Positions 1-64,000 are shown, numbered from the stretch's first letter. The stretch: DNA of 64,000 nt from Dehalobacter restrictus DSM 9455 (GCF_000512895.1 NZ_CP007033.1:2095001-2159000), one strand, 5' to 3'. A program made the numbers and translations. The notes: generated by a model from the sequence alone, not told the origin.

Positions 1-248
1 ATTATATGTATAGCGTTGGCCCCTCTGGTGGTGACATGACGATATTTACAGACTTGACGATGTTTACGGACTTAGTGGATTTATTCGAAGCAAGCGCGGC
101 AGAGAGCAGACATATTCTTGATGTCATAGGCAATGACGTCGGCAAATTTTGTGATGAGTTTATGCGCGCGTCGGTTGCCAATACTGAAACACTGCGAGAA
201 AGAATAAACAAAGAGGTCATGGAAAAATTTAACAAGGAGGGGCGATAA
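1..248 (+). CDS. DUF1048 family protein, C-terminal part (cut by window edge)
   Basis: The reading frame is open to the window edge and matches the C-terminal two thirds of the protein encoded by the next gene: both carry a DLFEAS/ELFEAS motif, then a segment of the type RHxLDVxGxDVxxFCDE, then a basic helical tail. The GGDM segment near residue 10 aligns with GGDGSDM of the neighbour, so the true start lies upstream of the window. DUF1048 proteins are small helical proteins often found beside PadR regulators and DrrAB-like ABC exporters. Their biochemical role is unknown. The stop is 2 bases before the next ATG, so the genes are co-transcribed. Confidence 0.75.
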   Translation, partial: YMYSVGPSGGDMTIFTDLTMFTDLVDLFEASAAESRHILDVIGNDVGKFCDEFMRASVANTETLRERINKEVMEKFNKEGR

Positions 249-250
249 CG

Positions 251-604
251 ATGCTGGAGCTTATCAAAAAGATGATCGGGGACAAAAAAGAGTATAGGGA
301 GCAAATGGCAAGAGTAGAAGCGCTGCCTGAAGACTATCGGTTCGTATTTAAAAAAATCCAGGGATACATGTGGAATTTCGCGGGAGGAGACGGCTCTGAC
401 ATGTTGAAAACTCAGTACGAATTGATAGAGTTGTTTGAAGCCAGCGCAGAGGACGGCAGGCACGTTCTCGACGTGACGGGCGAAGATGTTGTCGGGTTCT
501 GTGACGAGCTTTTGCGCGACACGAAAGTGTGGACCGATAACTTCCGCCAAAAATTAAACCGTGACATTATGAACAAATTCGGAAGGGAGAAAGATTCTAA
601 ATGA
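251..604 (+). CDS. DUF1048 family protein
   Basis: This 117-residue protein is a full-length DUF1048 member by resemblance: a basic N-terminus (LELIKKMIGDKKEYREQM), a central YMWNF segment, and the helix ELFEASAEDGRHVLDVTGED. A Shine-Dalgarno AAGGAGGGG precedes the ATG. It overlaps the following ABC ATPase start by four bases (ATGA), which implies translational coupling. It is a tandem paralogue of the gene before it. The context suggests a small accessory or regulatory factor for the exporter, but that is inference; no catalytic motif is visible. Confidence 0.8.
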   Translation: MLELIKKMIGDKKEYREQMARVEALPEDYRFVFKKIQGYMWNFAGGDGSDMLKTQYELIELFEASAEDGRHVLDVTGEDVVGFCDELLRDTKVWTDNFRQKLNRDIMNKFGREKDSK

Positions 605-1365
605 AAGACATCGCAATCCAAGTGAAAGGACTGCAAAAGTCTTACCATAAGCTTCATGTCCTCAAGGACGTGAATTTGGAGGTGGAAAAGGGCAGTATTT
701 TCGCCCTGCTCGGCTCCAACGGCGCGGGCAAGACAACGATTGTCAAAATCCTCACCACGCTGCTCAAACAGGATAGCGGAACTGCCATCGTCAACGGCTT
801 CGACGTTGCGGCAAAGCCCGACTATGTACGGCAATTGATCAGTCTGACCGGGCAGTTTGCCGCCGTGGACGAGATTTTGACCGGGCGGGAAAACCTTATT
901 ATGATCGCCAAGCTCCGGCACCTCGACAACCCACGTCAGATTGCAGGTGATTTACTGAACCGCTTCGGTCTGACCGAGGCCGCCGACCGCAGGGTATCCA
1001 CTTATTCGGGCGGTATGCGCCGCAGGCTCGACATCGCCATGAGCCTGATCGGAAAACCGCAGCTTATTTTTCTCGACGAACCGACCACCGGGCTTGATCC
1101 CGAGGCGCGCATTGAGGTTTGGAAGATTGTCAAAGAACTTGCTAACAGCGGCACGACGGTATTCCTGACCACGCAACATCTGGATGAAGCTGAACAGCTT
1201 GCCGATCAAATTGCCATTCTGCATGAGGGCAGGATTATCGCGGGCGGCACACTCGCGGAGCTGAAAAAGCTGTTCCCGCCCGCCAAGGTGGAGTATGTGG
1301 AAAAACAGCTAACATTGGAGGAGATATTCCTGGCCATCATCGGCAAACGTCCACGGATGGACTAA
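601..1365 (+). CDS. ABC transporter ATP-binding protein (DrrA-like)
   Basis: A 254-residue nucleotide-binding subunit of a drug- or antibiotic-type ABC-2 exporter. Walker A is GSNGAGKTT (about residues 38-46), the signature is STYSGGMRRRLDIA, Walker B is LIFLDEPTTGLDP, and the H-loop histidine is in TTQHLDEAEQLAD. The YSGGMRRRLD signature and the short C-terminal tail are typical of the DrrA/NodI group. It pairs with the integral membrane subunit that starts 49 bases downstream and would power export across the cytoplasmic membrane. The substrate cannot be told from sequence. Confidence 0.93.
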   Translation: MKDIAIQVKGLQKSYHKLHVLKDVNLEVEKGSIFALLGSNGAGKTTIVKILTTLLKQDSGTAIVNGFDVAAKPDYVRQLISLTGQFAAVDEILTGRENLIMIAKLRHLDNPRQIAGDLLNRFGLTEAADRRVSTYSGGMRRRLDIAMSLIGKPQLIFLDEPTTGLDPEARIEVWKIVKELANSGTTVFLTTQHLDEAEQLADQIAILHEGRIIAGGTLAELKKLFPPAKVEYVEKQLTLEEIFLAIIGKRPRMD

Positions 1366-1414
1366 TACCGCGGTGCCATGGATGGCAAAGAGCGGTAAAA
1401 AGGAGGAGAAATAA

Positions 1415-2185
1415 ATGGAAACAATCAGGAAACACTTTTTCAGCGATATGAGCGTTATGCTCAGACGTTCCATGCTTCATATTTTCCGCAGCATGGATAC
1501 CATTATCACGGTCACCGTCACTCCGGTCGCGATGATGCTGCTGTTCGTTTATGTGTTGGGCGGCGCGATTCAAACCGGCACGGATAACTATGTGAATTAC
1601 CTGCTACCCGGCATCCTGCTGATTGCGATTGCAAGCGGCATCGCCTATACGGCTTACCGTCTGTTTATGGATATGCAAAGAGGCATCTTTGAACGGTTCC
1701 ACTCCATGCCGATTGCGCGTTCGGCCGCACTGTGGGGGCATGTGTTGACCTCTCTGGTATCCAATGCGATTTCGGTTGTCGTCATCATTCTCGTAGCGCT
1801 AATAATGGGTTTCCGCTCGTCGGCAGGCGTATTGTCATGGCTTGCCGTGGCTGGTATACTCGCGCTGTTTACGCTGGCCTTGACCTGGATCGCGGCGATT
1901 GCCGGACTGTCCGCAAAATCGGTGGACGGTGCAGGCGCCTTTTCCTACCCGCTAATCTTCCTCCCATTTATCAGTTCGGCGTTTGTGCCCACCGAATCGA
2001 TGCCGTCAATCGTTCGTGCTTTTGCCGAAAATCAGCCGGTTACTTCGATAGTGGACGCCATCCGCGCGCTCCTGTCGGGGCAACCTGTCGGAAATGATAT
2101 TTGGGTTGCGCTCGCGTGGTGCTTAAGTGTACTGATCGTCGCATATCTGTTTGCGATGCGCGCGTACAAACGGAAAGCAGCTTAA
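1415..2185 (+). CDS. ABC-2 type transporter permease (DrrB-like)
   Basis: A 256-residue membrane protein with about six hydrophobic segments, for example VTPVAMMLLFVYVLGG, YLLPGILLIAIASGIAYTA and LSWLAVAGILALFTLALTW. The pattern MQRGIFERFHSMPIARSAALWGH and the later PLIFLPFISSAFVPTESMP are hallmarks of the ABC-2/DrrB permease family. An AAAGGAGGAG ribosome site precedes the ATG. It is the partner of the upstream ATPase; the two would form a dimeric exporter. Confidence 0.92.
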   Translation: METIRKHFFSDMSVMLRRSMLHIFRSMDTIITVTVTPVAMMLLFVYVLGGAIQTGTDNYVNYLLPGILLIAIASGIAYTAYRLFMDMQRGIFERFHSMPIARSAALWGHVLTSLVSNAISVVVIILVALIMGFRSSAGVLSWLAVAGILALFTLALTWIAAIAGLSAKSVDGAGAFSYPLIFLPFISSAFVPTESMPSIVRAFAENQPVTSIVDAIRALLSGQPVGNDIWVALAWCLSVLIVAYLFAMRAYKRKAA

Positions 2186-2293
2186 TGTTTGCAGGCATTG
2201 AAATGTTAGTGGTCAACAAAAACATCAAGTAAAGGGATGGTCGCGTGTGTAAATACGAGTGGATATTATGCCCGGTGAATTAGTTATATTTAA

Positions 2294-3328
2294 CTAACTG
2301 TTTACCAACTCCTGCCAACGCTTGCTTTTTTTCATGTAGCCATATGTTTCCTCATCTCTAAAACAAGTCAGCAAGTTCTCATGTAGTTCTTTACAGAACT
2401 CCTCGTTCGTTTCTTTAAATTCCATATGTTGATAAAGAGCCGACTTCGTAAAATCGCATATTTTTTCAAAAGTAGCTATCATTCGCTCCATCGTTTCTAT
2501 CGTTGCTTCTATATCTTTCTCTGATGTTGCCAAGTCAAGTCCACACGAAGCCTCATGGTATTCTCCCATTTCAAAAATGCTCGCTAACTCTCTTTGTTTC
2601 TCAACAAGCATATGGGCTTTTCCCATGTCTTTATCCCGCATTACTAGCATATATATGCTGTGAAATACCATGCTCATCATTTGATAGCCCGAAAATAATA
2701 ATTCTTCATATGCTTTATATGCCTCGTTCACTCGATTTGTTCTGCTGTAAATAACCGCCTGCTTTCTTTTCCTCTCTGGATTCTGTTTTGAATAGTAAAC
2801 CAGATATTCCTCTGCTTTCGCGTACTGTTCCTTTCTTGAATAGAATCCAAACAAGGAATCGGCAGCACTGGTTCTAATATTCTCATCTTCACTATCCAAT
2901 GCACGAACATAGCAATCATTAATGTAACTGTCGTATTTCTCCGAATCCGGAATATCTTTTGTCACGCGCCATGCATCAAAAATTACAGCCATTTGCCAAA
3001 TCAACTGTTTACAATTAGGATGTTGTTCCATTTTGCCTTTTGCCCACTGAAACGCTTCTTCATAGGTTTCACATTTTATTTTAGCATGAGCTTCATATAC
3101 AATACTTTTTATTTCTTCTGCTGTAAGTTCTTTCTGAAAGGACAATAGCGTATCCAGGGTAATGTCAAGCAGTCTGGCAATAGGAGCCAATAACATAATA
3201 TCTGGCTGCGAATTTCCATTTTCCCACTTATTGACTGCTGGTGCCGTCACTCCAAGACGATTTGCCATTTCTTCCTGGGTTATATTTTTTCTTTTTCTGT
3301 ATTCCCGTATCACTTCACCTATCTGCAT
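2294..3328 (-). CDS. XRE-family regulator with TPR-like sensor domain
   Basis: A 344-residue cytoplasmic protein. Residues 1-60 form a canonical XRE helix-turn-helix (IGEVIREYRKRKNITQEEMANRLGVTAPAVNKWENG). The rest is an all-helical TPR-like region rich in Tyr/Glu/Ala pairs, an architecture seen in Rgg/PlcR-like or generic Firmicute TPR regulators that sense peptides or partner proteins. The gene converges on the ABC exporter genes and might regulate them, but that is inference. The RBS is AGGAGG upstream of ATG at 3328. Confidence 0.85.
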   Translation of the reverse strand: MQIGEVIREYRKRKNITQEEMANRLGVTAPAVNKWENGNSQPDIMLLAPIARLLDITLDTLLSFQKELTAEEIKSIVYEAHAKIKCETYEEAFQWAKGKMEQHPNCKQLIWQMAVIFDAWRVTKDIPDSEKYDSYINDCYVRALDSEDENIRTSAADSLFGFYSRKEQYAKAEEYLVYYSKQNPERKRKQAVIYSRTNRVNEAYKAYEELLFSGYQMMSMVFHSIYMLVMRDKDMGKAHMLVEKQRELASIFEMGEYHEASCGLDLATSEKDIEATIETMERMIATFEKICDFTKSALYQHMEFKETNEEFCKELHENLLTCFRDEETYGYMKKSKRWQELVNS

Positions 3329-3597
3329 AGTAAACGACCTCCTGATTCTGTTTCAATAATCAACGTCTTTTGCTGACATAATCATATCAAGAGGCATCAT
3401 ATCTAACAACTGAATATGTGTTAATTATTCTTAAAAAAAATTAACTACCATTCATATCAGAATATAACTCTTATACAAAAATCTTTATTTTCTGTAAATC
3501 TGTATCAGCGACAAATTCCTGTTTGTCTATACGTTTTGTAAAGACAAAGCATAATTGAGGCAAATCGTCTGGAACAGTTTGCGGAAAGCCATCTAAT

Positions 3598-3638
3598 TTG
3601 CCGGCAGACCCCTTGAGTGTCAAGGGGTCTGCCGGCAA
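3598..3638. terminator. Strong bidirectional rho-independent terminator
   Basis: A perfect 19-bp stem (TTGCCGGCAGACCCCTTGA with its complement) and a 3-base loop GTG, flanked by a T7 tract on the plus side. It lies 12 bases beyond the stop of the molybdenum hydroxylase operon and closes it. Confidence 0.85.
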
Positions 3639-3650
3639 TTTTTTTGCATG

Positions 3651-5981
3651 CTATTTATTTTTTTGTTGTTCCTGAAGTTCTTTCCAAACGTTTTCAGGCG
3701 TTAATGGAAGCTTTCTAAAATGTATCCCTGTCGCCTTTGAAACTGCGTTTACAATAGCCGGAGCTACTGGTGCGGTACTGCCTTCACCACACTCTTTCGC
3801 ACCAAATGGGCCTTCGGCATCTGGTTCGCCGCAAAGAATCGTTTTTATACGGGGCATATCCAACGCGGTCGGGAAACGGTAATCCCGGAAAGAAGGATTG
3901 AGCAATTTACCATCTGCAGAAATCTTGCATTCTTCAAACAAGACATATCCAAGTCCCATTTGTACAGAACCCTCAATCTGACCTTCTACAGCACGTACGT
4001 TCAATGGACGTCCACAATCATGTGCAAACACAAAATCCTCAATATCTACGATGCCAGTCTCTTCATCCACTTTGACTTTAGCTCCTCCGGTGCTGAAGCT
4101 GTACGCGGGTGCGAAGTTGGTTTTACCCTCCATATAGATTTTCTTATCGCCTTTGTGGGCATACGCACCGACACCAACGACCTCTTTGCCTCCGTTTTCT
4201 TCTTGATACGCAAATACGGCTTCACCATAGGACATTCCCTTTGTCGGATCCGCTTCTACAAAAATACGGTGGTCTTTGCAGATAAGCGCTCCTGCGTCAA
4301 CACCAAGCTTACGCGCAACCGTATCGATCAGTTGGCGTTTGGCGTCAACCGCTGCACGCCGGGTTGCATTTCCAGTAAGGAATGTCACACGGCTACCATA
4401 GGTTCCTGAGTCAAATGGGGACAACGTTGTATCTGAAACCACAATTTTAACCTCATTCATATTTAAGCCGAGCTCTTCTGCTGCAATCAGTGTCATTACG
4501 GTGTCTGAGCCTTGACCGATGTCATTGGAGCCAGTAAATACAGTAGCATACCCCTGTCTGTTGAGTCTCACGATAACGCAGGCAGAATAATAAGCTGGTG
4601 TATTCAGAATTGGGAAACCAGTGCCGGAGACAAATCCGGAGCCACCAAACCCGATTCCTTCGCCCTCAGGCAGATTGTTCTTGTTTTCGTTCCATTTCAA
4701 GTAATCTGAAGCCGCATCCAATGTTTCAGTGAAAGCACAGCTTGTAACTTCCAAACCGGCAGGAGAATCATACCCCGGTGTCATTGCATTCATTTTGCGA
4801 AGCGCGATTGGGTCAATCTCCAGCGCTTCAGCAACCTCATCCATGTGAACTTCATTGGCAAAATGCACCTGTACTGCGGAATAGCCGCGCTGTGCCCCAG
4901 CAACACAGTGATTTGTGTACACACGTTTTGCAAAATAGTCCATATTGGGTATTTTATACGGGCAGGTTGCCCATTGAAGCGAAAGAGCGGTTGCAGGCAT
5001 TCCGGTACCGCCATAAGCACCGCCATCCAGTATGTGATCACACCGCTTTGCCAAGATGGTTCCATCTTTTTTAAATGCTGTTTTAATGCCAATCTTAATC
5101 GCATGTCTGGTACGGCTGGCAAAGAATACCTCCTCGCGGGTCAATACCATCTTGACCGGGCGTCCAGTCTTCTGAGCCAGAACGCAGCAGCAAGCCTCAT
5201 GCGGGTATTGGTCAAGCTTACCACCGAAGCCGCCGCCGATAAATGGCTTAATAACTCTCACTTGAGTCTCCGGTACCCCCAAAGCATTCGCAATCCAGAA
5301 GCGACAAACAGAAGCGGTCTGCGTAGTGGACCAGAGCGTATACTCACCGTTCTCATAGGTGGCAACAGCAGCATGCGGTTCCAGCGCAGCATGCACAGCA
5401 ATGTGTGTATCGTATTCGTATTTATCGGTATACTCGGCATCCTTAAAAGCTGAATCAACATCACCGCATTTTAGGGACGTTGCCATACCAATATTGTTTT
5501 TTACAATTTCATGAACATGGATAGTCGGTGCTTCATCTTTCATCGCTTCTTCTGGTGTAATGACTGCCGGAAGTACTTCATATTCTACTTCAATAAGCTT
5601 CGCTGCTGCTTCAGCGGTCTCTTCATCGATCGCTGCTATGGCTGCAACTTCATCACCAATCAAGCGTACTTTTCCTTTTGCAAGGGGATATTTATCTGCT
5701 AATTGTATTGCAAACTCCGCATTACCAAGCCTGCCTGCGTTGAAATCATCTCCTGTTATAATGGCCTTGACGCCAGGATATGCTTCAGCCTTGCTTGTGT
5801 CGATACTGATGATTTTTGCATGCGCATGGGGACTGCGTAGAAATTTACCATAAAGCATTCCTGTCATGTGAATATCCCCAGTATATTGTGCATGTCCTGT
5901 TACCTTAGCCTCTGCATCAACTCTTGAATAATTTGTTCCCACAATAGAGAAGTTTTCATCCTTTTTTTGGTTTGCACTCAT
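3651..5981 (-). CDS. Molybdenum hydroxylase large subunit (xanthine dehydrogenase family, molybdopterin-binding)
   Basis: A 776-residue catalytic subunit of a xanthine dehydrogenase/aldehyde oxidase-type enzyme. The N-terminal domain begins GTNYSRVDAEAKVTGHAQYTGDI, followed by KPFIGGGFGGKLD (molybdopterin-contacting FGGK), the QRGYSAVQ segment, GSNDIGQGSDTVM, and the C-terminal GPFGAKECGEGSTAP, whose GAKECGEG holds the Glu that acts as catalytic base in this family. It is the last gene of a three-gene operon with separate FAD and 2Fe-2S subunits, the layout of bacterial purine, nicotinate or aromatic hydroxylases. The FAD subunit lacks the 4Fe-4S insert of 4-hydroxybenzoyl-CoA reductase, so that assignment is less likely. 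The substrate is unknown. Confidence 0.92.
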   Translation of the reverse strand: MSANQKKDENFSIVGTNYSRVDAEAKVTGHAQYTGDIHMTGMLYGKFLRSPHAHAKIISIDTSKAEAYPGVKAIITGDDFNAGRLGNAEFAIQLADKYPLAKGKVRLIGDEVAAIAAIDEETAEAAAKLIEVEYEVLPAVITPEEAMKDEAPTIHVHEIVKNNIGMATSLKCGDVDSAFKDAEYTDKYEYDTHIAVHAALEPHAAVATYENGEYTLWSTTQTASVCRFWIANALGVPETQVRVIKPFIGGGFGGKLDQYPHEACCCVLAQKTGRPVKMVLTREEVFFASRTRHAIKIGIKTAFKKDGTILAKRCDHILDGGAYGGTGMPATALSLQWATCPYKIPNMDYFAKRVYTNHCVAGAQRGYSAVQVHFANEVHMDEVAEALEIDPIALRKMNAMTPGYDSPAGLEVTSCAFTETLDAASDYLKWNENKNNLPEGEGIGFGGSGFVSGTGFPILNTPAYYSACVIVRLNRQGYATVFTGSNDIGQGSDTVMTLIAAEELGLNMNEVKIVVSDTTLSPFDSGTYGSRVTFLTGNATRRAAVDAKRQLIDTVARKLGVDAGALICKDHRIFVEADPTKGMSYGEAVFAYQEENGGKEVVGVGAYAHKGDKKIYMEGKTNFAPAYSFSTGGAKVKVDEETGIVDIEDFVFAHDCGRPLNVRAVEGQIEGSVQMGLGYVLFEECKISADGKLLNPSFRDYRFPTALDMPRIKTILCGEPDAEGPFGAKECGEGSTAPVAPAIVNAVSKATGIHFRKLPLTPENVWKELQEQQKNK

Positions 5982-5982
5982 C

Positions 5983-6462
5983 TTATTTCACCCCCCAATC
6001 CATTTCTTTAGCAGTTGCCTGAATCGCTTCCACAATCTTTGCATATCCTGTGCAACGGCAAAGATTCCCGGCAATCGCATCCCTGATTTCATCTTCCGTC
6101 GGATTCGGATTCGCATCCAGCAAAGCTTTCGCAGACATGATCATACCCGGTGTGCAGTAGCCGCACTGCAAAGCCCACTTATCAATGAACTGACGTTGCA
6201 GTGGACTGAGTTGACCATTTTGGGCTATCCCTTCAACGGTTATGACATCCTTCCCCTCCACCTCTCGTGCAATAACCAGACAGGAATTAACCGGCTTGCC
6301 GTTCAGCAATACCGTACATGCGCCACATTCGCCTTCCTCACAGCCTTTTTTGGTTCCGGTGAGTCCAATGGTGCCACGAATAAAATCCAGTAAAGTAAGA
6401 TTGTCCTTTACTAGCGCTTCTACTTTTTCTCCATTTAATGTAAAGTTAATTATATGTTGCAT
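5983..6462 (-). CDS. Molybdenum hydroxylase 2Fe-2S subunit
   Basis: A 159-residue electron-transfer subunit with two [2Fe-2S] clusters. The plant-ferredoxin-like motif is CEEGECGACTVLLNGKPVNSC (about residues 41-61) and the helical C-terminal cluster uses CGYCTPGM and LCRCTGY. Length and motif order match the small subunit of xanthine dehydrogenase-type enzymes (CoxS/XdhC class). It sits one base before the large-subunit gene and 10 bases after the FAD-subunit gene, so all three are made together. Confidence 0.95.
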   Translation of the reverse strand: MQHIINFTLNGEKVEALVKDNLTLLDFIRGTIGLTGTKKGCEEGECGACTVLLNGKPVNSCLVIAREVEGKDVITVEGIAQNGQLSPLQRQFIDKWALQCGYCTPGMIMSAKALLDANPNPTEDEIRDAIAGNLCRCTGYAKIVEAIQATAKEMDWGVK

Positions 6463-6472
6463 AATCGACCTC

Positions 6473-7348
6473 CTAACCTCTTTTTTGACTTTCTAATGCT
6501 TTTTTAATGGAACGGACTGTAAACACCCTGATCATATCCTTCCTGTATTCCGCAGAAGCACGGACATCGGATATGGGCTTGCAATCTTCTGAAGCTGCTA
6601 CTCCTGCCTTTGCAATCAACGCGTCTGTGATCTTCTGTCCAATCAGAACCGCTTCTGCTTTGGGAGAACGAATCGGGGTAGCTGCCACCGCGCCCAGTGC
6701 AATACGGGCATCGGTACAAATACCATTTTTCACGATTAACACCGCAGCAACACCCACAATCGCCAAATCCATAGCCTTTCGGTATGCGTGCTTTATATAG
6801 GCGGCATAGGTATTTTCACCAAGAGCGGGAACCTGTACTTCAGTAACAATTTCACCCTGCTCCAATGCTGTCTTCTTCGGTCCTTTAAAAAATTCGCCGA
6901 TTGAAAGCACATACTCATGGTCGGCACCAGTTATTTTTAGCTTTGCTCCCATAGCCAGTAAAATAGGCGCAGTATCTGCTGAAGGTGAAGCATTGCACAG
7001 GTTGCCAGCGATTGTGCCTTTACAGCGTACTTGAGTGGAAGCCACATAGTGCGCTGCATCTGAAACTGCAGCATATTTTTCTTTCACTAGCGTAGATCTT
7101 TCAATCGTTCGCAGGGTCGTCAGCGCACCAATTTTCAGTCCAGTTTCTGGATTATAATCCAGATAGTCAAGCCCTTCAATCTGTTTCAAATCGATAATAT
7201 ACTCCGGGGCGATTACATGATCTTTCATCAGAACGATAATGTCCGTGCCACCTGCCATGACCATGCACCCTTTTCCTAACTCCGAAGCAAGACTGTTTGC
7301 TTCTCCCAATGTCTTTGGGGCTAGGTATTCGAATTTAGGCAATACCAT
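6473..7348 (-). CDS. Molybdenum hydroxylase FAD-binding subunit
   Basis: A 291-residue flavoprotein subunit. The FAD-binding motifs GKGCMVMAGGTDIIV (about residues 26-40) and TIAGNLCNASPSADTAPILLAMGA are clear, and the C-terminal CO_deh_flav_C region begins around YAAYIKHAYRKAMDLAIVGVAA. At 291 residues it is the plain CoxM/XdhB type, without a 4Fe-4S loop. It is the first gene of the operon and lies about 40 bases below a sigma-54 promoter. It passes electrons from the 2Fe-2S subunit to an unknown acceptor. Confidence 0.93.
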   Translation of the reverse strand: MVLPKFEYLAPKTLGEANSLASELGKGCMVMAGGTDIIVLMKDHVIAPEYIIDLKQIEGLDYLDYNPETGLKIGALTTLRTIERSTLVKEKYAAVSDAAHYVASTQVRCKGTIAGNLCNASPSADTAPILLAMGAKLKITGADHEYVLSIGEFFKGPKKTALEQGEIVTEVQVPALGENTYAAYIKHAYRKAMDLAIVGVAAVLIVKNGICTDARIALGAVAATPIRSPKAEAVLIGQKITDALIAKAGVAASEDCKPISDVRASAEYRKDMIRVFTVRSIKKALESQKRG

Positions 7349-7400
7349 TTTCTTCTCTCCTTTGCTTTTATTATTTATAAAGCATTCTACCTAGTAAAAT

Positions 7401-7417
7401 TGCAAAATCTATGCCAA
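7401..7417 (-). promoter_or_regulatory. Sigma-54 (-24/-12) promoter of the molybdenum hydroxylase operon
   Basis: Read on the minus strand the site is TTGGCATAGATTTTGCA: GG and GC elements separated by exactly 10 bases, close to the consensus TGGCAC-N5-TTGC. It ends about 50 bases upstream of the FAD-subunit ATG. A sigma-54 activator gene lies divergently at 7833. The remaining 400 bases of this intergenic region are AT-rich with no gene I can support and probably contain activator sites. Confidence 0.75.
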
Positions 7418-7832
7418 GTACCGTACGAATCAAAGCATGATAAAGGTTTTATACTCTGAACGATCTAAACTCGTTAAAAAAGTTTTTTATTGATCCGCGT
7501 AAAATAATGCTGCAGAATTCGAGCAGACAATAAACTAGCCAAATATGGCTTTTTAAAATTGCAGTTTCGCCATAATTGGCAATTTTTTTTTCAGAGTACC
7601 TGTTGTCTGCTTAACTATACGATTAATTTTAGCGATTATTGGTAAAAAATAGAAAGCCGATTGATAACCCTTATAACTGATGATAAAATGGAATCGATTA
7701 TTTATTCAGGGTATTCTCATATCAAGACGGGGCGTAACAAAGTACCGAGAAGAGCTAAACATCGTAACAGCTATGACAGAAAAAATCCTGCTATAAAGGC
7801 AGAACTCCTGGCGTAGAGGGAGGATTTTTAGA

Positions 7833-9347
7833 GTGGACGATTCTGAATTTGAACTTTTCCATGAAATAGCAGCACGAATTTGCAGCAGCCTTCATTTGGA
7901 AATCGCTATGTCAAGAACTTTGATATATATTTCAGATTTTATTCCTATCGATGAAATGTATATGGCTTTGTTTGACAACAAAAAAAAAGTTTTTCGCCTG
8001 ATTGCTCGTGCTTCACGGACTGATGGCATCATAATGAATCATGAAATAACATCACCTCCTTCCTATCTTCATGAAGTGGAAAGGTTTGACCGCAAAAAAA
8101 GCCCTTTAATTGTCAATTCACCGAAAAATAATCCTTTAATATCTTCACTCTTCCCTCAGCCTAAAATGAGAAACAGTTCCGTTCTGATTCTTCCTTTAAC
8201 AGTTGACGAGAATCTTATCGGCGTTTCAATGATGTTTGCCTATGGAAGTAATGTCTATACCCCTCAACATGCAAATTTGCTCTCGAAGGTGACAAAACCA
8301 TTCAGCATCGCACTATCCAACTCGTTGGAGCATTTAGAGTTAGAAACACTGAAGCAAGACCTCGTAAAAGAAAATATTTACCTTCGAAGAAAAATCAATG
8401 AAAATTCAAGCACTGAATTTATCGGAAAGAAAACAGGTCTTAAAAATGTCTTCGAAATGATTCACAAGGTGGCTCCGCTGAGCAGCACTGTGCTCGTACT
8501 AGGTGAAACTGGCACCGGCAAAGAATTGGTTGCCAATGCCATTCACACAGCTTCCAACCGCCAAAACGGACCCTTTGTCAAGTTAAATTGCGGAGCTATC
8601 CCTGAGTCTTTGGTTGATAGCGAACTTTTCGGACATGAAAAGGGGTCATTTACCGGGGCACATACCAAAAAGCTCGGGCGATTTGAGCGGGCAAACAATG
8701 GTACACTTTTTCTTGATGAAATAGGGGAATTACCAATTGATATGCAAGTCCGACTTTTACGCGTTATACAGGAAAAAGAAATTGAACGCGTCGGTGCTGA
8801 AAAATCCATTCCAGTCAATGTCCGCATCATCTGTGCTACACAGAGGGATCTGACCGCTATGGCGGCGGAAGGCAAGTTCAGACAGGATTTGCTTTTCCGC
8901 ATCAATGTCTTTCCAATAGTTCTCCCTCCTTTGCGTAAGCGAAAGGAGGACATCCCCTTATTGGTCCATCATTTTATTGAGAAAAAGTCAGCGGAATTCG
9001 GATTGCGCACACTTCCAAAAGTCCGTCCAGAAGATATGCAGAACCTCATGGAATATTCCTGGCCAGGCAATGTGCGGGAATTGCAAAACATCGTTGAGCG
9101 GTCCATCATCCTGAGTCGAAGTGGTACTTTGGTTTTTGATCACATTCTTCCTGCTCTTTGCGAAAAATCTAGTTTGCAGGAAATTGAACCTGTAGTGAAA
9201 TTAGATGATTCAATGCGAATGCATATTGTAAACGCTCTTCATCAGACCAAAGGACGCGTCAGCGGTCCTAACGGTGCCGCCGTGCTTCTTGGTATCAACT
9301 CCAGTACATTGCGAAACAGAATGAAAAAACTTGGCATTAATGATTGA
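7833..9347 (+). CDS. Sigma-54-dependent transcriptional activator with GAF-type sensor
   Basis: A 504-residue enhancer-binding protein. Residues 1-170 resemble a GAF sensor. The central AAA+ domain has Walker A GETGTGKE, the sigma-54 contacting loop GSFTGAH, Walker B TLFLDEIGELP and the arginine-finger region RLLRVIQEKEIERVG. A Fis-type HTH ends the protein (GAAVLLGINSSTLRNRMKKLG). The start is GTG with GAGGGAGGA upstream. Divergent orientation to a sigma-54 promoter indicates that it activates the molybdenum hydroxylase operon, probably on sensing the substrate or a redox cue. Confidence 0.92.
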   Translation: MDDSEFELFHEIAARICSSLHLEIAMSRTLIYISDFIPIDEMYMALFDNKKKVFRLIARASRTDGIIMNHEITSPPSYLHEVERFDRKKSPLIVNSPKNNPLISSLFPQPKMRNSSVLILPLTVDENLIGVSMMFAYGSNVYTPQHANLLSKVTKPFSIALSNSLEHLELETLKQDLVKENIYLRRKINENSSTEFIGKKTGLKNVFEMIHKVAPLSSTVLVLGETGTGKELVANAIHTASNRQNGPFVKLNCGAIPESLVDSELFGHEKGSFTGAHTKKLGRFERANNGTLFLDEIGELPIDMQVRLLRVIQEKEIERVGAEKSIPVNVRIICATQRDLTAMAAEGKFRQDLLFRINVFPIVLPPLRKRKEDIPLLVHHFIEKKSAEFGLRTLPKVRPEDMQNLMEYSWPGNVRELQNIVERSIILSRSGTLVFDHILPALCEKSSLQEIEPVVKLDDSMRMHIVNALHQTKGRVSGPNGAAVLLGINSSTLRNRMKKLGIND

Positions 9348-9384
9348 ATCTTTAAAGGGTAGGGTCAGAGCTTGGAAGATTTAA

Positions 9385-9417
9385 GGCAACAAGCCACTAT
9401 CATTCTTGTTGCCTTTC
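9385..9417 (+). terminator. Rho-independent terminator
   Basis: The stem GGCAACAAG / CTTGTTGCC with an 11-base loop is followed by TTTCTACTTT. It lies 40 bases beyond the sigma-54 activator stop. Confidence 0.8.
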
Positions 9418-9586
9418 TACTTTAAGTACACTTCATGGAATATTTCTCGATTTCCGTGATATGTGTATTGCAGCACCATGCGGTGTATTTTTTGCCACTT
9501 GAGTGGGTACGACGCTTAAATGTAGCACCGCACTGACCAGAAAACATATACCACCGACTTCCTCACAAAGACACGAGTAAAGAACC

Positions 9587-10003
9587 ATGGCCTTGTTCCG
9601 CAGTATTACGCTCTGTGGAAAGGATACCTTCCTCATCACCCTGCAGAACAAGATTGAAACCGTCCTAAGCTATGAAGATGACACCACCCTGGCTGACATC
9701 AACAAGCGGCTGGAGGACCTTCAAACGGAGCTTATGAAACTGGCTAACTCCAAGGCTGAATATGATAAAGTAGGCGATGAAATTTACCGCCTACGTGACG
9801 AAAAACAGAAAGTACAGCTCGAAATCATTGGGCAAGACGAACTGAAAAAACGCATTGCCGATATGGGCGGCTTCCTTTCGGCTGTGCCGGAACCACCGGC
9901 TGCCGCGAACAGTCACACTGCCGTACCGTTTCCATCGCCATTCCCGCCCGGAACGCACCAACTGCTCTCCCTGTCGCTGGAGAAAATTAACCAGATCCAC
10001 TGA
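9587..10003 (+). pseudogene. Large serine recombinase, C-terminal remnant
   Basis: The encoded segment TTLADINKRLEDLQTELMKLANSK through YDKVGDEIYRLRDEKQK to KKRIADMGGFL is the coiled-coil C-terminal region of phage/transposon-type serine recombinases. The catalytic resolvase domain and zinc ribbon are missing, and after GGFL the frame turns into a non-homologous Pro-rich tail. It is a decayed 3' fragment of an integrative element. Confidence 0.65.
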
Positions 10004-10624
10004 ATTGGCCCGCTGCTTTTGTTTGTCCGTAAAATAAATATATGGCTTTGTCGGTCGTCCCCATTTACGGGCTTCCAGGATATAGTTGCAAACTGGATTT
10101 CCATGAAATTTGGTTAAGCAGAATTTTGTTGATACGAAGAAATTGAATACATATTCAAATCCCTCTCTTTTTAAAATAAAAAAAGACAGTCTCTTACGGG
10201 TTCACAAAATGGTCAAGAATAGCACCTCCAAAGTCACCTCCCCAATCTTGCCATGCCATCCTGCCGGTGATAATTGCGAGCAGAAGATTGTAGTCGCTCG
10301 TTTATGCCGGGCATGGATAATCTCAAGAACGTCACTCATCATTATAGTTAATAATCATTTTCAAGCGTAAATTTGGAGACAATCATTAAATAATAATCTC
10401 CCTCTATCCAATCAAAGTAGAAGACCACTCGAATTTAGAATAGGCAAGAATATGACAGCTCCTTCCGGTAAAAACCTTAGTATATATTCCACGGAAGGAG
10501 CTGTAAAAATTATTTATATATAAGCTTAAGTTCATCGCTTCGCCTTATGTCAAGTTAGAGATGAAGGCGAATTTCCCGTATTCCCGACGTAAGCGTAAAC
10601 TCCGTAGGCGTGAAAAGGAGTCCA
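10004..10624. other. Intergenic region without a supported gene
   Basis: About 600 bases between a recombinase remnant and a flavoprotein gene. A weak 86-codon frame at 10110-10370 has no recognisable motif or convincing ribosome site, so I do not call it. The only clear structure is the hairpin at 10455-10504. Confidence 0.5.
10455..10504. terminator. Terminator-like hairpin
   Basis: A perfect 13-bp stem ACAGCTCCTTCCG / CGGAAGGAGCTGT with a 24-base AT-rich loop, followed by AAAAATTATTTATATATAA. It lies downstream of the minus-strand flavoprotein gene. Confidence 0.5.
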
Positions 10625-11215
10625 CTAAAATCCAGCAAGGGAGTGTCTGGCTCCTTCGGCAGCTTTTTCCCCGAGGCTGCGGGCGGCTTTCAGATATTCC
10701 GGATAATTCCGGATATCTCCCTTTTTATCAATACTCTTAATAAGCAGCTCACCGGCGGCTTCATAACCTGTCGCATCATAGAAATATTTCATTACAAGTT
10801 TGGCGCCCTCAAATAACCGTTCGCCTTTTGTTGCCCCCACGCCAATGAAGTAGGCCTTTTTATTCACTGCAAAGCTAGGTTCTTTTAAAATATACTTTCG
10901 GGACCAGAGGGCCTGGGACCTATCAATTGCGCTTTTAGCCCACCCAGAGACCGTATAAAAATACATTGGGGAAGCAAAGATCATCACATCGGCTAAGGCA
11001 ATCTTTCCATAGATTCCCTGCATATCGTCCTTTTGAATACAAATTCCTGCTTTTTCACAAGCACCACAGGATAAACACGATTGGTACCGGCATGTTGATA
11101 AGATAATCTTTTCTGTCTCTGCCCCCGCTTCATGGGCCCCTGCCAATGCTTCATCCAACAAGGTTTCCGTATTACCGCCTTTCCGCGGACTCCCCGATAT
11201 TCCTAAGACTTTCAT
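10625..11215 (-). CDS. Flavodoxin-like NAD(P)H-dependent FMN reductase family protein
   Basis: The protein begins MKVLGISGSPRKGGNTETLLDEAL, the phosphate-binding loop of the NADPH-dependent FMN reductase/flavodoxin-like family. A cysteine-rich insert CRYQSCLSCGACEKAGICIQ precedes the IFASPMYFYTVSG flavin-binding segment. Such iron-sulfur flavoprotein-like proteins of about 200 residues are common in anaerobes and carry out electron transfer or quinone/nitro reduction. I chose the ATG at 11215 because AGGGAAG lies 9 bases upstream; an in-frame start 7 codons earlier is possible. Confidence 0.85.
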   Translation of the reverse strand: MKVLGISGSPRKGGNTETLLDEALAGAHEAGAETEKIILSTCRYQSCLSCGACEKAGICIQKDDMQGIYGKIALADVMIFASPMYFYTVSGWAKSAIDRSQALWSRKYILKEPSFAVNKKAYFIGVGATKGERLFEGAKLVMKYFYDATGYEAAGELLIKSIDKKGDIRNYPEYLKAARSLGEKAAEGARHSLAGF

Positions 11216-11272
11216 TCTAGTTTTCTTCCCTATCATTTTTTATTTCGATATCCAAAAATTCATCAGAAATTA

Positions 11273-11395
11273 TTAAAGTTCAGCTGCTAAATCCTTCAGC
11301 TTTCTAGCGGCAATACGCAATTCATCTATATTTTCAGTATTTTCTTGAATCGCTGCTAACTGCTGCTGTGAGATCGCACCTGACTTCTCAGCCGA
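11273..11395 (-). pseudogene. Methyl-accepting chemotaxis protein, extreme C-terminal remnant
   Basis: The open stretch encodes SAEKSGAISQQQLAAIQENTENI followed by a Leu/Ala-rich helix ending in LKDLAAEL and a stop. This is the standard C-terminus of a receptor signalling domain. A stop codon interrupts the frame just before it and no upstream receptor sequence remains. Confidence 0.6.
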
Positions 11396-11428
11396 TTAGA
11401 ACATATCTACTACAGCAAAAGAAATCGA

Positions 11429-12331
11429 TTAATAATTGCTTACATTTTTATTCCGGCTGTTGGTCGCATATAATAGCGAGTCAAGATTTCGGACCAGGTC
11501 TTTGGCGATTTGTGGTTTGTTCATTGTGTAAATATGAATGCCGTCGACCCCGTGGGTCAAGAGATCGATGGACTGTTGCGTGGCGTAGGCAATCCCGGCG
11601 TCCTTTAATGCTTCTGCATTGTGTTCAAACTTATGAATGATTCGGACAAGATTTTTCGGCACCGTCGCATTGGACAAGGCGAGCATTTTTTCGATTTGGG
11701 ACTGATTAGTAAGTGGCATGATGCCGGCGATGATCGGAATATCAACGTTCGCTTTTTGCAGTTTCTCTTTAAAACGGTAAAGAACGTCATTATCAAAGAA
11801 GAGCTGCGTCACCAGAAAGCTGACTCCGGCATCTAATTTCCAAAGCAAATTCTCGATATCCTGTTCGGGATACGGGCATTCTGGGTGTCCTTCCGGATAG
11901 CAAGCACCGCCGACACAGAATACATGATGCTTGCGAATATACTCTGCAAGATCGGAAGCATATTGAAAATCTCTGATCCGGTTACGTTCCTCTGCCCCTT
12001 TGGGAATGTCCCCGCGCAGGGCAAGAATATTTGAGATATTTTTATTAGGCAGATCATTCAGCATTTCATCCATCTGCTCTTTGCTGGAGTCGATGCAGGT
12101 CAGATGCATTAAGGCATTAAGGTTATATTTTGTTTCGATGAGGGACGCAATCTTTTCAGTTGTCTTACTCGTACTTCCCCCCGCTCCGTAGGTGACACTG
12201 ATGAAATCCGGTCTTAAAGGCGCCAGAGCGTCAATCGTATCATAAATACCCTCAACAGAAGAAGTCTGTTTTGGCGGGAAAATTTCAAACGACAGGACTT
12301 TCTTTTCCCTAAGCAGTTCACTAATATACAT
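11429..12331 (-). CDS. metF: Methylenetetrahydrofolate reductase
   Basis: A roughly 300-residue (beta/alpha)8 flavoprotein of the MetF family that interconverts methylene- and methyl-tetrahydrofolate. Typical motifs are LSFEIFPPK near the N-terminus, the SVTYGAGGST segment, the folate-site stretch LTCIDSS, and ALRGDIP. I placed the start at MYISELLREKK because GGGGAGG lies about 7 bases upstream; a longer frame exists but includes that ribosome site. The neighbouring corrinoid protein and LigM-like demethylase suggest that it oxidises methyl-THF from O-demethylation or feeds an acetyl-CoA pathway. Confidence 0.95.
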   Translation of the reverse strand: MYISELLREKKVLSFEIFPPKQTSSVEGIYDTIDALAPLRPDFISVTYGAGGSTSKTTEKIASLIETKYNLNALMHLTCIDSSKEQMDEMLNDLPNKNISNILALRGDIPKGAEERNRIRDFQYASDLAEYIRKHHVFCVGGACYPEGHPECPYPEQDIENLLWKLDAGVSFLVTQLFFDNDVLYRFKEKLQKANVDIPIIAGIMPLTNQSQIEKMLALSNATVPKNLVRIIHKFEHNAEALKDAGIAYATQQSIDLLTHGVDGIHIYTMNKPQIAKDLVRNLDSLLYATNSRNKNVSNY

Positions 12332-12406
12332 AGGTAAATCCTCCCCGATTAAATAGAAAGAACAATCAAACATATAGGCTGGTACAGAATGGATCCGAAA
12401 GGATGA

Positions 12407-13081
12407 TTACGAACGACAACTTACCCATTCCCGGCAAATTTTTAGGCCTTCGGCAGCGCTTGATGTGAACGCATCGGCTCCGATCCACCTACAGGCTTTG
12501 GCAGTTAAAGGGGTTCCGCCGGCAATGACTTTGACCTGCTTTCGAAGTCCCGCTTCTTCCAAGGATTCGACCGTATTTTTCATCGCTTCCAACGTCAGTG
12601 TCAGAACACCGCTCATGCCCACAATCAAGGGTTTTTTATTATCTGTTAGATCGCTCTCTATTCTTTCATTGACAACTTTGATAAACTTACCAGGCGGCTG
12701 GTCGATCCCAAGATCCCATACCTGAAAACCTCCTGCCTCTGCCAACTCTTTGAATACATTCTTACCGATGTCATGGATATCTCCGGATACGGTTCCAAGA
12801 ATGATCGTACCAGCCTCCCCCGACCGACCAGACCCTAAGACTGGTTTTAAGAGTGCGATCGAAGCTGCTAAGAGATCTCCGGCATTGATCAAATCGCCCA
12901 AAAAATATTCACCCTGATCATAACGTCTTCCAATGTCAGCCATACCTTGCTGGCAAGCTTCCACTGCTTTCTTAGCTTCATATTCTGAAGGGTCGTTTCG
13001 AATAAAGTCACTGATTATGTTGCGTACAACTGCTTCATCCAAGTCCGCGAAAGCAACTTTCAAACTATTTAGTTCAAACAC
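12407..13081 (-). CDS. Corrinoid (cobalamin-binding) methyl-carrier protein
   Basis: A 224-residue corrinoid protein of the MtaC/MttC/MtvC type. Residues 1-85 form the helical cap (B12-binding-2), and a Rossmann B12-binding domain follows. The lower-ligand motif is GDIHDIGKN (Asp-x-His-x-x-Gly), with the GMSGVLTLT and VIAGGTPLT segments that hold the nucleotide tail. It accepts a methyl group from a substrate-specific methyltransferase and passes it to tetrahydrofolate. It sits 75 bases upstream of metF on the same strand. No MtvB-type or activase gene is next to it. Confidence 0.93.
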   Translation of the reverse strand: MFELNSLKVAFADLDEAVVRNIISDFIRNDPSEYEAKKAVEACQQGMADIGRRYDQGEYFLGDLINAGDLLAASIALLKPVLGSGRSGEAGTIILGTVSGDIHDIGKNVFKELAEAGGFQVWDLGIDQPPGKFIKVVNERIESDLTDNKKPLIVGMSGVLTLTLEAMKNTVESLEEAGLRKQVKVIAGGTPLTAKACRWIGADAFTSSAAEGLKICREWVSCRS

Positions 13082-13587
13082 TTTTTACCGCCTTCCGATA
13101 ATATAATTTTTATGAGTCCTGCCGCAAATGCCAATAACGCACCCGCTAAGGTCTTGCCAAGAGCGACTGAAGCAATGATGATATGACAATTTCATGGAAG
13201 CAAAAAAGAAACCGCTAATATAAAATGATAAACCCAACGTATTTCATTGTCATTGTTTATAGTTTACTAAAATTGCACCAAATTTTCGTTATTTATGCTC
13301 AATAAATCATTTTGAATGACATCATAAATCAGGAATCTCCTTTAGCCCGTGCCCAAATGCGTTTGAATACATTCCATACAGGATACATTGGTTAAAAAGG
13401 GCTTGCCGATCTGCTTGGAGATTATTCTCTTTTTGTAAAGATCTATCGGCGATATTACCCGGCCAGGGGCAAAGAATCATCGCGTTCTTTGCCCCTGATC
13501 TAATCCGTGATAAAATGTTTTGCTGATGAGAACTAAAATCGGCCTCCGGTGGCTTTACTGCCCCATTATCGTTCTAACGCTGTTATA
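13082..13587. other. Intergenic region with a terminator-like hairpin and a coding scrap
   Basis: On the minus strand, 13322-13438 encodes a plausible C-terminal scrap containing QCILYGMYSNAFGHGLKEIP before a stop; I do not recognise its parent gene. A perfect 12-bp stem AGGGGCAAAGAA / TTCTTTGCCCCT with loop TCATCGCG spans 13465-13496, without a clear T-run. Promoter sequences for the corrinoid gene must lie in the AT-rich part at 13190-13320. Confidence 0.45.
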
Positions 13588-14723
13588 CTATCTTACTTCA
13601 TCTTTGACAAATAAAGCTGCTGCAGTAAGTATAAGCGGAACAATTACAAACACTGCAAAATTCGTTGTCAGAGAAGCTTTTTGCGTAATCAATACCCCCC
13701 AACCAACGGGCCGAATGAACCGCCAAAACGCCCCATCGCAGATGTCCATCCTAGGCCGGTGGCACGAAAAGAATTGGCGTAATTTAACGTAACAATCAAG
13801 TAGACCAGAGATATTATCCCGTAAACCCCAGACCCCATAAAAAACAATAACATAAGACTATTTGTCAATGGATATCCTGCTTGTACCATTAACTTTGGAA
13901 GCCAGGTAATAATACCGTAGTGTGTAAAAAAAACCATCGCGAACATGATCCAAAACAGAACCGTTTTTTGTACTAAACCGTTTTTGAACAGACTCAAAAA
14001 AGGAGCCTGATTGAGATTTCCACTATCGACTACATACTTGTCCTCTTGAGCGGGAATATACGCAGGGTCGACTTTTGTCAATGTCTCACTAATTTTTTCT
14101 AACTTATTATATTTTATTAGCCGATCCATCGATTCAGGGATTGAAAAGCTTACAAACACAACAAATATCAAAGGAATAAAACCAATCCAAAACATTGGCC
14201 TCCAGCCATAAACAGGCAGAATACCCATCCCAATTAATGCACTTATCATCGTCCCTATAGGTATGCCGAGAGTACTGATTGTGACAAGTTTAGACCGATG
14301 CACAAAGGGAGAATACTCCGTAAGCAGAGCGACTGTAATCGGTACAACCCCGGCCAGACCTGCTCCGGCAATAATTCGGCAGACGGAAAAAAAGGCAGCG
14401 GATTTCCCAAATCCCATCAGTCCTGTAAATAAAGCATAAACAATAATACCTAATATCAGAACTTTCTTCCGTCCTATTCTGTCCGCAAGCATACCTGCTA
14501 CGATTCCACCAATCATCATTCCGTAGAGTGTATTACTGCCGATAAGCCCAAACACTTTGGCACTGATCCCGGTGTCCATCATAAGAGTAGGAAGGGCCAC
14601 TCCATAAACCCCTTGATCATACCCGTCAAATAGCAATATGCTCATACCCACCATAAAAACAATTATAAAAAATCTATTGACTTTACTATCTCCAATCATC
14701 TTTCCAACGTTAATCGTTCTCAT
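13588..14723 (-). pseudogene. Decayed MFS transporter (aromatic acid:H+ symporter type)
   Basis: The protein starts MRTINVGKMIGDSKVNRFF and shows the MFS signatures FDGYDQGVYGVALP and ADRIGRKKVLILG of the AAHS family, which import aromatic or other organic acids. Two lesions are visible. Between GSGVYGII and NYANSFRATGLGW roughly 60-70 residues expected in the family are missing. In a G6 run near 13698 the frame shifts; one added base restores a normal end, GGVLITQKASLTTNF through LFVKDEVR and a stop at 13588. I treat it as non-functional. Confidence 0.7.
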
Positions 14724-14725
14724 TT

Positions 14726-14879
14726 GACACCGCTCCAAACTTTTTACGTGATTTTGTTGAGGGGCAATGCAACTTAGTACTGAAAATACGCTAACACTTA
14801 GCGCAGCTACAAACAGAAATCCCACAGACATTTCCAAACCATGACGTACTGAATGTTCACTGTTGGAACGCAATAACAT
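14726..14879 (-). pseudogene. C-terminal tail of a second MFS transporter
   Basis: Directly upstream of and in frame with the MFS gene above, this stretch encodes a last transmembrane helix (MSVGFLFVAALSVSVFSVLS) and a tail ending HVKSLER, the typical C-terminus of an MFS permease. It has no complete gene around it and looks like the end of a deleted tandem copy. Confidence 0.45.
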
Positions 14880-14964
14880 TACGCTTAGGATTTCTGTTTG
14901 CCTAACGCTGCTGTCAAAAACAGCTCACTTATGTATTTTGTGTGTGGGTGTATTCATACAAGTA

Positions 14965-16161
14965 TTATTCTGCCGCTTTTTTTGCTCCGCCTGCAAGCGC
15001 TGCGCAAATTACGCCAAGAAATGGCCCGGCAGCCATAACTGCCCATATCGGGGTTGAAAAAACGCCTTTCGTCGAAACGAGCATTGCGCCAATGACAACG
15101 GGGCTGATTTGCGAAGCAAACTGGAAAACAAAGTTAGATACACCCGTTGCTGTCGCCGCCATTTTACTTCCTGCGTAATCAACGATGAGGGCACTCAAAT
15201 GGCTGTTTGTTGTAAATGAAATAAAGCCCAATACAAAACTGCTGATGAGTAACCCCGTCAGCTGTGTTTGCGCTCCAAAAATGAATATCATCACGCCAGT
15301 AATAAAATAGCCGAATATTAGGAACTTTCTTCTGTCAATTTTAAATTTATCGACAGCAGTACCGGATAATAATGATGAAATGATTCCGCCAATAGCTATC
15401 AAAATCCCAACTGTTCCAATATTTTGAGCAAAACCCAAACTCCTTGCATAGCCAAAAGCCCAGTTATATAAAGCCAATTGAAACCACATCAGACCAAATC
15501 CGGACAAGCTGATCAACAATACCCCTTTATTCGTGAATAATACTTTAAAGCCCCTTAAAACATCGCCCAAGGTTTGGGTCGCTTTTTCCGGTTTATCTCC
15601 TTTCACAAAAAGGAAGATGAGTACGGCAACGATGATGGAAAAAATGGCGGCGAATTTAAACCCTGCTTGCCATCCGTACGCATGCAGAATTTTCGGGCCG
15701 AATAAGCTGGCAATAAAATATCCTGCATTAGGACCGGCCAGTATGATCCCGAAAGCCATACTTCTTTTTTCCATGGTAAAATAATTACTGATTACTCTGG
15801 CACAACAAGCATAAATTGTGCCTGCACCCAGCCCGAGAATAATTCGCAGTCCCATCGCTTGGGCCGGAGTTGAAACCATCGTCATGGCATAAGAAGAAAG
15901 TCCGCCAACAAGCAAACTGATACTCATAATGAATTTAACGCCAAATTTATCTGCTAAGACACCGGCCGGTATTTGCGTAATGATATAACCCGTGAAAAAA
16001 ATGGAAAAAATTGTTCCTGCAACTGCTGCATCAATTCCGAAAACCTTCATCATTTCCGATTGCATCGGAGACCAAATGAATCGGGTCACGAATGTAGCGA
16101 CAAAAGCTAAGAGCATTAAGAGCAACATAAACCATTTTACAGATCCCTTGTTTTGTTCCAT
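14965..16161 (-). CDS. MFS transporter
   Basis: A 398-residue permease with about 12 transmembrane segments. The motif-A loop GVLADKFGVKFIMS lies between TM2 and TM3, and the overall form resembles the anion:cation symporter/oxalate-formate antiporter groups. GAGGGAGG lies before the ATG. It sits between the O-demethylase gene and the decayed aromatic-acid symporter on the same strand, so it plausibly imports the methoxylated substrate or exports the product. The substrate is inferred only from context. Confidence 0.88.
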   Translation of the reverse strand: MEQNKGSVKWFMLLLMLLAFVATFVTRFIWSPMQSEMMKVFGIDAAVAGTIFSIFFTGYIITQIPAGVLADKFGVKFIMSISLLVGGLSSYAMTMVSTPAQAMGLRIILGLGAGTIYACCARVISNYFTMEKRSMAFGIILAGPNAGYFIASLFGPKILHAYGWQAGFKFAAIFSIIVAVLIFLFVKGDKPEKATQTLGDVLRGFKVLFTNKGVLLISLSGFGLMWFQLALYNWAFGYARSLGFAQNIGTVGILIAIGGIISSLLSGTAVDKFKIDRRKFLIFGYFITGVMIFIFGAQTQLTGLLISSFVLGFISFTTNSHLSALIVDYAGSKMAATATGVSNFVFQFASQISPVVIGAMLVSTKGVFSTPIWAVMAAGPFLGVICAALAGGAKKAAE

Positions 16162-16364
16162 ATAGTAGCTAACCTCCCTCGTTCATATAAAAAATATTTC
16201 GCACTGTTTACCGTTTGCCTTCTTCTGAAGAGTTCAAGCCACCATTCTGACTGAAAAACAGGATCATTTGCCTTATCAATCAAATCAGCAGGTGGCTCAA
16301 ACCGTTCCCAATGGTCACTATTCTTGTTTTGTGTTCATCGTTATTTGCATCACTGTTTAGTTGC

Positions 16365-17651
16365 TTAAAGTACTTTGTGCAAATCGCCTTTTGATCCGTC
16401 GGGTTTATAAGGAGCCGGGGCGACTGTTGCGCGTATTTCCTTCTGCGGATGGCCGGGAGCCCCCCATACAATCGTGACTTCATTGCCGATTTCTGCCTGG
16501 TCAATATCCAGGACCGCCAGACAGAGCATCTCACGGAAGTAATAGCTATACCCATATGAGGATGTTGTCCCGACTAGTTTTCCGTTTTTCAGGACCTTGT
16601 CGACATACATCCCGCCTCTCTGATATCTTGGGAATTCAATGAAGTCATAATGGTCGCCTTTTTTGAACATGGACGCATAGACATCAACAACATCTTCCAC
16701 ATTCCAAACCAGAGTTCGAACGATCCTCTTTGGATTGGCTATTTCCTGTTCCAGTGCTTCGCGCCCCAAGAAATCATGGTCAAACTTAACAACCTTCGTC
16801 CATCCTAATTCGACAGGGCTGCGATAGTAGTCACTGATATCATTTCCTTCAAAACTGCCATAAAGATTTAATGTGGTCATAGAAGCAGGCATTGATGCTT
16901 TAAAGGTTTCTAAATAGTCACTTAAATCACTGCTAAACATAGCTGGAATATAGTCAGTAATGATCGTTGGGAAACATGCTTCTAGATGGTTAATAAAAAC
17001 TGTTCTTCCGCCCAAACGACGGACTCCAAATGCATCTTTATACTTCAACAATTCCTGTATGATTTCTTCTTTCCACTCATGAGGTCCAACAAGCTCATAA
17101 CCTGGTTCTCCTGCCATACCCTGCCGAATCGCATAAAAACTTCTGCCGGCTATCTCAATTTTTATCATGTGCATATACTTGGTATCGCGCAGATTGGCTC
17201 CACTGGCTTTTTCCAGAAGAGCTATAGCCTTAGGACCTGATACTTGCAAATTGAACCAATCATCCGGCTCTGATATAACATTATAATTCCCTTTTTCCAA
17301 ATTATAGTTCATCCAATAGCATCCGCGGCCGAACAACAGGTATTCCTGCTCACCCATTTTGGCCAAAATTCCCTCATGAATGACTTTTCCGTCGACGTTG
17401 GTGTGAACGCAGTGCTTTGCCTGGCCAATATCGAACTTTTTAAAGCTTGTTGTCGAAAAATCAGAGAACAATTTCTCTACATCAGGACCTTTAAACCAGC
17501 GTTCCCAAAGAAAGGACCAGTCACCAATGTAACAGTTTTCCTTCCAGGACATACTTTCATCCATCCAGTCAGTATACTCAGGTTCTCCAAAGCGTACCGT
17601 AAGATATCCAGGTGGTGTAACTCGGTACCGATTCATGTCTTGGTTACCCAT
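16365..17651 (-). CDS. LigM-like tetrahydrofolate-dependent aryl O-demethylase (GcvT fold)
   Basis: A 428-residue protein of the aminomethyltransferase (GcvT) superfamily. The spaced motifs YTDWMDESMSWKENC, MHMIKIEIAGRSFYAIRQGM followed by AGEPGYELVGP, and VKFDHDFLGREAL match the pattern of LigM/DesA, which move the methyl of vanillate, syringate or 3-O-methylgallate to tetrahydrofolate. The length is close to LigM and longer than DMSP demethylase DmdA, which remains an alternative. The downstream corrinoid protein and MetF are the expected consumers of the methyl group. The ribosome site is AAGGGAG. Confidence 0.82.
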   Translation of the reverse strand: MGNQDMNRYRVTPPGYLTVRFGEPEYTDWMDESMSWKENCYIGDWSFLWERWFKGPDVEKLFSDFSTTSFKKFDIGQAKHCVHTNVDGKVIHEGILAKMGEQEYLLFGRGCYWMNYNLEKGNYNVISEPDDWFNLQVSGPKAIALLEKASGANLRDTKYMHMIKIEIAGRSFYAIRQGMAGEPGYELVGPHEWKEEIIQELLKYKDAFGVRRLGGRTVFINHLEACFPTIITDYIPAMFSSDLSDYLETFKASMPASMTTLNLYGSFEGNDISDYYRSPVELGWTKVVKFDHDFLGREALEQEIANPKRIVRTLVWNVEDVVDVYASMFKKGDHYDFIEFPRYQRGGMYVDKVLKNGKLVGTTSSYGYSYYFREMLCLAVLDIDQAEIGNEVTIVWGAPGHPQKEIRATVAPAPYKPDGSKGDLHKVL

Positions 17652-17757
17652 GGATAGTTATTCTCCCTTCACTCGCCATTTTTGACTAGTTTTAAGACAC
17701 CACTCATCAGCTATTTCTTCTTACTCTATAAATGCTCTCCTTTCACAAGATTTTTTC

Positions 17758-17881
17758 AGCGTATAGTATCATACGCTTACCTGCTATTACATTTTAAGAA
17801 AATGATCGAAGCTGCTGAGTGTTAAAAAAATTACAAATTTAATTTAACATTAGAATCAAGTATTGTATTTGGTATACAATA
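17758..17881. promoter_or_regulatory. Two inverted repeats in the divergent regulatory region
   Basis: The 335-base gap between the demethylase (minus) and the UPF0756 gene (plus) holds two palindromes. One is AGCGTAT-N6-ATACGCT at 17758-17777; the other is TATTGTAT-TTGGT-ATACAATA at 17861-17881. Both are operator-like. The PucR-type regulator encoded 0.7 kb away is a candidate ligand-responsive binder; this is inference. Confidence 0.5.
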
Positions 17882-17995
17882 CAAATAATTATCTGATTAT
17901 TTAGTCTACAGAACAAATCAAAATGAGAAGGTTTGTTTTATCATAGTCAGAAAGAGGGATAAGATAGTTTATTTTAACTTTAGGAGTTGGTTTTG

Positions 17996-18451
17996 TTGGA
18001 ATCAACGCTTATCTTAGTCGTAATACTGGCGGTGTCAATCATAGGAAAAGCAAGCTCTGTCTCTGTTGCTACTTGCCTGCTTTTAATGATAAAGCTTTTA
18101 CATGCTGATCACTATATTTATCCCGTCATCGAAAAAAACGGAATGTTTCTGGGGTTAGTCATACTGATTGCTGCGATCCTGATTCCGATTGCCAATGGAA
18201 ATATCACCATTATAAACATTAGAAACGTTTTAACCTCCTGGATTGGCCTAACTGCAATAATACTATCATTTTTTACAACCTATATAAGTGGACTGGGTTT
18301 TCAATTCCTTTCTGTACAAAACCATAGCGACATCATGACTTCGTTAATTATAGGCGCCGTTGCGGCAGCTGCGCTTTTAGGGGGCGTACCGGTAGGTCCT
18401 CTGATCACATCTGGAATACTTGCAATTATTGTAAAGGCGTTTAATAATTAA
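17996..18451 (+). CDS. UPF0756/DUF441 family membrane protein
   Basis: A protein of about 151 residues with four hydrophobic helices (STLILVVILAVSIIG, LGLVILIAAILIPIANG, WIGLTAIILSFFTTYISG, SLIIGAVAAAALLGGVP), matching the length and GVPVGPLI ending of UPF0756 (YtwI-type) proteins of unknown function. It uses a TTG start; AGGAG at 17982-17986 fits the TTG at 17993 or 17996 (MLESTL), not the earlier in-frame TTG at 17987. Confidence 0.85.
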   Translation: MESTLILVVILAVSIIGKASSVSVATCLLLMIKLLHADHYIYPVIEKNGMFLGLVILIAAILIPIANGNITIINIRNVLTSWIGLTAIILSFFTTYISGLGFQFLSVQNHSDIMTSLIIGAVAAAALLGGVPVGPLITSGILAIIVKAFNN

Positions 18452-18567
18452 TTATATGAGTTAAGAATCTTCCCCTAAACAATGGGTGACCATACTATAA
18501 GATAGAGAAACAGCTTATCATTTCGAATTTTCCAGTGATCTGCATAGAATAACCGGAGGTGGTTGAA

Positions 18568-20141
18568 ATGTCTTTATCTATTAATGATTTGTCGTCCGTG
18601 TTTAAGAAATTTGATATCTGCCTACCCACGGATCTGAATGCAAGTTTTGAGGCTGTTACCCTGTTGGCTGACAAACAAAATACAATTGAGGAAGATATTC
18701 TTTATGTCGCTACATTGGACAGCCTAAATGGTTTGAGGCATCAACCCTTCCAGGCCAATCTACTCCTTATTTTCAGCCCGCTGGAGTCTTTTGACATATC
18801 TGGCTTTTGCCAACATAACATCACCGTGGTGACCACCGATATCAGCTGCGTTGAAGCATACGCTATGGTAAAGAAAGCCTTGAAGGATCGCAAAGACTTC
18901 GAAGAAAAATATCTGATGATCTTGTCCATTCTAACGATGGAACTGAACTATCAGCAAATTGCCAATAAACTCTTTCAAATCTTAAACCATCCTATCGCGT
19001 TTACTGATATATCCTTTAAAACACTTGGCTTCACCGACTGTGTCGAGATCAATGATTATGTCTGGCAACATTACACAACTCAGGAATACGAGCCGGTTGC
19101 TTACCTGAATATTGTGAAAGACGCCGGGCTGCAATCGGTCTTTGATAGCGAAGACCCGGTCTTAAATACCGAGCCCCTCAAACTCCCTCACCGCAGGCTG
19201 GGGTGTAAAATAGGCAACGGCGTCAACATGCTGGGCTGGGTGACTCTCATTGAATACTTTCAGGAATTTACCCCTTATGACTTCCAGCTTTTAAAATTGG
19301 TTTCCCAAGTGCTCCTGACGGAATTCAAAAAAGACTCCAACTACAACTATTCAAGGGGGCAAGTTTTTGAATATCTCATTATCGATTTATTGAACGGAAC
19401 AATCAAGAAACCTTCTATTCTGCAAAATCGGATCCAGCAGTTGGACTTTACCATTCAGGAACATAAACACGTTCTGGTTATCAATTTGAAGTCAAAACAT
19501 CGTGATTCCCTGGTATTAATTCGTAAGGACCTTGAATCAATCCTCTATGGGAGTAAGACATTGATCTACGGCGATAATTTAATTCTCATTCAAAACAAAA
19601 AAACCAAAACCCGTTTACCGATATTGAAAAAACACTTTTAGAGCAATATATTGAGTCAAATCATCTACTATGCGGTATAAGTCAAGAATTTAGTGATTTG
19701 GCAAACATCCGCCAATATTATGGGCAAGCGCTTAAAACCGTCGATATTGCCTTGAAACTTGATATCGGTAAAAGTCTGTTATTTTATGACGATGTCATGC
19801 ACTATCACATGATCGATGAACTCCAGAAAAATTTGGAAGTGAACAATTTTTTTGACCCGCTCGTAAGAAAATTGATTTTATTCGACAATAATTATAAAAC
19901 GAGCTTTACCTATAGCTTATATACATTTCTAAATAATGAAAGTGATTATGTTGAGGCTGCGCGAATTCTGCAAATCCATAAGAACACTATGGTTTATCGG
20001 ATTAAACGAGTAAAAGAAATCCTAAATACCGACCTGAACAATAATAATGCCATCCATCACATGATGCTGACCTTTGATTTATTAAAATATTTGCATGGTG
20101 AAAATTTTTGGGAACATATCAATGCCATTTCTGTACAATAG
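18568..20141 (+). pseudogene. PucR/CdaR-type transcriptional regulator, frameshifted
   Basis: The N-terminal part (to 19641) carries a PucR-like N-domain and a GGDEF-like middle region (FEYLIIDLLNG). The C-terminal part, read one frame over from about 19605 to 20141, has the PucR C-terminal HTH (EAARILQIHKNTMVYRIKRVKEIL). A run of seven A in AACAAAAAAACC near 19595 marks the break: one additional A gives one continuous protein of about 524 residues. GGAGG lies 8 bases before ATG 18568. It probably regulates the adjacent O-demethylation cluster. The lesion could be a sequencing error. Confidence 0.8.
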
Positions 20142-20289
20142 CTGTAGCCTTCAAAAATATCATCTGGCTCAAAATTGACTAAACCGTAAATCGGTATACT
20201 TTGATCTTTACAGGCAAGTTCTATTTACAATATTTTCAATCTGTGAGAACATGAGTTAATTCTTATATATTCTTACGGAGGTTGGTTTC

Positions 20290-20593
20290 TTGATTGATTT
20301 TTATGCTCTTGGTTTGTATCTCAGAAACTGGATCCAAATAATTACTTGCTTTTTCCGCACGAGATTAATATCTAATCTTGCCAAAGACATGGAGATTCTT
20401 ATCCAAGCTCCTGCCTGGTTGGCAATCAGCTTTGTTCCTCGTTAAGCCGGAAACGGTAATTGGCTGGCATCGGAAGTCCTTCAAGCTTTTCTGGAGACGG
20501 AAGTCCCGAAAATCCGGCAGACCTAAGATCTCTCCCGCAACTATAGCCCTAATCAAAAGAATTCATCGGGAAAACCCTTCACATGAAAGATGA
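20290..20593 (+). pseudogene. Transposase remnant (integrase-core type), N-terminal part
   Basis: The fragment encodes ALFLVKPETVIGWHRKSFK followed by the basic linker RRKSRKSGRPKIS, the DNA-binding region of rve-type transposases. It ends abruptly where the unrelated IS3-type tail begins. Confidence 0.6.
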
Positions 20594-20777
20594 AATAGAC
20601 ATTTCTCAGTGCACAACGTTTGAAGAAATCCACCAAGCGATCAGCGACTGGACTGATTATTACAATATCGAGCGATACCAATGGGATTTGGCAAGATTAG
20701 CTCCACGGGAGTATTACAAGTACCTCGTTACAGGAGAATACCCTTTAACAATACCAAAAGCAAAAGGTAAAAATTGA
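20583..20777 (+). pseudogene. IS3-family transposase, C-terminal remnant
   Basis: The segment HMKDEID, then TFEEIHQAISDWTDYYN and ERYQWDLARLAPREYYKYL is the end of an IS3/IS150 OrfB, including the last part of the DDE domain. The rest of the element is gone; it abuts the fragment above and looks like a deletion junction of two insertion sequences. Confidence 0.65.
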
Positions 20778-21175
20778 AAGTAGGTGGGGCTCTGCCCCAC
20801 ACCCCGAGGTTTTTCGCTTTGGTTTCCAGGGAGGCAGTGCTTACCTTCAAAAAAAAGAAGCGGTGCTAATACGCATCGCCTCCCTTGTAAACCCACACGG
20901 GCGCTCGGGTCGCTCCTCAGCGTTGCCCTATCCTCCCTTGTGGTAAAGCACGGTTAGTATAACATAAATACCTATTTGATTGGAACGTTAAAAACCCAAA
21001 TTGTCCTTGACATGGGGTACACATTAAACATTCTGTATGCCTTGTTTCGATGATTCGGATTAATATTTTGAATTGAAGAATGCCTTTAGCTTCTTAACTC
21101 AGTCTTTCATTGTCATAGGGATTTTTCTTTCAGTCTGGCGTTCTGCACAATCAAATCAAATGCAATGTATCTGTA
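20778..21175. other. Intergenic region, nothing recognised
   Basis: About 400 bases following the transposase scraps. The first half is GC-rich and repetitive-looking (GGGGCTCTGCCCCACACCCC), probably the end of the old element. I see no gene. Confidence 0.4.
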
Positions 21176-22036
21176 TTATCTCTTGCCCGATCCACCGCAG
21201 GAAGGACAGATCACTTGCCCGCTGCCACCGCATCTTGAGCAAAACACAGTTCTTTGCGTCTGCTTATATTGTTTTGAAACGGGGTCATATGCCTGCTGAT
21301 ATTCAATTTTACTTCCTGTGCCGCTGCAATAGGTGCATATACTTCGCCCCGATCCGTTGCAAGTACCGCAGTTTGAGCTGCCGGTCGAGCCTCCCGAACT
21401 CCCCTGGCCGTTGCCGGCGGAAACAACGCCCGAAGTTCCGGCGCTTGGAACGCTTAGCCCTGCCGTACCGGAGGCAGCAAGGTCAATCGTTGTGTTTGTG
21501 TCTAAGGTGGCGGCACTGCGGTCACTGGAAAAATCAACAATGCCATTGTCGAATATAGACAGAAACAAGAAGCTCGGTACATAAAGACAACCGTCGATAC
21601 AAACAGCAGTCTCCGTTCCTACTGCCTTAATGCTTTTTCGTCCATAGGTCATTTCCGCAACGCCAGCCGTTACCTTGAGTACGCTGCCATTAATCTTGGT
21701 GGTCAGTGCGCTTTTATCTTCGCTGCAAAAGCACGCTATCTCTATATGGGCCAGCACATCTTCTAATGGGTAATACCCACATTTAGGACTGTCCGGATAG
21801 GTAAACGGCAAATTATCCGTTGACACCTCGTTGCCGTTTATCACTAAACGGTAGCGCGTTCTGCTCTCGTCATCCTCAAAGGGAAACGTTTGCTCCTGCT
21901 CGTTTTCCAGCGCTGCATTTTCTCCAGTAGTTGTTTGCTCAGGTGATGACTCAACGGGGTTTTGGTTTTGATTACAAGCGCTTAGTGTGACACAAAGCAT
22001 TGCAGCCAAGATTAACGCCAAAAATCTACGTTTCAT
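21176..22036 (-). CDS. Lipoprotein with a DnaJ-type zinc-finger tail
   Basis: A secreted lipoprotein of about 286 residues. The signal peptide MKRRFLALILAAMLCVTLSAC ends in a lipobox (LSAC). A middle domain (LVINGNEVSTDNLPF, YYPLEDVLA) resembles copper-amine-oxidase N-terminal-like stalk domains. A Ser/Gly linker leads to four CxxC modules of DnaJ type: CGTCNGSG, CTYCSGTG, CSRCGGSG, CPSCGGSG. DnaJ zinc modules on an exported lipoprotein are unusual. The start follows AAAGG; an alternative ATG lies two codons earlier. It is the last gene of the minus-strand island. Confidence 0.75.
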   Translation of the reverse strand: MKRRFLALILAAMLCVTLSACNQNQNPVESSPEQTTTGENAALENEQEQTFPFEDDESRTRYRLVINGNEVSTDNLPFTYPDSPKCGYYPLEDVLAHIEIACFCSEDKSALTTKINGSVLKVTAGVAEMTYGRKSIKAVGTETAVCIDGCLYVPSFLFLSIFDNGIVDFSSDRSAATLDTNTTIDLAASGTAGLSVPSAGTSGVVSAGNGQGSSGGSTGSSNCGTCNGSGRSICTYCSGTGSKIEYQQAYDPVSKQYKQTQRTVFCSRCGGSGQVICPSCGGSGKR

Positions 22037-22090
22037 ATTCATCACACCTTTCTAATTTTTTTGTTTTCCTTGTTCTCCTTGACATCAAAT

Positions 22091-23635
22091 TTACCCTCCT
22101 TTGGACAAGTTACTCTCCTTCAAGCGTATTAACACATCCTGCAGAATAGCCGTTACTCCGCTCCGGTTGCCGATGAATCCTTCGCCCTGCGCCCACAGAG
22201 AATCAAAGTGAGCTTGAAACTCCCGCACAAGCAAAAGTTGGTCAGAGTGGATCATCACCGGCTCTGGCCCGCTCCAATGATTTATCGCCACATGATGATT
22301 TTGCTTAAGCTGCCAGCAGTTGTTGGCATGAAGCAGGGTAATGTCATCGAGAATCAATAAATTGAAATTCGGAACGCAATTGAGGTAGTGGACATAGCCG
22401 CTTAAAATAGCGGCACAGCCCTCGGCGTCCAAGATTACAAAGCCCTTGTTCATAAAATACAGTCCCGGCATCCGACAAAAGCCGTCCTGCGCAATTTTGT
22501 TCAGTCTTGCCAGGGAAAGTATCTCACGGAACACCGCACCACCTTTCAGCGTTTCGTCCATACCGGACTTGAAGCGGATAAACTCCGCACTACGCCACGA
22601 AAGTTCTTCCTCGTTGTGCCCCTGGGTTCCCAAAAAGCGATCGTAGGCATACGGGGTCATATACATAGGGTTAATATTATCTTTGACCACATCAAGAGCG
22701 CCGGGGGTGGCAAACTCCGAATAGATGATTTCCAGGATGTTGCGGGAATAATCGTCGCCGTAAATATTCAGCACCGGTTGGGCGTAGCGAATCGTCTGCT
22801 CAAAGCTCTTTTGCGTTTCCTGGACAAAAGCCGCGTCACTAATGATCATTGCCACGGACGGAGCTGCATTTTTCGGTGTTTCGGTAATCAGCACCGCGTA
22901 TTTTTCGGGAATGATAAGGTGCATCTGATTGGTGACGGTCTGCGTCAGGCCATGCACCACCGACAGCCGGATATGCCCCGAAACCAGCGATTGCATATAG
23001 GTGTCGATCAGACGGGACATCGCCTGCGTATTGCCCGAAATGCAGACTAACAGCCGGATGCGCAGTTTGCTCTTGGCAATCATGTGCAGGAGCAGTCGGG
23101 ACACGTCTTCGCTGACCACAGTGGCGATCTCGTCATTAGAGAGAAAAATATCCACACCGCTTTCATCAGCCAGCTCCGCTAAAAGCGGCTCCAGACCAAG
23201 GGCAATATCCAAATACCCGATTTTGACCAAACTTTCGGAATCATTGACGGAGAATGTCCGCGTTTTTTTCAGTATGCTTTCTTTGGTGACCAAAGCAGAC
23301 GGTGAGCTTCCAAGATTGCGGCGGAGAGCTTCGCCGTCGCTTGCCAACCACATGATCAGGTTTTGCTTGGTACGATACACGGTGGAAATATCGGTGGGAA
23401 GCCCGTCTTTTTCAAACTGTGCTTTTAGCCATTCGATGTCATAGACGCGCTGGCTGCGTGCCAGTATGTATTCGGCAAGCGCATCCATTGGTACGCTTGA
23501 CGCCTTAAGCAGGCGCTGCCCGTTCAGCCACCGGCTGACTAGAGAGGGGTCAACCATGAGCGCCTTGGCCAGTTCATTATTGGAAATGCCGAAATAGTCC
23601 ATCATTAATTTTAGTTTTTCGGTAGGTTGCATCAT
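22091..23635 (-). CDS. XRE-type regulator with large unidentified domain
   Basis: A 514-residue protein. Residues 1-45 form an HTH (FGISNNELAKALMVDPSLVSRWLNGQR). The remaining roughly 450 residues match no family I recognise and look globular and cytoplasmic, with mixed alpha/beta patterns such as LNIYGDDYSRNILEIIYSEF and FNLLILDDITLLHANNCWQ. It lies between two lipoprotein genes, all co-oriented. It is a candidate regulator of the island and might bind one of the shared operators; that is inference. Confidence 0.7.
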   Translation of the reverse strand: MMQPTEKLKLMMDYFGISNNELAKALMVDPSLVSRWLNGQRLLKASSVPMDALAEYILARSQRVYDIEWLKAQFEKDGLPTDISTVYRTKQNLIMWLASDGEALRRNLGSSPSALVTKESILKKTRTFSVNDSESLVKIGYLDIALGLEPLLAELADESGVDIFLSNDEIATVVSEDVSRLLLHMIAKSKLRIRLLVCISGNTQAMSRLIDTYMQSLVSGHIRLSVVHGLTQTVTNQMHLIIPEKYAVLITETPKNAAPSVAMIISDAAFVQETQKSFEQTIRYAQPVLNIYGDDYSRNILEIIYSEFATPGALDVVKDNINPMYMTPYAYDRFLGTQGHNEEELSWRSAEFIRFKSGMDETLKGGAVFREILSLARLNKIAQDGFCRMPGLYFMNKGFVILDAEGCAAILSGYVHYLNCVPNFNLLILDDITLLHANNCWQLKQNHHVAINHWSGPEPVMIHSDQLLLVREFQAHFDSLWAQGEGFIGNRSGVTAILQDVLIRLKESNLSKGG

Positions 23636-23713
23636 GGCTTCCCTCTTTCCTCAGCAAATGCCGTTGGCTACAGTCTTTTTTCTGCTTATCGGTTATTTTT
23701 TAGCGAGTATTGG

Positions 23714-24613
23714 TTAGCGATGATCATTTAGCGTTCCTGTTCCTGTAATCTTGGCAATGTCCCCACCAAAATAAGCATACAAGTCGATTGTCCCGTTATT
23801 TATCAGGGAACCGGTTTCGTTATATAAACTCCCGCCATCCTTGACGGAGATAAAGCCGTTGTTTGTCAGGGTGCCAAGATTTTTAAACTCCGAGCCTCTT
23901 TCAATAAGCAGTTGTCCACCATTATCCACGATATAATTACCGTTATTGTCGGCACTGCACATACCGGAACTGGCCGTTCCGCTGCTTCTTACTGTCACCG
24001 AGCCGTTGTTGATGAAACTGCAGATACCGCGATTAAAGGTACCCTTTACGATGATTGCCCCATCATTTGTAATAGAGCCTCCCACCGGAATGAATTCGTC
24101 GCTGATGGTGAGTGTAGTTCCTTTTTTGATATATATTGCCAGGTCATCTTCGCGTTCGTATTCGAGCTTGCTCGTAATTTCCATATCAGAGCCGACATTG
24201 ATCACCGTAATCTTTGTATCTGCCACCGCAGTCTGAAGTTCGGCAAAGCTGGACACAATGATCTCACCGGAATCCTGTGAGACAGGTTCCGGTGACTTCG
24301 TGGGTTCCGGCGTTGTTGCTTTAGGCGTTGCGGCCTTCGGCGTTGTAGCTTTTGGCGTTACAGCTTTCTGAGGTGTCACGGTTTCGATTGGTTTTGTGGC
24401 TTTAGAATCACCTGAAACAGGTTCCTGAGTCTTGTTCGTTTCCGACGTTACGACTTTCTCGACCGTTCCTTCGGCTTTTTGCGGATTTTCGGTTTCCGTT
24501 GAAGCAGGATTCTCCGTAGCAGCGGGATTTTCCGTATTGGATGCCTTCCCGCAGCCGGTGAACAATATGGTCATTAGGCAAACCAATACTAAGATTAAAA
24601 TTGTCTTTTTCAT
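23714..24613 (-). CDS. Lipoprotein with TPKA repeats and a beta-helix-like C-terminus
   Basis: A protein of about 299 residues with signal MKKTILILVLVCLMTILFTGC (lipobox FTGC). A Thr/Pro/Lys/Ala-rich linker with repeats of the form TPKAATPKATTP spans about residues 75-110. The C-terminal region has recurrent Asn-Asn-Gly turns (ITNDGAIIVKG, FINNGSVTV, LTNNGFISV, LINNGTIDL), one rung each, as in right-handed beta-helix/adhesin folds. GGAGG lies 7 bases before the chosen ATG. The gene starts just below the shared promoter module at 24651-24711. Confidence 0.72.
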   Translation of the reverse strand: MKKTILILVLVCLMTILFTGCGKASNTENPAATENPASTETENPQKAEGTVEKVVTSETNKTQEPVSGDSKATKPIETVTPQKAVTPKATTPKAATPKATTPEPTKSPEPVSQDSGEIIVSSFAELQTAVADTKITVINVGSDMEITSKLEYEREDDLAIYIKKGTTLTISDEFIPVGGSITNDGAIIVKGTFNRGICSFINNGSVTVRSSGTASSGMCSADNNGNYIVDNGGQLLIERGSEFKNLGTLTNNGFISVKDGGSLYNETGSLINNGTIDLYAYFGGDIAKITGTGTLNDHR

Positions 24614-24650
24614 GATCATTCCTCCAAAATTTTATTTATTTTTGTCAACC

Positions 24651-24711
24651 TGTCATTGACAAATCCATCATATCAAGCGATAAACGGGAAAAGGTGTGCT
24701 GGCTGCACACC
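24651..24711 (-). promoter_or_regulatory. Shared promoter-operator module, copy 1
   Basis: Reading on the minus strand: palindrome GGTGTGC-N5-GCACACC (24693-24711), then at fixed distance a -10 TATGAT (24667-24672) with ACCTTT 17 bases upstream as a poor -35, then 4 bases later TTGTCAATGACA (24651-24662), a perfect 11-base palindrome at its core. Copy 2 at 33772-33833 has the same elements at the same spacings. It drives the lipoprotein/XRE/lipoprotein operon. Confidence 0.7.
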
Positions 24712-24723
24712 TTTTCCCGTTTA
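24681..24723. terminator. Long hairpin terminator overlapping the operator
   Basis: A perfect 19-bp stem TAAACGGGAAAAGGTGTGC with its complement and loop TGGCT. It is followed by TTTTTG on the plus side; on the minus side the core stem GGTGTGC/GCACACC is followed by TTTT. It ends transcription of the upstream gene (24776-25399) while containing the GGTGTGC operator. Confidence 0.65.
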
Positions 24724-24775
24724 TTTTTGAAAGACTTCTCCAGTTCGTCAAAACCGTCCAAAGACGTAAGAGCAA

Positions 24776-25399
24776 CTACGTGATTTCCGAGAGTTTACCA
24801 ATGATATATTTTGTTTTCAAGGTTTCATTTTCATTTCTACGGCATTCTTTTTGCTTACAGAGTGCCAAAATAAACACAAAGCCTGTCAGTCCGAAAAGTG
24901 CCAGCAAAATACTGATCAGGTACAGACTGCTTTCATGGAAAATGCGAACCACGCTAACCGAAAGAACAATATAGAATACGACCATAGCGGAAATCAGTCC
25001 CACGCCCCACGGGAGAATGTTCATGAGCCCCATAATATAAGCTGTGACCAAGAGTCCTGCTGATAATACGGCAACAATCCAATGTTTCAGGTAGGAGGCC
25101 GTAGGGATTTCACCGACACAGCCATCACAAAGGGCGGCTCTGACACTGCCTTTTTTCCTGAAATGCGTCCTGTCTGCCAAGGTGGAATGTTCATATACCT
25201 TATGCGTTTGCAGACCATACTTCTCAATTACGCGGCTGTCCGGAGAATATACAATCTCGCGGCGGGTATAGATATCATATTTGTCTATATCGTCACACCA
25301 GCATTCCTTTTCTTCACCACACTTTCCGCAGCGTGTGAATTCCCGATGCAGTGTTTTCTTCTTGAGCATATCACTTTCCATTTGTTTCGTTTGTTTCAT
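24776..25399 (-). CDS. Membrane protein with zinc-binding cysteine pairs
   Basis: A 207-residue protein. A cytoplasmic N-terminal half has cysteine motifs CGKCGEEKECWC (about residues 23-34) and CDGC (about 92-95), likely one zinc site each or together. The C-terminal half has three to four hydrophobic helices (HWIVAVLSAGLLVTAYIMG, VGLISAMVVFYIVLSVSVV, SLYLISILLALFGLTGFVF). No family recognised. It is the last gene of the central operon and ends before a strong hairpin. GGAGG precedes the ATG. Confidence 0.72.
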   Translation of the reverse strand: MKQTKQMESDMLKKKTLHREFTRCGKCGEEKECWCDDIDKYDIYTRREIVYSPDSRVIEKYGLQTHKVYEHSTLADRTHFRKKGSVRAALCDGCVGEIPTASYLKHWIVAVLSAGLLVTAYIMGLMNILPWGVGLISAMVVFYIVLSVSVVRIFHESSLYLISILLALFGLTGFVFILALCKQKECRRNENETLKTKYIIGKLSEIT

Positions 25400-25548
25400 G
25401 TTTTACCTCCGTTCATTTGCACCATACGCATAATCCTGCCTACAGCCAGTCCAGCCATAGCTGTTTTGACATAGTTCAGCGCCCAATGCTTGATTGTATT
25501 CTCTGCTCAAGAATTGCGGTGTTCCTATTTCAAATAATATTGACATAT

Positions 25549-26694
25549 TTATGTATGAGGTTGTATCAAAGTAAGGTAACGATCACCATGATCGTCTTCA
25601 TCGCCGTGGTCGACATGCATTAAATACGTCCTGTGCTGTTGTGCCTGGGCCTGCTCTCTATATTCGTCAGGGAGATAAGGGCTTTTATACAGTTCATGGA
25701 GTAACGACATGGCCAGGATGTTTTCTTCGGTCACCTTCTCCCGGCAGGTATCCTGTGCTACAACGAAAGATTCCAGCAGTTCGATAAACTCTACGTTAAT
25801 TAAGGGGGCAAGCTGATCCACGCCGAGAGGATCTCCGTAATACACCGCACTTCCGCTGTGATTACTGATGATTTTACTGATCTCATAATATGGCGCATTG
25901 AACTTCCGGGGGCGCAGTTCGTCCAATTCCGATAGCGCCTCTCCACGAACCGCAGCGTTGGTTGACAACGCCTGCCTGATGCATTCCCGGATGCGGACGG
26001 AACAATCCTGTCGCGTACTTTTCTTTTTCTCAAAAAAATCGTCGTTTTCCTCCAGGTCAATCTCAGCTTGAGAGTGGGCGTCATAATCGTGCCTTTCGGC
26101 GAGTTCCTTTTGGTAGCACATGATCTCCCGCGAAGCATAATCAAAAGAACGATCATCCGCACTTATCTGGCGCAGCACGTCAATATTGCCAACTCTTCGC
26201 AAAAGGTCGGCCTTGAGAAGCAAAACCTTGCGGCGTTTTCTTTTGGTATAGCATTTGGGCAGCAGCTGATCCACTAAAGCTAAGCACCTGACGCGCAGCC
26301 TGGCGGCATTTTCTATGTCTTCCTCATCATCGCATACCCAGGCCGCGCACAAATAATTGCGGATACTGCCGGCGAGGTCTTTTCTTCGCTCTAAATACAG
26401 CGCGTATTTTTCAAAGGTAAGTGCGAGCTCCGGCAAAGTATCCGACCCTTTAGTCTCCGCATAGAGCTGCCTGAGTACCGTTTCCTTCAGGCGGGGCTTT
26501 TTCCGGATGTCAGCCGCCACATAGCCGCAATGGGGACATTCCTGGACCCAGACTTTCATCGTAGAGCGCAGCATCTCCGCGGGACGAAAATCCAGATCCG
26601 GCTCTCCGAACACGCTGTAGGAGCCAAGCTCTGTCTGCACACTCGCTTTCCCGCAGACGGCACAGACTACTTTTATTTCCATAAATGTGGACAT
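25549..26694 (-). CDS. DUF2225-like zinc-ribbon/TPR protein, paralogue A
   Basis: A 381-residue protein. The N-terminal zinc ribbon uses CAVCG (about residues 11-15) and CPHCGY (about 53-58), as in DUF2225 proteins, and is followed by a helical TPR-like region (ALTFEKYALYLERRKDLAGSIRNYLCAAWVCDD). The C-terminal 200 residues are helical and specific to this copy. It overlaps the 3' end of its paralogue by 22 bases, with GGAGGTG before ATG. I infer a protein-binding scaffold role. Confidence 0.72.
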   Translation of the reverse strand: MSTFMEIKVVCAVCGKASVQTELGSYSVFGEPDLDFRPAEMLRSTMKVWVQECPHCGYVAADIRKKPRLKETVLRQLYAETKGSDTLPELALTFEKYALYLERRKDLAGSIRNYLCAAWVCDDEEDIENAARLRVRCLALVDQLLPKCYTKRKRRKVLLLKADLLRRVGNIDVLRQISADDRSFDYASREIMCYQKELAERHDYDAHSQAEIDLEENDDFFEKKKSTRQDCSVRIRECIRQALSTNAAVRGEALSELDELRPRKFNAPYYEISKIISNHSGSAVYYGDPLGVDQLAPLINVEFIELLESFVVAQDTCREKVTEENILAMSLLHELYKSPYLPDEYREQAQAQQHRTYLMHVDHGDEDDHGDRYLTLIQPHT

Positions 26695-27356
26695 GGCGGC
26701 ACCTCCATTTTGGACAATAGCTTGGGATGTTCCTCAATACTGTGGGCTGCTTCGTCTGCCAGCAGCGCAAGCTCTTTTTCAAAAATCAGCTGCCAGCGGT
26801 CGCGCTCATCCAAGGCATCATCTTTCTCATTCATCTCTAGTACTGCTGCAAACCTGCCCATACGCCGTAACAGGTCGGCTTTCAACAACACATACCGGCA
26901 TCTTTGGCTTTTTAGCACAGAGCTGGCCAGATCATGCGCAAAATCGAGGGCAAAACGTCGCATGGTACGCGCGCGGGTGGCCTTCTTCATATCGTCATAG
27001 ACCCAGGCGGCATAGAGAAAATGATCGCAGGCATCGGGCGAATTCCCTTCATGCGAAAGGTAGCAGGCATATTTGGCAAAACGTGCCGCCAAGGGAGCAT
27101 CGGTCAGCTCGTCAAACGGTTGATAACACTGTTTAAGTTTAGCCGCAGTCTTATTTGCCGGCAAAGTGATGTTCCTTTCGATATATCCGCAGTTTGGGCA
27201 TTCTTGAAGCCAATACTGCATCGTATAGCGCAAGGACGGCGCCGGTCTGCCGTCCAAATCCGTCCCGCCATCGGTACTAGACGAGCCGAGTCCGGTTTGC
27301 CGGCTTTTTTCGCCGCAGACAGCGCAAGTAACTTCATACTCTGCTAGGGTACTCAT
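26673..27356 (-). CDS. DUF2225-like zinc-ribbon/TPR protein, paralogue B
   Basis: A 227-residue protein starting MSTLAEYEVTCAVCG. It has the same ribbon (CAVCG then CPNCGY) and helical repeat region as the next gene (ARFAKYACYLSHEGNSPDACDHFLYAAWVYDD), so the two arose by duplication. I took the ATG at 27356 because it overlaps the previous stop (ATGA) and is where homology to the paralogue begins; a longer frame upstream is spurious. Confidence 0.72.
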   Translation of the reverse strand: MSTLAEYEVTCAVCGEKSRQTGLGSSSTDGGTDLDGRPAPSLRYTMQYWLQECPNCGYIERNITLPANKTAAKLKQCYQPFDELTDAPLAARFAKYACYLSHEGNSPDACDHFLYAAWVYDDMKKATRARTMRRFALDFAHDLASSVLKSQRCRYVLLKADLLRRMGRFAAVLEMNEKDDALDERDRWQLIFEKELALLADEAAHSIEEHPKLLSKMEVPPCPHLWK

Positions 27357-27913
27357 TGTTGGCGCTCCTTTTCGTTTAAAGCAATAAATTCCAGCGCGGC
27401 TTGGTCGGTCAGCTTGTTCACTGTGTCTTGATGAACGTCGGAAATTTCCACCGCATAGGCGTGGCGAAAGCCGTCGCACTGCTTGGCTTGCTCTAAATAT
27501 CGTTCTTCGCCCGTTCGATAGAAAAGGTGAAGCCAGATATACTGCGCCTCCCAAAGCTCCGGACAGTCCTTAAAATTGGGGGTGTAGGGGTGGATGGCGA
27601 TATCCAGGAGCAGTCTTGCCAACAGCTCATAGCTTTCGGCGGAGTCCTTATTCTGTACGGCCTGTCTGGCCATACCCAGTGCCACGTCATACTTTTCAGC
27701 AGCATCAGCAAACAGGTCTCGGGCAGCATTACTTCTCGCCATCTCATTACATTCGCAGAACTCGAAGTGTTCACAGCCGTGACAATCCACGGAACCATAT
27801 TCAAAGCCGCAGGATAATGATCCTTCCCTTGGTGCTTCTTCCAGCTCCCGTGCCCTTTTTTCACTGCCTTCGGCCTCCGCAATCAATTCTTTCAACGAAC
27901 TATCAGGCATCAT
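27353..27913 (-). CDS. Hypothetical Cys-rich helical protein
   Basis: A 186-residue protein without a family I can name. It has a cysteine cluster CGFEYGSVDCHGCEHFEFCEC near residues 34-54, likely a metal site, then a helical TPR-like region (DLFADAAEKYDVALGMARQAV, ESYELLARLLLDIAI) similar in style to the DUF2225-like neighbours. Translation is coupled at both ends by ATGA overlaps. GGAGG lies 7 bases before the ATG. Confidence 0.65.
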   Translation of the reverse strand: MMPDSSLKELIAEAEGSEKRARELEEAPREGSLSCGFEYGSVDCHGCEHFEFCECNEMARSNAARDLFADAAEKYDVALGMARQAVQNKDSAESYELLARLLLDIAIHPYTPNFKDCPELWEAQYIWLHLFYRTGEERYLEQAKQCDGFRHAYAVEISDVHQDTVNKLTDQAALEFIALNEKERQQ

Positions 27914-28047
27914 GGGGGTGCCTCCGTTTCTTGGTGTGGAAAAGATTTGTCAGATTCTTCGTTAAGAAATATATAGTCATGGCGTTTTCCGCAGCGCTTA
28001 CAGACACAACTATCCCATTGATGACCAAACAAACATTTTAACGACAT
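27910..28047 (-). CDS. Small zinc-ribbon protein (45 residues)
   Basis: A short gene between the HEAT-like and Cys-rich genes. It starts MSLKCLFGHQWDSCVCKRCG and ends in an acidic, Pro-rich tail with TGA overlapping the next ATG by four bases. CxxGHxWxxCxCxxCGxxxH is a compact zinc-ribbon motif; the same motif occurs in the membrane zinc-ribbon protein at 33349-33702 and, from memory, in other bacterial HEAT-repeat proteins. Overlap, motif and operon position support it as a real gene. Confidence 0.7.
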   Translation of the reverse strand: MSLKCLFGHQWDSCVCKRCGKRHDYIFLNEESDKSFPHQETEAPP

Positions 28048-28077
28048 ACCAACACCTCTTTCTCCCGGACGTGTGTT

Positions 28078-29016
28078 TTATTCATCAGCAGCTTCAAACC
28101 CAAGCGGCACATAGTATTCCGCTGCGACGTTTTTATCGGTGTGCGAATCATCCTCGTACGCAACCTGATAGGAAGACCACTCGAAATAACAAGCTCCGTA
28201 TGACGTTTCATCGATGTGCCGGGCTTCTGTTTTGGCATTATGTTTTTTGATGTAGGCGCGCCACGCGCCGCTGCAGTACATCGCCTGAATATAGTGTGCT
28301 GCCTGGAGATTTTGCTTTTCTTTGACCAGATAGAACAGCATTTCAATAATATGGTTGTATTCGCCCTCCCACTGCTGCTTTTGGTTTTGATAATCATCTT
28401 CCGCCTGATTGACGATTGCTCTGAAGGTGTCGTCCCTATAAAAATCCCACAACAAGCCGGAGATTTTCGATAGTTCTCCCCAATACCGCAGATCCATTAG
28501 CGCGTCAATTGTCTCTCGGCTGCAATACGTTTTCCATCTGTCAGGCTCGATTGTTTTAAGCATTTGCAGGACGGCCGGCATATTCTTTTCATTGGAGTTC
28601 CTGGCCTTTTTAGTAAGCACCGCCCGTAAACCAGCAGGATCCACAGTATCACGCAGCTTACTGAACGCTGTTGCTGAAAAATGGATGTTCGCGTTTAAGG
28701 CAATATTGAAGAGTAACTCTGGTTTTGTGATGCGGGGCAGCAGACTGCTGTCCCCATTGACAAGGGCTAACTTTGCCAGCAGGCTTTCGTCGGTTATCTT
28801 GGTGATAGCTTTATGACGTTCTTCATGTAAACGCGTATGCAGCGCCACCTCCATTAACTTGCTTTCGTCGGAAAGCCTTTCGATGGCCGCCAAGCGGGCA
28901 CTGCCATACGCTTCCAGTGCCGCCTGCTGCAAAAGTTCCTGATCATCCATTTTACCGATGGCGGCAATCGCTTTTTTCTCGTTTTTGCTTCTCCATGCAG
29001 GTCCGAAGAAATTCAT
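28078..29016 (-). CDS. HEAT/LRV-like repeat protein
   Basis: A protein of about 312 residues. The N-terminus (MNFFGPAWRSKNEKKAIAAIGKMDDQELLQQAALEAYGS) and the next segments follow a repeating pattern of [A-x-x-K-(I/L)-x-D-x-x-L-L-x-x-(I/A)-A], as in HEAT or leucine-rich-variant repeats. The C-terminal 130 residues are different and Tyr/Trp rich (YIQAMYCSGAWRAYIKKHN, ACYFEWSSYQVAYEDD). Three proteins of this operon share the repeat pattern. Likely a scaffold or substrate-recognition factor for the adjacent radical SAM protein. Confidence 0.7.
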   Translation of the reverse strand: MNFFGPAWRSKNEKKAIAAIGKMDDQELLQQAALEAYGSARLAAIERLSDESKLMEVALHTRLHEERHKAITKITDESLLAKLALVNGDSSLLPRITKPELLFNIALNANIHFSATAFSKLRDTVDPAGLRAVLTKKARNSNEKNMPAVLQMLKTIEPDRWKTYCSRETIDALMDLRYWGELSKISGLLWDFYRDDTFRAIVNQAEDDYQNQKQQWEGEYNHIIEMLFYLVKEKQNLQAAHYIQAMYCSGAWRAYIKKHNAKTEARHIDETSYGACYFEWSSYQVAYEDDSHTDKNVAAEYYVPLGFEAADE

Positions 29017-29056
29017 ACTCCCACCCACCTCTCATCACCTTACATTGCAACCTCTT

Positions 29057-31243
29057 TTACAGTCTTTCTGCCAGCTGCAGAAGCATCGCTTTTCTTGCCG
29101 AGCAGTCAAATTCGCCGCTGTCGGGGTTTTTCTTATCCTTGACCCACGCTTTGCACATCCCACCGCAGAGGTAACGCACCCGGCATCCTTGGCACTTTTC
29201 ATTGGTATCCACATGGTGGCGGGAGAGATCTTTAAACGCTTCATTTTGTAAAATGCTCTCCAGTCCGTCCCGGATGTTCCCCAGCCGCTTATCCGTACCG
29301 CACCAGGCATAGCATGGATAGGCGCCGCCATCCGGCTCAATATAAAGATTTTGCCCCAGCCCGCAGGTATACCGGGCGGCGAAGGCACTGGTAATATCGC
29401 TCTCTTCCCCACAGAGAAAATCCTCTTCGCTTGGCGTATTTAGCGTATTTGATGTACTCGGTGATCTTAGTGTGCTCTCCGATCGGCCCAAGGGCAAAAC
29501 CGGACGCAGGCGGACTTTTTCTATCCCCAGCTGCCTGGCCAGCGCATAAACGGCCGCTCCTTCCGGGCCGTCCCGCTGACTCTTCGCCAGGGTGGCGCAG
29601 AGCCCGACTTTTTTGATGCAGCCCAGTTCTTTAAGGAGCTGCAGATTCGAAACGGCTTTTTCGTAGGAACCTTGGCCGCGCCTGGCGTCGTGAGAAGTCT
29701 TATCGCCGTCAATGCTGACAATGATCTCCGAAAACACCTCGCCCAGAACCGCCAGGCGATCCTTCCCGATATCAAGGCCAAGAGAAGTGCGCAGGCTGAG
29801 GCGCATTCCTTTAAGATTAATATCGCGGAGCCAGGCCAGCACGTTATCGATATCACTGTGAATCAGCGGTTCGCCGCCGGTAATGACGACAGCGTGGAAG
29901 CCGTTTTGCCGGGCAGCCTGTACGGCAGACCAAATATCCTGAGCCCTCATCTCCGGCATTTCCCGTTCGCCGCCGCGGGCGTAACAATGGTCACAGCGCA
30001 GCGGGCAAGCGAAGGTAATATGTAAATACAGCTTATTCAGGCGGTCTTGCCGGATATAATCGGGCGCCCACTTTTGACCCCATTTCAGTGCCCATTTGCG
30101 TTTATAGCGGTTTACCTCCTGGTCGAACGGATGCGGAAGATCGCCTGCCATAGCAAGCATTGGCGCCTCCTTTTCTGAAAGCCGCTTGGTCATGACACCG
30201 CCCATCTCCAGAGCCATCCCCTGTGAGATAGTATCATAGACCGCTTGATAGGCCCCGCAGTATGGATCTTTTTCGCTGCCCTTCGCCAGCATATTGTAAA
30301 GGCAGCCGCCATGGCAATACGCCGTATGCGGACAAGTGCCGCAGGTGGTCTCGGCATTTTGTTGCTTTTCAGCCAAACGCCGGAAAGCGGCGCTGTTTAC
30401 GATATTGGTCTCTGACGGGAGCTCACGGACATTCCCAAGCGAATATTCCTCTTTCCCGCAAAACCGTTGGCAGGAATAGATCCCGCCGTCCGGGGCGATA
30501 GCGGCAAACTTGCCGAGGCAGTTAAAGAACGTGCACACGCTGCCTTTCCTGTCAAAGCAGCCCTTAACCATGGAATCGATTGTTCCGACCCTGTTGCCGG
30601 ATGTCCTTTCCCTGTATACAGCTAAGGTATCAAGCAATACCTTGTCCATATCATCCACAGAAGCGCTCAGTTCGCTTGGGAGAGCGTTCATCGGCTGCAC
30701 TGCGCCATGTATCGCGTAGGGGATATGTTCATACGCAAAAAATTCAAAAACTTCCTTGGCTCTGTCAGCAAAGGCGGGCGTGAAAGTGCAGATGCAGTGG
30801 GTATTGATGCCGTTTTCACGCAAACGCCGAATCCCCGCCATCGTTTTTTGAAAATATTCCCTGCCGCGCTGGACATCGCACATCTCTTCGAATCCGTCCA
30901 GGCTTGTGCCGATACGGATATCGTATTTCCGGATCAGAGCGATCATCTCGTCGGTGAGCGCCCAAAGATTGCTCTGCAGGGAGAGCCGCAGTCTTAAACC
31001 AAACCGCTCGCGCAGCATCGGCAAAATGTACTCGTAATAGCCTTTTTCTGCCAACAGCGGTTCACCGCCGTGAAACGTAAGATTTATGCTGCCATCTTTG
31101 GGAGCAATGTTATCTATAAAGTCTATGGCCTCTCTGACGCACAGCATCGTTTCGCCCCGGTTTGGCCCGAAGCAATAACGGCAGGATGCCTGACATTCCA
31201 TCGTTGGCAGGAGCATGAAGTTTCGCGGTCTGAATTCAAACAT
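29057..31243 (-). CDS. Tandem radical SAM-SPASM protein (two complete units in one chain)
   Basis: A 728-residue protein with two AdoMet radical domains. Unit 1: CQASCRYC (CxxxCxxC, near residue 17) and the SAM-binding FHGGEPLL, then a SPASM-like cysteine-rich region ending CPHTAYCHGGCLYN. Unit 2 begins near residue 415: CPLRCDHC, TGGEPL, and a SPASM region with CGLGQNLYIEPDGGAYPC and CRVRYLCGGMC. Each SPASM should bind auxiliary 4Fe-4S clusters, so the chain could hold up to six. SPASM enzymes modify peptides or proteins. The start ATG overlaps the upstream stop (TGATG). No precursor peptide is obvious nearby, so a protein substrate is possible. Confidence 0.88.
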   Translation of the reverse strand: MFEFRPRNFMLLPTMECQASCRYCFGPNRGETMLCVREAIDFIDNIAPKDGSINLTFHGGEPLLAEKGYYEYILPMLRERFGLRLRLSLQSNLWALTDEMIALIRKYDIRIGTSLDGFEEMCDVQRGREYFQKTMAGIRRLRENGINTHCICTFTPAFADRAKEVFEFFAYEHIPYAIHGAVQPMNALPSELSASVDDMDKVLLDTLAVYRERTSGNRVGTIDSMVKGCFDRKGSVCTFFNCLGKFAAIAPDGGIYSCQRFCGKEEYSLGNVRELPSETNIVNSAAFRRLAEKQQNAETTCGTCPHTAYCHGGCLYNMLAKGSEKDPYCGAYQAVYDTISQGMALEMGGVMTKRLSEKEAPMLAMAGDLPHPFDQEVNRYKRKWALKWGQKWAPDYIRQDRLNKLYLHITFACPLRCDHCYARGGEREMPEMRAQDIWSAVQAARQNGFHAVVITGGEPLIHSDIDNVLAWLRDINLKGMRLSLRTSLGLDIGKDRLAVLGEVFSEIIVSIDGDKTSHDARRGQGSYEKAVSNLQLLKELGCIKKVGLCATLAKSQRDGPEGAAVYALARQLGIEKVRLRPVLPLGRSESTLRSPSTSNTLNTPSEEDFLCGEESDITSAFAARYTCGLGQNLYIEPDGGAYPCYAWCGTDKRLGNIRDGLESILQNEAFKDLSRHHVDTNEKCQGCRVRYLCGGMCKAWVKDKKNPDSGEFDCSARKAMLLQLAERL

Positions 31244-32547
31244 CACAATCCCCTTCTTTCAAATCGGCGATCGAAAAGCCATACTTCCGGCAAATCCACA
31301 TGCAGCCCGGGGTCATTTTTATCGCTTTTCATTCGCGGCCGAAACGGCTCTGTTTCATACTTCTTTAAGACATCATGAAATAATCCCGCCTGATAGATTT
31401 CCCGCAGAATAGCCATATCTCCCTTTGCTGGAAACAAATGGTCTTTATTTCTGGCGATTAGGGTTTCCACGAGTTCCATTGTCAAATACTCCTGCCAGTT
31501 TTCGCAGATTGTGCGAAGCCGGTCAAACGCCGTTTGGGGAAGAATATCTTTTTCCATCAGTGTAACAAGCGTTGCTGCATCACGCAGTTTTTGAATCGCC
31601 AGATAGTCGCCTCTGCCGCCGTTTAAAGCGACCTTTGCCAGACAAGCCTGATCGTACAGTCCCTCCATGGCGCTAAGTTCTATCAGAAAATCATTCGTTC
31701 GCATGACGATATCCGCTAGCAGCTCCTGCTCAGTAATCTCTTTAAGGGCGGCTTTCCTGATCCTCTCGTGTTGCGCGTTTAAGACCACATCGCAGATTCG
31801 TTTTTGATCTGTCATTCCTCCCAAGGCCAATAAACAGTCGTATTCAGTCGTCTCGCTCACCGCTATCTCTGCCAGGCGTGCATCATCCTGCAGCCGGAGC
31901 AGGGCGTATAATTGTTCATCGGAGTTGCCGTTTTGGGCATAGTGCCGGAATACGCTCTTATCCTTAATCCTATCGCGCAGGTGTTTGTACTGAAGAAGTC
32001 CGCTGTTCTCCATCACCGCATCACGCAGCTTTTCATCGTCCGTCAATTTTGCAGCGGCACTTTCCCTGTCTCCTGCCGCTTTGCCCGCTGCAATCCGATA
32101 CAAAAGCTCCTGATCGGTCAGCCGTTTCATCGCCTCGATACGTACCGAGTGGAAATCGCTGCCGGTCAATTCAAAGAGCCTGTCTTGATCGGCGGTTTTC
32201 ATCTCTTCCCAAATCTCGTCTTCTTCAATATAGCGTACGGTAAATTTGTTGGGCGGAAAGTCCTGATGATCCTGGACGTCGCCGAAGCTTACGTCTTCAT
32301 GCTCCCAAAGCCCGCATCCTTCATAAGTACTGACCTTCTCCCGGAAACGCCTGGACCTGTATATCCGCAGCAGCGTGTCGCGTGCTTCTTTGCTGTAAAG
32401 GCCGGAAAACGCCAGCCTGGCCAGCTCATCAATACGCTCATCCGTAGGAAAATTGAAAGCCTGCTCAAAATATTCCGTGTCATATTTCTTCGCTTCTTCC
32501 GCAAAATGCGCCCGTCTGAGAAAGTCTGCGCTTCTGTCTGTCATCAT
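31243..32547 (-). CDS. HEAT/LRV-like repeat protein (434 residues)
   Basis: A long helical repeat protein. Recurrent units read like VRIEAMKRLTDQELLYRIAAG, AAAKLTDDEKLRDAVME, IRKAALKEITEQELLADIV and EGLYDQACLAKVALNG, that is, a repeated A-x-x-x-(L/I)-T-(D/E)-x-x-L-(L)-x-x-I-A core. This is the leucine-rich-variant/HEAT pattern that makes extended solenoids for protein binding. No enzymatic motif. It is translationally coupled to the tandem radical SAM gene, so the two products probably act together. Confidence 0.72.
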   Translation of the reverse strand: MMTDRSADFLRRAHFAEEAKKYDTEYFEQAFNFPTDERIDELARLAFSGLYSKEARDTLLRIYRSRRFREKVSTYEGCGLWEHEDVSFGDVQDHQDFPPNKFTVRYIEEDEIWEEMKTADQDRLFELTGSDFHSVRIEAMKRLTDQELLYRIAAGKAAGDRESAAAKLTDDEKLRDAVMENSGLLQYKHLRDRIKDKSVFRHYAQNGNSDEQLYALLRLQDDARLAEIAVSETTEYDCLLALGGMTDQKRICDVVLNAQHERIRKAALKEITEQELLADIVMRTNDFLIELSAMEGLYDQACLAKVALNGGRGDYLAIQKLRDAATLVTLMEKDILPQTAFDRLRTICENWQEYLTMELVETLIARNKDHLFPAKGDMAILREIYQAGLFHDVLKKYETEPFRPRMKSDKNDPGLHVDLPEVWLFDRRFERRGL

Positions 32548-32563
32548 GTTCCCCTCCCCATTA

Positions 32564-32998
32564 CTATCTGTTATAAGGAGCTAGCCTAAAGTCGGTAGAA
32601 TCACCATCCAAAATTTCTTTTTTCTCATTTTTATATATATGCTGGCAATATTTGCACTTTTGCTGATAATACTGTGTCGTCATCGGGACATAATAGTCGT
32701 TGCCGATATTATTGGAAAGAATCAATCTTTCTCCGGTCTCCGACCATGTTTTACTTTCAATTACCTGGCTTTGTCCGCAGAGCGGACATGAATCACCGTC
32801 AATAAGCTCTTTCCCACCGTTTAGTTTTATCACAGCTGCTTCACGCGCCTGTCGGCATTCACCTTTCATTGCCGCTTGAACAAGCGTTGCCTGGTCGGTC
32901 AGCTTTTCAACGGCTTTCAATGCTTTGTATTCATTCTTGCTCAGCCAGTCCTTATTTTCGTTTTTTCTCATCCATATCTGTTTAAATATTCCCATCAT
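32564..32998 (-). CDS. Short repeat protein with C-terminal zinc ribbon
   Basis: A 144-residue protein. The N-terminal 60 residues contain one HEAT/LRV unit (KNEYKALKAVEKLTDQATLVQAAM, then AREAAVIKL) closely like the start of the protein at 28078-29016. The C-terminal half has CPLCGQ and CKYCQH, a four-cysteine zinc ribbon. It combines the two motif types that recur across this operon. GGAAGGGG precedes the start. Confidence 0.68.
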   Translation of the reverse strand: MMGIFKQIWMRKNENKDWLSKNEYKALKAVEKLTDQATLVQAAMKGECRQAREAAVIKLNGGKELIDGDSCPLCGQSQVIESKTWSETGERLILSNNIGNDYYVPMTTQYYQQKCKYCQHIYKNEKKEILDGDSTDFRLAPYNR

Positions 32999-33035
32999 GT
33001 TTCCCCTTCCTCCTTCGTTTCAGGATATTCCATAC

Positions 33036-33266
33036 TTATTTATCTGTCAGTATTTCATAGGATCTTGGCAGTCTCTCTTTGCTGTCGGAATCAATCCGCA
33101 GTAATGAAGCAGCGGGAATCACCACCTCTTCTTCCGCCTGTCTTTCCAGCACCAGCAGCTTCTGCCGCAGCTCCTCTGCTTCGGCTCCCCGGCTGTCGGC
33201 ATAGTTTGCTAATGCTCCCAAAGCGATAACTATGATTACTGTCATCCCCAGCACAAGTCTTTTCAT
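33036..33266 (-). CDS. Small membrane-anchored coiled-coil protein
   Basis: A 76-residue protein: an N-terminal hydrophobic anchor (LVLGMTVIIVIALGALA) followed by a charged coiled-coil segment AEAEELRQKLLVLERQAEEE and a polar tail. It has an upstream GAGGA ribosome site. No family recognised. Confidence 0.55.
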   Translation of the reverse strand: MKRLVLGMTVIIVIALGALANYADSRGAEAEELRQKLLVLERQAEEEVVIPAASLLRIDSDSKERLPRSYEILTDK

Positions 33267-33348
33267 GCCTTCATCCTCTTTCAGGCCTTTATTTTTTCTT
33301 CGAGTAGTTATGGCTCTATTTATTGTCGCTTGACGTCATCTGTTTCGT

Positions 33349-33702
33349 TTAGTTTTCGCCAATCTCTTTGTCTGGGTTACACTTGCGGCAGCGCATATGG
33401 TACTGCTGCGTTTCTATCATGCCACCAACGCCGCAAAATTCACAGTCCAGCAGCTCATTCCCCCCGCAATGCGGACAAACCTCCTCTACCCACACGTAAT
33501 AGCTCTCCCAGTCATGATTCTCAAAGCCGCATATGGTGCACCTGCACTCGGTTTCATCCCAGGCGTGGACGCATTCTTTTTGCCTGCGAAGCCGCTTTCT
33601 TTCCTTGGAAAAATCACCGATCTTCTCGACAAAAAGTGTTATTTGTGAAATTACCACAATCAGTACTAAAAATCCTGCTGTTCCGATCAAAACGTATTTC
33701 AA
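33349..33702 (-). CDS. Membrane-anchored zinc-ribbon protein
   Basis: A 117-residue protein. A hydrophobic N-terminus (YVLIGTAGFLVLIVVISQITLFV) anchors it. The soluble part carries the HxW zinc motif CVHAWDETECRCTICG with a following HDW, then CPHCGG, CEFCG and CRKC, at least two zinc sites. The first motif is the same type as in the 45-residue protein at 27910-28047. It starts with TTG preceded by GAGGTG. It is the first gene below promoter module copy 2. Confidence 0.68.
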   Translation of the reverse strand: MKYVLIGTAGFLVLIVVISQITLFVEKIGDFSKERKRLRRQKECVHAWDETECRCTICGFENHDWESYYVWVEEVCPHCGGNELLDCEFCGVGGMIETQQYHMRCRKCNPDKEIGEN

Positions 33703-33771
33703 GATCTATCACCTCACATACGCCTCGTAATATTACGCTATGCTCTCCTATTTGCTCTCGTTCTTGACACA

Positions 33772-33833
33772 TTGTCATTGACAAGTAAATCATAACAAAC
33801 AAAAAAAATAAAAAGGTGTGCAACCTGCACACC
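33772..33833 (-). promoter_or_regulatory. Shared promoter-operator module, copy 2
   Basis: On the minus strand: GGTGTGCAG-N3-GCACACC (33815-33833), ACCTTT and TATGAT (33789-33794) with a 17-base gap, then 4 bases and TTGTCAATGACA (33773-33784; TTGTCATTGACAA on plus at 33772). Distances between all elements equal those in copy 1 at 24651-24711. It would drive the large central operon 33702 to 24776. Confidence 0.7.
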
Positions 33834-33836
33834 TTT
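33805..33836 (-). terminator. Terminator of the kinase gene
   Basis: Stem AAAGGTGTGCA / TGCACACCTTT with a 3-base loop, followed on the minus strand by TTATTTTTTTTG. It lies about 30 bases past the kinase stop and overlaps the GGTGTGC operator. Confidence 0.8.
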
Positions 33837-33861
33837 GATAAGTTTTTACGCTTAATCTGCT

Positions 33862-35622
33862 TTATTCATAGATGATCTCGAATAGTGCTTTTGGCGCAAT
33901 GGCTTCCGCTGCCTTTTTCATGGAAGTATCCACTACTACCTGCTGTAAACCAGGAAGCGACAAGAGCGGCGAAAGGTCACGGACCCTCGTTCCGGAGACG
34001 TTCAAATAGACCAGACTCTCATGAGCTTCAATACCGGTGAGGTCAGTCAGCTTCGTCTCATTGAGATATAGTTCCTCTAATCCTTCCACTCCGGCCAGAA
34101 AAGTCAGCGAATCAAAGTCCGTTTTCATAATTTTGAGTGTCCTTATCGTTTTTCCCTTCAGATACTTATACGAATCCGTATCATTGGAAATATCCAGAAA
34201 GTCAAATTTTGTACGTCCGGCCAGTACCGCAGGATCGTAATGGTCTGCATCATTGAGGTCAAGCAGTTCCAAGCCTTTCAGGTTGATGACCGGGGAAATG
34301 TCGGCCACCATTGTTCCGTTTAAGCCAATTGATTTTAGCTTTTCAAGCCCCGCTAACGATGAGATATCCGAAACCGGATTATGTCTCAGTTCAATTCTTT
34401 CCAGTGACGCGAGCCCTGCAACCGGCGAAATATCACTGATATTTTGTGCCGAAAGGCAAAGTTCCCGCAGATTGGGAAGAAAGGCTAAATCAGAGAGCGA
34501 TTCAATTGTCCCGTTGTTCTGATTCCAACCCTGCTGCAACCGCTCAAATTCCGTGACATCTGCGGTACTCTTATCCGCAAATATGTATAACTCGGTGACA
34601 GATTCAAGGTCGGCGGACGTCAGCGTGTCTCCAGCGCTTTTTCCAAGTTCAGTGCGGACAGCCTGTTCAATGAGAGGTTCGGCAAATTGTACAGAACCAG
34701 CAGTGGGTATTACTTTCGCGGGAGCATAGGCTTCATTTGATGCAAGAAATGACGGCTTGGTAATCCATCCCTGCCAGAAACCGATTCCGATAGTCAATAC
34801 GAGCAGCCCCGCAATAAGACCTGCCGTTCTTCGCCATTTGCTTACGTTTTTATGTAAGAGCGCGCGTTTGAGCGTTTGGGCGTCACGGTAACGATACTCC
34901 GGAGAAAAGGCCGTACATTTCTTGATAACCGCCCCCAGCCAACGGTTCTTAATGCTTACCTCGCCGGGCTTTGTTTCTCCGGTCAACATCCAGCACAAAA
35001 CCACGCCCAAAGAAAAAATATCGGCACGGCAATCCGTTTGGGCAAAGCCGTACTGCTCCGGCGGAGCAAACTCCATTGTGCCAAAAAACACGGTGTCCCT
35101 GCTTGCAGTTTCATCATAAACACGGGAAATGCCGAAATCGATGAGCTTGATTTTACCATGATCATCAACAACGATATTCTGCGGTTTGATATCCCTGTGG
35201 ATAATGGGCGGTGTTTGACCGTGCAGGTAGGAAAGAATATCGCAAAGCTGTGTCCCTATGGAGATAATCTGTGGTTCGGAAAGCGTGTTGCTTTTTAAAT
35301 ACTCGTTCAAAGGAACGCCTTCGGCATAGTCGCGTACGACACAAAGCATCGCCTCGTTTTGATACTCTCCCACAAATGCCGGAAGTCCATCATGACGGAG
35401 CGCCCTTAACAAATCGCTTTCATTTTTCCGGGAAAGAAGTGATTGATCCGTATAGCATTTTGCCACAAGGTAGACATCTGATTGACGATCTCTGACCAGC
35501 AATGTTTCACCCATTTGGTTATGCGCCAAGCACTCCATTTGTTCATACTTTTGCAGGAAGTCTTCGGGGAAGCGGCTGTCGTCAAAGCTTAGCAAAAAAC
35601 CGTCAACAGCCGACTTATTCAT
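33862..35622 (-). CDS. Transmembrane Ser/Thr protein kinase with leucine-rich repeats
   Basis: A 586-residue protein. Residues 25-260 are a Hanks-type kinase: Lys55 in VAKCY, HRDIKPQN (142-149), DFG (162-164), and APPEQYG as the activation/APE region. All catalytic residues are present. A transmembrane helix spans about 266-286. The extracytoplasmic part (about 370-586) consists of internalin/SDS22-like LRRs (LPNLRELCLSAQNISDISPVAGL, GLEKLKSIGLNGTMVADISPV). It should sense an external ligand or wall state and phosphorylate cytoplasmic targets, possibly the adjacent regulator. Its start overlaps the preceding gene's stop. Confidence 0.88.
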   Translation of the reverse strand: MNKSAVDGFLLSFDDSRFPEDFLQKYEQMECLAHNQMGETLLVRDRQSDVYLVAKCYTDQSLLSRKNESDLLRALRHDGLPAFVGEYQNEAMLCVVRDYAEGVPLNEYLKSNTLSEPQIISIGTQLCDILSYLHGQTPPIIHRDIKPQNIVVDDHGKIKLIDFGISRVYDETASRDTVFFGTMEFAPPEQYGFAQTDCRADIFSLGVVLCWMLTGETKPGEVSIKNRWLGAVIKKCTAFSPEYRYRDAQTLKRALLHKNVSKWRRTAGLIAGLLVLTIGIGFWQGWITKPSFLASNEAYAPAKVIPTAGSVQFAEPLIEQAVRTELGKSAGDTLTSADLESVTELYIFADKSTADVTEFERLQQGWNQNNGTIESLSDLAFLPNLRELCLSAQNISDISPVAGLASLERIELRHNPVSDISSLAGLEKLKSIGLNGTMVADISPVINLKGLELLDLNDADHYDPAVLAGRTKFDFLDISNDTDSYKYLKGKTIRTLKIMKTDFDSLTFLAGVEGLEELYLNETKLTDLTGIEAHESLVYLNVSGTRVRDLSPLLSLPGLQQVVVDTSMKKAAEAIAPKALFEIIYE

Positions 35623-36073
35623 CTTTTTTCTTTCTCCCTAGCAGTGTAATTCCGTGAACATGCAATGTTTCCTGGGTTTCCATATAAGTCATGTGATGTT
35701 CCAGACAATATATAATGGCGGCATCCCGGTCAATTTTGGGATACAGCGCATTACTCCGGGCAATGCGAAGCAATTTCTGGGTGTTTTCTGTGTCCATTTC
35801 AAAACCGATCGCCAGTTGAATTGCCTTTTCCCTCGACGGTTTTCTTGTGCCGTTAAAAAGCTGATGCCCGAAGGTGCGTTCAATACCGGCTTTGTTTATG
35901 ATACGTTCTTTGACCTCGCCTCTTTCCGCACACAAAGCAGTTATATATTCATGAAAAGTAGGAACATCGACCGATTTTAAATCTTCTTTAATAAATTTCT
36001 CCAGATTTGTGGCTTTAAACAGTCTGCGAAGCAGGGTAATTGTTCCGACCTCTTTTTGTTCTTCATCAGCCAT
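35615..36073 (-). CDS. HTH regulator paired with the kinase
   Basis: A 152-residue protein with a central XRE-like domain (INKAGIERTFGHQLFNGTRK, then PSREKAIQLAIGFEMD) and a helical C-terminus (ARSNALYPKIDRDAAIIYCLEH). From memory, this domain type recurs next to bacterial Ser/Thr kinases in Firmicutes. It overlaps the kinase start by eight bases, so the two are made together. A TATAAT-like -10 lies upstream near 36241-36246. It is a candidate for binding the shared operators. Confidence 0.72.
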   Translation of the reverse strand: MADEEQKEVGTITLLRRLFKATNLEKFIKEDLKSVDVPTFHEYITALCAERGEVKERIINKAGIERTFGHQLFNGTRKPSREKAIQLAIGFEMDTENTQKLLRIARSNALYPKIDRDAAIIYCLEHHMTYMETQETLHVHGITLLGRKKKDE

Positions 36074-36394
36074 CAGTTGTTCCTCCTTTTCCGGAGCGCA
36101 ACTCCCTCAATGCGCCCATCTCTGCAAAACTTTTGTACCCCGTGTTCACATATATTCCGTTATCTGCGACATTACGCACAGAAATATAACCTGTTAAAAA
36201 GACCTCAATCTGTTACGTCAAATACACTATCACAATTCCTATTATATACGGTTGTCAGTAAACTTTTTGCTGTTTTTTGAAAATTTGGGGATCTGGTTCA
36301 TAAAGACATGAAATCTTGGATCATAGCTTTTTCATAATCACCTAAAAGATTCATTATTATTTTCGTTTTTTCGACATAAGTACACAATTTTCCA

Positions 36395-36463
36395 CATGCC
36401 TTGAGTAGACAAAAAAGATGTCGGCTAAGCCTGGTTAGGCCTTGGCGGAAGGGCTTATTTCAG
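36395..36463 (+). repeat. Dispersed structured repeat, copy a
   Basis: It begins CATGCCTTGAGTAGACAAAA and contains GATGTC, CCTTGGCGGAAG and TTATTTCAG. It lies just beyond the 3' end of the FGE-like gene, in the otherwise empty 36074-36484 gap. Same orientation as the copies at 37480, 44901, 50541 and 52359. Confidence 0.6.
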
Positions 36464-36484
36464 GAAAAAGGCGGTACAGTGCTA

Positions 36485-37231
36485 TCAGATAGTTTTAGCC
36501 AAACGGAATCCCAAGTCATCAATGCAAAATGACGGATGACCACGGCGACGGCATGTAGCGCCGCATCCTCTAGCCGATTCGGCCCAACTCCCTCCACGAA
36601 AAATACGGTATGGACCATATGTTTTTTCATCATACAAATCCCAGCACCATTCCCATGAGTTTCCTAACATATCGTATAATCCCCATTTATTTGGCTCTTT
36701 TTTACCTACCTTGTGAATCCTGCTTTCCGAATTTTCACTGTACCAGGCAATATCCTGAATTTCCCCATACCTGTATCCAGTTGATCCCGCTTTACATGCA
36801 TACTGCCACTCTGCATCTGTTGGCAATCTGTATCCAACGGCATTCCAATCACAAAATACATTACTGCCATTGTGGTCAAAAGTATAACACTCTGTCAATC
36901 CACGTTCCTTTGAAAGCAGGTTGCAAAATGAAATAGCATCGTACCAAGATACATTCACCATTGGAATAGAATTCAACTCTACGTTGACCAGTGCTTTTTG
37001 GGTTATTACTCCATATAGACTTTTTGTCACAGGATATTTGGCAAGAAAAAAAGGTTTTATATCGACTTTTCTTTCTGTTTCTGTCAAATTGCCTTTTAGC
37101 CCAGGTATGCTCATTTTGGAATCTGTACTAATCCATTTCTGTTCATCCCAATAATCCCTTAAATGCTCCATACCACCAGGAATAGGTACCATCAGGCAAT
37201 CTAAATAATTCTTTATATTGCTATCCATCAA
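36485..37231 (-). CDS. Formylglycine-generating-enzyme/sulfatase-modifying-factor fold protein
   Basis: A 248-residue protein of the FGE-sulfatase family. Signatures: VPIPGG at the start, VNVSWYDAISFCNLLS, YRLPTDAEWQYACKAG, WGLYDMLGNSWEWCWD, and the terminal FRGGSWAESARGCGATCRRRG to GFRLAKT. It may oxidise cysteine or simply use the C-type-lectin-like fold for binding, as many bacterial members do. It has no reverse transcriptase nearby, so I do not call it a retroelement target. The 250 bases upstream contain a decayed reading frame (YKKDDVPTPEWTDEGKIL, minus strand near 37290-37390). Confidence 0.82.
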   Translation of the reverse strand: MMDSNIKNYLDCLMVPIPGGMEHLRDYWDEQKWISTDSKMSIPGLKGNLTETERKVDIKPFFLAKYPVTKSLYGVITQKALVNVELNSIPMVNVSWYDAISFCNLLSKERGLTECYTFDHNGSNVFCDWNAVGYRLPTDAEWQYACKAGSTGYRYGEIQDIAWYSENSESRIHKVGKKEPNKWGLYDMLGNSWEWCWDLYDEKTYGPYRIFRGGSWAESARGCGATCRRRGHPSFCIDDLGFRLAKTI

Positions 37232-37479
37232 TTAACTCCTATATTATGAATGTCATAAGCATACTTATGTTATTCTATCAAAATCTTACATCAATTCCAA
37301 ACAGCAAACCATCAATATCTTCCGGTTTCGCAGTATCTTTCCTTCGTCTGTCCATTCTGGAGTCGGAACATCATCTTTTTTATACTCTCAAGGGTTATCA
37401 GAATCAACCTTAAGACAAATACGCCACAATCCTCTATTCATCAGCCTTTCAGTCGTTCAATCCTTGCAACCGATTCTGT

Positions 37480-37533
37480 ATGCCTCGAGGATACAAAAAA
37501 GATGCCGTATTCCTCTGGTACCCCCTTGGCGGG
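37480..37533 (+). repeat. Dispersed structured repeat, copy b (cut by IS21)
   Basis: TATGCCTCGAGGATACAAAA through GATGCCGTATTCCTCTGG to CCCCCTTGGCGGG is identical to copy d at 50541 over its middle 39 bases. The right part is replaced by the IS21 left end. Confidence 0.65.
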
Positions 37534-37551
37534 TGCATATTTCGGACACAT

Positions 37552-37647
37552 CCGGACACCGATTCCGGCAGTATCCGGACAGCGTAACGGGCACATCCGG
37601 ACAGTAAAACGGAATTATCCGGACAGCATTTCGGCAGCATCCGGACA
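37552..37647 (+). repeat. IS21 left-end periodic repeats
   Basis: Five CCGGACA sites start at 37552, 37575, 37597, 37619 and 37641, 22-23 bases apart: the multiple transposase-binding sites typical of IS21 ends. Confidence 0.85.
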
Positions 37648-37708
37648 CCTTGTCGAGTTAGTAAGCTAACTGGTACCCTTTCTTTAGAAGAAAGAAAGGG
37701 GCAACACG

Positions 37709-39271
37709 ATGAGGAGGCTGGAAGTGCTGAAAGTCAAAGAAATCTTGAGATTAAAACATGAAGTCGGTCTATCCTTGAGAGAAATCGGAAAATCCTGCGA
37801 TTGCGGTAAATCCACCGTATCGGAAGTGCTTGAAAGAGCGGAAGATGCCGGAGTCACATGGCCCGTAACACTAACGGACAAACAATTGCTGTCACTACTT
37901 TATCCGCCGATAACCAGTAAACATACAATGCCCGAACCGGATATGGAATATGTTTTCTATGAGATGAAGCGAAGAAGTGTCACCCTGATGCTTCTCTGGG
38001 AAGAATATAAACATAAGCATCCTGACGGTATCATGTACACGCAGTTTTGCGACCGGTACCGTAAATTCAAGAAGGCCAATCAGCTCACCATGCATATCGA
38101 ACATAAAGCAGGCGAAGAAATGCAGGTCGACTGGGCCGGCCAAACCATGTCTTATGTGGATCCGGAAACCGGGGAAATCAAAACGGTTTACCTTTTTGTA
38201 GCGGTACTTCCGGCTAGTGCTTACCCCTTTGTCTATGCCTATGACGACATGAAGCTGCCGAATTGGATTGATGCTCATATCAGAGCGTATGAATACTATG
38301 GCGGTGTTCCGAAAGTGACGATCCCGGATAATACAAAGACTGCCGTCACCACACCTGACCGGTTCGATCCGGTGCTCAACAAGAGTTACAACGAAATGGG
38401 ACGATTTTACCGCACAACAATCATCCCAGCCCGGGCAGCCAAGCCAAAAGACAAAGCAGCGGATGAGAATATGGTCGGCAATGTCTCCAGAAAGATCATC
38501 GCGGCTTTAAGAAACACACAGTTTTTCAGCCTGTATGAGCTCAACCAGGCGATCAAAGAAGAACTGGCCAAGTTCATCGTGCGACCTTTTCAAAAGATGG
38601 AAGGTAACCGGGTAAGTGCCTTTGAAAAGATCGACAAACCTTGTTTACAGTCACTGCCTGCCGGGAAATATGAATTTGCCGAGTGGAAAGAGACCAAAAT
38701 CCAGTTCAATTACCATGTGGATTATGAGGGATTCTTCTACAGCGTCCCCTACACCTATGTTGGACAGAAATGTTCCATCCGGGCCACCTCCAAAACGATT
38801 GAAATTTATGTGAGCGGCGAAAGGATCGCCGTATTCCCAAGAAACCATAACCCTTACAAGCGGTATACGACACTGCCGGATCATATGCCGGAGGGACATA
38901 AAGCCGTCTCGGGCTGGAGTTCAGAGCGTTTTCTGTCCTGGGCCAAAACAATCGGTCCGAACACGCTGGAACTCATTAAACACGTCCTTGAAAGCCGGGA
39001 ATATCCGGTACAAACCTACCGGGCTTGTATGGGTATCATGAGACTGAGTAAAAGCTATCCATCTGAGTCTATGGAAAGAGCCAGTGAAGAAGCACTTGCT
39101 AAAAGGACGTATACTTTCAAGTACTTCAACATCATCCTGAAACAGGTAACCGCAAAAGTTCTAAAGGCTGACGATTGCAAGATCGTTGCACATGCTAACG
39201 TCCGAGGAAGCCGTTCCTACGCGGGAGGTGGCATCCACAGGCTGTGTAAAAACGTAGAGAATAATGGATAA
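37709..39271 (+). CDS. istA: IS21-family transposase IstA
   Basis: A 520-residue transposase with an N-terminal HTH (LREIGKSCDCGKSTVSEVL) and an rve integrase core beginning GEEMQVDWAGQTM (first catalytic Asp), with a second Asp in IPDNTKTAV and a Glu in the DENM/NRKI region. The last ten codons are not native: the IS1182 insertion at 39238 replaces the original end (…GGGIHA, stop overlapping istB) by RLCKNVENNG. It may still be active in cis with an intact IstB. Confidence 0.93.
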   Translation: MRRLEVLKVKEILRLKHEVGLSLREIGKSCDCGKSTVSEVLERAEDAGVTWPVTLTDKQLLSLLYPPITSKHTMPEPDMEYVFYEMKRRSVTLMLLWEEYKHKHPDGIMYTQFCDRYRKFKKANQLTMHIEHKAGEEMQVDWAGQTMSYVDPETGEIKTVYLFVAVLPASAYPFVYAYDDMKLPNWIDAHIRAYEYYGGVPKVTIPDNTKTAVTTPDRFDPVLNKSYNEMGRFYRTTIIPARAAKPKDKAADENMVGNVSRKIIAALRNTQFFSLYELNQAIKEELAKFIVRPFQKMEGNRVSAFEKIDKPCLQSLPAGKYEFAEWKETKIQFNYHVDYEGFFYSVPYTYVGQKCSIRATSKTIEIYVSGERIAVFPRNHNPYKRYTTLPDHMPEGHKAVSGWSSERFLSWAKTIGPNTLELIKHVLESREYPVQTYRACMGIMRLSKSYPSESMERASEEALAKRTYTFKYFNIILKQVTAKVLKADDCKIVAHANVRGSRSYAGGGIHRLCKNVENNG

Positions 39272-40823
39272 ATATGGTATAATTAAGTAAGAAAACCGAA
39301 TCATAAGGGGAATAATTATGCCATATAAAAACGGAATAAACCGCGAACAAATTACACTATTTCCGGAAAGCATAGATGATTATATAACAGAGGACAATGA
39401 GGTTCAGTTTATTGATGCATTTGTAGATAATATAGAAACAGAATTTAAGTATTCCAAAACAAGTGAAACGGGGCGCCCTCCATATAACCCAAAGGATCTG
39501 CTCAAACTATACCTGTATGGGTACATCAATGCCATAAGATCGAGTAGAAAGCTTGAAAAGGAATGTCATAGAAATCTAGAGGTAATGTGGCTTCTAAAGA
39601 GTCTAAGGCCGGATCACAAAACGATAGCAAACTTCAGGAAAGACAACAAAGAAGAAATTCCAAAAGTATTTAAAGAATTCACGCTGCTCTGTAAGAAACT
39701 ATCAATGTTTGGGGGAGAAATAGTATCGGTAGATGGAAGTAAATTTAAAGCAGTAAACTCAAAAAAACAAAACGTTGTAAAAGAAAAAGCTGTTGCAAGG
39801 ATAAAAGAAATTGAGAAGCAGATAAACGAATACCTGAAGGAAATTGAAGAAAATGATAAGAATGAAGAAGACACAAAAACGATAACGAAAGAAGAGCTGC
39901 AAGAGAGAATTGAGACAATTAAAAAACGCAAAGAAAAATATGAAACCCTAAAGGCTAAGATGGAAGAAACGGGAGAAACCCAAATATCAAGCACAGATCC
40001 AAACAGTAGACTAATGATGAACAACCGTAAAATGGAAGTCTGCTACAATATACAAACGATAGTAGATGAGAGAAACAAACTGATATTAGACTATAAAGTA
40101 ACAAATGAAGTAAGCGACATAAATCAACTGTCTATCATGGCATTAAAAGCGCAGGACATACTGCAAACTGAAAACATAGATGTTTTAGCAGACAAAGGAT
40201 ATTACAAGTCAACTGAAATCAAAGCCTGTATAGATAATGGAATGGTTCCCTACGTATCCAAGCCAGAAGTAAGTGGCGGAAAAGGCTATAAGCTCGAGAA
40301 ATTTGAGTACATAAAAGAAAAAGACATATACATATGTCCAGGGAAGCAAGAACTAACATACAGAAAACAAACAAATAAAAACGGTAAGATAATAAGGAGC
40401 TATTACACAAAAGGTTGTAAATATTGCAAAATCAGAAGTCAGTGCACAGAAAATAAGACCGGAAGAGAAATTCAGAGATGGGAACATGAAGAAATATTAG
40501 AAGAAATGCAAAAACGATTAAAGGAAAATGCAGAAAAGTATTTCTTGAGAAGATGTTTATCTGAACATCCATTTGGAACAATAAAACGGACAATGAATGC
40601 AGCATATTTGCTGATGAAAGGCTTTGAAAAAGTAGAAGTTGAAATCAGTTTGATAATGCTGTCTTATAATATTAAAAGAGTAATAAACATACTGGGAGTA
40701 AAGAAATTGATTGAAGTACTGGGGTAAAAGACCTTTGTATTTTTATATTTGTAGTACAACAAGAGCAATTATTGGTAAATCAATTTTATAACTGTAAATT
40801 AAGGATGAGTTTTTACACGGTCT
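39238..40823 (+). mobile_element. IS1182-family element
   Basis: 1,586 bases with terminal inverted repeats CAGGCTGTGTAAAAAC and CAGACCGTGTAAAAAC (two mismatches) and a 4-bp target duplication TCCA (39234-39237 and 40824-40827). It inserted into the istA-istB junction and separated the istB ribosome site from its ATG. Confidence 0.88.
39318..40727 (+). CDS. IS1182-family transposase
   Basis: A 469-residue DDE transposase. N-terminal DUF772-like region (IDAFVDNIETEF, GRPPYNPKDLLKLYLYGY), catalytic Asp in SVDGSKFKAVNSK, second in DVLADKGYYKSTEIKAC, and the C-terminal EHPFGTIKRTMNAAYLLMKGFEKVEVEISL. An AAGGGGAAT ribosome site precedes ATG. It appears intact. Confidence 0.93.
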   Translation: MPYKNGINREQITLFPESIDDYITEDNEVQFIDAFVDNIETEFKYSKTSETGRPPYNPKDLLKLYLYGYINAIRSSRKLEKECHRNLEVMWLLKSLRPDHKTIANFRKDNKEEIPKVFKEFTLLCKKLSMFGGEIVSVDGSKFKAVNSKKQNVVKEKAVARIKEIEKQINEYLKEIEENDKNEEDTKTITKEELQERIETIKKRKEKYETLKAKMEETGETQISSTDPNSRLMMNNRKMEVCYNIQTIVDERNKLILDYKVTNEVSDINQLSIMALKAQDILQTENIDVLADKGYYKSTEIKACIDNGMVPYVSKPEVSGGKGYKLEKFEYIKEKDIYICPGKQELTYRKQTNKNGKIIRSYYTKGCKYCKIRSQCTENKTGREIQRWEHEEILEEMQKRLKENAEKYFLRRCLSEHPFGTIKRTMNAAYLLMKGFEKVEVEISLIMLSYNIKRVINILGVKKLIEVLG

Positions 40824-41040
40824 GTCCATGCTTAACAATCCTACCGTGGAGAAACTGAAAAGTTTAAAGCTAAAAGTCATGGCCGAAATGGTCAGTGATC
40901 CGGATGTCCATTTAAGAGAGCTTTCCTTCGAAGACCGGCTGGGACTCATGGTAGAACGCGAGGTAAGCGCTTAACAACAGAGTGCCTTTAAATATCAATT
41001 CAAATAAGCTATAATGGCAATCCTCAACCGGAGCGGCGAA

Positions 41041-42582
41041 TCATTTTTTACACTCTTCCTGTACTCGAGGCGACCAAGGCATCAGTTCTTCCAAAGCCTC
41101 CGGATTATTTCGATAATCTGTATCCGGCATGTACATGAGCAGATAGCTCAGGTATGTATAGACACTAAGCCCATTCGCCTTAGCGGTCTCCACAATACTG
41201 TACACAGCAGCGCTTGCGGAGGCACCCTTTGGGGTATCGGCAAATAGCCAGTTTTTTCTTCCTAGAGTAAAGGGACGGATGCTGTTTTCGGCCGCGTTAT
41301 TGGAAATGGAACACCTTCCATCAAGTAGGTAGTTCTCCATATACTGTTTCTGGTTCTTTGCATAGGTCACTGCTTTGCCGAGGGCAGAGCTCTGCAGTAT
41401 ATGGAGGGAGTCCAGCCAGCACCAAAAGGCATCTAGAACCGGCCTTTCCAGCTCAAGACGCTTGGCATATTTTTCTTCCGATGTAAGTTCGGACAGCCCA
41501 TCTTCGATTTTAAACAGCCGATTGCAATAATCCCGACCGATTTCCGCATTTGTTAGCGGAGAATCTTTCGCCCGGTTATCCGGGATGGCCTCTATGAACT
41601 TGCGGCGGAGGTGAGCCCAGCAGCCGCATCGAACAATTTCTGCCAGCTTATTGTATCCTGAGTATCCGTCGCTGTGCAGGAACCCGCTGAATCCCTTCAG
41701 ATATTCGGCGGCATTTTCGCCGCTTCTTGTTGTCCTGTAGTCATACAGGATAATGGGCTCCTTCCCGTCTTCTCTAGTACGGTACAGCCACATGTAAGAC
41801 TTGGACTGTGGCCTTCGGCCATTCTCCTTCAATACTTGGACCGGTGATTCATCACAATGGAGGACATCTCGCTTCAGGAGCTGTTCCCGAAGGTATCTGG
41901 TAACGGGATACAGGTAATCCTGTGAGCACCGGATGATCCAGTTGGCCATCGTCGCCCTTGAGAGGGAAAAACCAAGCTGCTCCCAGTCCTTTTCCTGGCG
42001 GTAGAGTGGCATGGCATTCACGTACTTCTGGTACATGACATTTGCTACCGTGCTGGGCGATGCCAGAGAATGATGCATGAGAGAAGATGGTGTCAGTGCT
42101 TTTTCTATATAAGGTGTATCCGTATGCTTGCATTTGAGACACTCATAGGACATTCGCACATACCGGATAATCTGCAATTTTGGTGGAATGTATTCCAGTT
42201 CCTCACGGACGGTCTCTTTACCAATCGGCTTGAGCGTGACTCCGCAGTTGCCGCAGTAAAGATCTTCCTCGGGAATCTCACATAAGATTTCTTTGACAGG
42301 AAGATCCTTAAGTAATACCTCCCGTTTCGTTTTAGCCTTTCGCCGCTTATAGCCGTTTACGTCCTTTACGACGGGTTCAGGGACATGAGGATCGGCTTCT
42401 AACTCTGCCTCATTGAACAGGCTAAGTTGGTCACTGATTTCCTCACGCGGCGTTTTTTCACTGGAACTGCCAAATTTCCCTTTGCGGAGAAGGAGCACCA
42501 TCTCGGTAAGGTTACTTACCTGCTGTTCCAGGCTCTTTATTGTATTTTCCAGCTGCTCGATGTAGGTGTCCTTTGAAACCAT
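41041..42582 (-). CDS. tnpC: IS66 transposase (TnpC)
   Basis: A 513-residue IS66 transposase. N-terminal coiled coil (YIEQLENTIKSLEQQVSNLTEMV), zinc ribbon (CGNCG … CLKC), and the DDE core with DVLHCDESPVQVLKENGR, the LHSDGYSGYNKL segment and NNAAENSIRPFTLGRKNWLF. It ends with the usual IS66 C-terminal domain. Full length. Confidence 0.95.
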   Translation of the reverse strand: MVSKDTYIEQLENTIKSLEQQVSNLTEMVLLLRKGKFGSSSEKTPREEISDQLSLFNEAELEADPHVPEPVVKDVNGYKRRKAKTKREVLLKDLPVKEILCEIPEEDLYCGNCGVTLKPIGKETVREELEYIPPKLQIIRYVRMSYECLKCKHTDTPYIEKALTPSSLMHHSLASPSTVANVMYQKYVNAMPLYRQEKDWEQLGFSLSRATMANWIIRCSQDYLYPVTRYLREQLLKRDVLHCDESPVQVLKENGRRPQSKSYMWLYRTREDGKEPIILYDYRTTRSGENAAEYLKGFSGFLHSDGYSGYNKLAEIVRCGCWAHLRRKFIEAIPDNRAKDSPLTNAEIGRDYCNRLFKIEDGLSELTSEEKYAKRLELERPVLDAFWCWLDSLHILQSSALGKAVTYAKNQKQYMENYLLDGRCSISNNAAENSIRPFTLGRKNWLFADTPKGASASAAVYSIVETAKANGLSVYTYLSYLLMYMPDTDYRNNPEALEELMPWSPRVQEECKK

Positions 42583-42676
42583 AAAACGGCTTTTCTCCCA
42601 ACGGTTTTTATGGTTTTATTATACCACAAAAATGGGCTAAAATCCAGTAAATACGGCACTTTCAGCCGTTTTAACC

Positions 42677-43033
42677 TCAGCAAAAAGCGCCTGGTTTCAC
42701 CTTCTTTATGGCTCTTGGCTGATCTATCTCCAGACCTTCCATCAGCCACTTGAACTCCTGCCATGTAAGAGACCTCACCTGATCTGCAGACCTGGGCCAT
42801 TTAAAGTTTCCGTTTTCGAGGCGCTTATAAAGAAGTACAAATCCGTCGCCTTCCCAGAGCAAGGCTTTGATACGATTCCGACGCTTGCCACAGAACAGAT
42901 AGAGACTGGATGCGAAAGGATCAATGCCGAAGGTTTCCTGGACAAGGGCTGCTAGTCCGTCAATAGATTTACGCATATCCGTATAACCGCAAGCGATGTA
43001 GATCTCTTTTGCTGCTGTAATGTCTCCTAACAT
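42677..43033 (-). CDS. tnpB: IS66 accessory protein TnpB
   Basis: A 118-residue protein with the IS66 Orf2 signature: YIACGYTDMRKSIDGLAALV near the N-terminus, LYLFCGKRRNRIKALLWEGDGFVLLYKRLE, then the RSADQVRSLTWQEFKWLMEGL end. Required with TnpA for transposition of IS66 elements. It overlaps tnpA by seven bases. Confidence 0.95.
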   Translation of the reverse strand: MLGDITAAKEIYIACGYTDMRKSIDGLAALVQETFGIDPFASSLYLFCGKRRNRIKALLWEGDGFVLLYKRLENGNFKWPRSADQVRSLTWQEFKWLMEGLEIDQPRAIKKVKPGAFC

Positions 43034-43383
43034 AGAGATTTTAAAGCTAGCAAAACGGCTTCAAGAGTTTTTTGGGATGTTCCTTCCTTGACTTCAACCG
43101 TTGCGGATGGAAGATGAATGATGACGGCAGCACCAGTTCTTAATGTATCCACATGAAGTTTTGCAAATTCGACGGGCTTCTTGTTTTCAGGCTGTGTAGT
43201 CGGAAGTTGATGTAAATATGCTTTCATGCGGATTTGTTTCAGCCAGTAGTAGTATGCCGATTCACTTATATTATTCTGTTGACACCAAGATTTTACGGTC
43301 ATACCACTAGCCTGAAATTCCTTAATCAACCGCACCCACTGTTCCATACGGAACTGGATTTTAACTGGGGTTATTTCATCCAT
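43027..43383 (-). CDS. tnpA: IS66 accessory protein TnpA
   Basis: A 118-residue protein with an N-terminal HTH (MEQWVRLIKEFQASGMTVKSWCQQNNISESAYYYWLK), as in IS66 Orf1/TnpA proteins, and a short beta-rich C-terminus (AVIIHLPSATVEV). First gene of the IS66 operon. Confidence 0.9.
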   Translation of the reverse strand: MDEITPVKIQFRMEQWVRLIKEFQASGMTVKSWCQQNNISESAYYYWLKQIRMKAYLHQLPTTQPENKKPVEFAKLHVDTLRTGAAVIIHLPSATVEVKEGTSQKTLEAVLLALKSLC

Positions 43384-44352
43384 TGTGATCCCTCCACTAT
43401 CGTATTTCAGAGTACTTGAAAAACTTGAAAAACTCTGAAAACTTTGAAGTCTATTATCACATGGATCACCTTTTTACATAAGGCACTCTGTTGTTAAGCG
43501 CTTACAACGCGAGTGGTTGTCAAAGAAAAATGCCCGGATCGGGAGGCTCTTGCGCCAGGCTACGCTTGGCATGGATGCTTGCATTGAGGATATCGACTAC
43601 ACCGTCGATCGTACTATTGACAAAAAGGTTATCCAAACCCTGGCGACGTGCGCTTTCATCGAACAAAAACTTAACGTTGTAATTTCCGGCAAAACGGGAA
43701 GCGGTAAATCGTACATCGCCTGCGCCTTAGGGAATAGTGCCTGTCGGCAGGGTTATCCTGCTAAATACTTCCGAATGCCTGAATTACTTTTAGAAATTCA
43801 GGAAGCCAAACAGGAAAACCGGTATAGCCGGTATATGTCAAGCCTTCAAAACATCAAGCTCCTGATCCTAGACGACATTGGTCTGAAAGCTTACTCGCTT
43901 GAAGAAAGCCGAGACATCCTGGAAATCGCTGAAAGCCGTTACAACAAAGGTTCTATGGTGCTATCCGGCCAGGTTTCTCATACACAGTGGTATGATCTGT
44001 TCCCGGATCCAACAATTGCTGATGCCATTATGGACCGTGTGATTCATAATGCGTACATCCTGCCTTTGGATTCCAAAATATCTATGAGAGAAGTGACTGC
44101 CAAAAAGATGATCAAGGATCTGTCGTTTTAGAAAACAGGTTGTGGATAGTGCCGCTTTGGGGACAACCCTGCGCTTACGCTCCAGGTTGACCACAAAGCT
44201 TGGACAGGCAGCATGGGGTATTCCTTAAAAGAGCCTGACCACACTCTCCACAACCACGACGGCGAAGGTTCTTGTTGACCATATCCATAATTTGGGGTAT
44301 GCTTCAAGGCATTGGGGCTACTACAAATTACATGAACAACTAACCGACAAAG

Positions 44353-44426
44353 TGTCCGGATGTTCCCGGTTTACTGTCCGGATAATTCCGGAACGGTGTC
44401 CGGATGCCTCCGGAATGCCTGTCCGG
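44353..44426 (+). repeat. IS21 right-end periodic repeats
   Basis: Four TGTCCGG sites start at 44353, 44375, 44397 and 44420, 22-23 bases apart and inverted relative to those at the left end. Confidence 0.85.
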
Positions 44427-44443
44427 ATACGCCGAAATACGCA

Positions 44444-44836
44444 AATACCGAGAGGTTTTTAAAAGCCTCCATCGGCTGGATCAGATACAAGCCTCTCTTG
44501 CTTTATATTACGCAAAGAGCTAATTACGAGACAGAAATCGCAAAAATGAAAAAGAACTTAGAAAATGTCATCCCTAAAATTTGTGATTATTTTGAGAATG
44601 ATGACTTTAAAGCTATATTGACTGAGCTGGAATTTTATCATACGCATGTGCAAGAGCATTATAATGATTTTGAAAATACGAAGTCGGCTTGGCTAAAAAT
44701 AATAAAATTTCTCAAAAATACTGAAAAAGTATACACAGAAAAAAGTTGTCCTCAGAAAAAGGGGAGATATCCACAAGTCAAAGGAACGGATTTGCCTATC
44801 GGCGCATCGTTTATGACTGTAAAATGGCCCAATTGA
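44444..44836 (+). pseudogene. Hypothetical protein fragment truncated by IS21
   Basis: The open frame continues from the IS21 right end to a stop at 44836. A first ATG outside the element is at 44546 (MKKNLENVIPKICDYF…), giving about 96 residues of charged helical protein. No family recognised and no clear ribosome site, so it is most likely a 3' remnant. Confidence 0.45.
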
Positions 44837-44900
44837 ATACGATATTTGCTATGATATGTATACTTCACTTATTCTTTCGACAAAAGACAACAAATTTCGA

Positions 44901-44970
44901 CATGCCTTGAGGATACAATAATGATATCGTGAAGACCCATTGGTTCCTTGGTGGAAGTGTATTTTTAAGA
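44901..44970 (+). repeat. Dispersed structured repeat, copy c
   Basis: CATGCCTTGAGGATACAATA, then GATATC, TTCCTTGGTGGAAG and TGTATTTTTAAG. It lies in the gap between the orphan fragment and the subtilase gene end; the rest of 44837-45129 is AT-rich and empty. Confidence 0.6.
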
Positions 44971-45129
44971 AAAACAAAGATTATTCATCTCTTTTCTTCC
45001 AGCTTTATGGTGATATACAGCGCAAACTCTACTGAAATATATGATACAAATTTAAGAACAATATAAGAATGATCAAATATACTACCTGAAATAAATTAAC
45101 TGGATTTTACTTAAACTCAATATCTTCAT

Positions 45130-47339
45130 TTACTTTTTATGAATATCAATTCTATTTTTAACATCAATTCTGTTAACCAGCCAACCATTTAAAGTGCAAT
45201 TTTTTATAAATTCGTCAATTCTATTAATACCATTAGTTTCTTTCAATGTAACTATAACGCCAAAACGAATCCCCATTCCATCTTTTGGATCTAATCTATT
45301 GTTTGTTTTAATTTCCATCCCCCAATTTTTATTATTATATGATATTTTGGGCATCATTCTATCTTTAGGTCTTTCAGCAACATATTTTACGTTGTCCCAT
45401 TTTCTAAATCTGTCTCTTGCTTCACCTTCTAGGAGATAGTTTTTCTCGGTATTTAATGCTTCCTCTTGATTTTGCTTATCACCTTTAATATCGATTACCT
45501 TTCCCTGATTATTGATTCTTCCGAAATGAAGATTAAGTTCTGTATTAGTATAATCAACACCTTGCGTTCTATCACACATAGGGAAATAACACATGGTTGC
45601 TCTTGCGATATATGGGTATTTATCATCTTTAATCGGAATCGGGAAATGATAATTATAAGTGTTCCATTTTTCGCTTACATCAGATACTAAAAATTTAATC
45701 TCATCTTCTTTTGTTTGAACAATATTGTCTATTTTGATAGGCACAACACCATGTCCATAAAGAGCGACTTCTTCCGGAGTTGGCTTTTCATTCCAATCTC
45801 TTGCAGCATCAATAATCATTGCTTTAGCAACTTCTCTGCTCAAACCTAAAACATCAATTAAATAGGATAATTTACGGGCAATCCAAGGAGAAGCAAACGA
45901 AGTACCAGCAACATTTGCTGCACCTAACGGTTCGCAAACTTGAATATATTGCTCCTCACTCCCGCCATAATAACTAATATCAGGTTTTGCAAAAAATGAT
46001 AATGCAAGCCCTTTTCTTGCATATTTTGTTGATAGACCTTTCCTAGTCACCGCATTCACAACCATGCTGTTTATTGAATCAGCAGGCGAACCAATTTTCA
46101 CAATATCATCACTAGGTTTATTTGTTCCTGCTACAACAAAAATAACATCATTTTCATACTGAATTTGATCTAATACCGTAGCTTCTGCGGAAATAAAATT
46201 ATCATTAACTTCTTGATTACTCCCAAGTGAAATATTCCAGACTTTTATATCTTTATTATTAGCAATAATATTTTTTATTTGCTTTATAATTGTAAAAGAT
46301 GAGAATTTTGAGCCAGTTGCAACACCAAAGTGGCGTACTTTAAATCTACCACATCCATCATCCAGCCATGGATTTAACCTAGCACCATCTACAATAAGCG
46401 AAGACACAGCCGTACCATGACGATAATCATTTGTGCTTTTCGGAAGATTATCATCAACCATATCATAATATTCTACCCATTCACTAAAATAAACACGTTT
46501 ATCAAACAAGGTATCAATGACTCCAATAGTTGGTTCAATGCTCGGAGAAGGGATATACAACATACCCTGCTGGTATTCTTGAATAAAATCTTCGGGGGAT
46601 AATTCTGCTAAATCCACCGTTGCCATTGAAACAAGGTAAGGAGCTTTTTCAAATAAAAGCTTTAACTGATTTTCGTCTAAAAATACTGTCTGGTTATCTA
46701 GTATTCTACTTGTTAGAATATCAATTCCTATATTTTTAAATAATATTTTTGTATCTGTACCGGTGTTATATATTGTAATAATGCTTTGCTTGAGTTGGGG
46801 GGGGGCCATCTCCACCTCAAAATCATCGATATATGAAACATCCGCTACCACTTGTTTAAAAACAGATTTGCTCATTGAAAATTGTTTAAATGGAACTTTA
46901 TCGATTATTTTATTGTCATCAAAAATAGTTTTATTTATACCATCTTGAAACCTAGAGTTTAAAACATCACTTGCTTTAGAAAGCAAATCAATACTTTTAT
47001 CTAAATCTATAATATCTAGAAAATAAGTAATTATATGTTTACTCTTTTCGCCATTGAATTTAGCCCCAACAATAGCAAAATTAGAGTCTTTTCCTCTAAA
47101 CAATCCAGATATCCGATTACTTTTTGCAACTATTTTATTGTAATAAACACTAATTAAGATGCCTTGAAAAGGTTTTTTTCTAGTTCCCAAAACTCTTTAA
47201 TTTGACCTAGTTTAGATTTCAGTCTAAGCAATTGCTCACTTGACACTACTTTTTTACTGTTCAGGGCAGCTCCTCCGCCATTGCCGCTTTTTGAAGCTTG
47301 AACAAATCGCTTACCTTTCAGTTCTAGTACATTATTCAT
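45130..47339 (-). pseudogene. S8 subtilisin-like serine protease, frameshifted near the N-terminus
   Basis: The main frame (45130-47190) holds a cytoplasmic subtilase of over 680 residues with no signal peptide. The catalytic triad is complete: Asp in TIGVIDTLFD, His in DYRHGTAVSSL, Ser in GTSFASPWIARKL, with the oxyanion Asn in WNISLGSN. The true N-terminus (MNNVLELKGKRFVQASKSG…) is encoded at 47154-47339 in another frame. A run of seven A at about 47173-47179 is the break point; one more A joins EFWELEK to KPFQGILISVYYNKIVAKSN. It follows an AAA ATPase gene with an eight-base overlap. Such ATPase-subtilase pairs are a recurring accessory module, plausibly defensive; I cannot prove the function. 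Confidence 0.82.
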
Positions 47340-48399
47340 CTTGATCTTCCTCCTTATTCAGCTTTCTTGATACAGCACTTTTAGATTCCCCTTTAAGTTT
47401 TTCTATTTCTCTCACTGTAAAACCTTGTATATGAAGTTGGGTAATGTCAGTTTGTTCGAGATTACCGATTAGATTATTGTAAAGTCTTCTTAAGTAGTCA
47501 TGCTCAAAATTCACATCACTAAATGCTAAAGATGTTTTTATAATATTTTTTAGTTCTCCAGGATACGGTAGGTTATCTGTTGCTTTCAATATTTTTTTAA
47601 ATAACCTTGTATCTTTTGAAATACCTTTAAAATTTTTAATAAAAGATGAGAAGTAATACTCAGCAACTTCAATCAAATCTTCCTTACTATATCGATTAAA
47701 ATTAATGACTGCATCGAAACGCCTTGTTAATGCTTTGTCAAAATTTGAATATAAATTTGTTGTTGCAATAATTACTATTTCTTTATTTAAATCAGTCAAC
47801 CTATCGAGTTCTCTCAAAATAGTTGAAGTAACTCTGCCCATTTCACGTACATCATTAGAATTAATCCTATCCAATGCAATTACATCTATTTCATCGAATA
47901 AAATAACAACTTTATTTGAATGTGGAATCATATTTATTTCATTAAATACGCTTGTAATATTTTTATTAGTTTGACCTAATTTACTGTCAATTAAGTTATC
48001 AAAATCAACATAAAACAATGTTCTATCCAGTAACCGAGCTACATGCTTAGCAGCCTCTGTTTTCCCACTACCAGGCAACCCTTCAAACAAAAACTTGTTA
48101 ATTCCTACATTATGATTTACAGCATTAATAATACCTTTTATATCACCAGATATCTCCATAGGTAAATTAAGTGGTTCCATCCCTCTAGTATCTAATTGCT
48201 TTAAAAACTCACTTACAAAATCACTACTTTGAGGCGTATACAAATTTGATTCTGAAATTAAACTCATAATATATTCAGCTAACTGATAGTCACCAATACT
48301 ATCAAAGTATCTTGCTATATTAATGGATTCATTTCTAAAAGCATTCTCGTTTCTTTCAACATGATATTTTATTAAATTTAAAACGTTTTGCTTTTTCAT
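47332..48399 (-). CDS. AAA+ ATPase partner of the S8 protease
   Basis: A 355-residue AAA+ protein of the FtsH/spastin-like type: Walker A GLPGSGKTEAAKH, Walker B VVILFDEIDVIAL, sensor 1 VIIATTNLYSN, and arginine finger in FDKALTRRFD. The C-terminus (FTVREIEKLKGESKSAVSRKLN) resembles an HTH. The N-terminal 90 residues are unique and may bind the target. Likely it controls or delivers substrates to the protease encoded downstream. GGAGGG precedes the ATG. Confidence 0.88.
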   Translation of the reverse strand: MKKQNVLNLIKYHVERNENAFRNESINIARYFDSIGDYQLAEYIMSLISESNLYTPQSSDFVSEFLKQLDTRGMEPLNLPMEISGDIKGIINAVNHNVGINKFLFEGLPGSGKTEAAKHVARLLDRTLFYVDFDNLIDSKLGQTNKNITSVFNEINMIPHSNKVVILFDEIDVIALDRINSNDVREMGRVTSTILRELDRLTDLNKEIVIIATTNLYSNFDKALTRRFDAVINFNRYSKEDLIEVAEYYFSSFIKNFKGISKDTRLFKKILKATDNLPYPGELKNIIKTSLAFSDVNFEHDYLRRLYNNLIGNLEQTDITQLHIQGFTVREIEKLKGESKSAVSRKLNKEEDQDE

Positions 48400-48426
48400 A
48401 ATATCGGCCCTCCAATTTCTTTTCTT

Positions 48427-48470
48427 ATTATATCATGTAGCGGGACAAATTGTACATATGTGGGACAAAA
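48427..48470 (-). promoter_or_regulatory. Promoter and direct repeats of the ATPase-protease operon
   Basis: On the minus strand a -10 TATAAT (48427-48432) lies about 30 bases before the start codon. Two direct repeats, GGGACAAA on the plus strand at 48442 and 48462, are exactly 20 bases (two helical turns) apart across the expected -35 region. They look like operator half-sites. Confidence 0.55.
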
Positions 48471-48572
48471 ATTGTTTAAGTCATTATATTTTGCTTTGCA
48501 AATTATGATACTTATATTTTCTTCTAAGATTTTTCATAATAATCTTTTTTCCAAATATAAGAATATAAAGAA

Positions 48573-48603
48573 AGCCGTGAACTGATTTCAACTCACGGCT
48601 TTT
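48573..48603. terminator. Bidirectional terminator hairpin
   Basis: Stem AAGCCGTGA / TCACGGCTT with a 12-base loop, followed by TTTGC on plus and by TTCTTTATATT on minus. It ends the DinD-like remnant. Confidence 0.7.
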
Positions 48604-48616
48604 GCTAATTTCTATT

Positions 48617-48940
48617 CTATTTCACCACGTTGCAACAGGCATACAACCTCACTGTGACTTGTCTCGTTGTTTTACCCACCCATGCCTGCGTTATCTCATC
48701 AGTTAAAATTGCAAAATCACGTTTATCTGTTATGTAGCGTTTTTCCCATTCATCGATCCGTTTCTTTCGAACTTCAATTGTATTCAAACGCTGGTTGATC
48801 CAATTACGAGAATATCCCTTTTTGAGATAAGTTTCCAAAGCTCGGTCAATAGCAAGCTCCGGATCTGCTGTTTTGTCAATCCGCTCGCTACCCACTCGAG
48901 CCCACCACAAATTTAAACGGTTATCCGCTAAATAGCCCAC
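48617..48940 (-). pseudogene. DinD-like protein fragment
   Basis: GYLADNRLNLWWARVGSERIDKTAD followed by AIDRALETYLKKGYSRNWINQRL and AILTDEITQAW are segments of the DNA-damage-inducible DinD family. The N-terminal domain is missing and the end after GKTTRQ is not homologous, so this is an internal fragment. Confidence 0.65.
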
Positions 48941-49119
48941 CGCTGTCTTTTTTTGTTCATATTCATTTCAAACGATACTAAACAAAAAGACCTTGCAAAG
49001 CATAAAACAAGCCTCTCAGCTTGTCTCTTCTGCGTTGGACTTTACCCCAATCAATTTTTGTCGAGGCTTTACCCTCCATTCTTATTAATAATTATTAGTA
49101 TATCACAGATTCAGTCATT

Positions 49120-50367
49120 CTAGAATGAGCTTTCCTCCTGTGACCCATTCTTGCAGATAACCAGGATAGATGCATCAAAAACCTGGATTTTATCAACTTC
49201 ATTCCTGATTATGCCTTCATCATAAACTCCGTTCGGGCAAACAGCCGTACTCAGAGTATCCTGTACCCGTCCTTCATCAAGAGTAGGGGAATGGGGACAT
49301 GCCTCCTTGCCTTTCTCAATCCGGGTCGCGCAGCGCCAAACAACTTTGCCTCTTTCCGTTCTTCTTCGATAAGATGCGCCGCAATCGCCGCATACAAGCA
49401 AATTCCCCAGAAGGTATTTGCCGTTATATTTACTGCCGCTGATTTCCACGGTGCCATCCTCATTACTGATAACCCTTGAACGCTTGGCCATTTCCTCCTG
49501 AACCTTGTCGAATACTTCAGCAGAGACAATAGCTGGATGACTGTCTTTCACATAATACTTGTTTCGCTGCCCATCATTTCTTCTTTTCTTACCGGTCATA
49601 AAATCCTCGGTAAAGGTCTTTTGAAGCATGGTATCGCCTTTATATTTCTCGTTCTTTAGCATGTCACGAATCGTTTTCACATTCCAATCATCTTTGCCTG
49701 TTGCTGTTTTAATCCCCTGAGATTCCAGATAAGCCTTTATTTGTCCCAGTGACAGGCCATGCAAATATAAATCAAATATCTTTCTGACTACTTCTGCCTG
49801 GTCCGGAACTATGACAATCTCACCGTCAACGCAAGTGTATCCCATGAAATTCTTGTACTTCGTGTAGATCTCGCCCTTTTCAAACTTGCGCTGAATTCCC
49901 CATTGAATATTCTCGCTGATATTCCGGCTTTCGTCCTGTGCCAGCATGCCCCTCAGCGTAATCTCAAATTCTTTATCTGCCTCGATTGAGTCCAGTTTCT
50001 CATTTTCAAAATGCATATTGATCCCTCGCTCTCGTAAAAATCTTACAATCTTCAAAACCTCCAGCGTATCCCTCGATACCCTGCTGATTGACTTTGTGAT
50101 AATGTAATCGATTTTACCTTTTTCTGCTCTCCTGAGCAGTTTATCCAAACTTTTTCTGCCGCTTCGTCGAAGTCCACTTTCGATATCATAGAACACACCG
50201 GCAAATAGCCAGTTGGGATGGCTTTTTATCATTTTCTTATATGCGCTTATCTGAATCTCAAGGCTGCGCATCTGCTCTGGCCCGGATGTGCTGACTCGGC
50301 AGTAGGCGGCAACCCTGAGCTTTTTATTTTCTTTGGGTTTAGGCGGTATGATTCGAACATTCTTCAT
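49120..50367 (-). CDS. Large serine recombinase
   Basis: A 415-residue site-specific recombinase. The resolvase domain has the nucleophile Ser in AAYCRVSTSG and the motifs RSLEIQISAYKKMI and SISRVSRDTLEVL. The Recombinase domain begins MGYTCVDGEIVIVPDQAEVVRKIF, and a zinc ribbon follows (CGDCGASYRRR … WRCATR … CPHS). It lacks the long coiled coil of phage integrases and resembles conjugative-transposon/cassette recombinases. It sits among accessory genes separated by repeats and could act on them; no attachment site was identified. Confidence 0.92.
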   Translation of the reverse strand: MKNVRIIPPKPKENKKLRVAAYCRVSTSGPEQMRSLEIQISAYKKMIKSHPNWLFAGVFYDIESGLRRSGRKSLDKLLRRAEKGKIDYIITKSISRVSRDTLEVLKIVRFLRERGINMHFENEKLDSIEADKEFEITLRGMLAQDESRNISENIQWGIQRKFEKGEIYTKYKNFMGYTCVDGEIVIVPDQAEVVRKIFDLYLHGLSLGQIKAYLESQGIKTATGKDDWNVKTIRDMLKNEKYKGDTMLQKTFTEDFMTGKKRRNDGQRNKYYVKDSHPAIVSAEVFDKVQEEMAKRSRVISNEDGTVEISGSKYNGKYLLGNLLVCGDCGASYRRRTERGKVVWRCATRIEKGKEACPHSPTLDEGRVQDTLSTAVCPNGVYDEGIIRNEVDKIQVFDASILVICKNGSQEESSF

Positions 50368-50540
50368 CTCAACCTTTTATTTGTGTAAACATAAACTGGA
50401 TAAGACACCCATACAATTACATTTTACAAAACAAAAGACGTGAAAGATAGCCTTCACGTCAAAAACACATTTCTGTGTTCGTCCTCCTAAACCCTTTATA
50501 CATCAGCGTTTCAGCCTCTGCAACAGGATTATTACCTCCA

Positions 50541-50609
50541 CATGCCTTGAGGATACAAAAAAGATGCCGTATTCCTCTGGTACCCCCTTGGCGGGGAGGC
50601 ATCTTTCAG
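50541..50609 (+). repeat. Dispersed structured repeat, copy d
   Basis: CATGCCTTGAGGATACAAAA, then AAGATGCC paired with GGCATCTT around an inner CCCC/GGGG stem. This is the best preserved copy. Similarity to copy b extends about 40 bases upstream (ATCAGC, TTTCAG, GCAAC, GGATT). Confidence 0.65.
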
Positions 50610-50678
50610 AAGCAGACGCCTGGTTAGGGCATTTTTTTGCAAATTTAGCGTCTGAATTTGCGTTACAGTTCAAATGAA

Positions 50679-50737
50679 TTGTAAGCAATAAAACCTTCAA
50701 AAGCGTGTTCATCTCTTGAAGGTTTTATTGCTTACAA
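50679..50737. terminator. Perfect 22-bp hairpin, terminator-like
   Basis: Arms start TTGTAAGCAATAAAACCTTC and are perfectly complementary; loop AAGCGTGTTCATCTC. It abuts the stop of the minus-strand gene at 50740. A related hairpin with nearly the same loop is at 52485-52543. Confidence 0.65.
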
Positions 50738-50739
50738 TT

Positions 50740-51135
50740 TTAGTTCCAACCATTTATAATTTCCACTAAAGCATCAAGCGACTTTTCATCCATTGGCAAG
50801 TCGATATCTGTGATTATCCAATGTTCGTTGGAACACACTCCTATACGATCCATTAGAACATGATGGTTCCCACTACTCGGGTCTTTATCTGGAGGTTGCA
50901 AAGATACTAAAAATTCTATACCGTCTTTTGTTATTTCAATCCATTTCCAGTTAGATAGATCGAAGGGCTTATTTAAACGACCGCCGGATTTATATTCCTT
51001 CAGACCTTTTCCGGCGGAGCCACGCTTTTTAACCTTAAACCCTTGTTTTTCAAGGTAGTTAGCAATCTTTAGTCTTTCGGCTTCCCGACATTCTGTATAT
51101 ACCTGTTTGATTAGTTCAAAAAGTTTTTCATTCAT
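50740..51135 (-). CDS. Hypothetical protein (131 residues)
   Basis: A small soluble protein, MNEKLFELIKQVYTECREAER at the start, then a basic central segment KVKKRGSAGKGLKEYKSGGR and a beta-rich half (WKWIEITKDGIEFLVSLQPP, EHWIITDIDLP). No family recognised. A hairpin and dispersed repeat d follow it, as in the next cassette. Confidence 0.55.
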   Translation of the reverse strand: MNEKLFELIKQVYTECREAERLKIANYLEKQGFKVKKRGSAGKGLKEYKSGGRLNKPFDLSNWKWIEITKDGIEFLVSLQPPDKDPSSGNHHVLMDRIGVCSNEHWIITDIDLPMDEKSLDALVEIINGWN

Positions 51136-51254
51136 ATACCTATTGACTCCGTGATTTTATTTGCGAGTTTTTTTACGAAGTATTGATTGCTTGTACGTCC
51201 ATTTTGCAAAATATGTTGTCCTATATCGGTCTTGATATATTTCATTTTTGAAAC

Positions 51255-51436
51255 CTACCGCAATATTAATGCCTTCGTATTACTATCCGCATTTACCATT
51301 AAATAACATAACCGTACCAGAGCGGCGGCTGCATAGCTTTTAGCGTGAAGAAGTTCTATAAGTGCGACAATAGCATAATACAAGGTATCTGAATGTTTAT
51401 CCTCGCCAACCGACAATATAAAGTTTATCGGTTCAA
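51255..51436 (-). pseudogene. Coding scrap in the gap before the HNH gene
   Basis: A stretch read on the minus strand encodes SVGEDKHSDTLYYAIVALIE, LLHAKSYAAAALVRLCYL and MVNADSNTKALILR before a stop. Composition looks like a real helical protein, but there is no start with a ribosome site; probably a 3' remnant of a lost gene. Confidence 0.35.
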
Positions 51437-52321
51437 CTAATCCTTGTCCAGTTCCCGGTCGCTAATCCAATCCTGAAATATTGGATAATTTTTAACTTGT
51501 CCTGCCTTCGCCTTCAGATTCTCGATGATTTTCTCCTTCTGCTTGTCGCTCATGGAATCGGAAGCTTCCTGCGCCGTTTTCAGTATGTTTGTAAATTCGT
51601 TTCCGACCACGCTTGTGATATGCTGATCTTTTGCCTCAATACGCCCGTTGCCATTTACAATCTGCGTTCGATCCCAATTTTCCCTGCTTCCTTTACTGTA
51701 AAGCGTGATTAGCATTATGCCCATCATATTTGTGATGGTTCCATATGTCCGATCGTCTTCATAGCAAAAGGTGTAGCTTTGGATTCCTCTGTGGAAAGTG
51801 GCATGTGGTCTCACCCAGGTCACTTCTGTGTTACCGGATATTTCTTTTATCTTTTCAAAAAAGAAAATATGATGCTCGATTGTTCCGATGTCGCTTCGCT
51901 TATTTAGGAGGTATTCCCGCATGTTCCATTCACAGGAAATCAGATGTTCAAAGGCATCAAGGCCGACTACATGGTTCCCCGTAAAATCCAGCAGATCCAA
52001 ATAGAGGCTTCTCCAGCTTAAGGATGTCAGAAAGTAATGTAATCTGGAATCGTAATCAAACTGAATGCGTTCTTTCTTTTGGTACGGATGGAACAGGGTG
52101 TTTGCAAAGTAGGTCTCTTTTTCACTGAATAAGTCCTCGCAGCTGGCACATAGCATATGGTGCTTTTCGCTATCTTGTGCAGGGACATTCGGATTATCCA
52201 TGTTCCTGATATTACCGACCGCAGTTTTCTTCAAAGCGCGCATCACCATCTTCGGAACGATGTGACTCAGCTCAAGCTCTGTTTCAGTGCCGCAAAGCGC
52301 ACACTTTTTTAATTGATACAT
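51437..52321 (-). CDS. HNH-like zinc-finger protein, possible nuclease
   Basis: A 294-residue protein. The N-terminus has CALCGTETELELSHIVPK and, about 40 residues later, MLCASCEDLFS: the paired CxxC motifs with a conserved ELSHIVPK are typical of an HNH-type treble-clef nuclease core. The remaining part is alpha/beta without known motifs. Candidate defence or restriction component. A run of C7 lies upstream of the start. Confidence 0.65.
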   Translation of the reverse strand: MYQLKKCALCGTETELELSHIVPKMVMRALKKTAVGNIRNMDNPNVPAQDSEKHHMLCASCEDLFSEKETYFANTLFHPYQKKERIQFDYDSRLHYFLTSLSWRSLYLDLLDFTGNHVVGLDAFEHLISCEWNMREYLLNKRSDIGTIEHHIFFFEKIKEISGNTEVTWVRPHATFHRGIQSYTFCYEDDRTYGTITNMMGIMLITLYSKGSRENWDRTQIVNGNGRIEAKDQHITSVVGNEFTNILKTAQEASDSMSDKQKEKIIENLKAKAGQVKNYPIFQDWISDRELDKD

Positions 52322-52358
52322 TCCATCACCCCCCCAAATATCGATTCTAATTATACTA

Positions 52359-52416
52359 GAAGAGAGAATATCTTCTCACATCTCTGGTATCCCCTTGACG
52401 GCTACGTGTATTTCAG
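52359..52416 (+). repeat. Dispersed structured repeat, copy e (divergent)
   Basis: GAGAATATC, CTCTGGTATCCCCTTGACGG and GTGTATTTCAGAAACAG match copy d at the corresponding positions. It precedes the hairpin at 52485 by the same kind of spacing as d precedes its hairpin. Confidence 0.5.
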
Positions 52417-52484
52417 AAACAGCCAGTTGCAGGTTGAATTTTGCCATATCAATGACTGCATTTTGCTTTACAACCTATGTAAAA

Positions 52485-52543
52485 TTGCAAGCAATAAAAC
52501 ATTCAAAAGCGTGTTGTCCTCTTGAATGCTTTATTTGATACAA
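52485..52543. terminator. Imperfect hairpin related to that at 50679
   Basis: Arms TTGCAAGCAATAAAACATTC and GAATGCTTTATTTGATACAA with loop AAGCGTGTTGTCCTC. The loop differs from the first hairpin at three positions. It lies directly after the minus-strand gene ending at 52557. Confidence 0.6.
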
Positions 52544-52556
52544 TTACCTGAGATAT

Positions 52557-53033
52557 CTATTTTTCTTTGAAAATTACTTGACCATCTTTATTAAAGGTCC
52601 ACTTTTCAAGCTGTTGATCGAAAATAACTGTATCTATAGTTCCATCGAGCATTTTATAAAGAAGAGTCGCTACTTTGGCTCCCTCGTCGATTACTGTCGT
52701 ACATACTGATTCGTGACTGTTAAATTCATAGTCGAAGCCGCGAACCGGAACTGTAACTCCACACAGATTAATATATCTTATCTCCTCAAACTCATATTTA
52801 CCCTTTGTTGTTTGGCCCGTAACCCTTTTAAATGAATTAAATATTGGAGACAAAACTTGCTGGAATGTTTCAGTCTCATCACCATTCTCGTTATAAAAAT
52901 ATGTTTCAGTCGTATCCGTTTTTTGCTCGTTTCCAAAATTGCTTCCTAATGCTGCAGTTATCTCATCCCGCTGAGAAGGATCAGCTATAAGCCAAGCTGT
53001 AATGCGAGGTGTATCCATAAAGATCATCCTCAT
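52557..53033 (-). CDS. Hypothetical protein (158 residues)
   Basis: A soluble protein of unknown family, with beta-rich segments such as ETYFYNENGDETETFQQVLS and VCTTVIDEGAKVATLLYKML. It starts one base after the Mrr-like nuclease gene ends, so the two are translated together and may form a pair (for example nuclease and modulator); this is inference from context. Confidence 0.55.
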   Translation of the reverse strand: MRMIFMDTPRITAWLIADPSQRDEITAALGSNFGNEQKTDTTETYFYNENGDETETFQQVLSPIFNSFKRVTGQTTKGKYEFEEIRYINLCGVTVPVRGFDYEFNSHESVCTTVIDEGAKVATLLYKMLDGTIDTVIFDQQLEKWTFNKDGQVIFKEK

Positions 53034-53034
53034 A

Positions 53035-53472
53035 TTAATAAAACAGTCGCCTTAATCTTCCCTCCCAATCCTCTTCATTAAACTCTTTGAGAATAGCCAA
53101 CTTTATATTTTCATCTTTGGCAAACTTTACTGCTCCCTTAGTAAACCCTTTTGTTGTAACGACTATTGCATCATCAGGTTTTATTTGAGCGACAGCTCCA
53201 TAAAAATCGCGAATGATGCCAATTCCAACAATGTCGTTATAATCCTTACATTCAACTAAAATTCTTTTTTTATTACCTTGCTTTTCGATTGTAACGTCAA
53301 TCTGATGCTCGGCGGTTTTTCCTTTGCCTCTTAAACGTAAGTCGTGGATTACTACATCATCTTCTTCAAAAATCTTATAAACCACAGCAGCCAGTCTTTC
53401 ATATTTTGTGCCGACTTTCAATTTCTCGTTAGTGATATGCCTATCATAAATATTATCCAGGTAATCTGACAT
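53035..53472 (-). CDS. Mrr/restriction-endonuclease-like nuclease
   Basis: A 145-residue PD-(D/E)xK-type protein: GTKYERLAAVVYKIF near the start, then HQIDVTIEKQG (catalytic Asp), KRILVECKDYN (E-x-K) and a following GIIRDFYGAVAQ helix, as in Mrr_cat-type restriction nucleases. Full catalytic motif visible. No methyltransferase adjacent; it could be a methyl-directed or orphan defence nuclease. Confidence 0.8.
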   Translation of the reverse strand: MSDYLDNIYDRHITNEKLKVGTKYERLAAVVYKIFEEDDVVIHDLRLRGKGKTAEHQIDVTIEKQGNKKRILVECKDYNDIVGIGIIRDFYGAVAQIKPDDAIVVTTKGFTKGAVKFAKDENIKLAILKEFNEEDWEGRLRRLFY

Positions 53473-53507
53473 TTTCCCCTATCTCCTTGAAGCCTATTGG
53501 TAATTGC

Positions 53508-54194
53508 TTAACCCAAAAATGAGATATCATTTTTGATTAACAATCTACCAATTTCATATATAGCACCTAATTCAAAGTTCCTGACCTCTTGGATAACTTG
53601 GTTACTTTCATTATCCCTGTAGTGGATTCCATCAAATCTAGCCTTTTCGTATAACGGAGCTAAGTCAACCACCTCTGTTGGATGAATAATGCCTTCTCTT
53701 TTTATAATACCGCTTAAGATTGAATGATTACCATTATAAACAATAGTAATGCCAATAGGTAAAAATAATATTGACCTATGATTCAATTTATCAAATTCAA
53801 ATGGATCCTCGCAATCAGCACCTATTCTTGTTATAGCACTTTCAAATCTATCGATATTCCAAGCGACTGGAATTACTAAGTTATCTTTTAAGCTTATTGA
53901 CATTTCTCCATTATTTTCGATAGAAACGCTTTTGTATATATATTCATTATTGTTGTCTTTTACATCACGACCCAAATCAATAAACAATACTTCTACATCG
54001 TCAACTTCTTGTCCTGTAAAAAGTTGCATTAGAAGTCTCTGCAAAACCGATAAACCAATTCCATTAATATATCTGTAAATTGGGTGTAGAAAATTATCGG
54101 ATGTTTCCGATTTATCAATAATTCTTTGAGCTATACCAAGAATACTTTTTAATTGTTTTTTTCTGTCTTCATTCTTTTTATTTATAAAAAACAT
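53508..54194 (-). CDS. DUF6710-like hypothetical protein, 5' end near an IS21 insertion
   Basis: The segment NFLHPIYRYINGIGLSVLQRLL and later LPIGITIVYNGNHSILSGII recall DUF6710 proteins (low certainty). The frame remains open upstream to 54293, but codons 1-9 of that longer form come from the IS21 end, so I use the ATG at 54194 (MFFINKKNEDRKK), with GGGGAT 9 bases upstream. The insertion has probably removed its promoter or part of a longer N-terminus. Confidence 0.6.
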   Translation of the reverse strand: MFFINKKNEDRKKQLKSILGIAQRIIDKSETSDNFLHPIYRYINGIGLSVLQRLLMQLFTGQEVDDVEVLFIDLGRDVKDNNNEYIYKSVSIENNGEMSISLKDNLVIPVAWNIDRFESAITRIGADCEDPFEFDKLNHRSILFLPIGITIVYNGNHSILSGIIKREGIIHPTEVVDLAPLYEKARFDGIHYRDNESNQVIQEVRNFELGAIYEIGRLLIKNDISFLG

Positions 54195-54371
54195 CTTTTT
54201 ATATCCCCATTGTGAATGGTAAACTAAACCATACCATTTTACGCCAATGAAAGCATACAAGTTTCTGCCACAAAGCATACAACATTTCGCCAACGACCAT
54301 ACAACTTAAATCAAAGACGGCTCTCGTACTTTGTTAGAATAGAACTAACAAAGAAGTCAGGAGCTGTTAGA

Positions 54372-55886
54372 ATGAAAGGATTTAAGATGTATAAACAGAT
54401 ACAGCAACTTAAGGAGATAGGATTCACTCGGTCTCGAGCAGCCAAGCAGCTGAACATAAATCGGGAAACCGTAACACGGTATTGGAATCTGACGGCGGAT
54501 GAATTTGCCATACAGTTGTATAGCATTAACCGGGAGCTGTTACTTTCAAAATATGAGGAAATTATCATCAGCTGGCTGAGACAATATCCAACAATGACAG
54601 CTGCGCAAGTATGCGATTGGCTCAAAGAGCATTATGGAGAAGAATATATCAAAGAACGTACTGTCAGCCGTTATGTCAAAGGATTACGAGATAAATACAA
54701 TCTTAAAAAGTCCAACCATCCCAGGGATTATGAGGCTGTAGAAGAGCTCCCAATGGGTCAGCAGCTACAAGTGGACTTCGGTGAAAAGTGGATGCAATCC
54801 ATTGATGGAGGACGTGTAAAGGTTCGCTTCGCAGCCTTCGTACTCGCTCATGCCCGTTACAAATGGGCCTTCTTTCAAACTCGCGCATTCACAACAAGCG
54901 ATCTGGTTCGCAGCTGCCATGAGTGCTTCAGATACATGGGAGGAATGCCGCTGGAGCTGGTATTTGATCAGGATAGCATTGTCAGTGTTTCAGAAAACTA
55001 TGGAGATATTATTCATACCTTTGAGTTTGAGAAGTTTCGGCAGGAATGCAATTTAAAAGTATACCTTTGCCGCGCAGCTGATCCGGAAAGCAAGGGTAAG
55101 ATCGAAAATGTCGTTAAGTACATCAAATATAATTTCTTGGAAAACAGACTCTTTGCTGACGAAGACATTCTCAACAATTCGTTCCTGAATTGGCTGGATA
55201 GAACCGGCAACGCCAAGACTCACGGTACTACTAAAAAGATACCGGCTAAAGTGTTTGAGGATGAACGAGAACACCTTAGCCCCCTGCTGGACATACGATC
55301 AAACAGTGATGTAACCATCTACAGGAACGTTCGAAAAGATAACACCATCGTTTACGACAGTAACCGATACTCTTTACCTCTTGGTACATACAACAAGCAA
55401 AAAGAGGTCAGCATTGAGGCGAAGAGTGAAAGATTGATCATTATGACCGTTTTCGGTGAGTTTATCTGTGAACATCCAATCGCAACCGGCAGAGGTCAAT
55501 TAATAAAAAGCACCAGTCACTCCAGAGATGTTACCGACTCGATGGATAAAGCTCAAAATACGGTTGATGCGTTGTTATTATTCAAGGCAACAGATTTTCT
55601 GCAGACAATCCGAACAGAAAAAGCGCGCTATGCCCGTGATCAGTTTCGTCTGCTGCAAACATTATGCGATAAATATGGGATTGATGACGTGCTAAATGCC
55701 ATCAAATATTGTGAGGTGAGCAAACTCTACGGAATAACTTATGTAAAGGATTTTTTAGAGCACAGTGCCAAGCCAAAACAAGTAATCGTCCTCAATGCTA
55801 TTCCGGTTAGCAACAGCAAGTACCATGTAACCACTGAGAAACGCTCTCTGGACGTTTATGCAAAGGCAGGTGGCAGCCATGAATGA
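54372..55886 (+). CDS. istA: IS21-family transposase IstA
   Basis: A 504-residue transposase: HTH ([23 protein letters not shown]), rve core with [13 protein letters not shown] (first Asp), [10 protein letters not shown] (second Asp) and [20 protein letters not shown] (Glu). Full length. Its stop overlaps the istB start. Confidence 0.93.
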
Positions 55887-56619
55887 ACGGATTGAACGTG
55901 TCAATGCATTGGTGTCTGGACTGCATTTGGCCCCTGTCGATTTAGAAAACCTTTATGCTAAAAAGAACAATCTCACACCTCTGGAAAGCATTGAGGTTTT
56001 CCTTTCAGAGCAACAACGTCTTCGGACGGAAAAACAAAATCTAATTCGTAGAAGAAGAGCAAATCTACCCGCCGAAAAAACTTTGGAAACCTTTGACTTC
56101 GGATTCCAACGCAGCGTATCCAGAGAGCAGATGCTAAGGCTGTCCGACATGACTTGGGTCGAGCAAGCGTTCAACATTTGTTTCTTGGGGCCACCCGGTA
56201 TCGGAAAAACACATTTGGCCTTATCTTTAGCGGTACAGGCTTTAAACTTGGGTTATGCCGTAGCTTTTACGACCTTGGATGAACTCATGATTACACTGAA
56301 AACCTCACAAATCTCAACAGCCAGTAAGAGACGCATTAAAATACTCAACTCGGCAGCCCTGGTTATTATTGATGAGGTTGGTTTTATGCCGTTATCTACT
56401 ACAGAAGCAAATTTGTTCTTCGGCTTTGTGTCCTCCATGTCCGAGAAAACATCACTGATTATTACCTCAAACAAGGGTTTTGATGAATGGGCTGACTTCT
56501 TAGGTGATGCGACGATAACAACTGCAATTTTAGATCGGCTTATCCACCACTGCGAGATTTTAAACATGACAGGCAACAGCTACAGACTTCAACACAGGAA
56601 GACAATTACTCAATGCTAA
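55879..56619 (+). CDS. istB: IS21-family helper ATPase IstB
   Basis: A 246-residue AAA+ helper: [16 protein letters not shown] Walker [15 protein letters not shown] Walker B, then ASLFF-like [12 protein letters not shown] and sensor [11 protein letters not shown] chose ATG 55879 ([11 protein letters not shown]) because it overlaps the istA stop and follows a GGCAGG ribosome site; an upstream in-frame start seems less likely. Confidence 0.92.
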
Positions 56620-58059
56620 AATGTTGTATGGTTTGTGGCGAAAAGTTGCTGGTTTTACTTGACTGCTTACACCCATATTATATTGATGGTTTATTGTTCT
56701 GCTCAGACCAGCGAAATTACTTTTGCTGGCACCAAGGCTAATCACACGTACAAGCTGATAAAACTGATAGATTTCTGATTATCGTTTTTTTGTTTAGCAC
56801 AAGGCAGAGGTTTGTACCTCGATACAGATATCATCTGGTGTTCGCAAATCGCTGCTTTCCCAAGAGGAGCTTATTCCCTCCGCAGTATCAATAATTAAAC
56901 GGCATACCCTCTCTAATTAATCTGTCTCGTCTTTCTTTTAATTGCCCATTTCTTTCCATTCAAGCATCATTTTTCTATTAAGTTTTGCGATATCACAAAA
57001 ATACTCATTAACTGCTAAAGGATCCCCCAGAGGGTCTTCATTTGCGTTTCTAACCATACACATGGTACAAAAATCTTTATCAGGACATTGAATACATTTA
57101 GGAAAATCTTTTCTTCGCAAGCCTCTTAGATATTGTATTCTTTCAGAATTATTCCAAATATCTTCGAGAGAAGTTTCTTTTACATTACCAATATTATAAT
57201 CCTGCCAGCCAGCACATGGATATACATTCCCGTTGTCAGCTATGAAAATGGATGAATGACAAACGCTACAAACAAAATCGTTTGATGTAATATTCTTTTT
57301 CTTCTCCGCTTCCCTTTCCATTTGCTCCATATAACTTGTATCAATCACAACAATATCGTTAATCACTTCTCTGATTTCATTAATGGACAGACGGTTACTA
57401 AGATTTTGTGTTGTATGATTATATCTTGCTATGATGACATAATCATCTCCGACATGAATCTTATGTTTTTTCGCCCAATTTTTAACATCATCATAACAGT
57501 TTTTGTTTTGCTTCATTATTGGACAGCTTATTTGTAAAGGTATATCGTTTTCAATAAGTTTCAAAATTGCATTTTTTGTTTTTTTAAAACTTCCTTTCAT
57601 TTGGGTTATTTCATCGTGAATATTGGAATCCATTGAGTATAATGAGACTTGAACGCCTAAAAGAGGGTTTGTTCTCATTTCTTTGATAATTTCATCATTA
57701 AGTAAAGTTAAATTGCTAAGGACATTTACTGAAAAATCGTATTCTTTGCATTTTCTTAAAAAATCGCAAAAGCTTTTGTGCAACATTGGTTCCCCACCAC
57801 TTAATGTTAAATGCAATAACCTCATATTTTTACATTGTTCTAAAACATCATAAAACAAATCAGCTTCGATATCGCTTACTTTATTCTCATGTGGAATATA
57901 GCAATGTACGCATCTTTCGTTGCACTTGCTTGTAATTTCTATGTGTAAATTTGTAAGTTGAGGTTTGTCTTTAAAGTATTCTTCTAAAAATTCCTGTGAG
58001 GATTTTTCAGGATGCATAATAGTCGGAGAATAATCTTTTTTTATTATCTCAGGTTCTAG

Positions 58060-59259
58060 GGAAACACTGATTAAATCGCCCCCCGGACAAAAAAATGGTA
58101 AAATTAAAGAAAACAGTAACAGGTGGTAAAAATGGGGCAACAAACCTTTTCGGATATAGAATACTCAAACCGACGGAAGAAAACGAAACGAGAAGAATTT
58201 CTTGAAATAATGAACGAGATCATCCCCTGGGACGAATGGGTGGCGCTTATACAGCCGCACTATTTTGACGGTAAGCGCGGTCGTCCACCGCTCGGGATTG
58301 AAAAAATGCTGAGAATGTATCTGCTGCAGATATGGTTTAGCCTTTCTGACGAAGGTGTAGAGGATGCCATTTACGACAGTTACGCCATGCGAAAATTTAT
58401 GGGAATAGACTTCATACATGAGCAGGCGCCGGATGCGACCACCCTGCTCAAATTCCGTCATTTGATTGAGGAAAGCGGCTTAGGGAAGGCATTCTTTGAG
58501 GCGATCAACCGTTGTTTGGAACAGTGCGGACATATCATGAAAGGTGGAACCATTGTTGACGCCACACTGATCAGCGCGCCATCCTCAACGAAGAACGCAA
58601 GCGGTAGCCGCGATCCGGAGATGCACCAAACAAAGAAGGGTAATCAGTGGTATTTCGGCATGAAATGCCATATCGGTGTGGACGCAGGGACCGGTTATAT
58701 TCATGGTATAGCGGCAACAGGCGCAAATGTGCATGACATAGCCGAAGCGTCAAAGCTAATGAGGCCGGAAGACGAGGTTTTCTACGGTGACGCCGGATAT
58801 TTGGGACTAAATAAACGACCGGAAATCACAGAGGACCCTCACAAATCACAAATTGATTACCGTATCGCTGAGCGTCCCGGAAAGAAACGCAGCATGGACA
58901 ATGGCCCTGCACGGGATTTTTATTGCCATATAGAGTTTCGGAAAGCGTCTGTCCGAGCCAAAGTGGAGCACGCCTTTCATATCATTAAGAACATATTTGG
59001 CTTCAAAAAGGTTTGTTATAGAGGAATTGCCAAGAATCTGAATAGACTGTATATGCTGGCCGCCAGCGCAAACCTGCTGATGTGCGCCCGAAGCGGCGGC
59101 TGGCGAAGCCAATGCGCGTAATCCGGGGATAAGTACGCCTTTTTTCGAGAATTACTCGGAAAAGGCAGCTGAAATCGGCGGCGATAGGGCCGCTAACTTG
59201 GGATTATCCCACTTTATTATTTATTGGGATGATAAAAAACGTTATTAATCAGTGGTTCC
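58060..59259 (+). mobile_element. IS5-family element
   Basis: 1,200 bases; ends GGAAACACTGATTAA and (inverted) GGAACCACTGATTAA, one mismatch; 4-bp target duplication CTAG at 58056-58059 and 59260-59263, matching the YTAR preference of the family. It carries one transposase gene and splits the RiPP maturase. Confidence 0.9.
58132..59121 (+). CDS. IS5-family transposase
   Basis: A protein of about 329 residues. DUF772 N-terminal region (GRPPLGIEKMLRMYLLQIWF, FMGIDFIHEQAPDATTLLKFR), first catalytic Asp in GGTIVDATLISAP, second in EVFYGDAGYLGL, Glu in RAKVEHAFHIIKNIFGFKK. The ATG at 58132 follows AGGTGG. Intact. Confidence 0.93.
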   Translation: MGQQTFSDIEYSNRRKKTKREEFLEIMNEIIPWDEWVALIQPHYFDGKRGRPPLGIEKMLRMYLLQIWFSLSDEGVEDAIYDSYAMRKFMGIDFIHEQAPDATTLLKFRHLIEESGLGKAFFEAINRCLEQCGHIMKGGTIVDATLISAPSSTKNASGSRDPEMHQTKKGNQWYFGMKCHIGVDAGTGYIHGIAATGANVHDIAEASKLMRPEDEVFYGDAGYLGLNKRPEITEDPHKSQIDYRIAERPGKKRSMDNGPARDFYCHIEFRKASVRAKVEHAFHIIKNIFGFKKVCYRGIAKNLNRLYMLAASANLLMCARSGGWRSQCA

Positions 59260-59630
59260 CTAGTATTTTGTACGAAAACTTTGTGTCTCTTTTTTCGCAT
59301 TCCTGAATTGTTTCGCCAGATACAATAAATCCATCCTGTTCAAGCATAAAATAAAAGTCTCTGGCATCATTCTTAATTATTTCAATGTCAACATCTGTAA
59401 ATTGCTTATTTATTTTTTTGGCGAGATCATCAAGGGTTTGAGGTTTTCTACCTAAAGCAGAAAAAAATACAGCCCCACTTTCCGATAGAATTTTATCTCC
59501 GATGTTGTTTTTGTTATCATCAGTTCGTTTATATCCGAAATTCCTATTGTCCGTTACATACCCGAAGGACTCATAGTTTCTGAATATAATATTAGATTTT
59601 TGTTTGAAAAACATTACAATTTCTCCTTAG

Positions 59631-59674
59631 TAATCAAGCGACGAGTTTTCATTTATAACATCGTCGCCTGATTA
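59631..59674 (-). promoter_or_regulatory. Hairpin between precursor and maturase genes
   Basis: A 14-bp stem TAATCAAGCGACGA / TCGTCGCCTGATTA (one G-U pair) with a 16-base AT-rich loop. It has no T-run, and the maturase ribosome site AAGGAG follows it. Such elements let the precursor be expressed more strongly than the enzyme; this role is inferred. Confidence 0.6.
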
Positions 59675-59683
59675 AACTGTCCA

Positions 59684-59800
59684 TTATCGTCCACCTGGCT
59701 TTGGTGGATTACAAGGTCTTCCACTCGGTTTACTATTGGGTGTGCATTGTGCCATCTGTACAGTACTTTGTGCCAATATCACAGGCTTTGCGTAAACCAT
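59684..59800 (-). CDS. RiPP precursor peptide (38 residues, two Cys)
   Basis: A strong ribosome site AGGAGGTG lies 6 bases before the ATG. The peptide begins MVYAKPVILAQS (leader-like, hydrophobic VIL core), continues to TVQMAQ, and has a C-terminal core with Cys19, Cys30 and repeated Pro/Asn/Gly (CTPNSKPSGRPCNPPKPGGR). The following gene is an RRE-radical SAM-SPASM maturase. Two Cys 11 residues apart are natural sites for thioether crosslinks. No database match was possible; the assignment rests on context, ribosome site and composition. Confidence 0.72.
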   Translation of the reverse strand: MVYAKPVILAQSTVQMAQCTPNSKPSGRPCNPPKPGGR

Positions 59801-59834
59801 ATTTTTCACCTCCTATCTCAATTTTTGAAATATA

Positions 59835-59888
59835 TCAACAGATTGCTCCGCCAATCGCATTATCTCTTAAAATGCAATATTTTACATG
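59835..59888 (-). pseudogene. Possible second peptide gene, 5'-truncated
   Basis: Upstream of the precursor on the same strand the frame encodes HVKYCILRDNAIGGAIC and stops. It resembles a small Cys-ending peptide but has no start codon; the 5' end runs into sequence next to the IS110 element. Possibly a second precursor whose start was lost. Confidence 0.35.
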
Positions 59889-60189
59889 ACTTTCGCCGGT
59901 GTTATCCAAAACTCACCCTATCATAACTCGCTGGGTCTATGCCCTTACATTCCTTCGTTCTGTTTTATGGATAAAAACGGAGATAGCGTTTAAGCTTTGG
60001 TGCTGGGTCATGCCCTAATGGAGGTGATCTCCTTATCTCCGCTTTATCGGCGTGTTTCATGTTTCTTGCTTTGCTGCGCCATAGGCACTGCCTTATCGGA
60101 TGTCAAGGGCGGCGCAGCCGTTTATTTACCCTTGACATCCAGTACGTAACCAAAACCCTTGTAATGGGTTGCTTAAGCCGCTTTTAGGC
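59889..60189. other. Structured non-coding flank of the IS110 element
   Basis: About 300 bases beyond the transposase stop. Stems seen: GGATGTCAAGGG / CCCTTGACATCC (60098-60142 region) enclosing GGCGCAGC that also pairs with GCTGCGCC upstream, and GCTTAAGCC / GGCTTAAGC near 60172-60196. Dense structure in an IS110-type flank is what a bridge RNA region would look like, but I cannot assign it. Confidence 0.45.
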
Positions 60190-61479
60190 TTAAGCAGCTT
60201 GATTGCTGATTTGGTTCTTTCTGCATTCCCCAAGCACTAATTCTGCCTTGTATTCTGTTTGCTTTTTTACCAGATTGTATATTACTGTTATTATTTTTTC
60301 GGAAATAACAACAAGTGCTTGCTTTTTCTTAAGCGGATTGGTTTCGCGCGTTTTCAGGTAAAGGTACAGTTCTTTCATTTCTTTGTTTACTGCAACCATG
60401 GTCATGGCCATCCGGTATAAAATACTTCTCAAGTTTTTCCTTCCGCGCTTGGAGATTGCTGTTCCACTTTTACTCTTGCCGGAGCTGTCTTCAACAAGGT
60501 TGTATCCGGCCATTTTGCTTATCTGACGCGGATGGTCAAATCTCAGCGGATCGCCTATCTCGCCTAAAAAACTTGCTGCGGTGACCACTCCTATACCGGG
60601 GATGCCGAGAATGATTTCCCCGATTCCTGTCTCTGCCAGAGCCAGTTCCATTTTGCTTTCCACTTGTTCGAGCTGCTTTGTTAGTAATTCCAATTCCTCG
60701 ATCATTAACTCTAATTTCAATTTTGACGACGCTGTTCCATAACTCACGCCTATGGAGTTTTGGGCTGTTTCTACAAGCTGCTGAGCTTTTTTCCTGCCTA
60801 CTGTCTTTTTGACGGCTTTCTTTATCTCGGCAAGTACTCCCTCAACTCCCAATTCAAGTATCAGTGAAGGGAATGGGCAGGTCTTTAATATCTGCATGGA
60901 CGCTTTCCCGTTTAATGCATTTTTGAATACGAGTTTCATTTCAGGAAAGTATTCATCCATTACTGCTGTGATGGTGTTTTTTAAAGCGTTATGCCGCTTC
61001 ATGAGGCTGATCCTGGCGTTTGACAGCACTCTTAGTTCCGCGAATATATCTTGGGGCATATATACTTCGTAATACCTGCCGTCACGCACAAGTTTCGCTA
61101 TGGTTAGAGCATCTTTCTTATCGCTCTTGGTCTGGCTGTTGTCATCCAGCTCTTTGGCTTTTTTGGTGTGGTAGGGATTAACCATGACTACTTTTACTTC
61201 TTGCATCAACAGATAGTTGTCCAGCGGTTTCCAGTAGTGCCCTGTGGGTTCCATTCCTACGATTACGTCGTCAAGTCTTTTGTTCTTGCAAATTGTTTCG
61301 ATGCTTGCTAAGATAGTTTCGAAGCCGGTTTTATCGTTCTGGAATTTCAGGGCTTTCCCCAATTCTATGCCACGATAATCCACGAACCGGGCCCACTGCG
61401 TTTCTTTGGCGATGTCTACTCCCACTATTAGTGTTTTAGGTGTTATTGCTTCTAATTTAATATTGTTACGGTTCTTCAT
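60190..61479 (-). CDS. IS110-family transposase
   Basis: A 429-residue DEDD transposase. N-terminal RuvC-like domain: LIVGVDIAKETQWARFVD (first Asp), VGMEPTGHYWKPL (Glu), QTKSDKKDALTIAKLVRDG (Asp pair). The C-terminal Transposase_20 domain is marked by ILGIPGIGVVTAASFLGEIGD and the serine-bearing GKSKSGTAISKRGRKNLR. Full length. The family uses a bridge RNA encoded in a non-coding end. Confidence 0.95.
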   Translation of the reverse strand: MKNRNNIKLEAITPKTLIVGVDIAKETQWARFVDYRGIELGKALKFQNDKTGFETILASIETICKNKRLDDVIVGMEPTGHYWKPLDNYLLMQEVKVVMVNPYHTKKAKELDDNSQTKSDKKDALTIAKLVRDGRYYEVYMPQDIFAELRVLSNARISLMKRHNALKNTITAVMDEYFPEMKLVFKNALNGKASMQILKTCPFPSLILELGVEGVLAEIKKAVKKTVGRKKAQQLVETAQNSIGVSYGTASSKLKLELMIEELELLTKQLEQVESKMELALAETGIGEIILGIPGIGVVTAASFLGEIGDPLRFDHPRQISKMAGYNLVEDSSGKSKSGTAISKRGRKNLRSILYRMAMTMVAVNKEMKELYLYLKTRETNPLKKKQALVVISEKIITVIYNLVKKQTEYKAELVLGECRKNQISNQAA

Positions 61480-61489
61480 CTGCTTACAT

Positions 61490-61549
61490 CCCCCTGATTT
61501 TCTGTGATTTTTGTGCGTTTGTCAGGCACACTTAAATCATAGCAGGGGG
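61490..61549. other. Strong multi-stem hairpin upstream of the IS110 transposase
   Basis: CCCCCTG pairs with CAGGGGG over a nested GTGATTT / AAATCAT and an inner TGTGC / GCACA stem. It lies 10 bases upstream of the transposase start. It may be part of a bridge RNA or of the element end; with the 3' flank it is one of two candidates. Confidence 0.5.
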
Positions 61550-61761
61550 TTGTTTATTTCTCAAAGATCATTTTCATTCATTACAGGAATGCTTTTCGAC
61601 AAGAATTAGCTTTTCATAGAGAAATTATACTACAAAAATGGAATTAAGAGGAAAAAATTCAGTTTCAAGACAAAGTAATGATCTGCACAATGCTATCAGG
61701 TCTACTTGTAGATTCATCAATTTGCATCACCATTACCTCGTATGGTTAATATTCGGGAATA

Positions 61762-62775
61762 TTATTGTTTCGTATTTCCCTTTAAATACTTCTCCATAGT
61801 TTTATCAAATTCTGAAATATATCTTTCATCTTGCCTTACACGAAATTTTTCATATTCTTTTTTTGCCTTATCCATGGCATCCTCATGGCTTATCTTTCCC
61901 GAATCCTTTAAAACCTCGCGACGATTAAACTTTAAAAACTCGTCAGTGATATGTAGCCAGTCTTTCATTGTCATAATATTTTGATTTAACGCCTGAAACT
62001 CAGCATAATCAATGTACATTGTCACAATTCTATTCAGTCTATCCAACTCATTTTGGTTAAGATAATTCTTTGCTACCTTCACATCACTCTTTAAAATTTT
62101 GCCGTGAGGTGACGCTTTCCATGTAGTCAATCCCATGGTTGGATGTTCACTGTCCGCCCGTCCATGGATAATTTCGGCGGCAGTTTTTCCTGTTATGGCA
62201 AAGTGCATTTTATTTTGCACAAAGGCATAAAATATTTTCGTTTCCTCGGAATTGGAGTTGTAATCGCTACTGCACTGTTCAAAAACATCAGCAATCTTCT
62301 GATAAGCTCTGCGTTCAGAAGCTCTGATTTCCCTGATGCGTTCTAAAAGTTCATCAAAATAATCCTTACCGAATGGCCTGCCGTTTTTGAGCATATCATC
62401 ATTTAATACAAATCCTTTGACGATATATTCTTTCAAAGTCTGAGTAGCCCAAATTCTGAATTGCGTAGCTTTTTTGGAGTTGACCCGATAGCCAACAGCG
62501 ATAATAGCATCGAGATTATAATAGTTGGTATTATATGTTTTTCCGTCTTCGGCAGTATGTGCAAATTTTGCACATACTGCTTCTTCTTTCAATTCATTTT
62601 CGGTAAATATATTCTTCAAATGTTTGGTGATTACCGTTCTATCCACGTCAAAAAGCTCACCCAGGGCTTTTTGGGTCAGCCAAAAACTTTCCTCTGCATA
62701 ATAGACATTGACTCTTATCTTTCCTTCGTCAGTCTGGTAAAGAATGATCTTACTTTGTTTTGATATGTCGCCCAC
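61762..62775 (-). CDS. RhuM-family protein
   Basis: A 337-residue protein of the virulence RhuM family: an N-terminal ANT/BRO-like segment (SFWLTQKALGELFDVDRTVITKHLKN, YNLDAIIAVGYRVNSKKATQFRIW) and a C-terminal helical domain with the family's ITGKTAAEIIHGRAD motif. Function is unknown; such genes are common in mobile and restriction islands. It uses a GTG start 9 bases after GGAGGG. It lies upstream of nothing in its strand but follows a helicase gene. Confidence 0.88.
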   Translation of the reverse strand: MGDISKQSKIILYQTDEGKIRVNVYYAEESFWLTQKALGELFDVDRTVITKHLKNIFTENELKEEAVCAKFAHTAEDGKTYNTNYYNLDAIIAVGYRVNSKKATQFRIWATQTLKEYIVKGFVLNDDMLKNGRPFGKDYFDELLERIREIRASERRAYQKIADVFEQCSSDYNSNSEETKIFYAFVQNKMHFAITGKTAAEIIHGRADSEHPTMGLTTWKASPHGKILKSDVKVAKNYLNQNELDRLNRIVTMYIDYAEFQALNQNIMTMKDWLHITDEFLKFNRREVLKDSGKISHEDAMDKAKKEYEKFRVRQDERYISEFDKTMEKYLKGNTKQ

Positions 62776-62901
62776 GTGACATATCCCTCCTTTTTATACC
62801 AACCATAACTTTTCATAGACAATTATACCAAACATATGTTCTGTATGCAATGTAAAAATGCAGGCATATTTTTTCCATTTTGTAATCACACCCGTTAATA
62901 T

Positions 62902-64000
62902 CTATAGCATTTCTTCAATCGTACCCACCAGTTCATTCGCTATATTAACGCTGTCCAGCCTCATTATGCTTTCCTCCGAACTGCCGAAGCTCAAAAGGTT
63001 AATACTTCCGTACCATACAATCTTCTGATCGATTACCGCAAACTTCTGATGTATATTTGATTTAAAAATAAGGTTTGCTCCTGTTAATCGTACGGCATTA
63101 ATCATATCTGAAAATGCCAACCTGTCCTTTTCCTTATAATCGCCCTCCGGTCTGGTGATTATGGTCAGCTTGGCCCCATTGTTAATTCCGGAAGACAGGA
63201 TATTCAACATCTGATTCAGACGTTTTTTTGTCATATAAGGGCTGACAATAACAATGTCTGATTTTGCAGAAGAAATATCATTACTGAATACCGTCATAAA
63301 ACTATGGTTATCAAAAATAGCATTCGTAGCTTCAAACGGCTTACTGTCGCTTTTGGCCGAATATCCTATGGAAGAGTATCCTTTAAGTCTCTTATGGTAC
63401 ATCCTTTCAAGCACACCGACATGAACGTCCACATAATCATAAACTTGGACTTCACTCTTGTTTTGATATAAGCGGTGAAGCCGTCCGGCATACTGCTGCA
63501 CTGTTCCTTTCCAAGCAACCGGCATTGCCAGAAAAAGTGTATCCAACCTTGGTTCATCAAAGCCTTCGCCGACAAACCGACCGGTGGCCACAATAACAAT
63601 ACTCTCATCCGTCGGAATGCTTGAAAGCTTTTCATGCTTGATTCTTCTTTCTTTAGCAGTCATTCCTCCGGTTAATTCAATAACGTTTGGCATTACTCTT
63701 GACAATTCCCTGGCGATTGCCTCGACATGAGCCGTTCTTTCTGTCAAGACAATAGGATTTCGCCCTTCTTTCACACATTGAGTGACATCATCAACAATTA
63801 ACTGATTCCGTATTTGGCTGGTACTGATTTGAGAATAGATTTCGCCAATAGACCACTCTTTCTCGTCCTGGCTTACCGGTTTTCTGAATGGCGTAAAACG
63901 CGGAATAATATAATGCTCAAATGGTCTTTTTTCAGCTTGTTCTTTAGCATCAACCTTATGCCGCACCGGGCCGCAATGCATAAATATGATGGGATGATGA
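62902..64000 (-). CDS. Superfamily 2 helicase with C-terminal phospholipase D nuclease domain (partial)
   Basis: The frame is open at the window edge, continuing upstream into HHPIIFMHCGPVRHKVDA. Helicase motifs IV-VI are present: PIVLTERTAHVEAIA, VIVATGRFVGEGFDEP, and QYAGRLHRLYQNK (motif VI). The C-terminal domain has one HKD-type motif, NIHQKFAVID (HxK) followed by YGSINLLSFGSSEES. DEAD motifs lie outside the window. Helicase-PLD proteins are often parts of defence or restriction systems. Confidence 0.85.
   Translation of the reverse strand, partial: HHPIIFMHCGPVRHKVDAKEQAEKRPFEHYIIPRFTPFRKPVSQDEKEWSIGEIYSQISTSQIRNQLIVDDVTQCVKEGRNPIVLTERTAHVEAIARELSRVMPNVIELTGGMTAKERRIKHEKLSSIPTDESIVIVATGRFVGEGFDEPRLDTLFLAMPVAWKGTVQQYAGRLHRLYQNKSEVQVYDYVDVHVGVLERMYHKRLKGYSSIGYSAKSDSKPFEATNAIFDNHSFMTVFSNDISSAKSDIVIVSPYMTKKRLNQMLNILSSGINNGAKLTIITRPEGDYKEKDRLAFSDMINAVRLTGANLIFKSNIHQKFAVIDQKIVWYGSINLLSFGSSEESIMRLDSVNIANELVGTIEEML

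Follow-up and report, generated by a model that had tools for sequence, protein, structure and literature searches.

The window analysed here, a 64,000-nucleotide stretch of the Dehalobacter restrictus DSM 9455 genome (GCF_000512895.1, NZ_CP007033.1:2095001-2159000), contains two copies of a compact promoter unit built around a palindrome. Comparison of genome sequences indicates that this unit accompanies the genes for a small, predicted DNA-binding protein (XRE, of the Cro/C1 fold) and a partner kinase in many anaerobic bacteria of the Bacillota and Chloroflexota. The elements of the unit, their fixed geometry and their co-occurrence with XRE-kinase genes across phyla are evident in the genomes compared. 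We consider it rather likely that each copy is an activator-dependent promoter belonging to a self-contained XRE-kinase signalling module with exported proteins as targets, a switch that would probably activate genes whose products are exported or sit at the cell surface. Within this reading, we infer DNA binding and activation by the XRE protein and its control, or phosphorylation, by the kinase.

Two copies of one promoter unit in the window

The main open reading frames between 36073 and 21176 are encoded on the minus strand. Site 2 stands 3' of the kinase gene and 5' of a nine-kilobase gene set; site 1 stands 3' of that set and 5' of the genes for a lipoprotein, a 514-residue helix-turn-helix (HTH) protein and a further exported protein. 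Specifically, the features are arranged as follows:

35615 to 36073, minus strand: 152-residue XRE (Cro/C1-fold) protein, the proposed binder of the palindrome
33862 to 35622, minus strand: 586-residue Hanks-type Ser/Thr kinase with C-terminal leucine-rich repeats (LRR), overlapping the end of the XRE gene at its start codon
33833 to 33815, minus strand: site 2 palindrome, GGTGTGCAGGTTGCACACC, which also forms the core of a hairpin (11 bp, with a T-tract) that terminates the kinase operon
33794 to 33789, minus strand: site 2 -10 box TATGAT, preceded by TGT (extended -10), exactly 20 nt 3' of the palindrome
33784 to 33773, minus strand: site 2 TTGTCAATGACA, separated from TATGAT by TTAC
33764 to 33784, minus strand: site 2 start-site element, TTGTCAATGACAATGTGTCAA
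24776 to 33702, minus strand: gene set 3' of site 2, encoding a Zn-ribbon membrane protein, a double radical SAM-SPASM protein and several proteins of unknown function
24711 to 24693, minus strand: site 1 palindrome, GGTGTGCAGCCAGCACACC, the proposed XRE operator, within longer 20-bp arms at 24680-24724
24672 to 24667, minus strand: site 1 -10 box TATGAT, preceded by TGA (extended -10), exactly 20 nt 3' of the palindrome
24662 to 24651, minus strand: site 1 TTGTCAATGACA, separated from TATGAT by GGAT
24642 to 24662, minus strand: site 1 start-site element, TTGTCAATGACAGGTTGACAA, the proposed operator of the 514-residue HTH protein
23714 to 24619, minus strand: exported lipoprotein, the first gene downstream of site 1
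22091 to 23635, minus strand: 514-residue protein with N-terminal HTH_3, the proposed binder of TTGTCAA-N7-TTGWCAA
21176 to 22045, minus strand: exported protein with a C-terminal DnaJ-type CXXCXGXG zinc domain, conserved alongside the 514-residue gene in genomes G352 and G436

At both sites, the minus strand carries the palindrome GGTGTGC-N5-GCACACC, exactly 20 nt, the TATGAT -10 box, 4 nt and then TTGTCAATGACA. The downstream element is longer than TTGTCAATGACA and reaches GTCAATGACANNNNGWCAA (24660-24642 at site 1 and 33782-33764 at site 2), and the 76-nt stretches of the two sites can be aligned without gaps at 75% identity. A preliminary description of this DNA had reported two copies with one geometry; all spacings are indeed identical at sites 1 and 2, and the match between the copies is confirmed as real and stronger than that description knew. 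Two of its details need correction. Its end coordinate, 33772, is off by one, as TTGTCAATGACA of site 2 ends at 33773, and the ACCTTT that it took for a -35 box consists of the last bases of the palindrome and TTT; a -35 hexamer is absent from all 20 sites compared across genomes (0-1 of 6 matches to TTGACA).

Within the window, palindrome matches with up to three mismatches number 5, both strands of the two sites counted, against 0.20 expected by chance. Across the whole genome (2,943,336 bp in one contig), the exact palindrome is found only at sites 1 and 2, with about 0.0006 exact matches expected by chance, and the next-best match has 2 mismatches and is non-palindromic. The exact pattern TATNATN4TTGTCAATGACA is also confined to these two sites; a start-site element with a single mismatch, at genome position 1154502, stands without the palindrome. 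The palindrome is thus neither a motif common across the genome nor a repeated generic terminator, the two readings against which the preliminary description had set its own. It is absent from the 100 relatives searched, 4 of them congeners, and the longer pattern from the 60 nearest relatives.

The radical SAM and 514-residue HTH genes were not found in the congeners searched, and the region therefore behaves as an island. Plasmid records held no relative of the radical SAM protein or of the 514-residue protein, and viral contigs held none of the latter. The radical SAM protein (29057-31246, minus strand) comprises 729 residues in two tandem radical SAM-SPASM units, of which unit 1 passes the TIGR04083 cut-off (354 bits against 300) and unit 2 resembles sactipeptide maturases (StsB); its relatives in 398 Bacillota genomes do not exceed about 42% and match unit 1 only. 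A formylglycine-generating-enzyme-like protein is encoded immediately upstream of the XRE-kinase operon (36485-37231, minus strand). Tandem 22-nt repeats with a TCCGGACA core (37539-37669, plus strand) lie directly 5' of an IS21-like transposase gene (37709-39271, plus strand), after which comes a second DDE transposase (39318-40727). Together, repeats and transposases form the probable mobile edge of the island.

The palindrome unit in other genomes

Two surveys, one starting from the palindrome and one from the protein, link the unit to its gene neighbours. For the palindrome-first survey, GTDB contigs were scanned for the bare palindrome, with no promoter in the pattern, which yielded at least 120 loci. 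Among the matches listed, 11 loci, from Clostridia and two Anaerolineae, have XRE and/or kinase homologues adjoining the palindrome; a twelfth locus, L095, is a coding false positive and is not counted with them. Again among the matches listed, TANNNT stands at exactly +20 of 10 of the 11 linked palindromes, compared with 3 of 216 elsewhere (Fisher p ~4e-14), and no offset besides +20 has more than two TANNNT at the 11 linked loci.

For the protein-first survey, the XRE profile was searched against 398 Bacillota genomes, 8 of which encode close relatives, always with the kinase gene next downstream on the same strand (in G352, a 44-codon remnant of it). The palindrome, 20 nt and TANNNT are present 3' of the kinase or its remnant at all eight of these co-directional loci. 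Five of the loci (the window, G352, G436, G233 and G445) were known beforehand, and three (G365, G111 and G388) were found blind; in these three palindromes, T replaces the first G. Furthermore, the unit is present at both further distinct XRE-kinase loci in contigs of the viral collection, and a fifth viral XRE relative, with no kinase directly adjoining, lacks it. The profile also retrieved more distant XRE relatives, several of them divergently paired with a kinase; the palindrome was looked for at these divergent pairs and is absent. The XRE proteins across genomes that keep the geometry are only 40-57% identical, and among the genes examined, only XRE and kinase recur beside the palindrome across loci.

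The consensus over 20 sites is AGGTGTGCAGNCTGCACACCTTT. Exact 20-nt spacing with TANNNT is kept at 18 of the 20 sites, the centre of the palindrome falls at about -42 at 18 of the 20 on the assumption of a start 6-7 nt after the -10 box, and TG precedes the -10 box at 11. The inner 12 bases of the spacer have an identity of 0.339, against 0.33 when shuffled, so that the spacer is conserved in length and not in sequence. Spacing that is conserved in distant genomes, combined with a random inner spacer, points to two separate elements held at fixed distances by selection, which supports the earlier suggestion of selection on two operators around one promoter type. At L029, L039, L068 and L081, a copy stands 5' of the XRE gene, at the XRE-kinase operon's own promoter; in L029 and L068 it comes in addition to another copy, is equally spaced and lacks a T-tract.

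Most of the genes that directly follow the units encode proteins with signal or lipoprotein N-termini, among them SLH-type proteins, a CWB2 cell-wall protein, an M23 peptidase-LRR protein, a BNR-repeat protein and a substrate-binding-like lipoprotein. The C-terminal half of the window's lipoprotein is common to SLH proteins of G233 and L080.

Candidate binders of the two elements

Genomic association makes the XRE protein the proposed binder of the palindrome. Its AlphaFold model (mean pLDDT 77) has a five-helix Cro/C1 domain, residues 37-110 of which match Cro/C1 proteins such as 6jq1 (Z 9.5, 70 aligned, rmsd 2.4); among solved structures, Cro/C1-type DNA-binding proteins match it best, but with Foldseek E-values no better than 0.04. 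Pfam HTH_31 is matched weakly, in 4 of 13 family members, and the segment IERTYGHQLFNGTRKPSRDK is strongly conserved. Judged by eye from the alignment, XRE residues show no clear covariation with the T/G change in the palindrome arm. The palindrome of G436 reads GGTGGGCTGCCAGCCCACC, and both of its copies there carry the same symmetric change, GGTGGGC...GCCCACC, between unrelated flanks; that the two changed together while the surrounding bases differ argues for one shared binder. The second G436 copy, 0.9 kb upstream of the other, precedes a TATAAT by 20 nt and has neither the TTGTCAATGACA element nor a T-tract.

The kinase has the motifs HRDIKPQN, DFG and APPE (Pkinase E 7.5e-33); it has no PASTA match and reaches 107 bits against the NCBIfam cut-off of 450 for PknB/Stk1. 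At most loci, the XRE and kinase genes are inseparable by gene context. G352 keeps the XRE gene and the palindrome, whereas its kinase gene is reduced to the initial 44 codons, and this persistence without a full kinase is in line with XRE as the binder. It also counts against the proposed module, as the kinase may be dispensable, unless the G352 locus is decaying or misassembled (MAG). The pattern coordinates in G352 contig 44 are identical to those in the public contig DHRG01000038.1 (Peptococcaceae UBA5318). In UBA5318 (L139:4355-4492), the kinase is cut after 44 codons and fused to a homologue of 25549-26694, and about 9 kb of the window's content, site 2 included, is absent.

The TTGTCAATGACA element is probably a start-site operator of the 514-residue HTH protein; in its full form, GTCAATGACANNNNGWCAA, it spans about -2 to +19. 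Two further Bacillota genomes encode homologues of this protein, G436 (64%) and G352 (80%, with a 45% paralogue in addition), and in both the composite element lies at the corresponding place with spacings identical to those in the window. Exact GTCAATGACANNNNGWCAA (GTCAATGACAN4GWCAA) is found 5 times in six genomes, namely twice in the window's genome, twice in G352, with one before each copy of the 514-residue gene, and once in G436; it is not found in the three searched genomes where the protein was not found. The four copies of the protein hardly differ in their HTH segment, which parallels the constancy of the start-site element. A structure model of the protein computed without an alignment was unusable (pLDDT 36). 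Gene context thus pairs the palindrome with the 152-residue protein and the TTGTCAATGACA element with the 514-residue protein as candidate binders.

The two elements are separable, since each occurs alone: the start-site element at the G352 paralogue, and the palindrome at the upstream copy of G436 and in G445. At the paralogue locus (L142:7857-10858), the 45% identical gene lies behind an LRR lipoprotein. G233 keeps the outer TTGTCAA-N7-TTGACAA with no detectable 514-residue gene, which counts against the link to this protein. At the palindrome promoter of G233 (L186:14807-14851), the start-site element, TTGTCAATAATAGATTGACAA, is degenerate and lies within symmetric arms of 13 bp. A stem formed by TTGTCAA/TTGACAA in the RNA of the 5' leader was considered as well; it is good in UBA5318 and G233, shorter at site 1 and broken at site 2 and in G436, and a DNA site is preferred for that reason.

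A candidate switch and its alternatives

In the proposed mechanism, the 152-residue XRE protein would bind the palindrome, AGGTGTGCAGNCTGCACACCT in consensus, as a dimer and, seated at about -42 in place of the -35, would recruit RNA polymerase to the -10 box, often with an upstream TG. The kinase would presumably set the activity of the XRE protein. The predicted targets are the genes that come next, which mostly encode lipoproteins or exported, cell-wall or SLH proteins; in some genomes the XRE-kinase operon would be a target as well. A further layer of control is proposed for the window and its closest relatives, where the 514-residue HTH protein would act through the start-site element TTGTCAA-N7-TTGWCAA. 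This protein is encoded within the site 1 unit and, to judge from the position of the element, probably represses that unit. The earlier outline of two operators, one promoter type and two HTH proteins as candidate binders is right in its main lines, though not as regards the -35. A wider version, which we hold tentatively and slightly short of an even call, is that of a one-locus system in Clostridia and Chloroflexota, in which an LRR kinase may control a dedicated XRE activator that switches on, via a 21-bp palindrome at -42, one or two promoters that lack a -35 and drive genes for exported or cell-wall proteins, with a second HTH protein vetoing at the start site in one branch.

XRE proteins are often repressors, and the XRE protein could instead cover the position of sigma region 4, with an extended -10 giving basal activity until the kinase releases it. 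The TG before 11 of the 20 -10 boxes, which can work without a -35, agrees with this, as does the site at the own promoter of the XRE-kinase operons of L029, L039, L068 and L081. We nevertheless regard repression as unlikely, as it requires no exact 20-nt spacing, yet 18 of 20 sites keep one around a random inner spacer, and no site has a -35. That the palindrome is bound by some DNA-binding protein other than XRE is improbable, given that, among the genes examined, only XRE and the kinase recur beside it and that, of these, only XRE has a DNA-binding fold.

The preliminary description had further proposed that termination of one operon and control of the next are merged in the palindrome. This suits site 2, a good terminator with an 11-bp stem and a T-tract 3' of the kinase operon, but is doubtful at site 1, and the T-tract is missing from the orthologous palindromes of G388, L029 and L068 and from the upstream copy of G436, so that termination is not the conserved function. 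An intrinsic terminator alone, with the next promoter close by accident, would fit site 2 and the position of most copies 3' of the kinase gene. It is nonetheless very improbable: a terminator could do without conservation of its stem sequence and without a set distance to a -10 box, the motif is not a terminator elsewhere in the genome, and copies stand before the XRE gene in L029, L039, L068 and L081, those of L029 and L068 without a T-tract. A recent, functionless duplication within the window would account for 75% gap-free identity over 76 nt but is scarcely credible against the cross-genome data, in which the geometry is kept where XRE proteins are only 40-57% identical, with flanks and spacers diverged.

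The preferred reading, an activator-dependent promoter, has well-known counterparts in class II promoters, such as those with CRP at -41.5 or lambda cI at PRM. The centre of class II activator sites is at -41.5 (PMC10936776). Here, too, a palindrome near -42 (the start position being assumed) replaces a usable -35 at fixed spacing from the -10 box, whereas the operator sequence, the linked kinase and the surface-protein targets differ and activation is a prediction. Controller (C) proteins of restriction-modification systems are likewise small XRE-fold regulators; in the case of C.Esp1396I, genes are turned on when the sigma subunit is recruited by a dimer at the upstream site (PMC4041747). 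In contrast, the XRE protein here is about twice as long and faces a single palindrome instead of paired C-boxes, and restriction or methylase genes are absent from the Pfam and NCBIfam matches around the window copies. The AfsK/AfsR pair of Streptomyces also combines a Ser/Thr kinase encoded near a DNA-binding activator with poor -35 recognition. AfsR, however, is a SARP-NOD-TPR protein that binds direct repeats centred at -29.5, and its phosphorylation has a modest effect on activation (PMC10936776). PASTA-type kinases (Stk1/PrkC) share the Hanks-type core, whereas the window's kinase has C-terminal LRR and no PASTA.

The open-licence papers searched contain no description of an XRE-kinase-palindrome system. 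To our knowledge, a dedicated transcription factor and target promoter have been assigned to few bacterial Ser/Thr kinases. In this module, kinase, regulator, operator and targets are co-located, and the constant, mutable geometry makes the kinase's targets testable with a simple reporter. By means of the motif, sequence alone may also suffice to annotate the targets of this kinase family in uncultured anaerobes. Distant XRE proteins of a separate set (L218-L225) are for the most part divergently paired with a related kinase, and in L225 a different palindrome, with 13-bp arms, stands before the XRE gene with TATCCT nearby.
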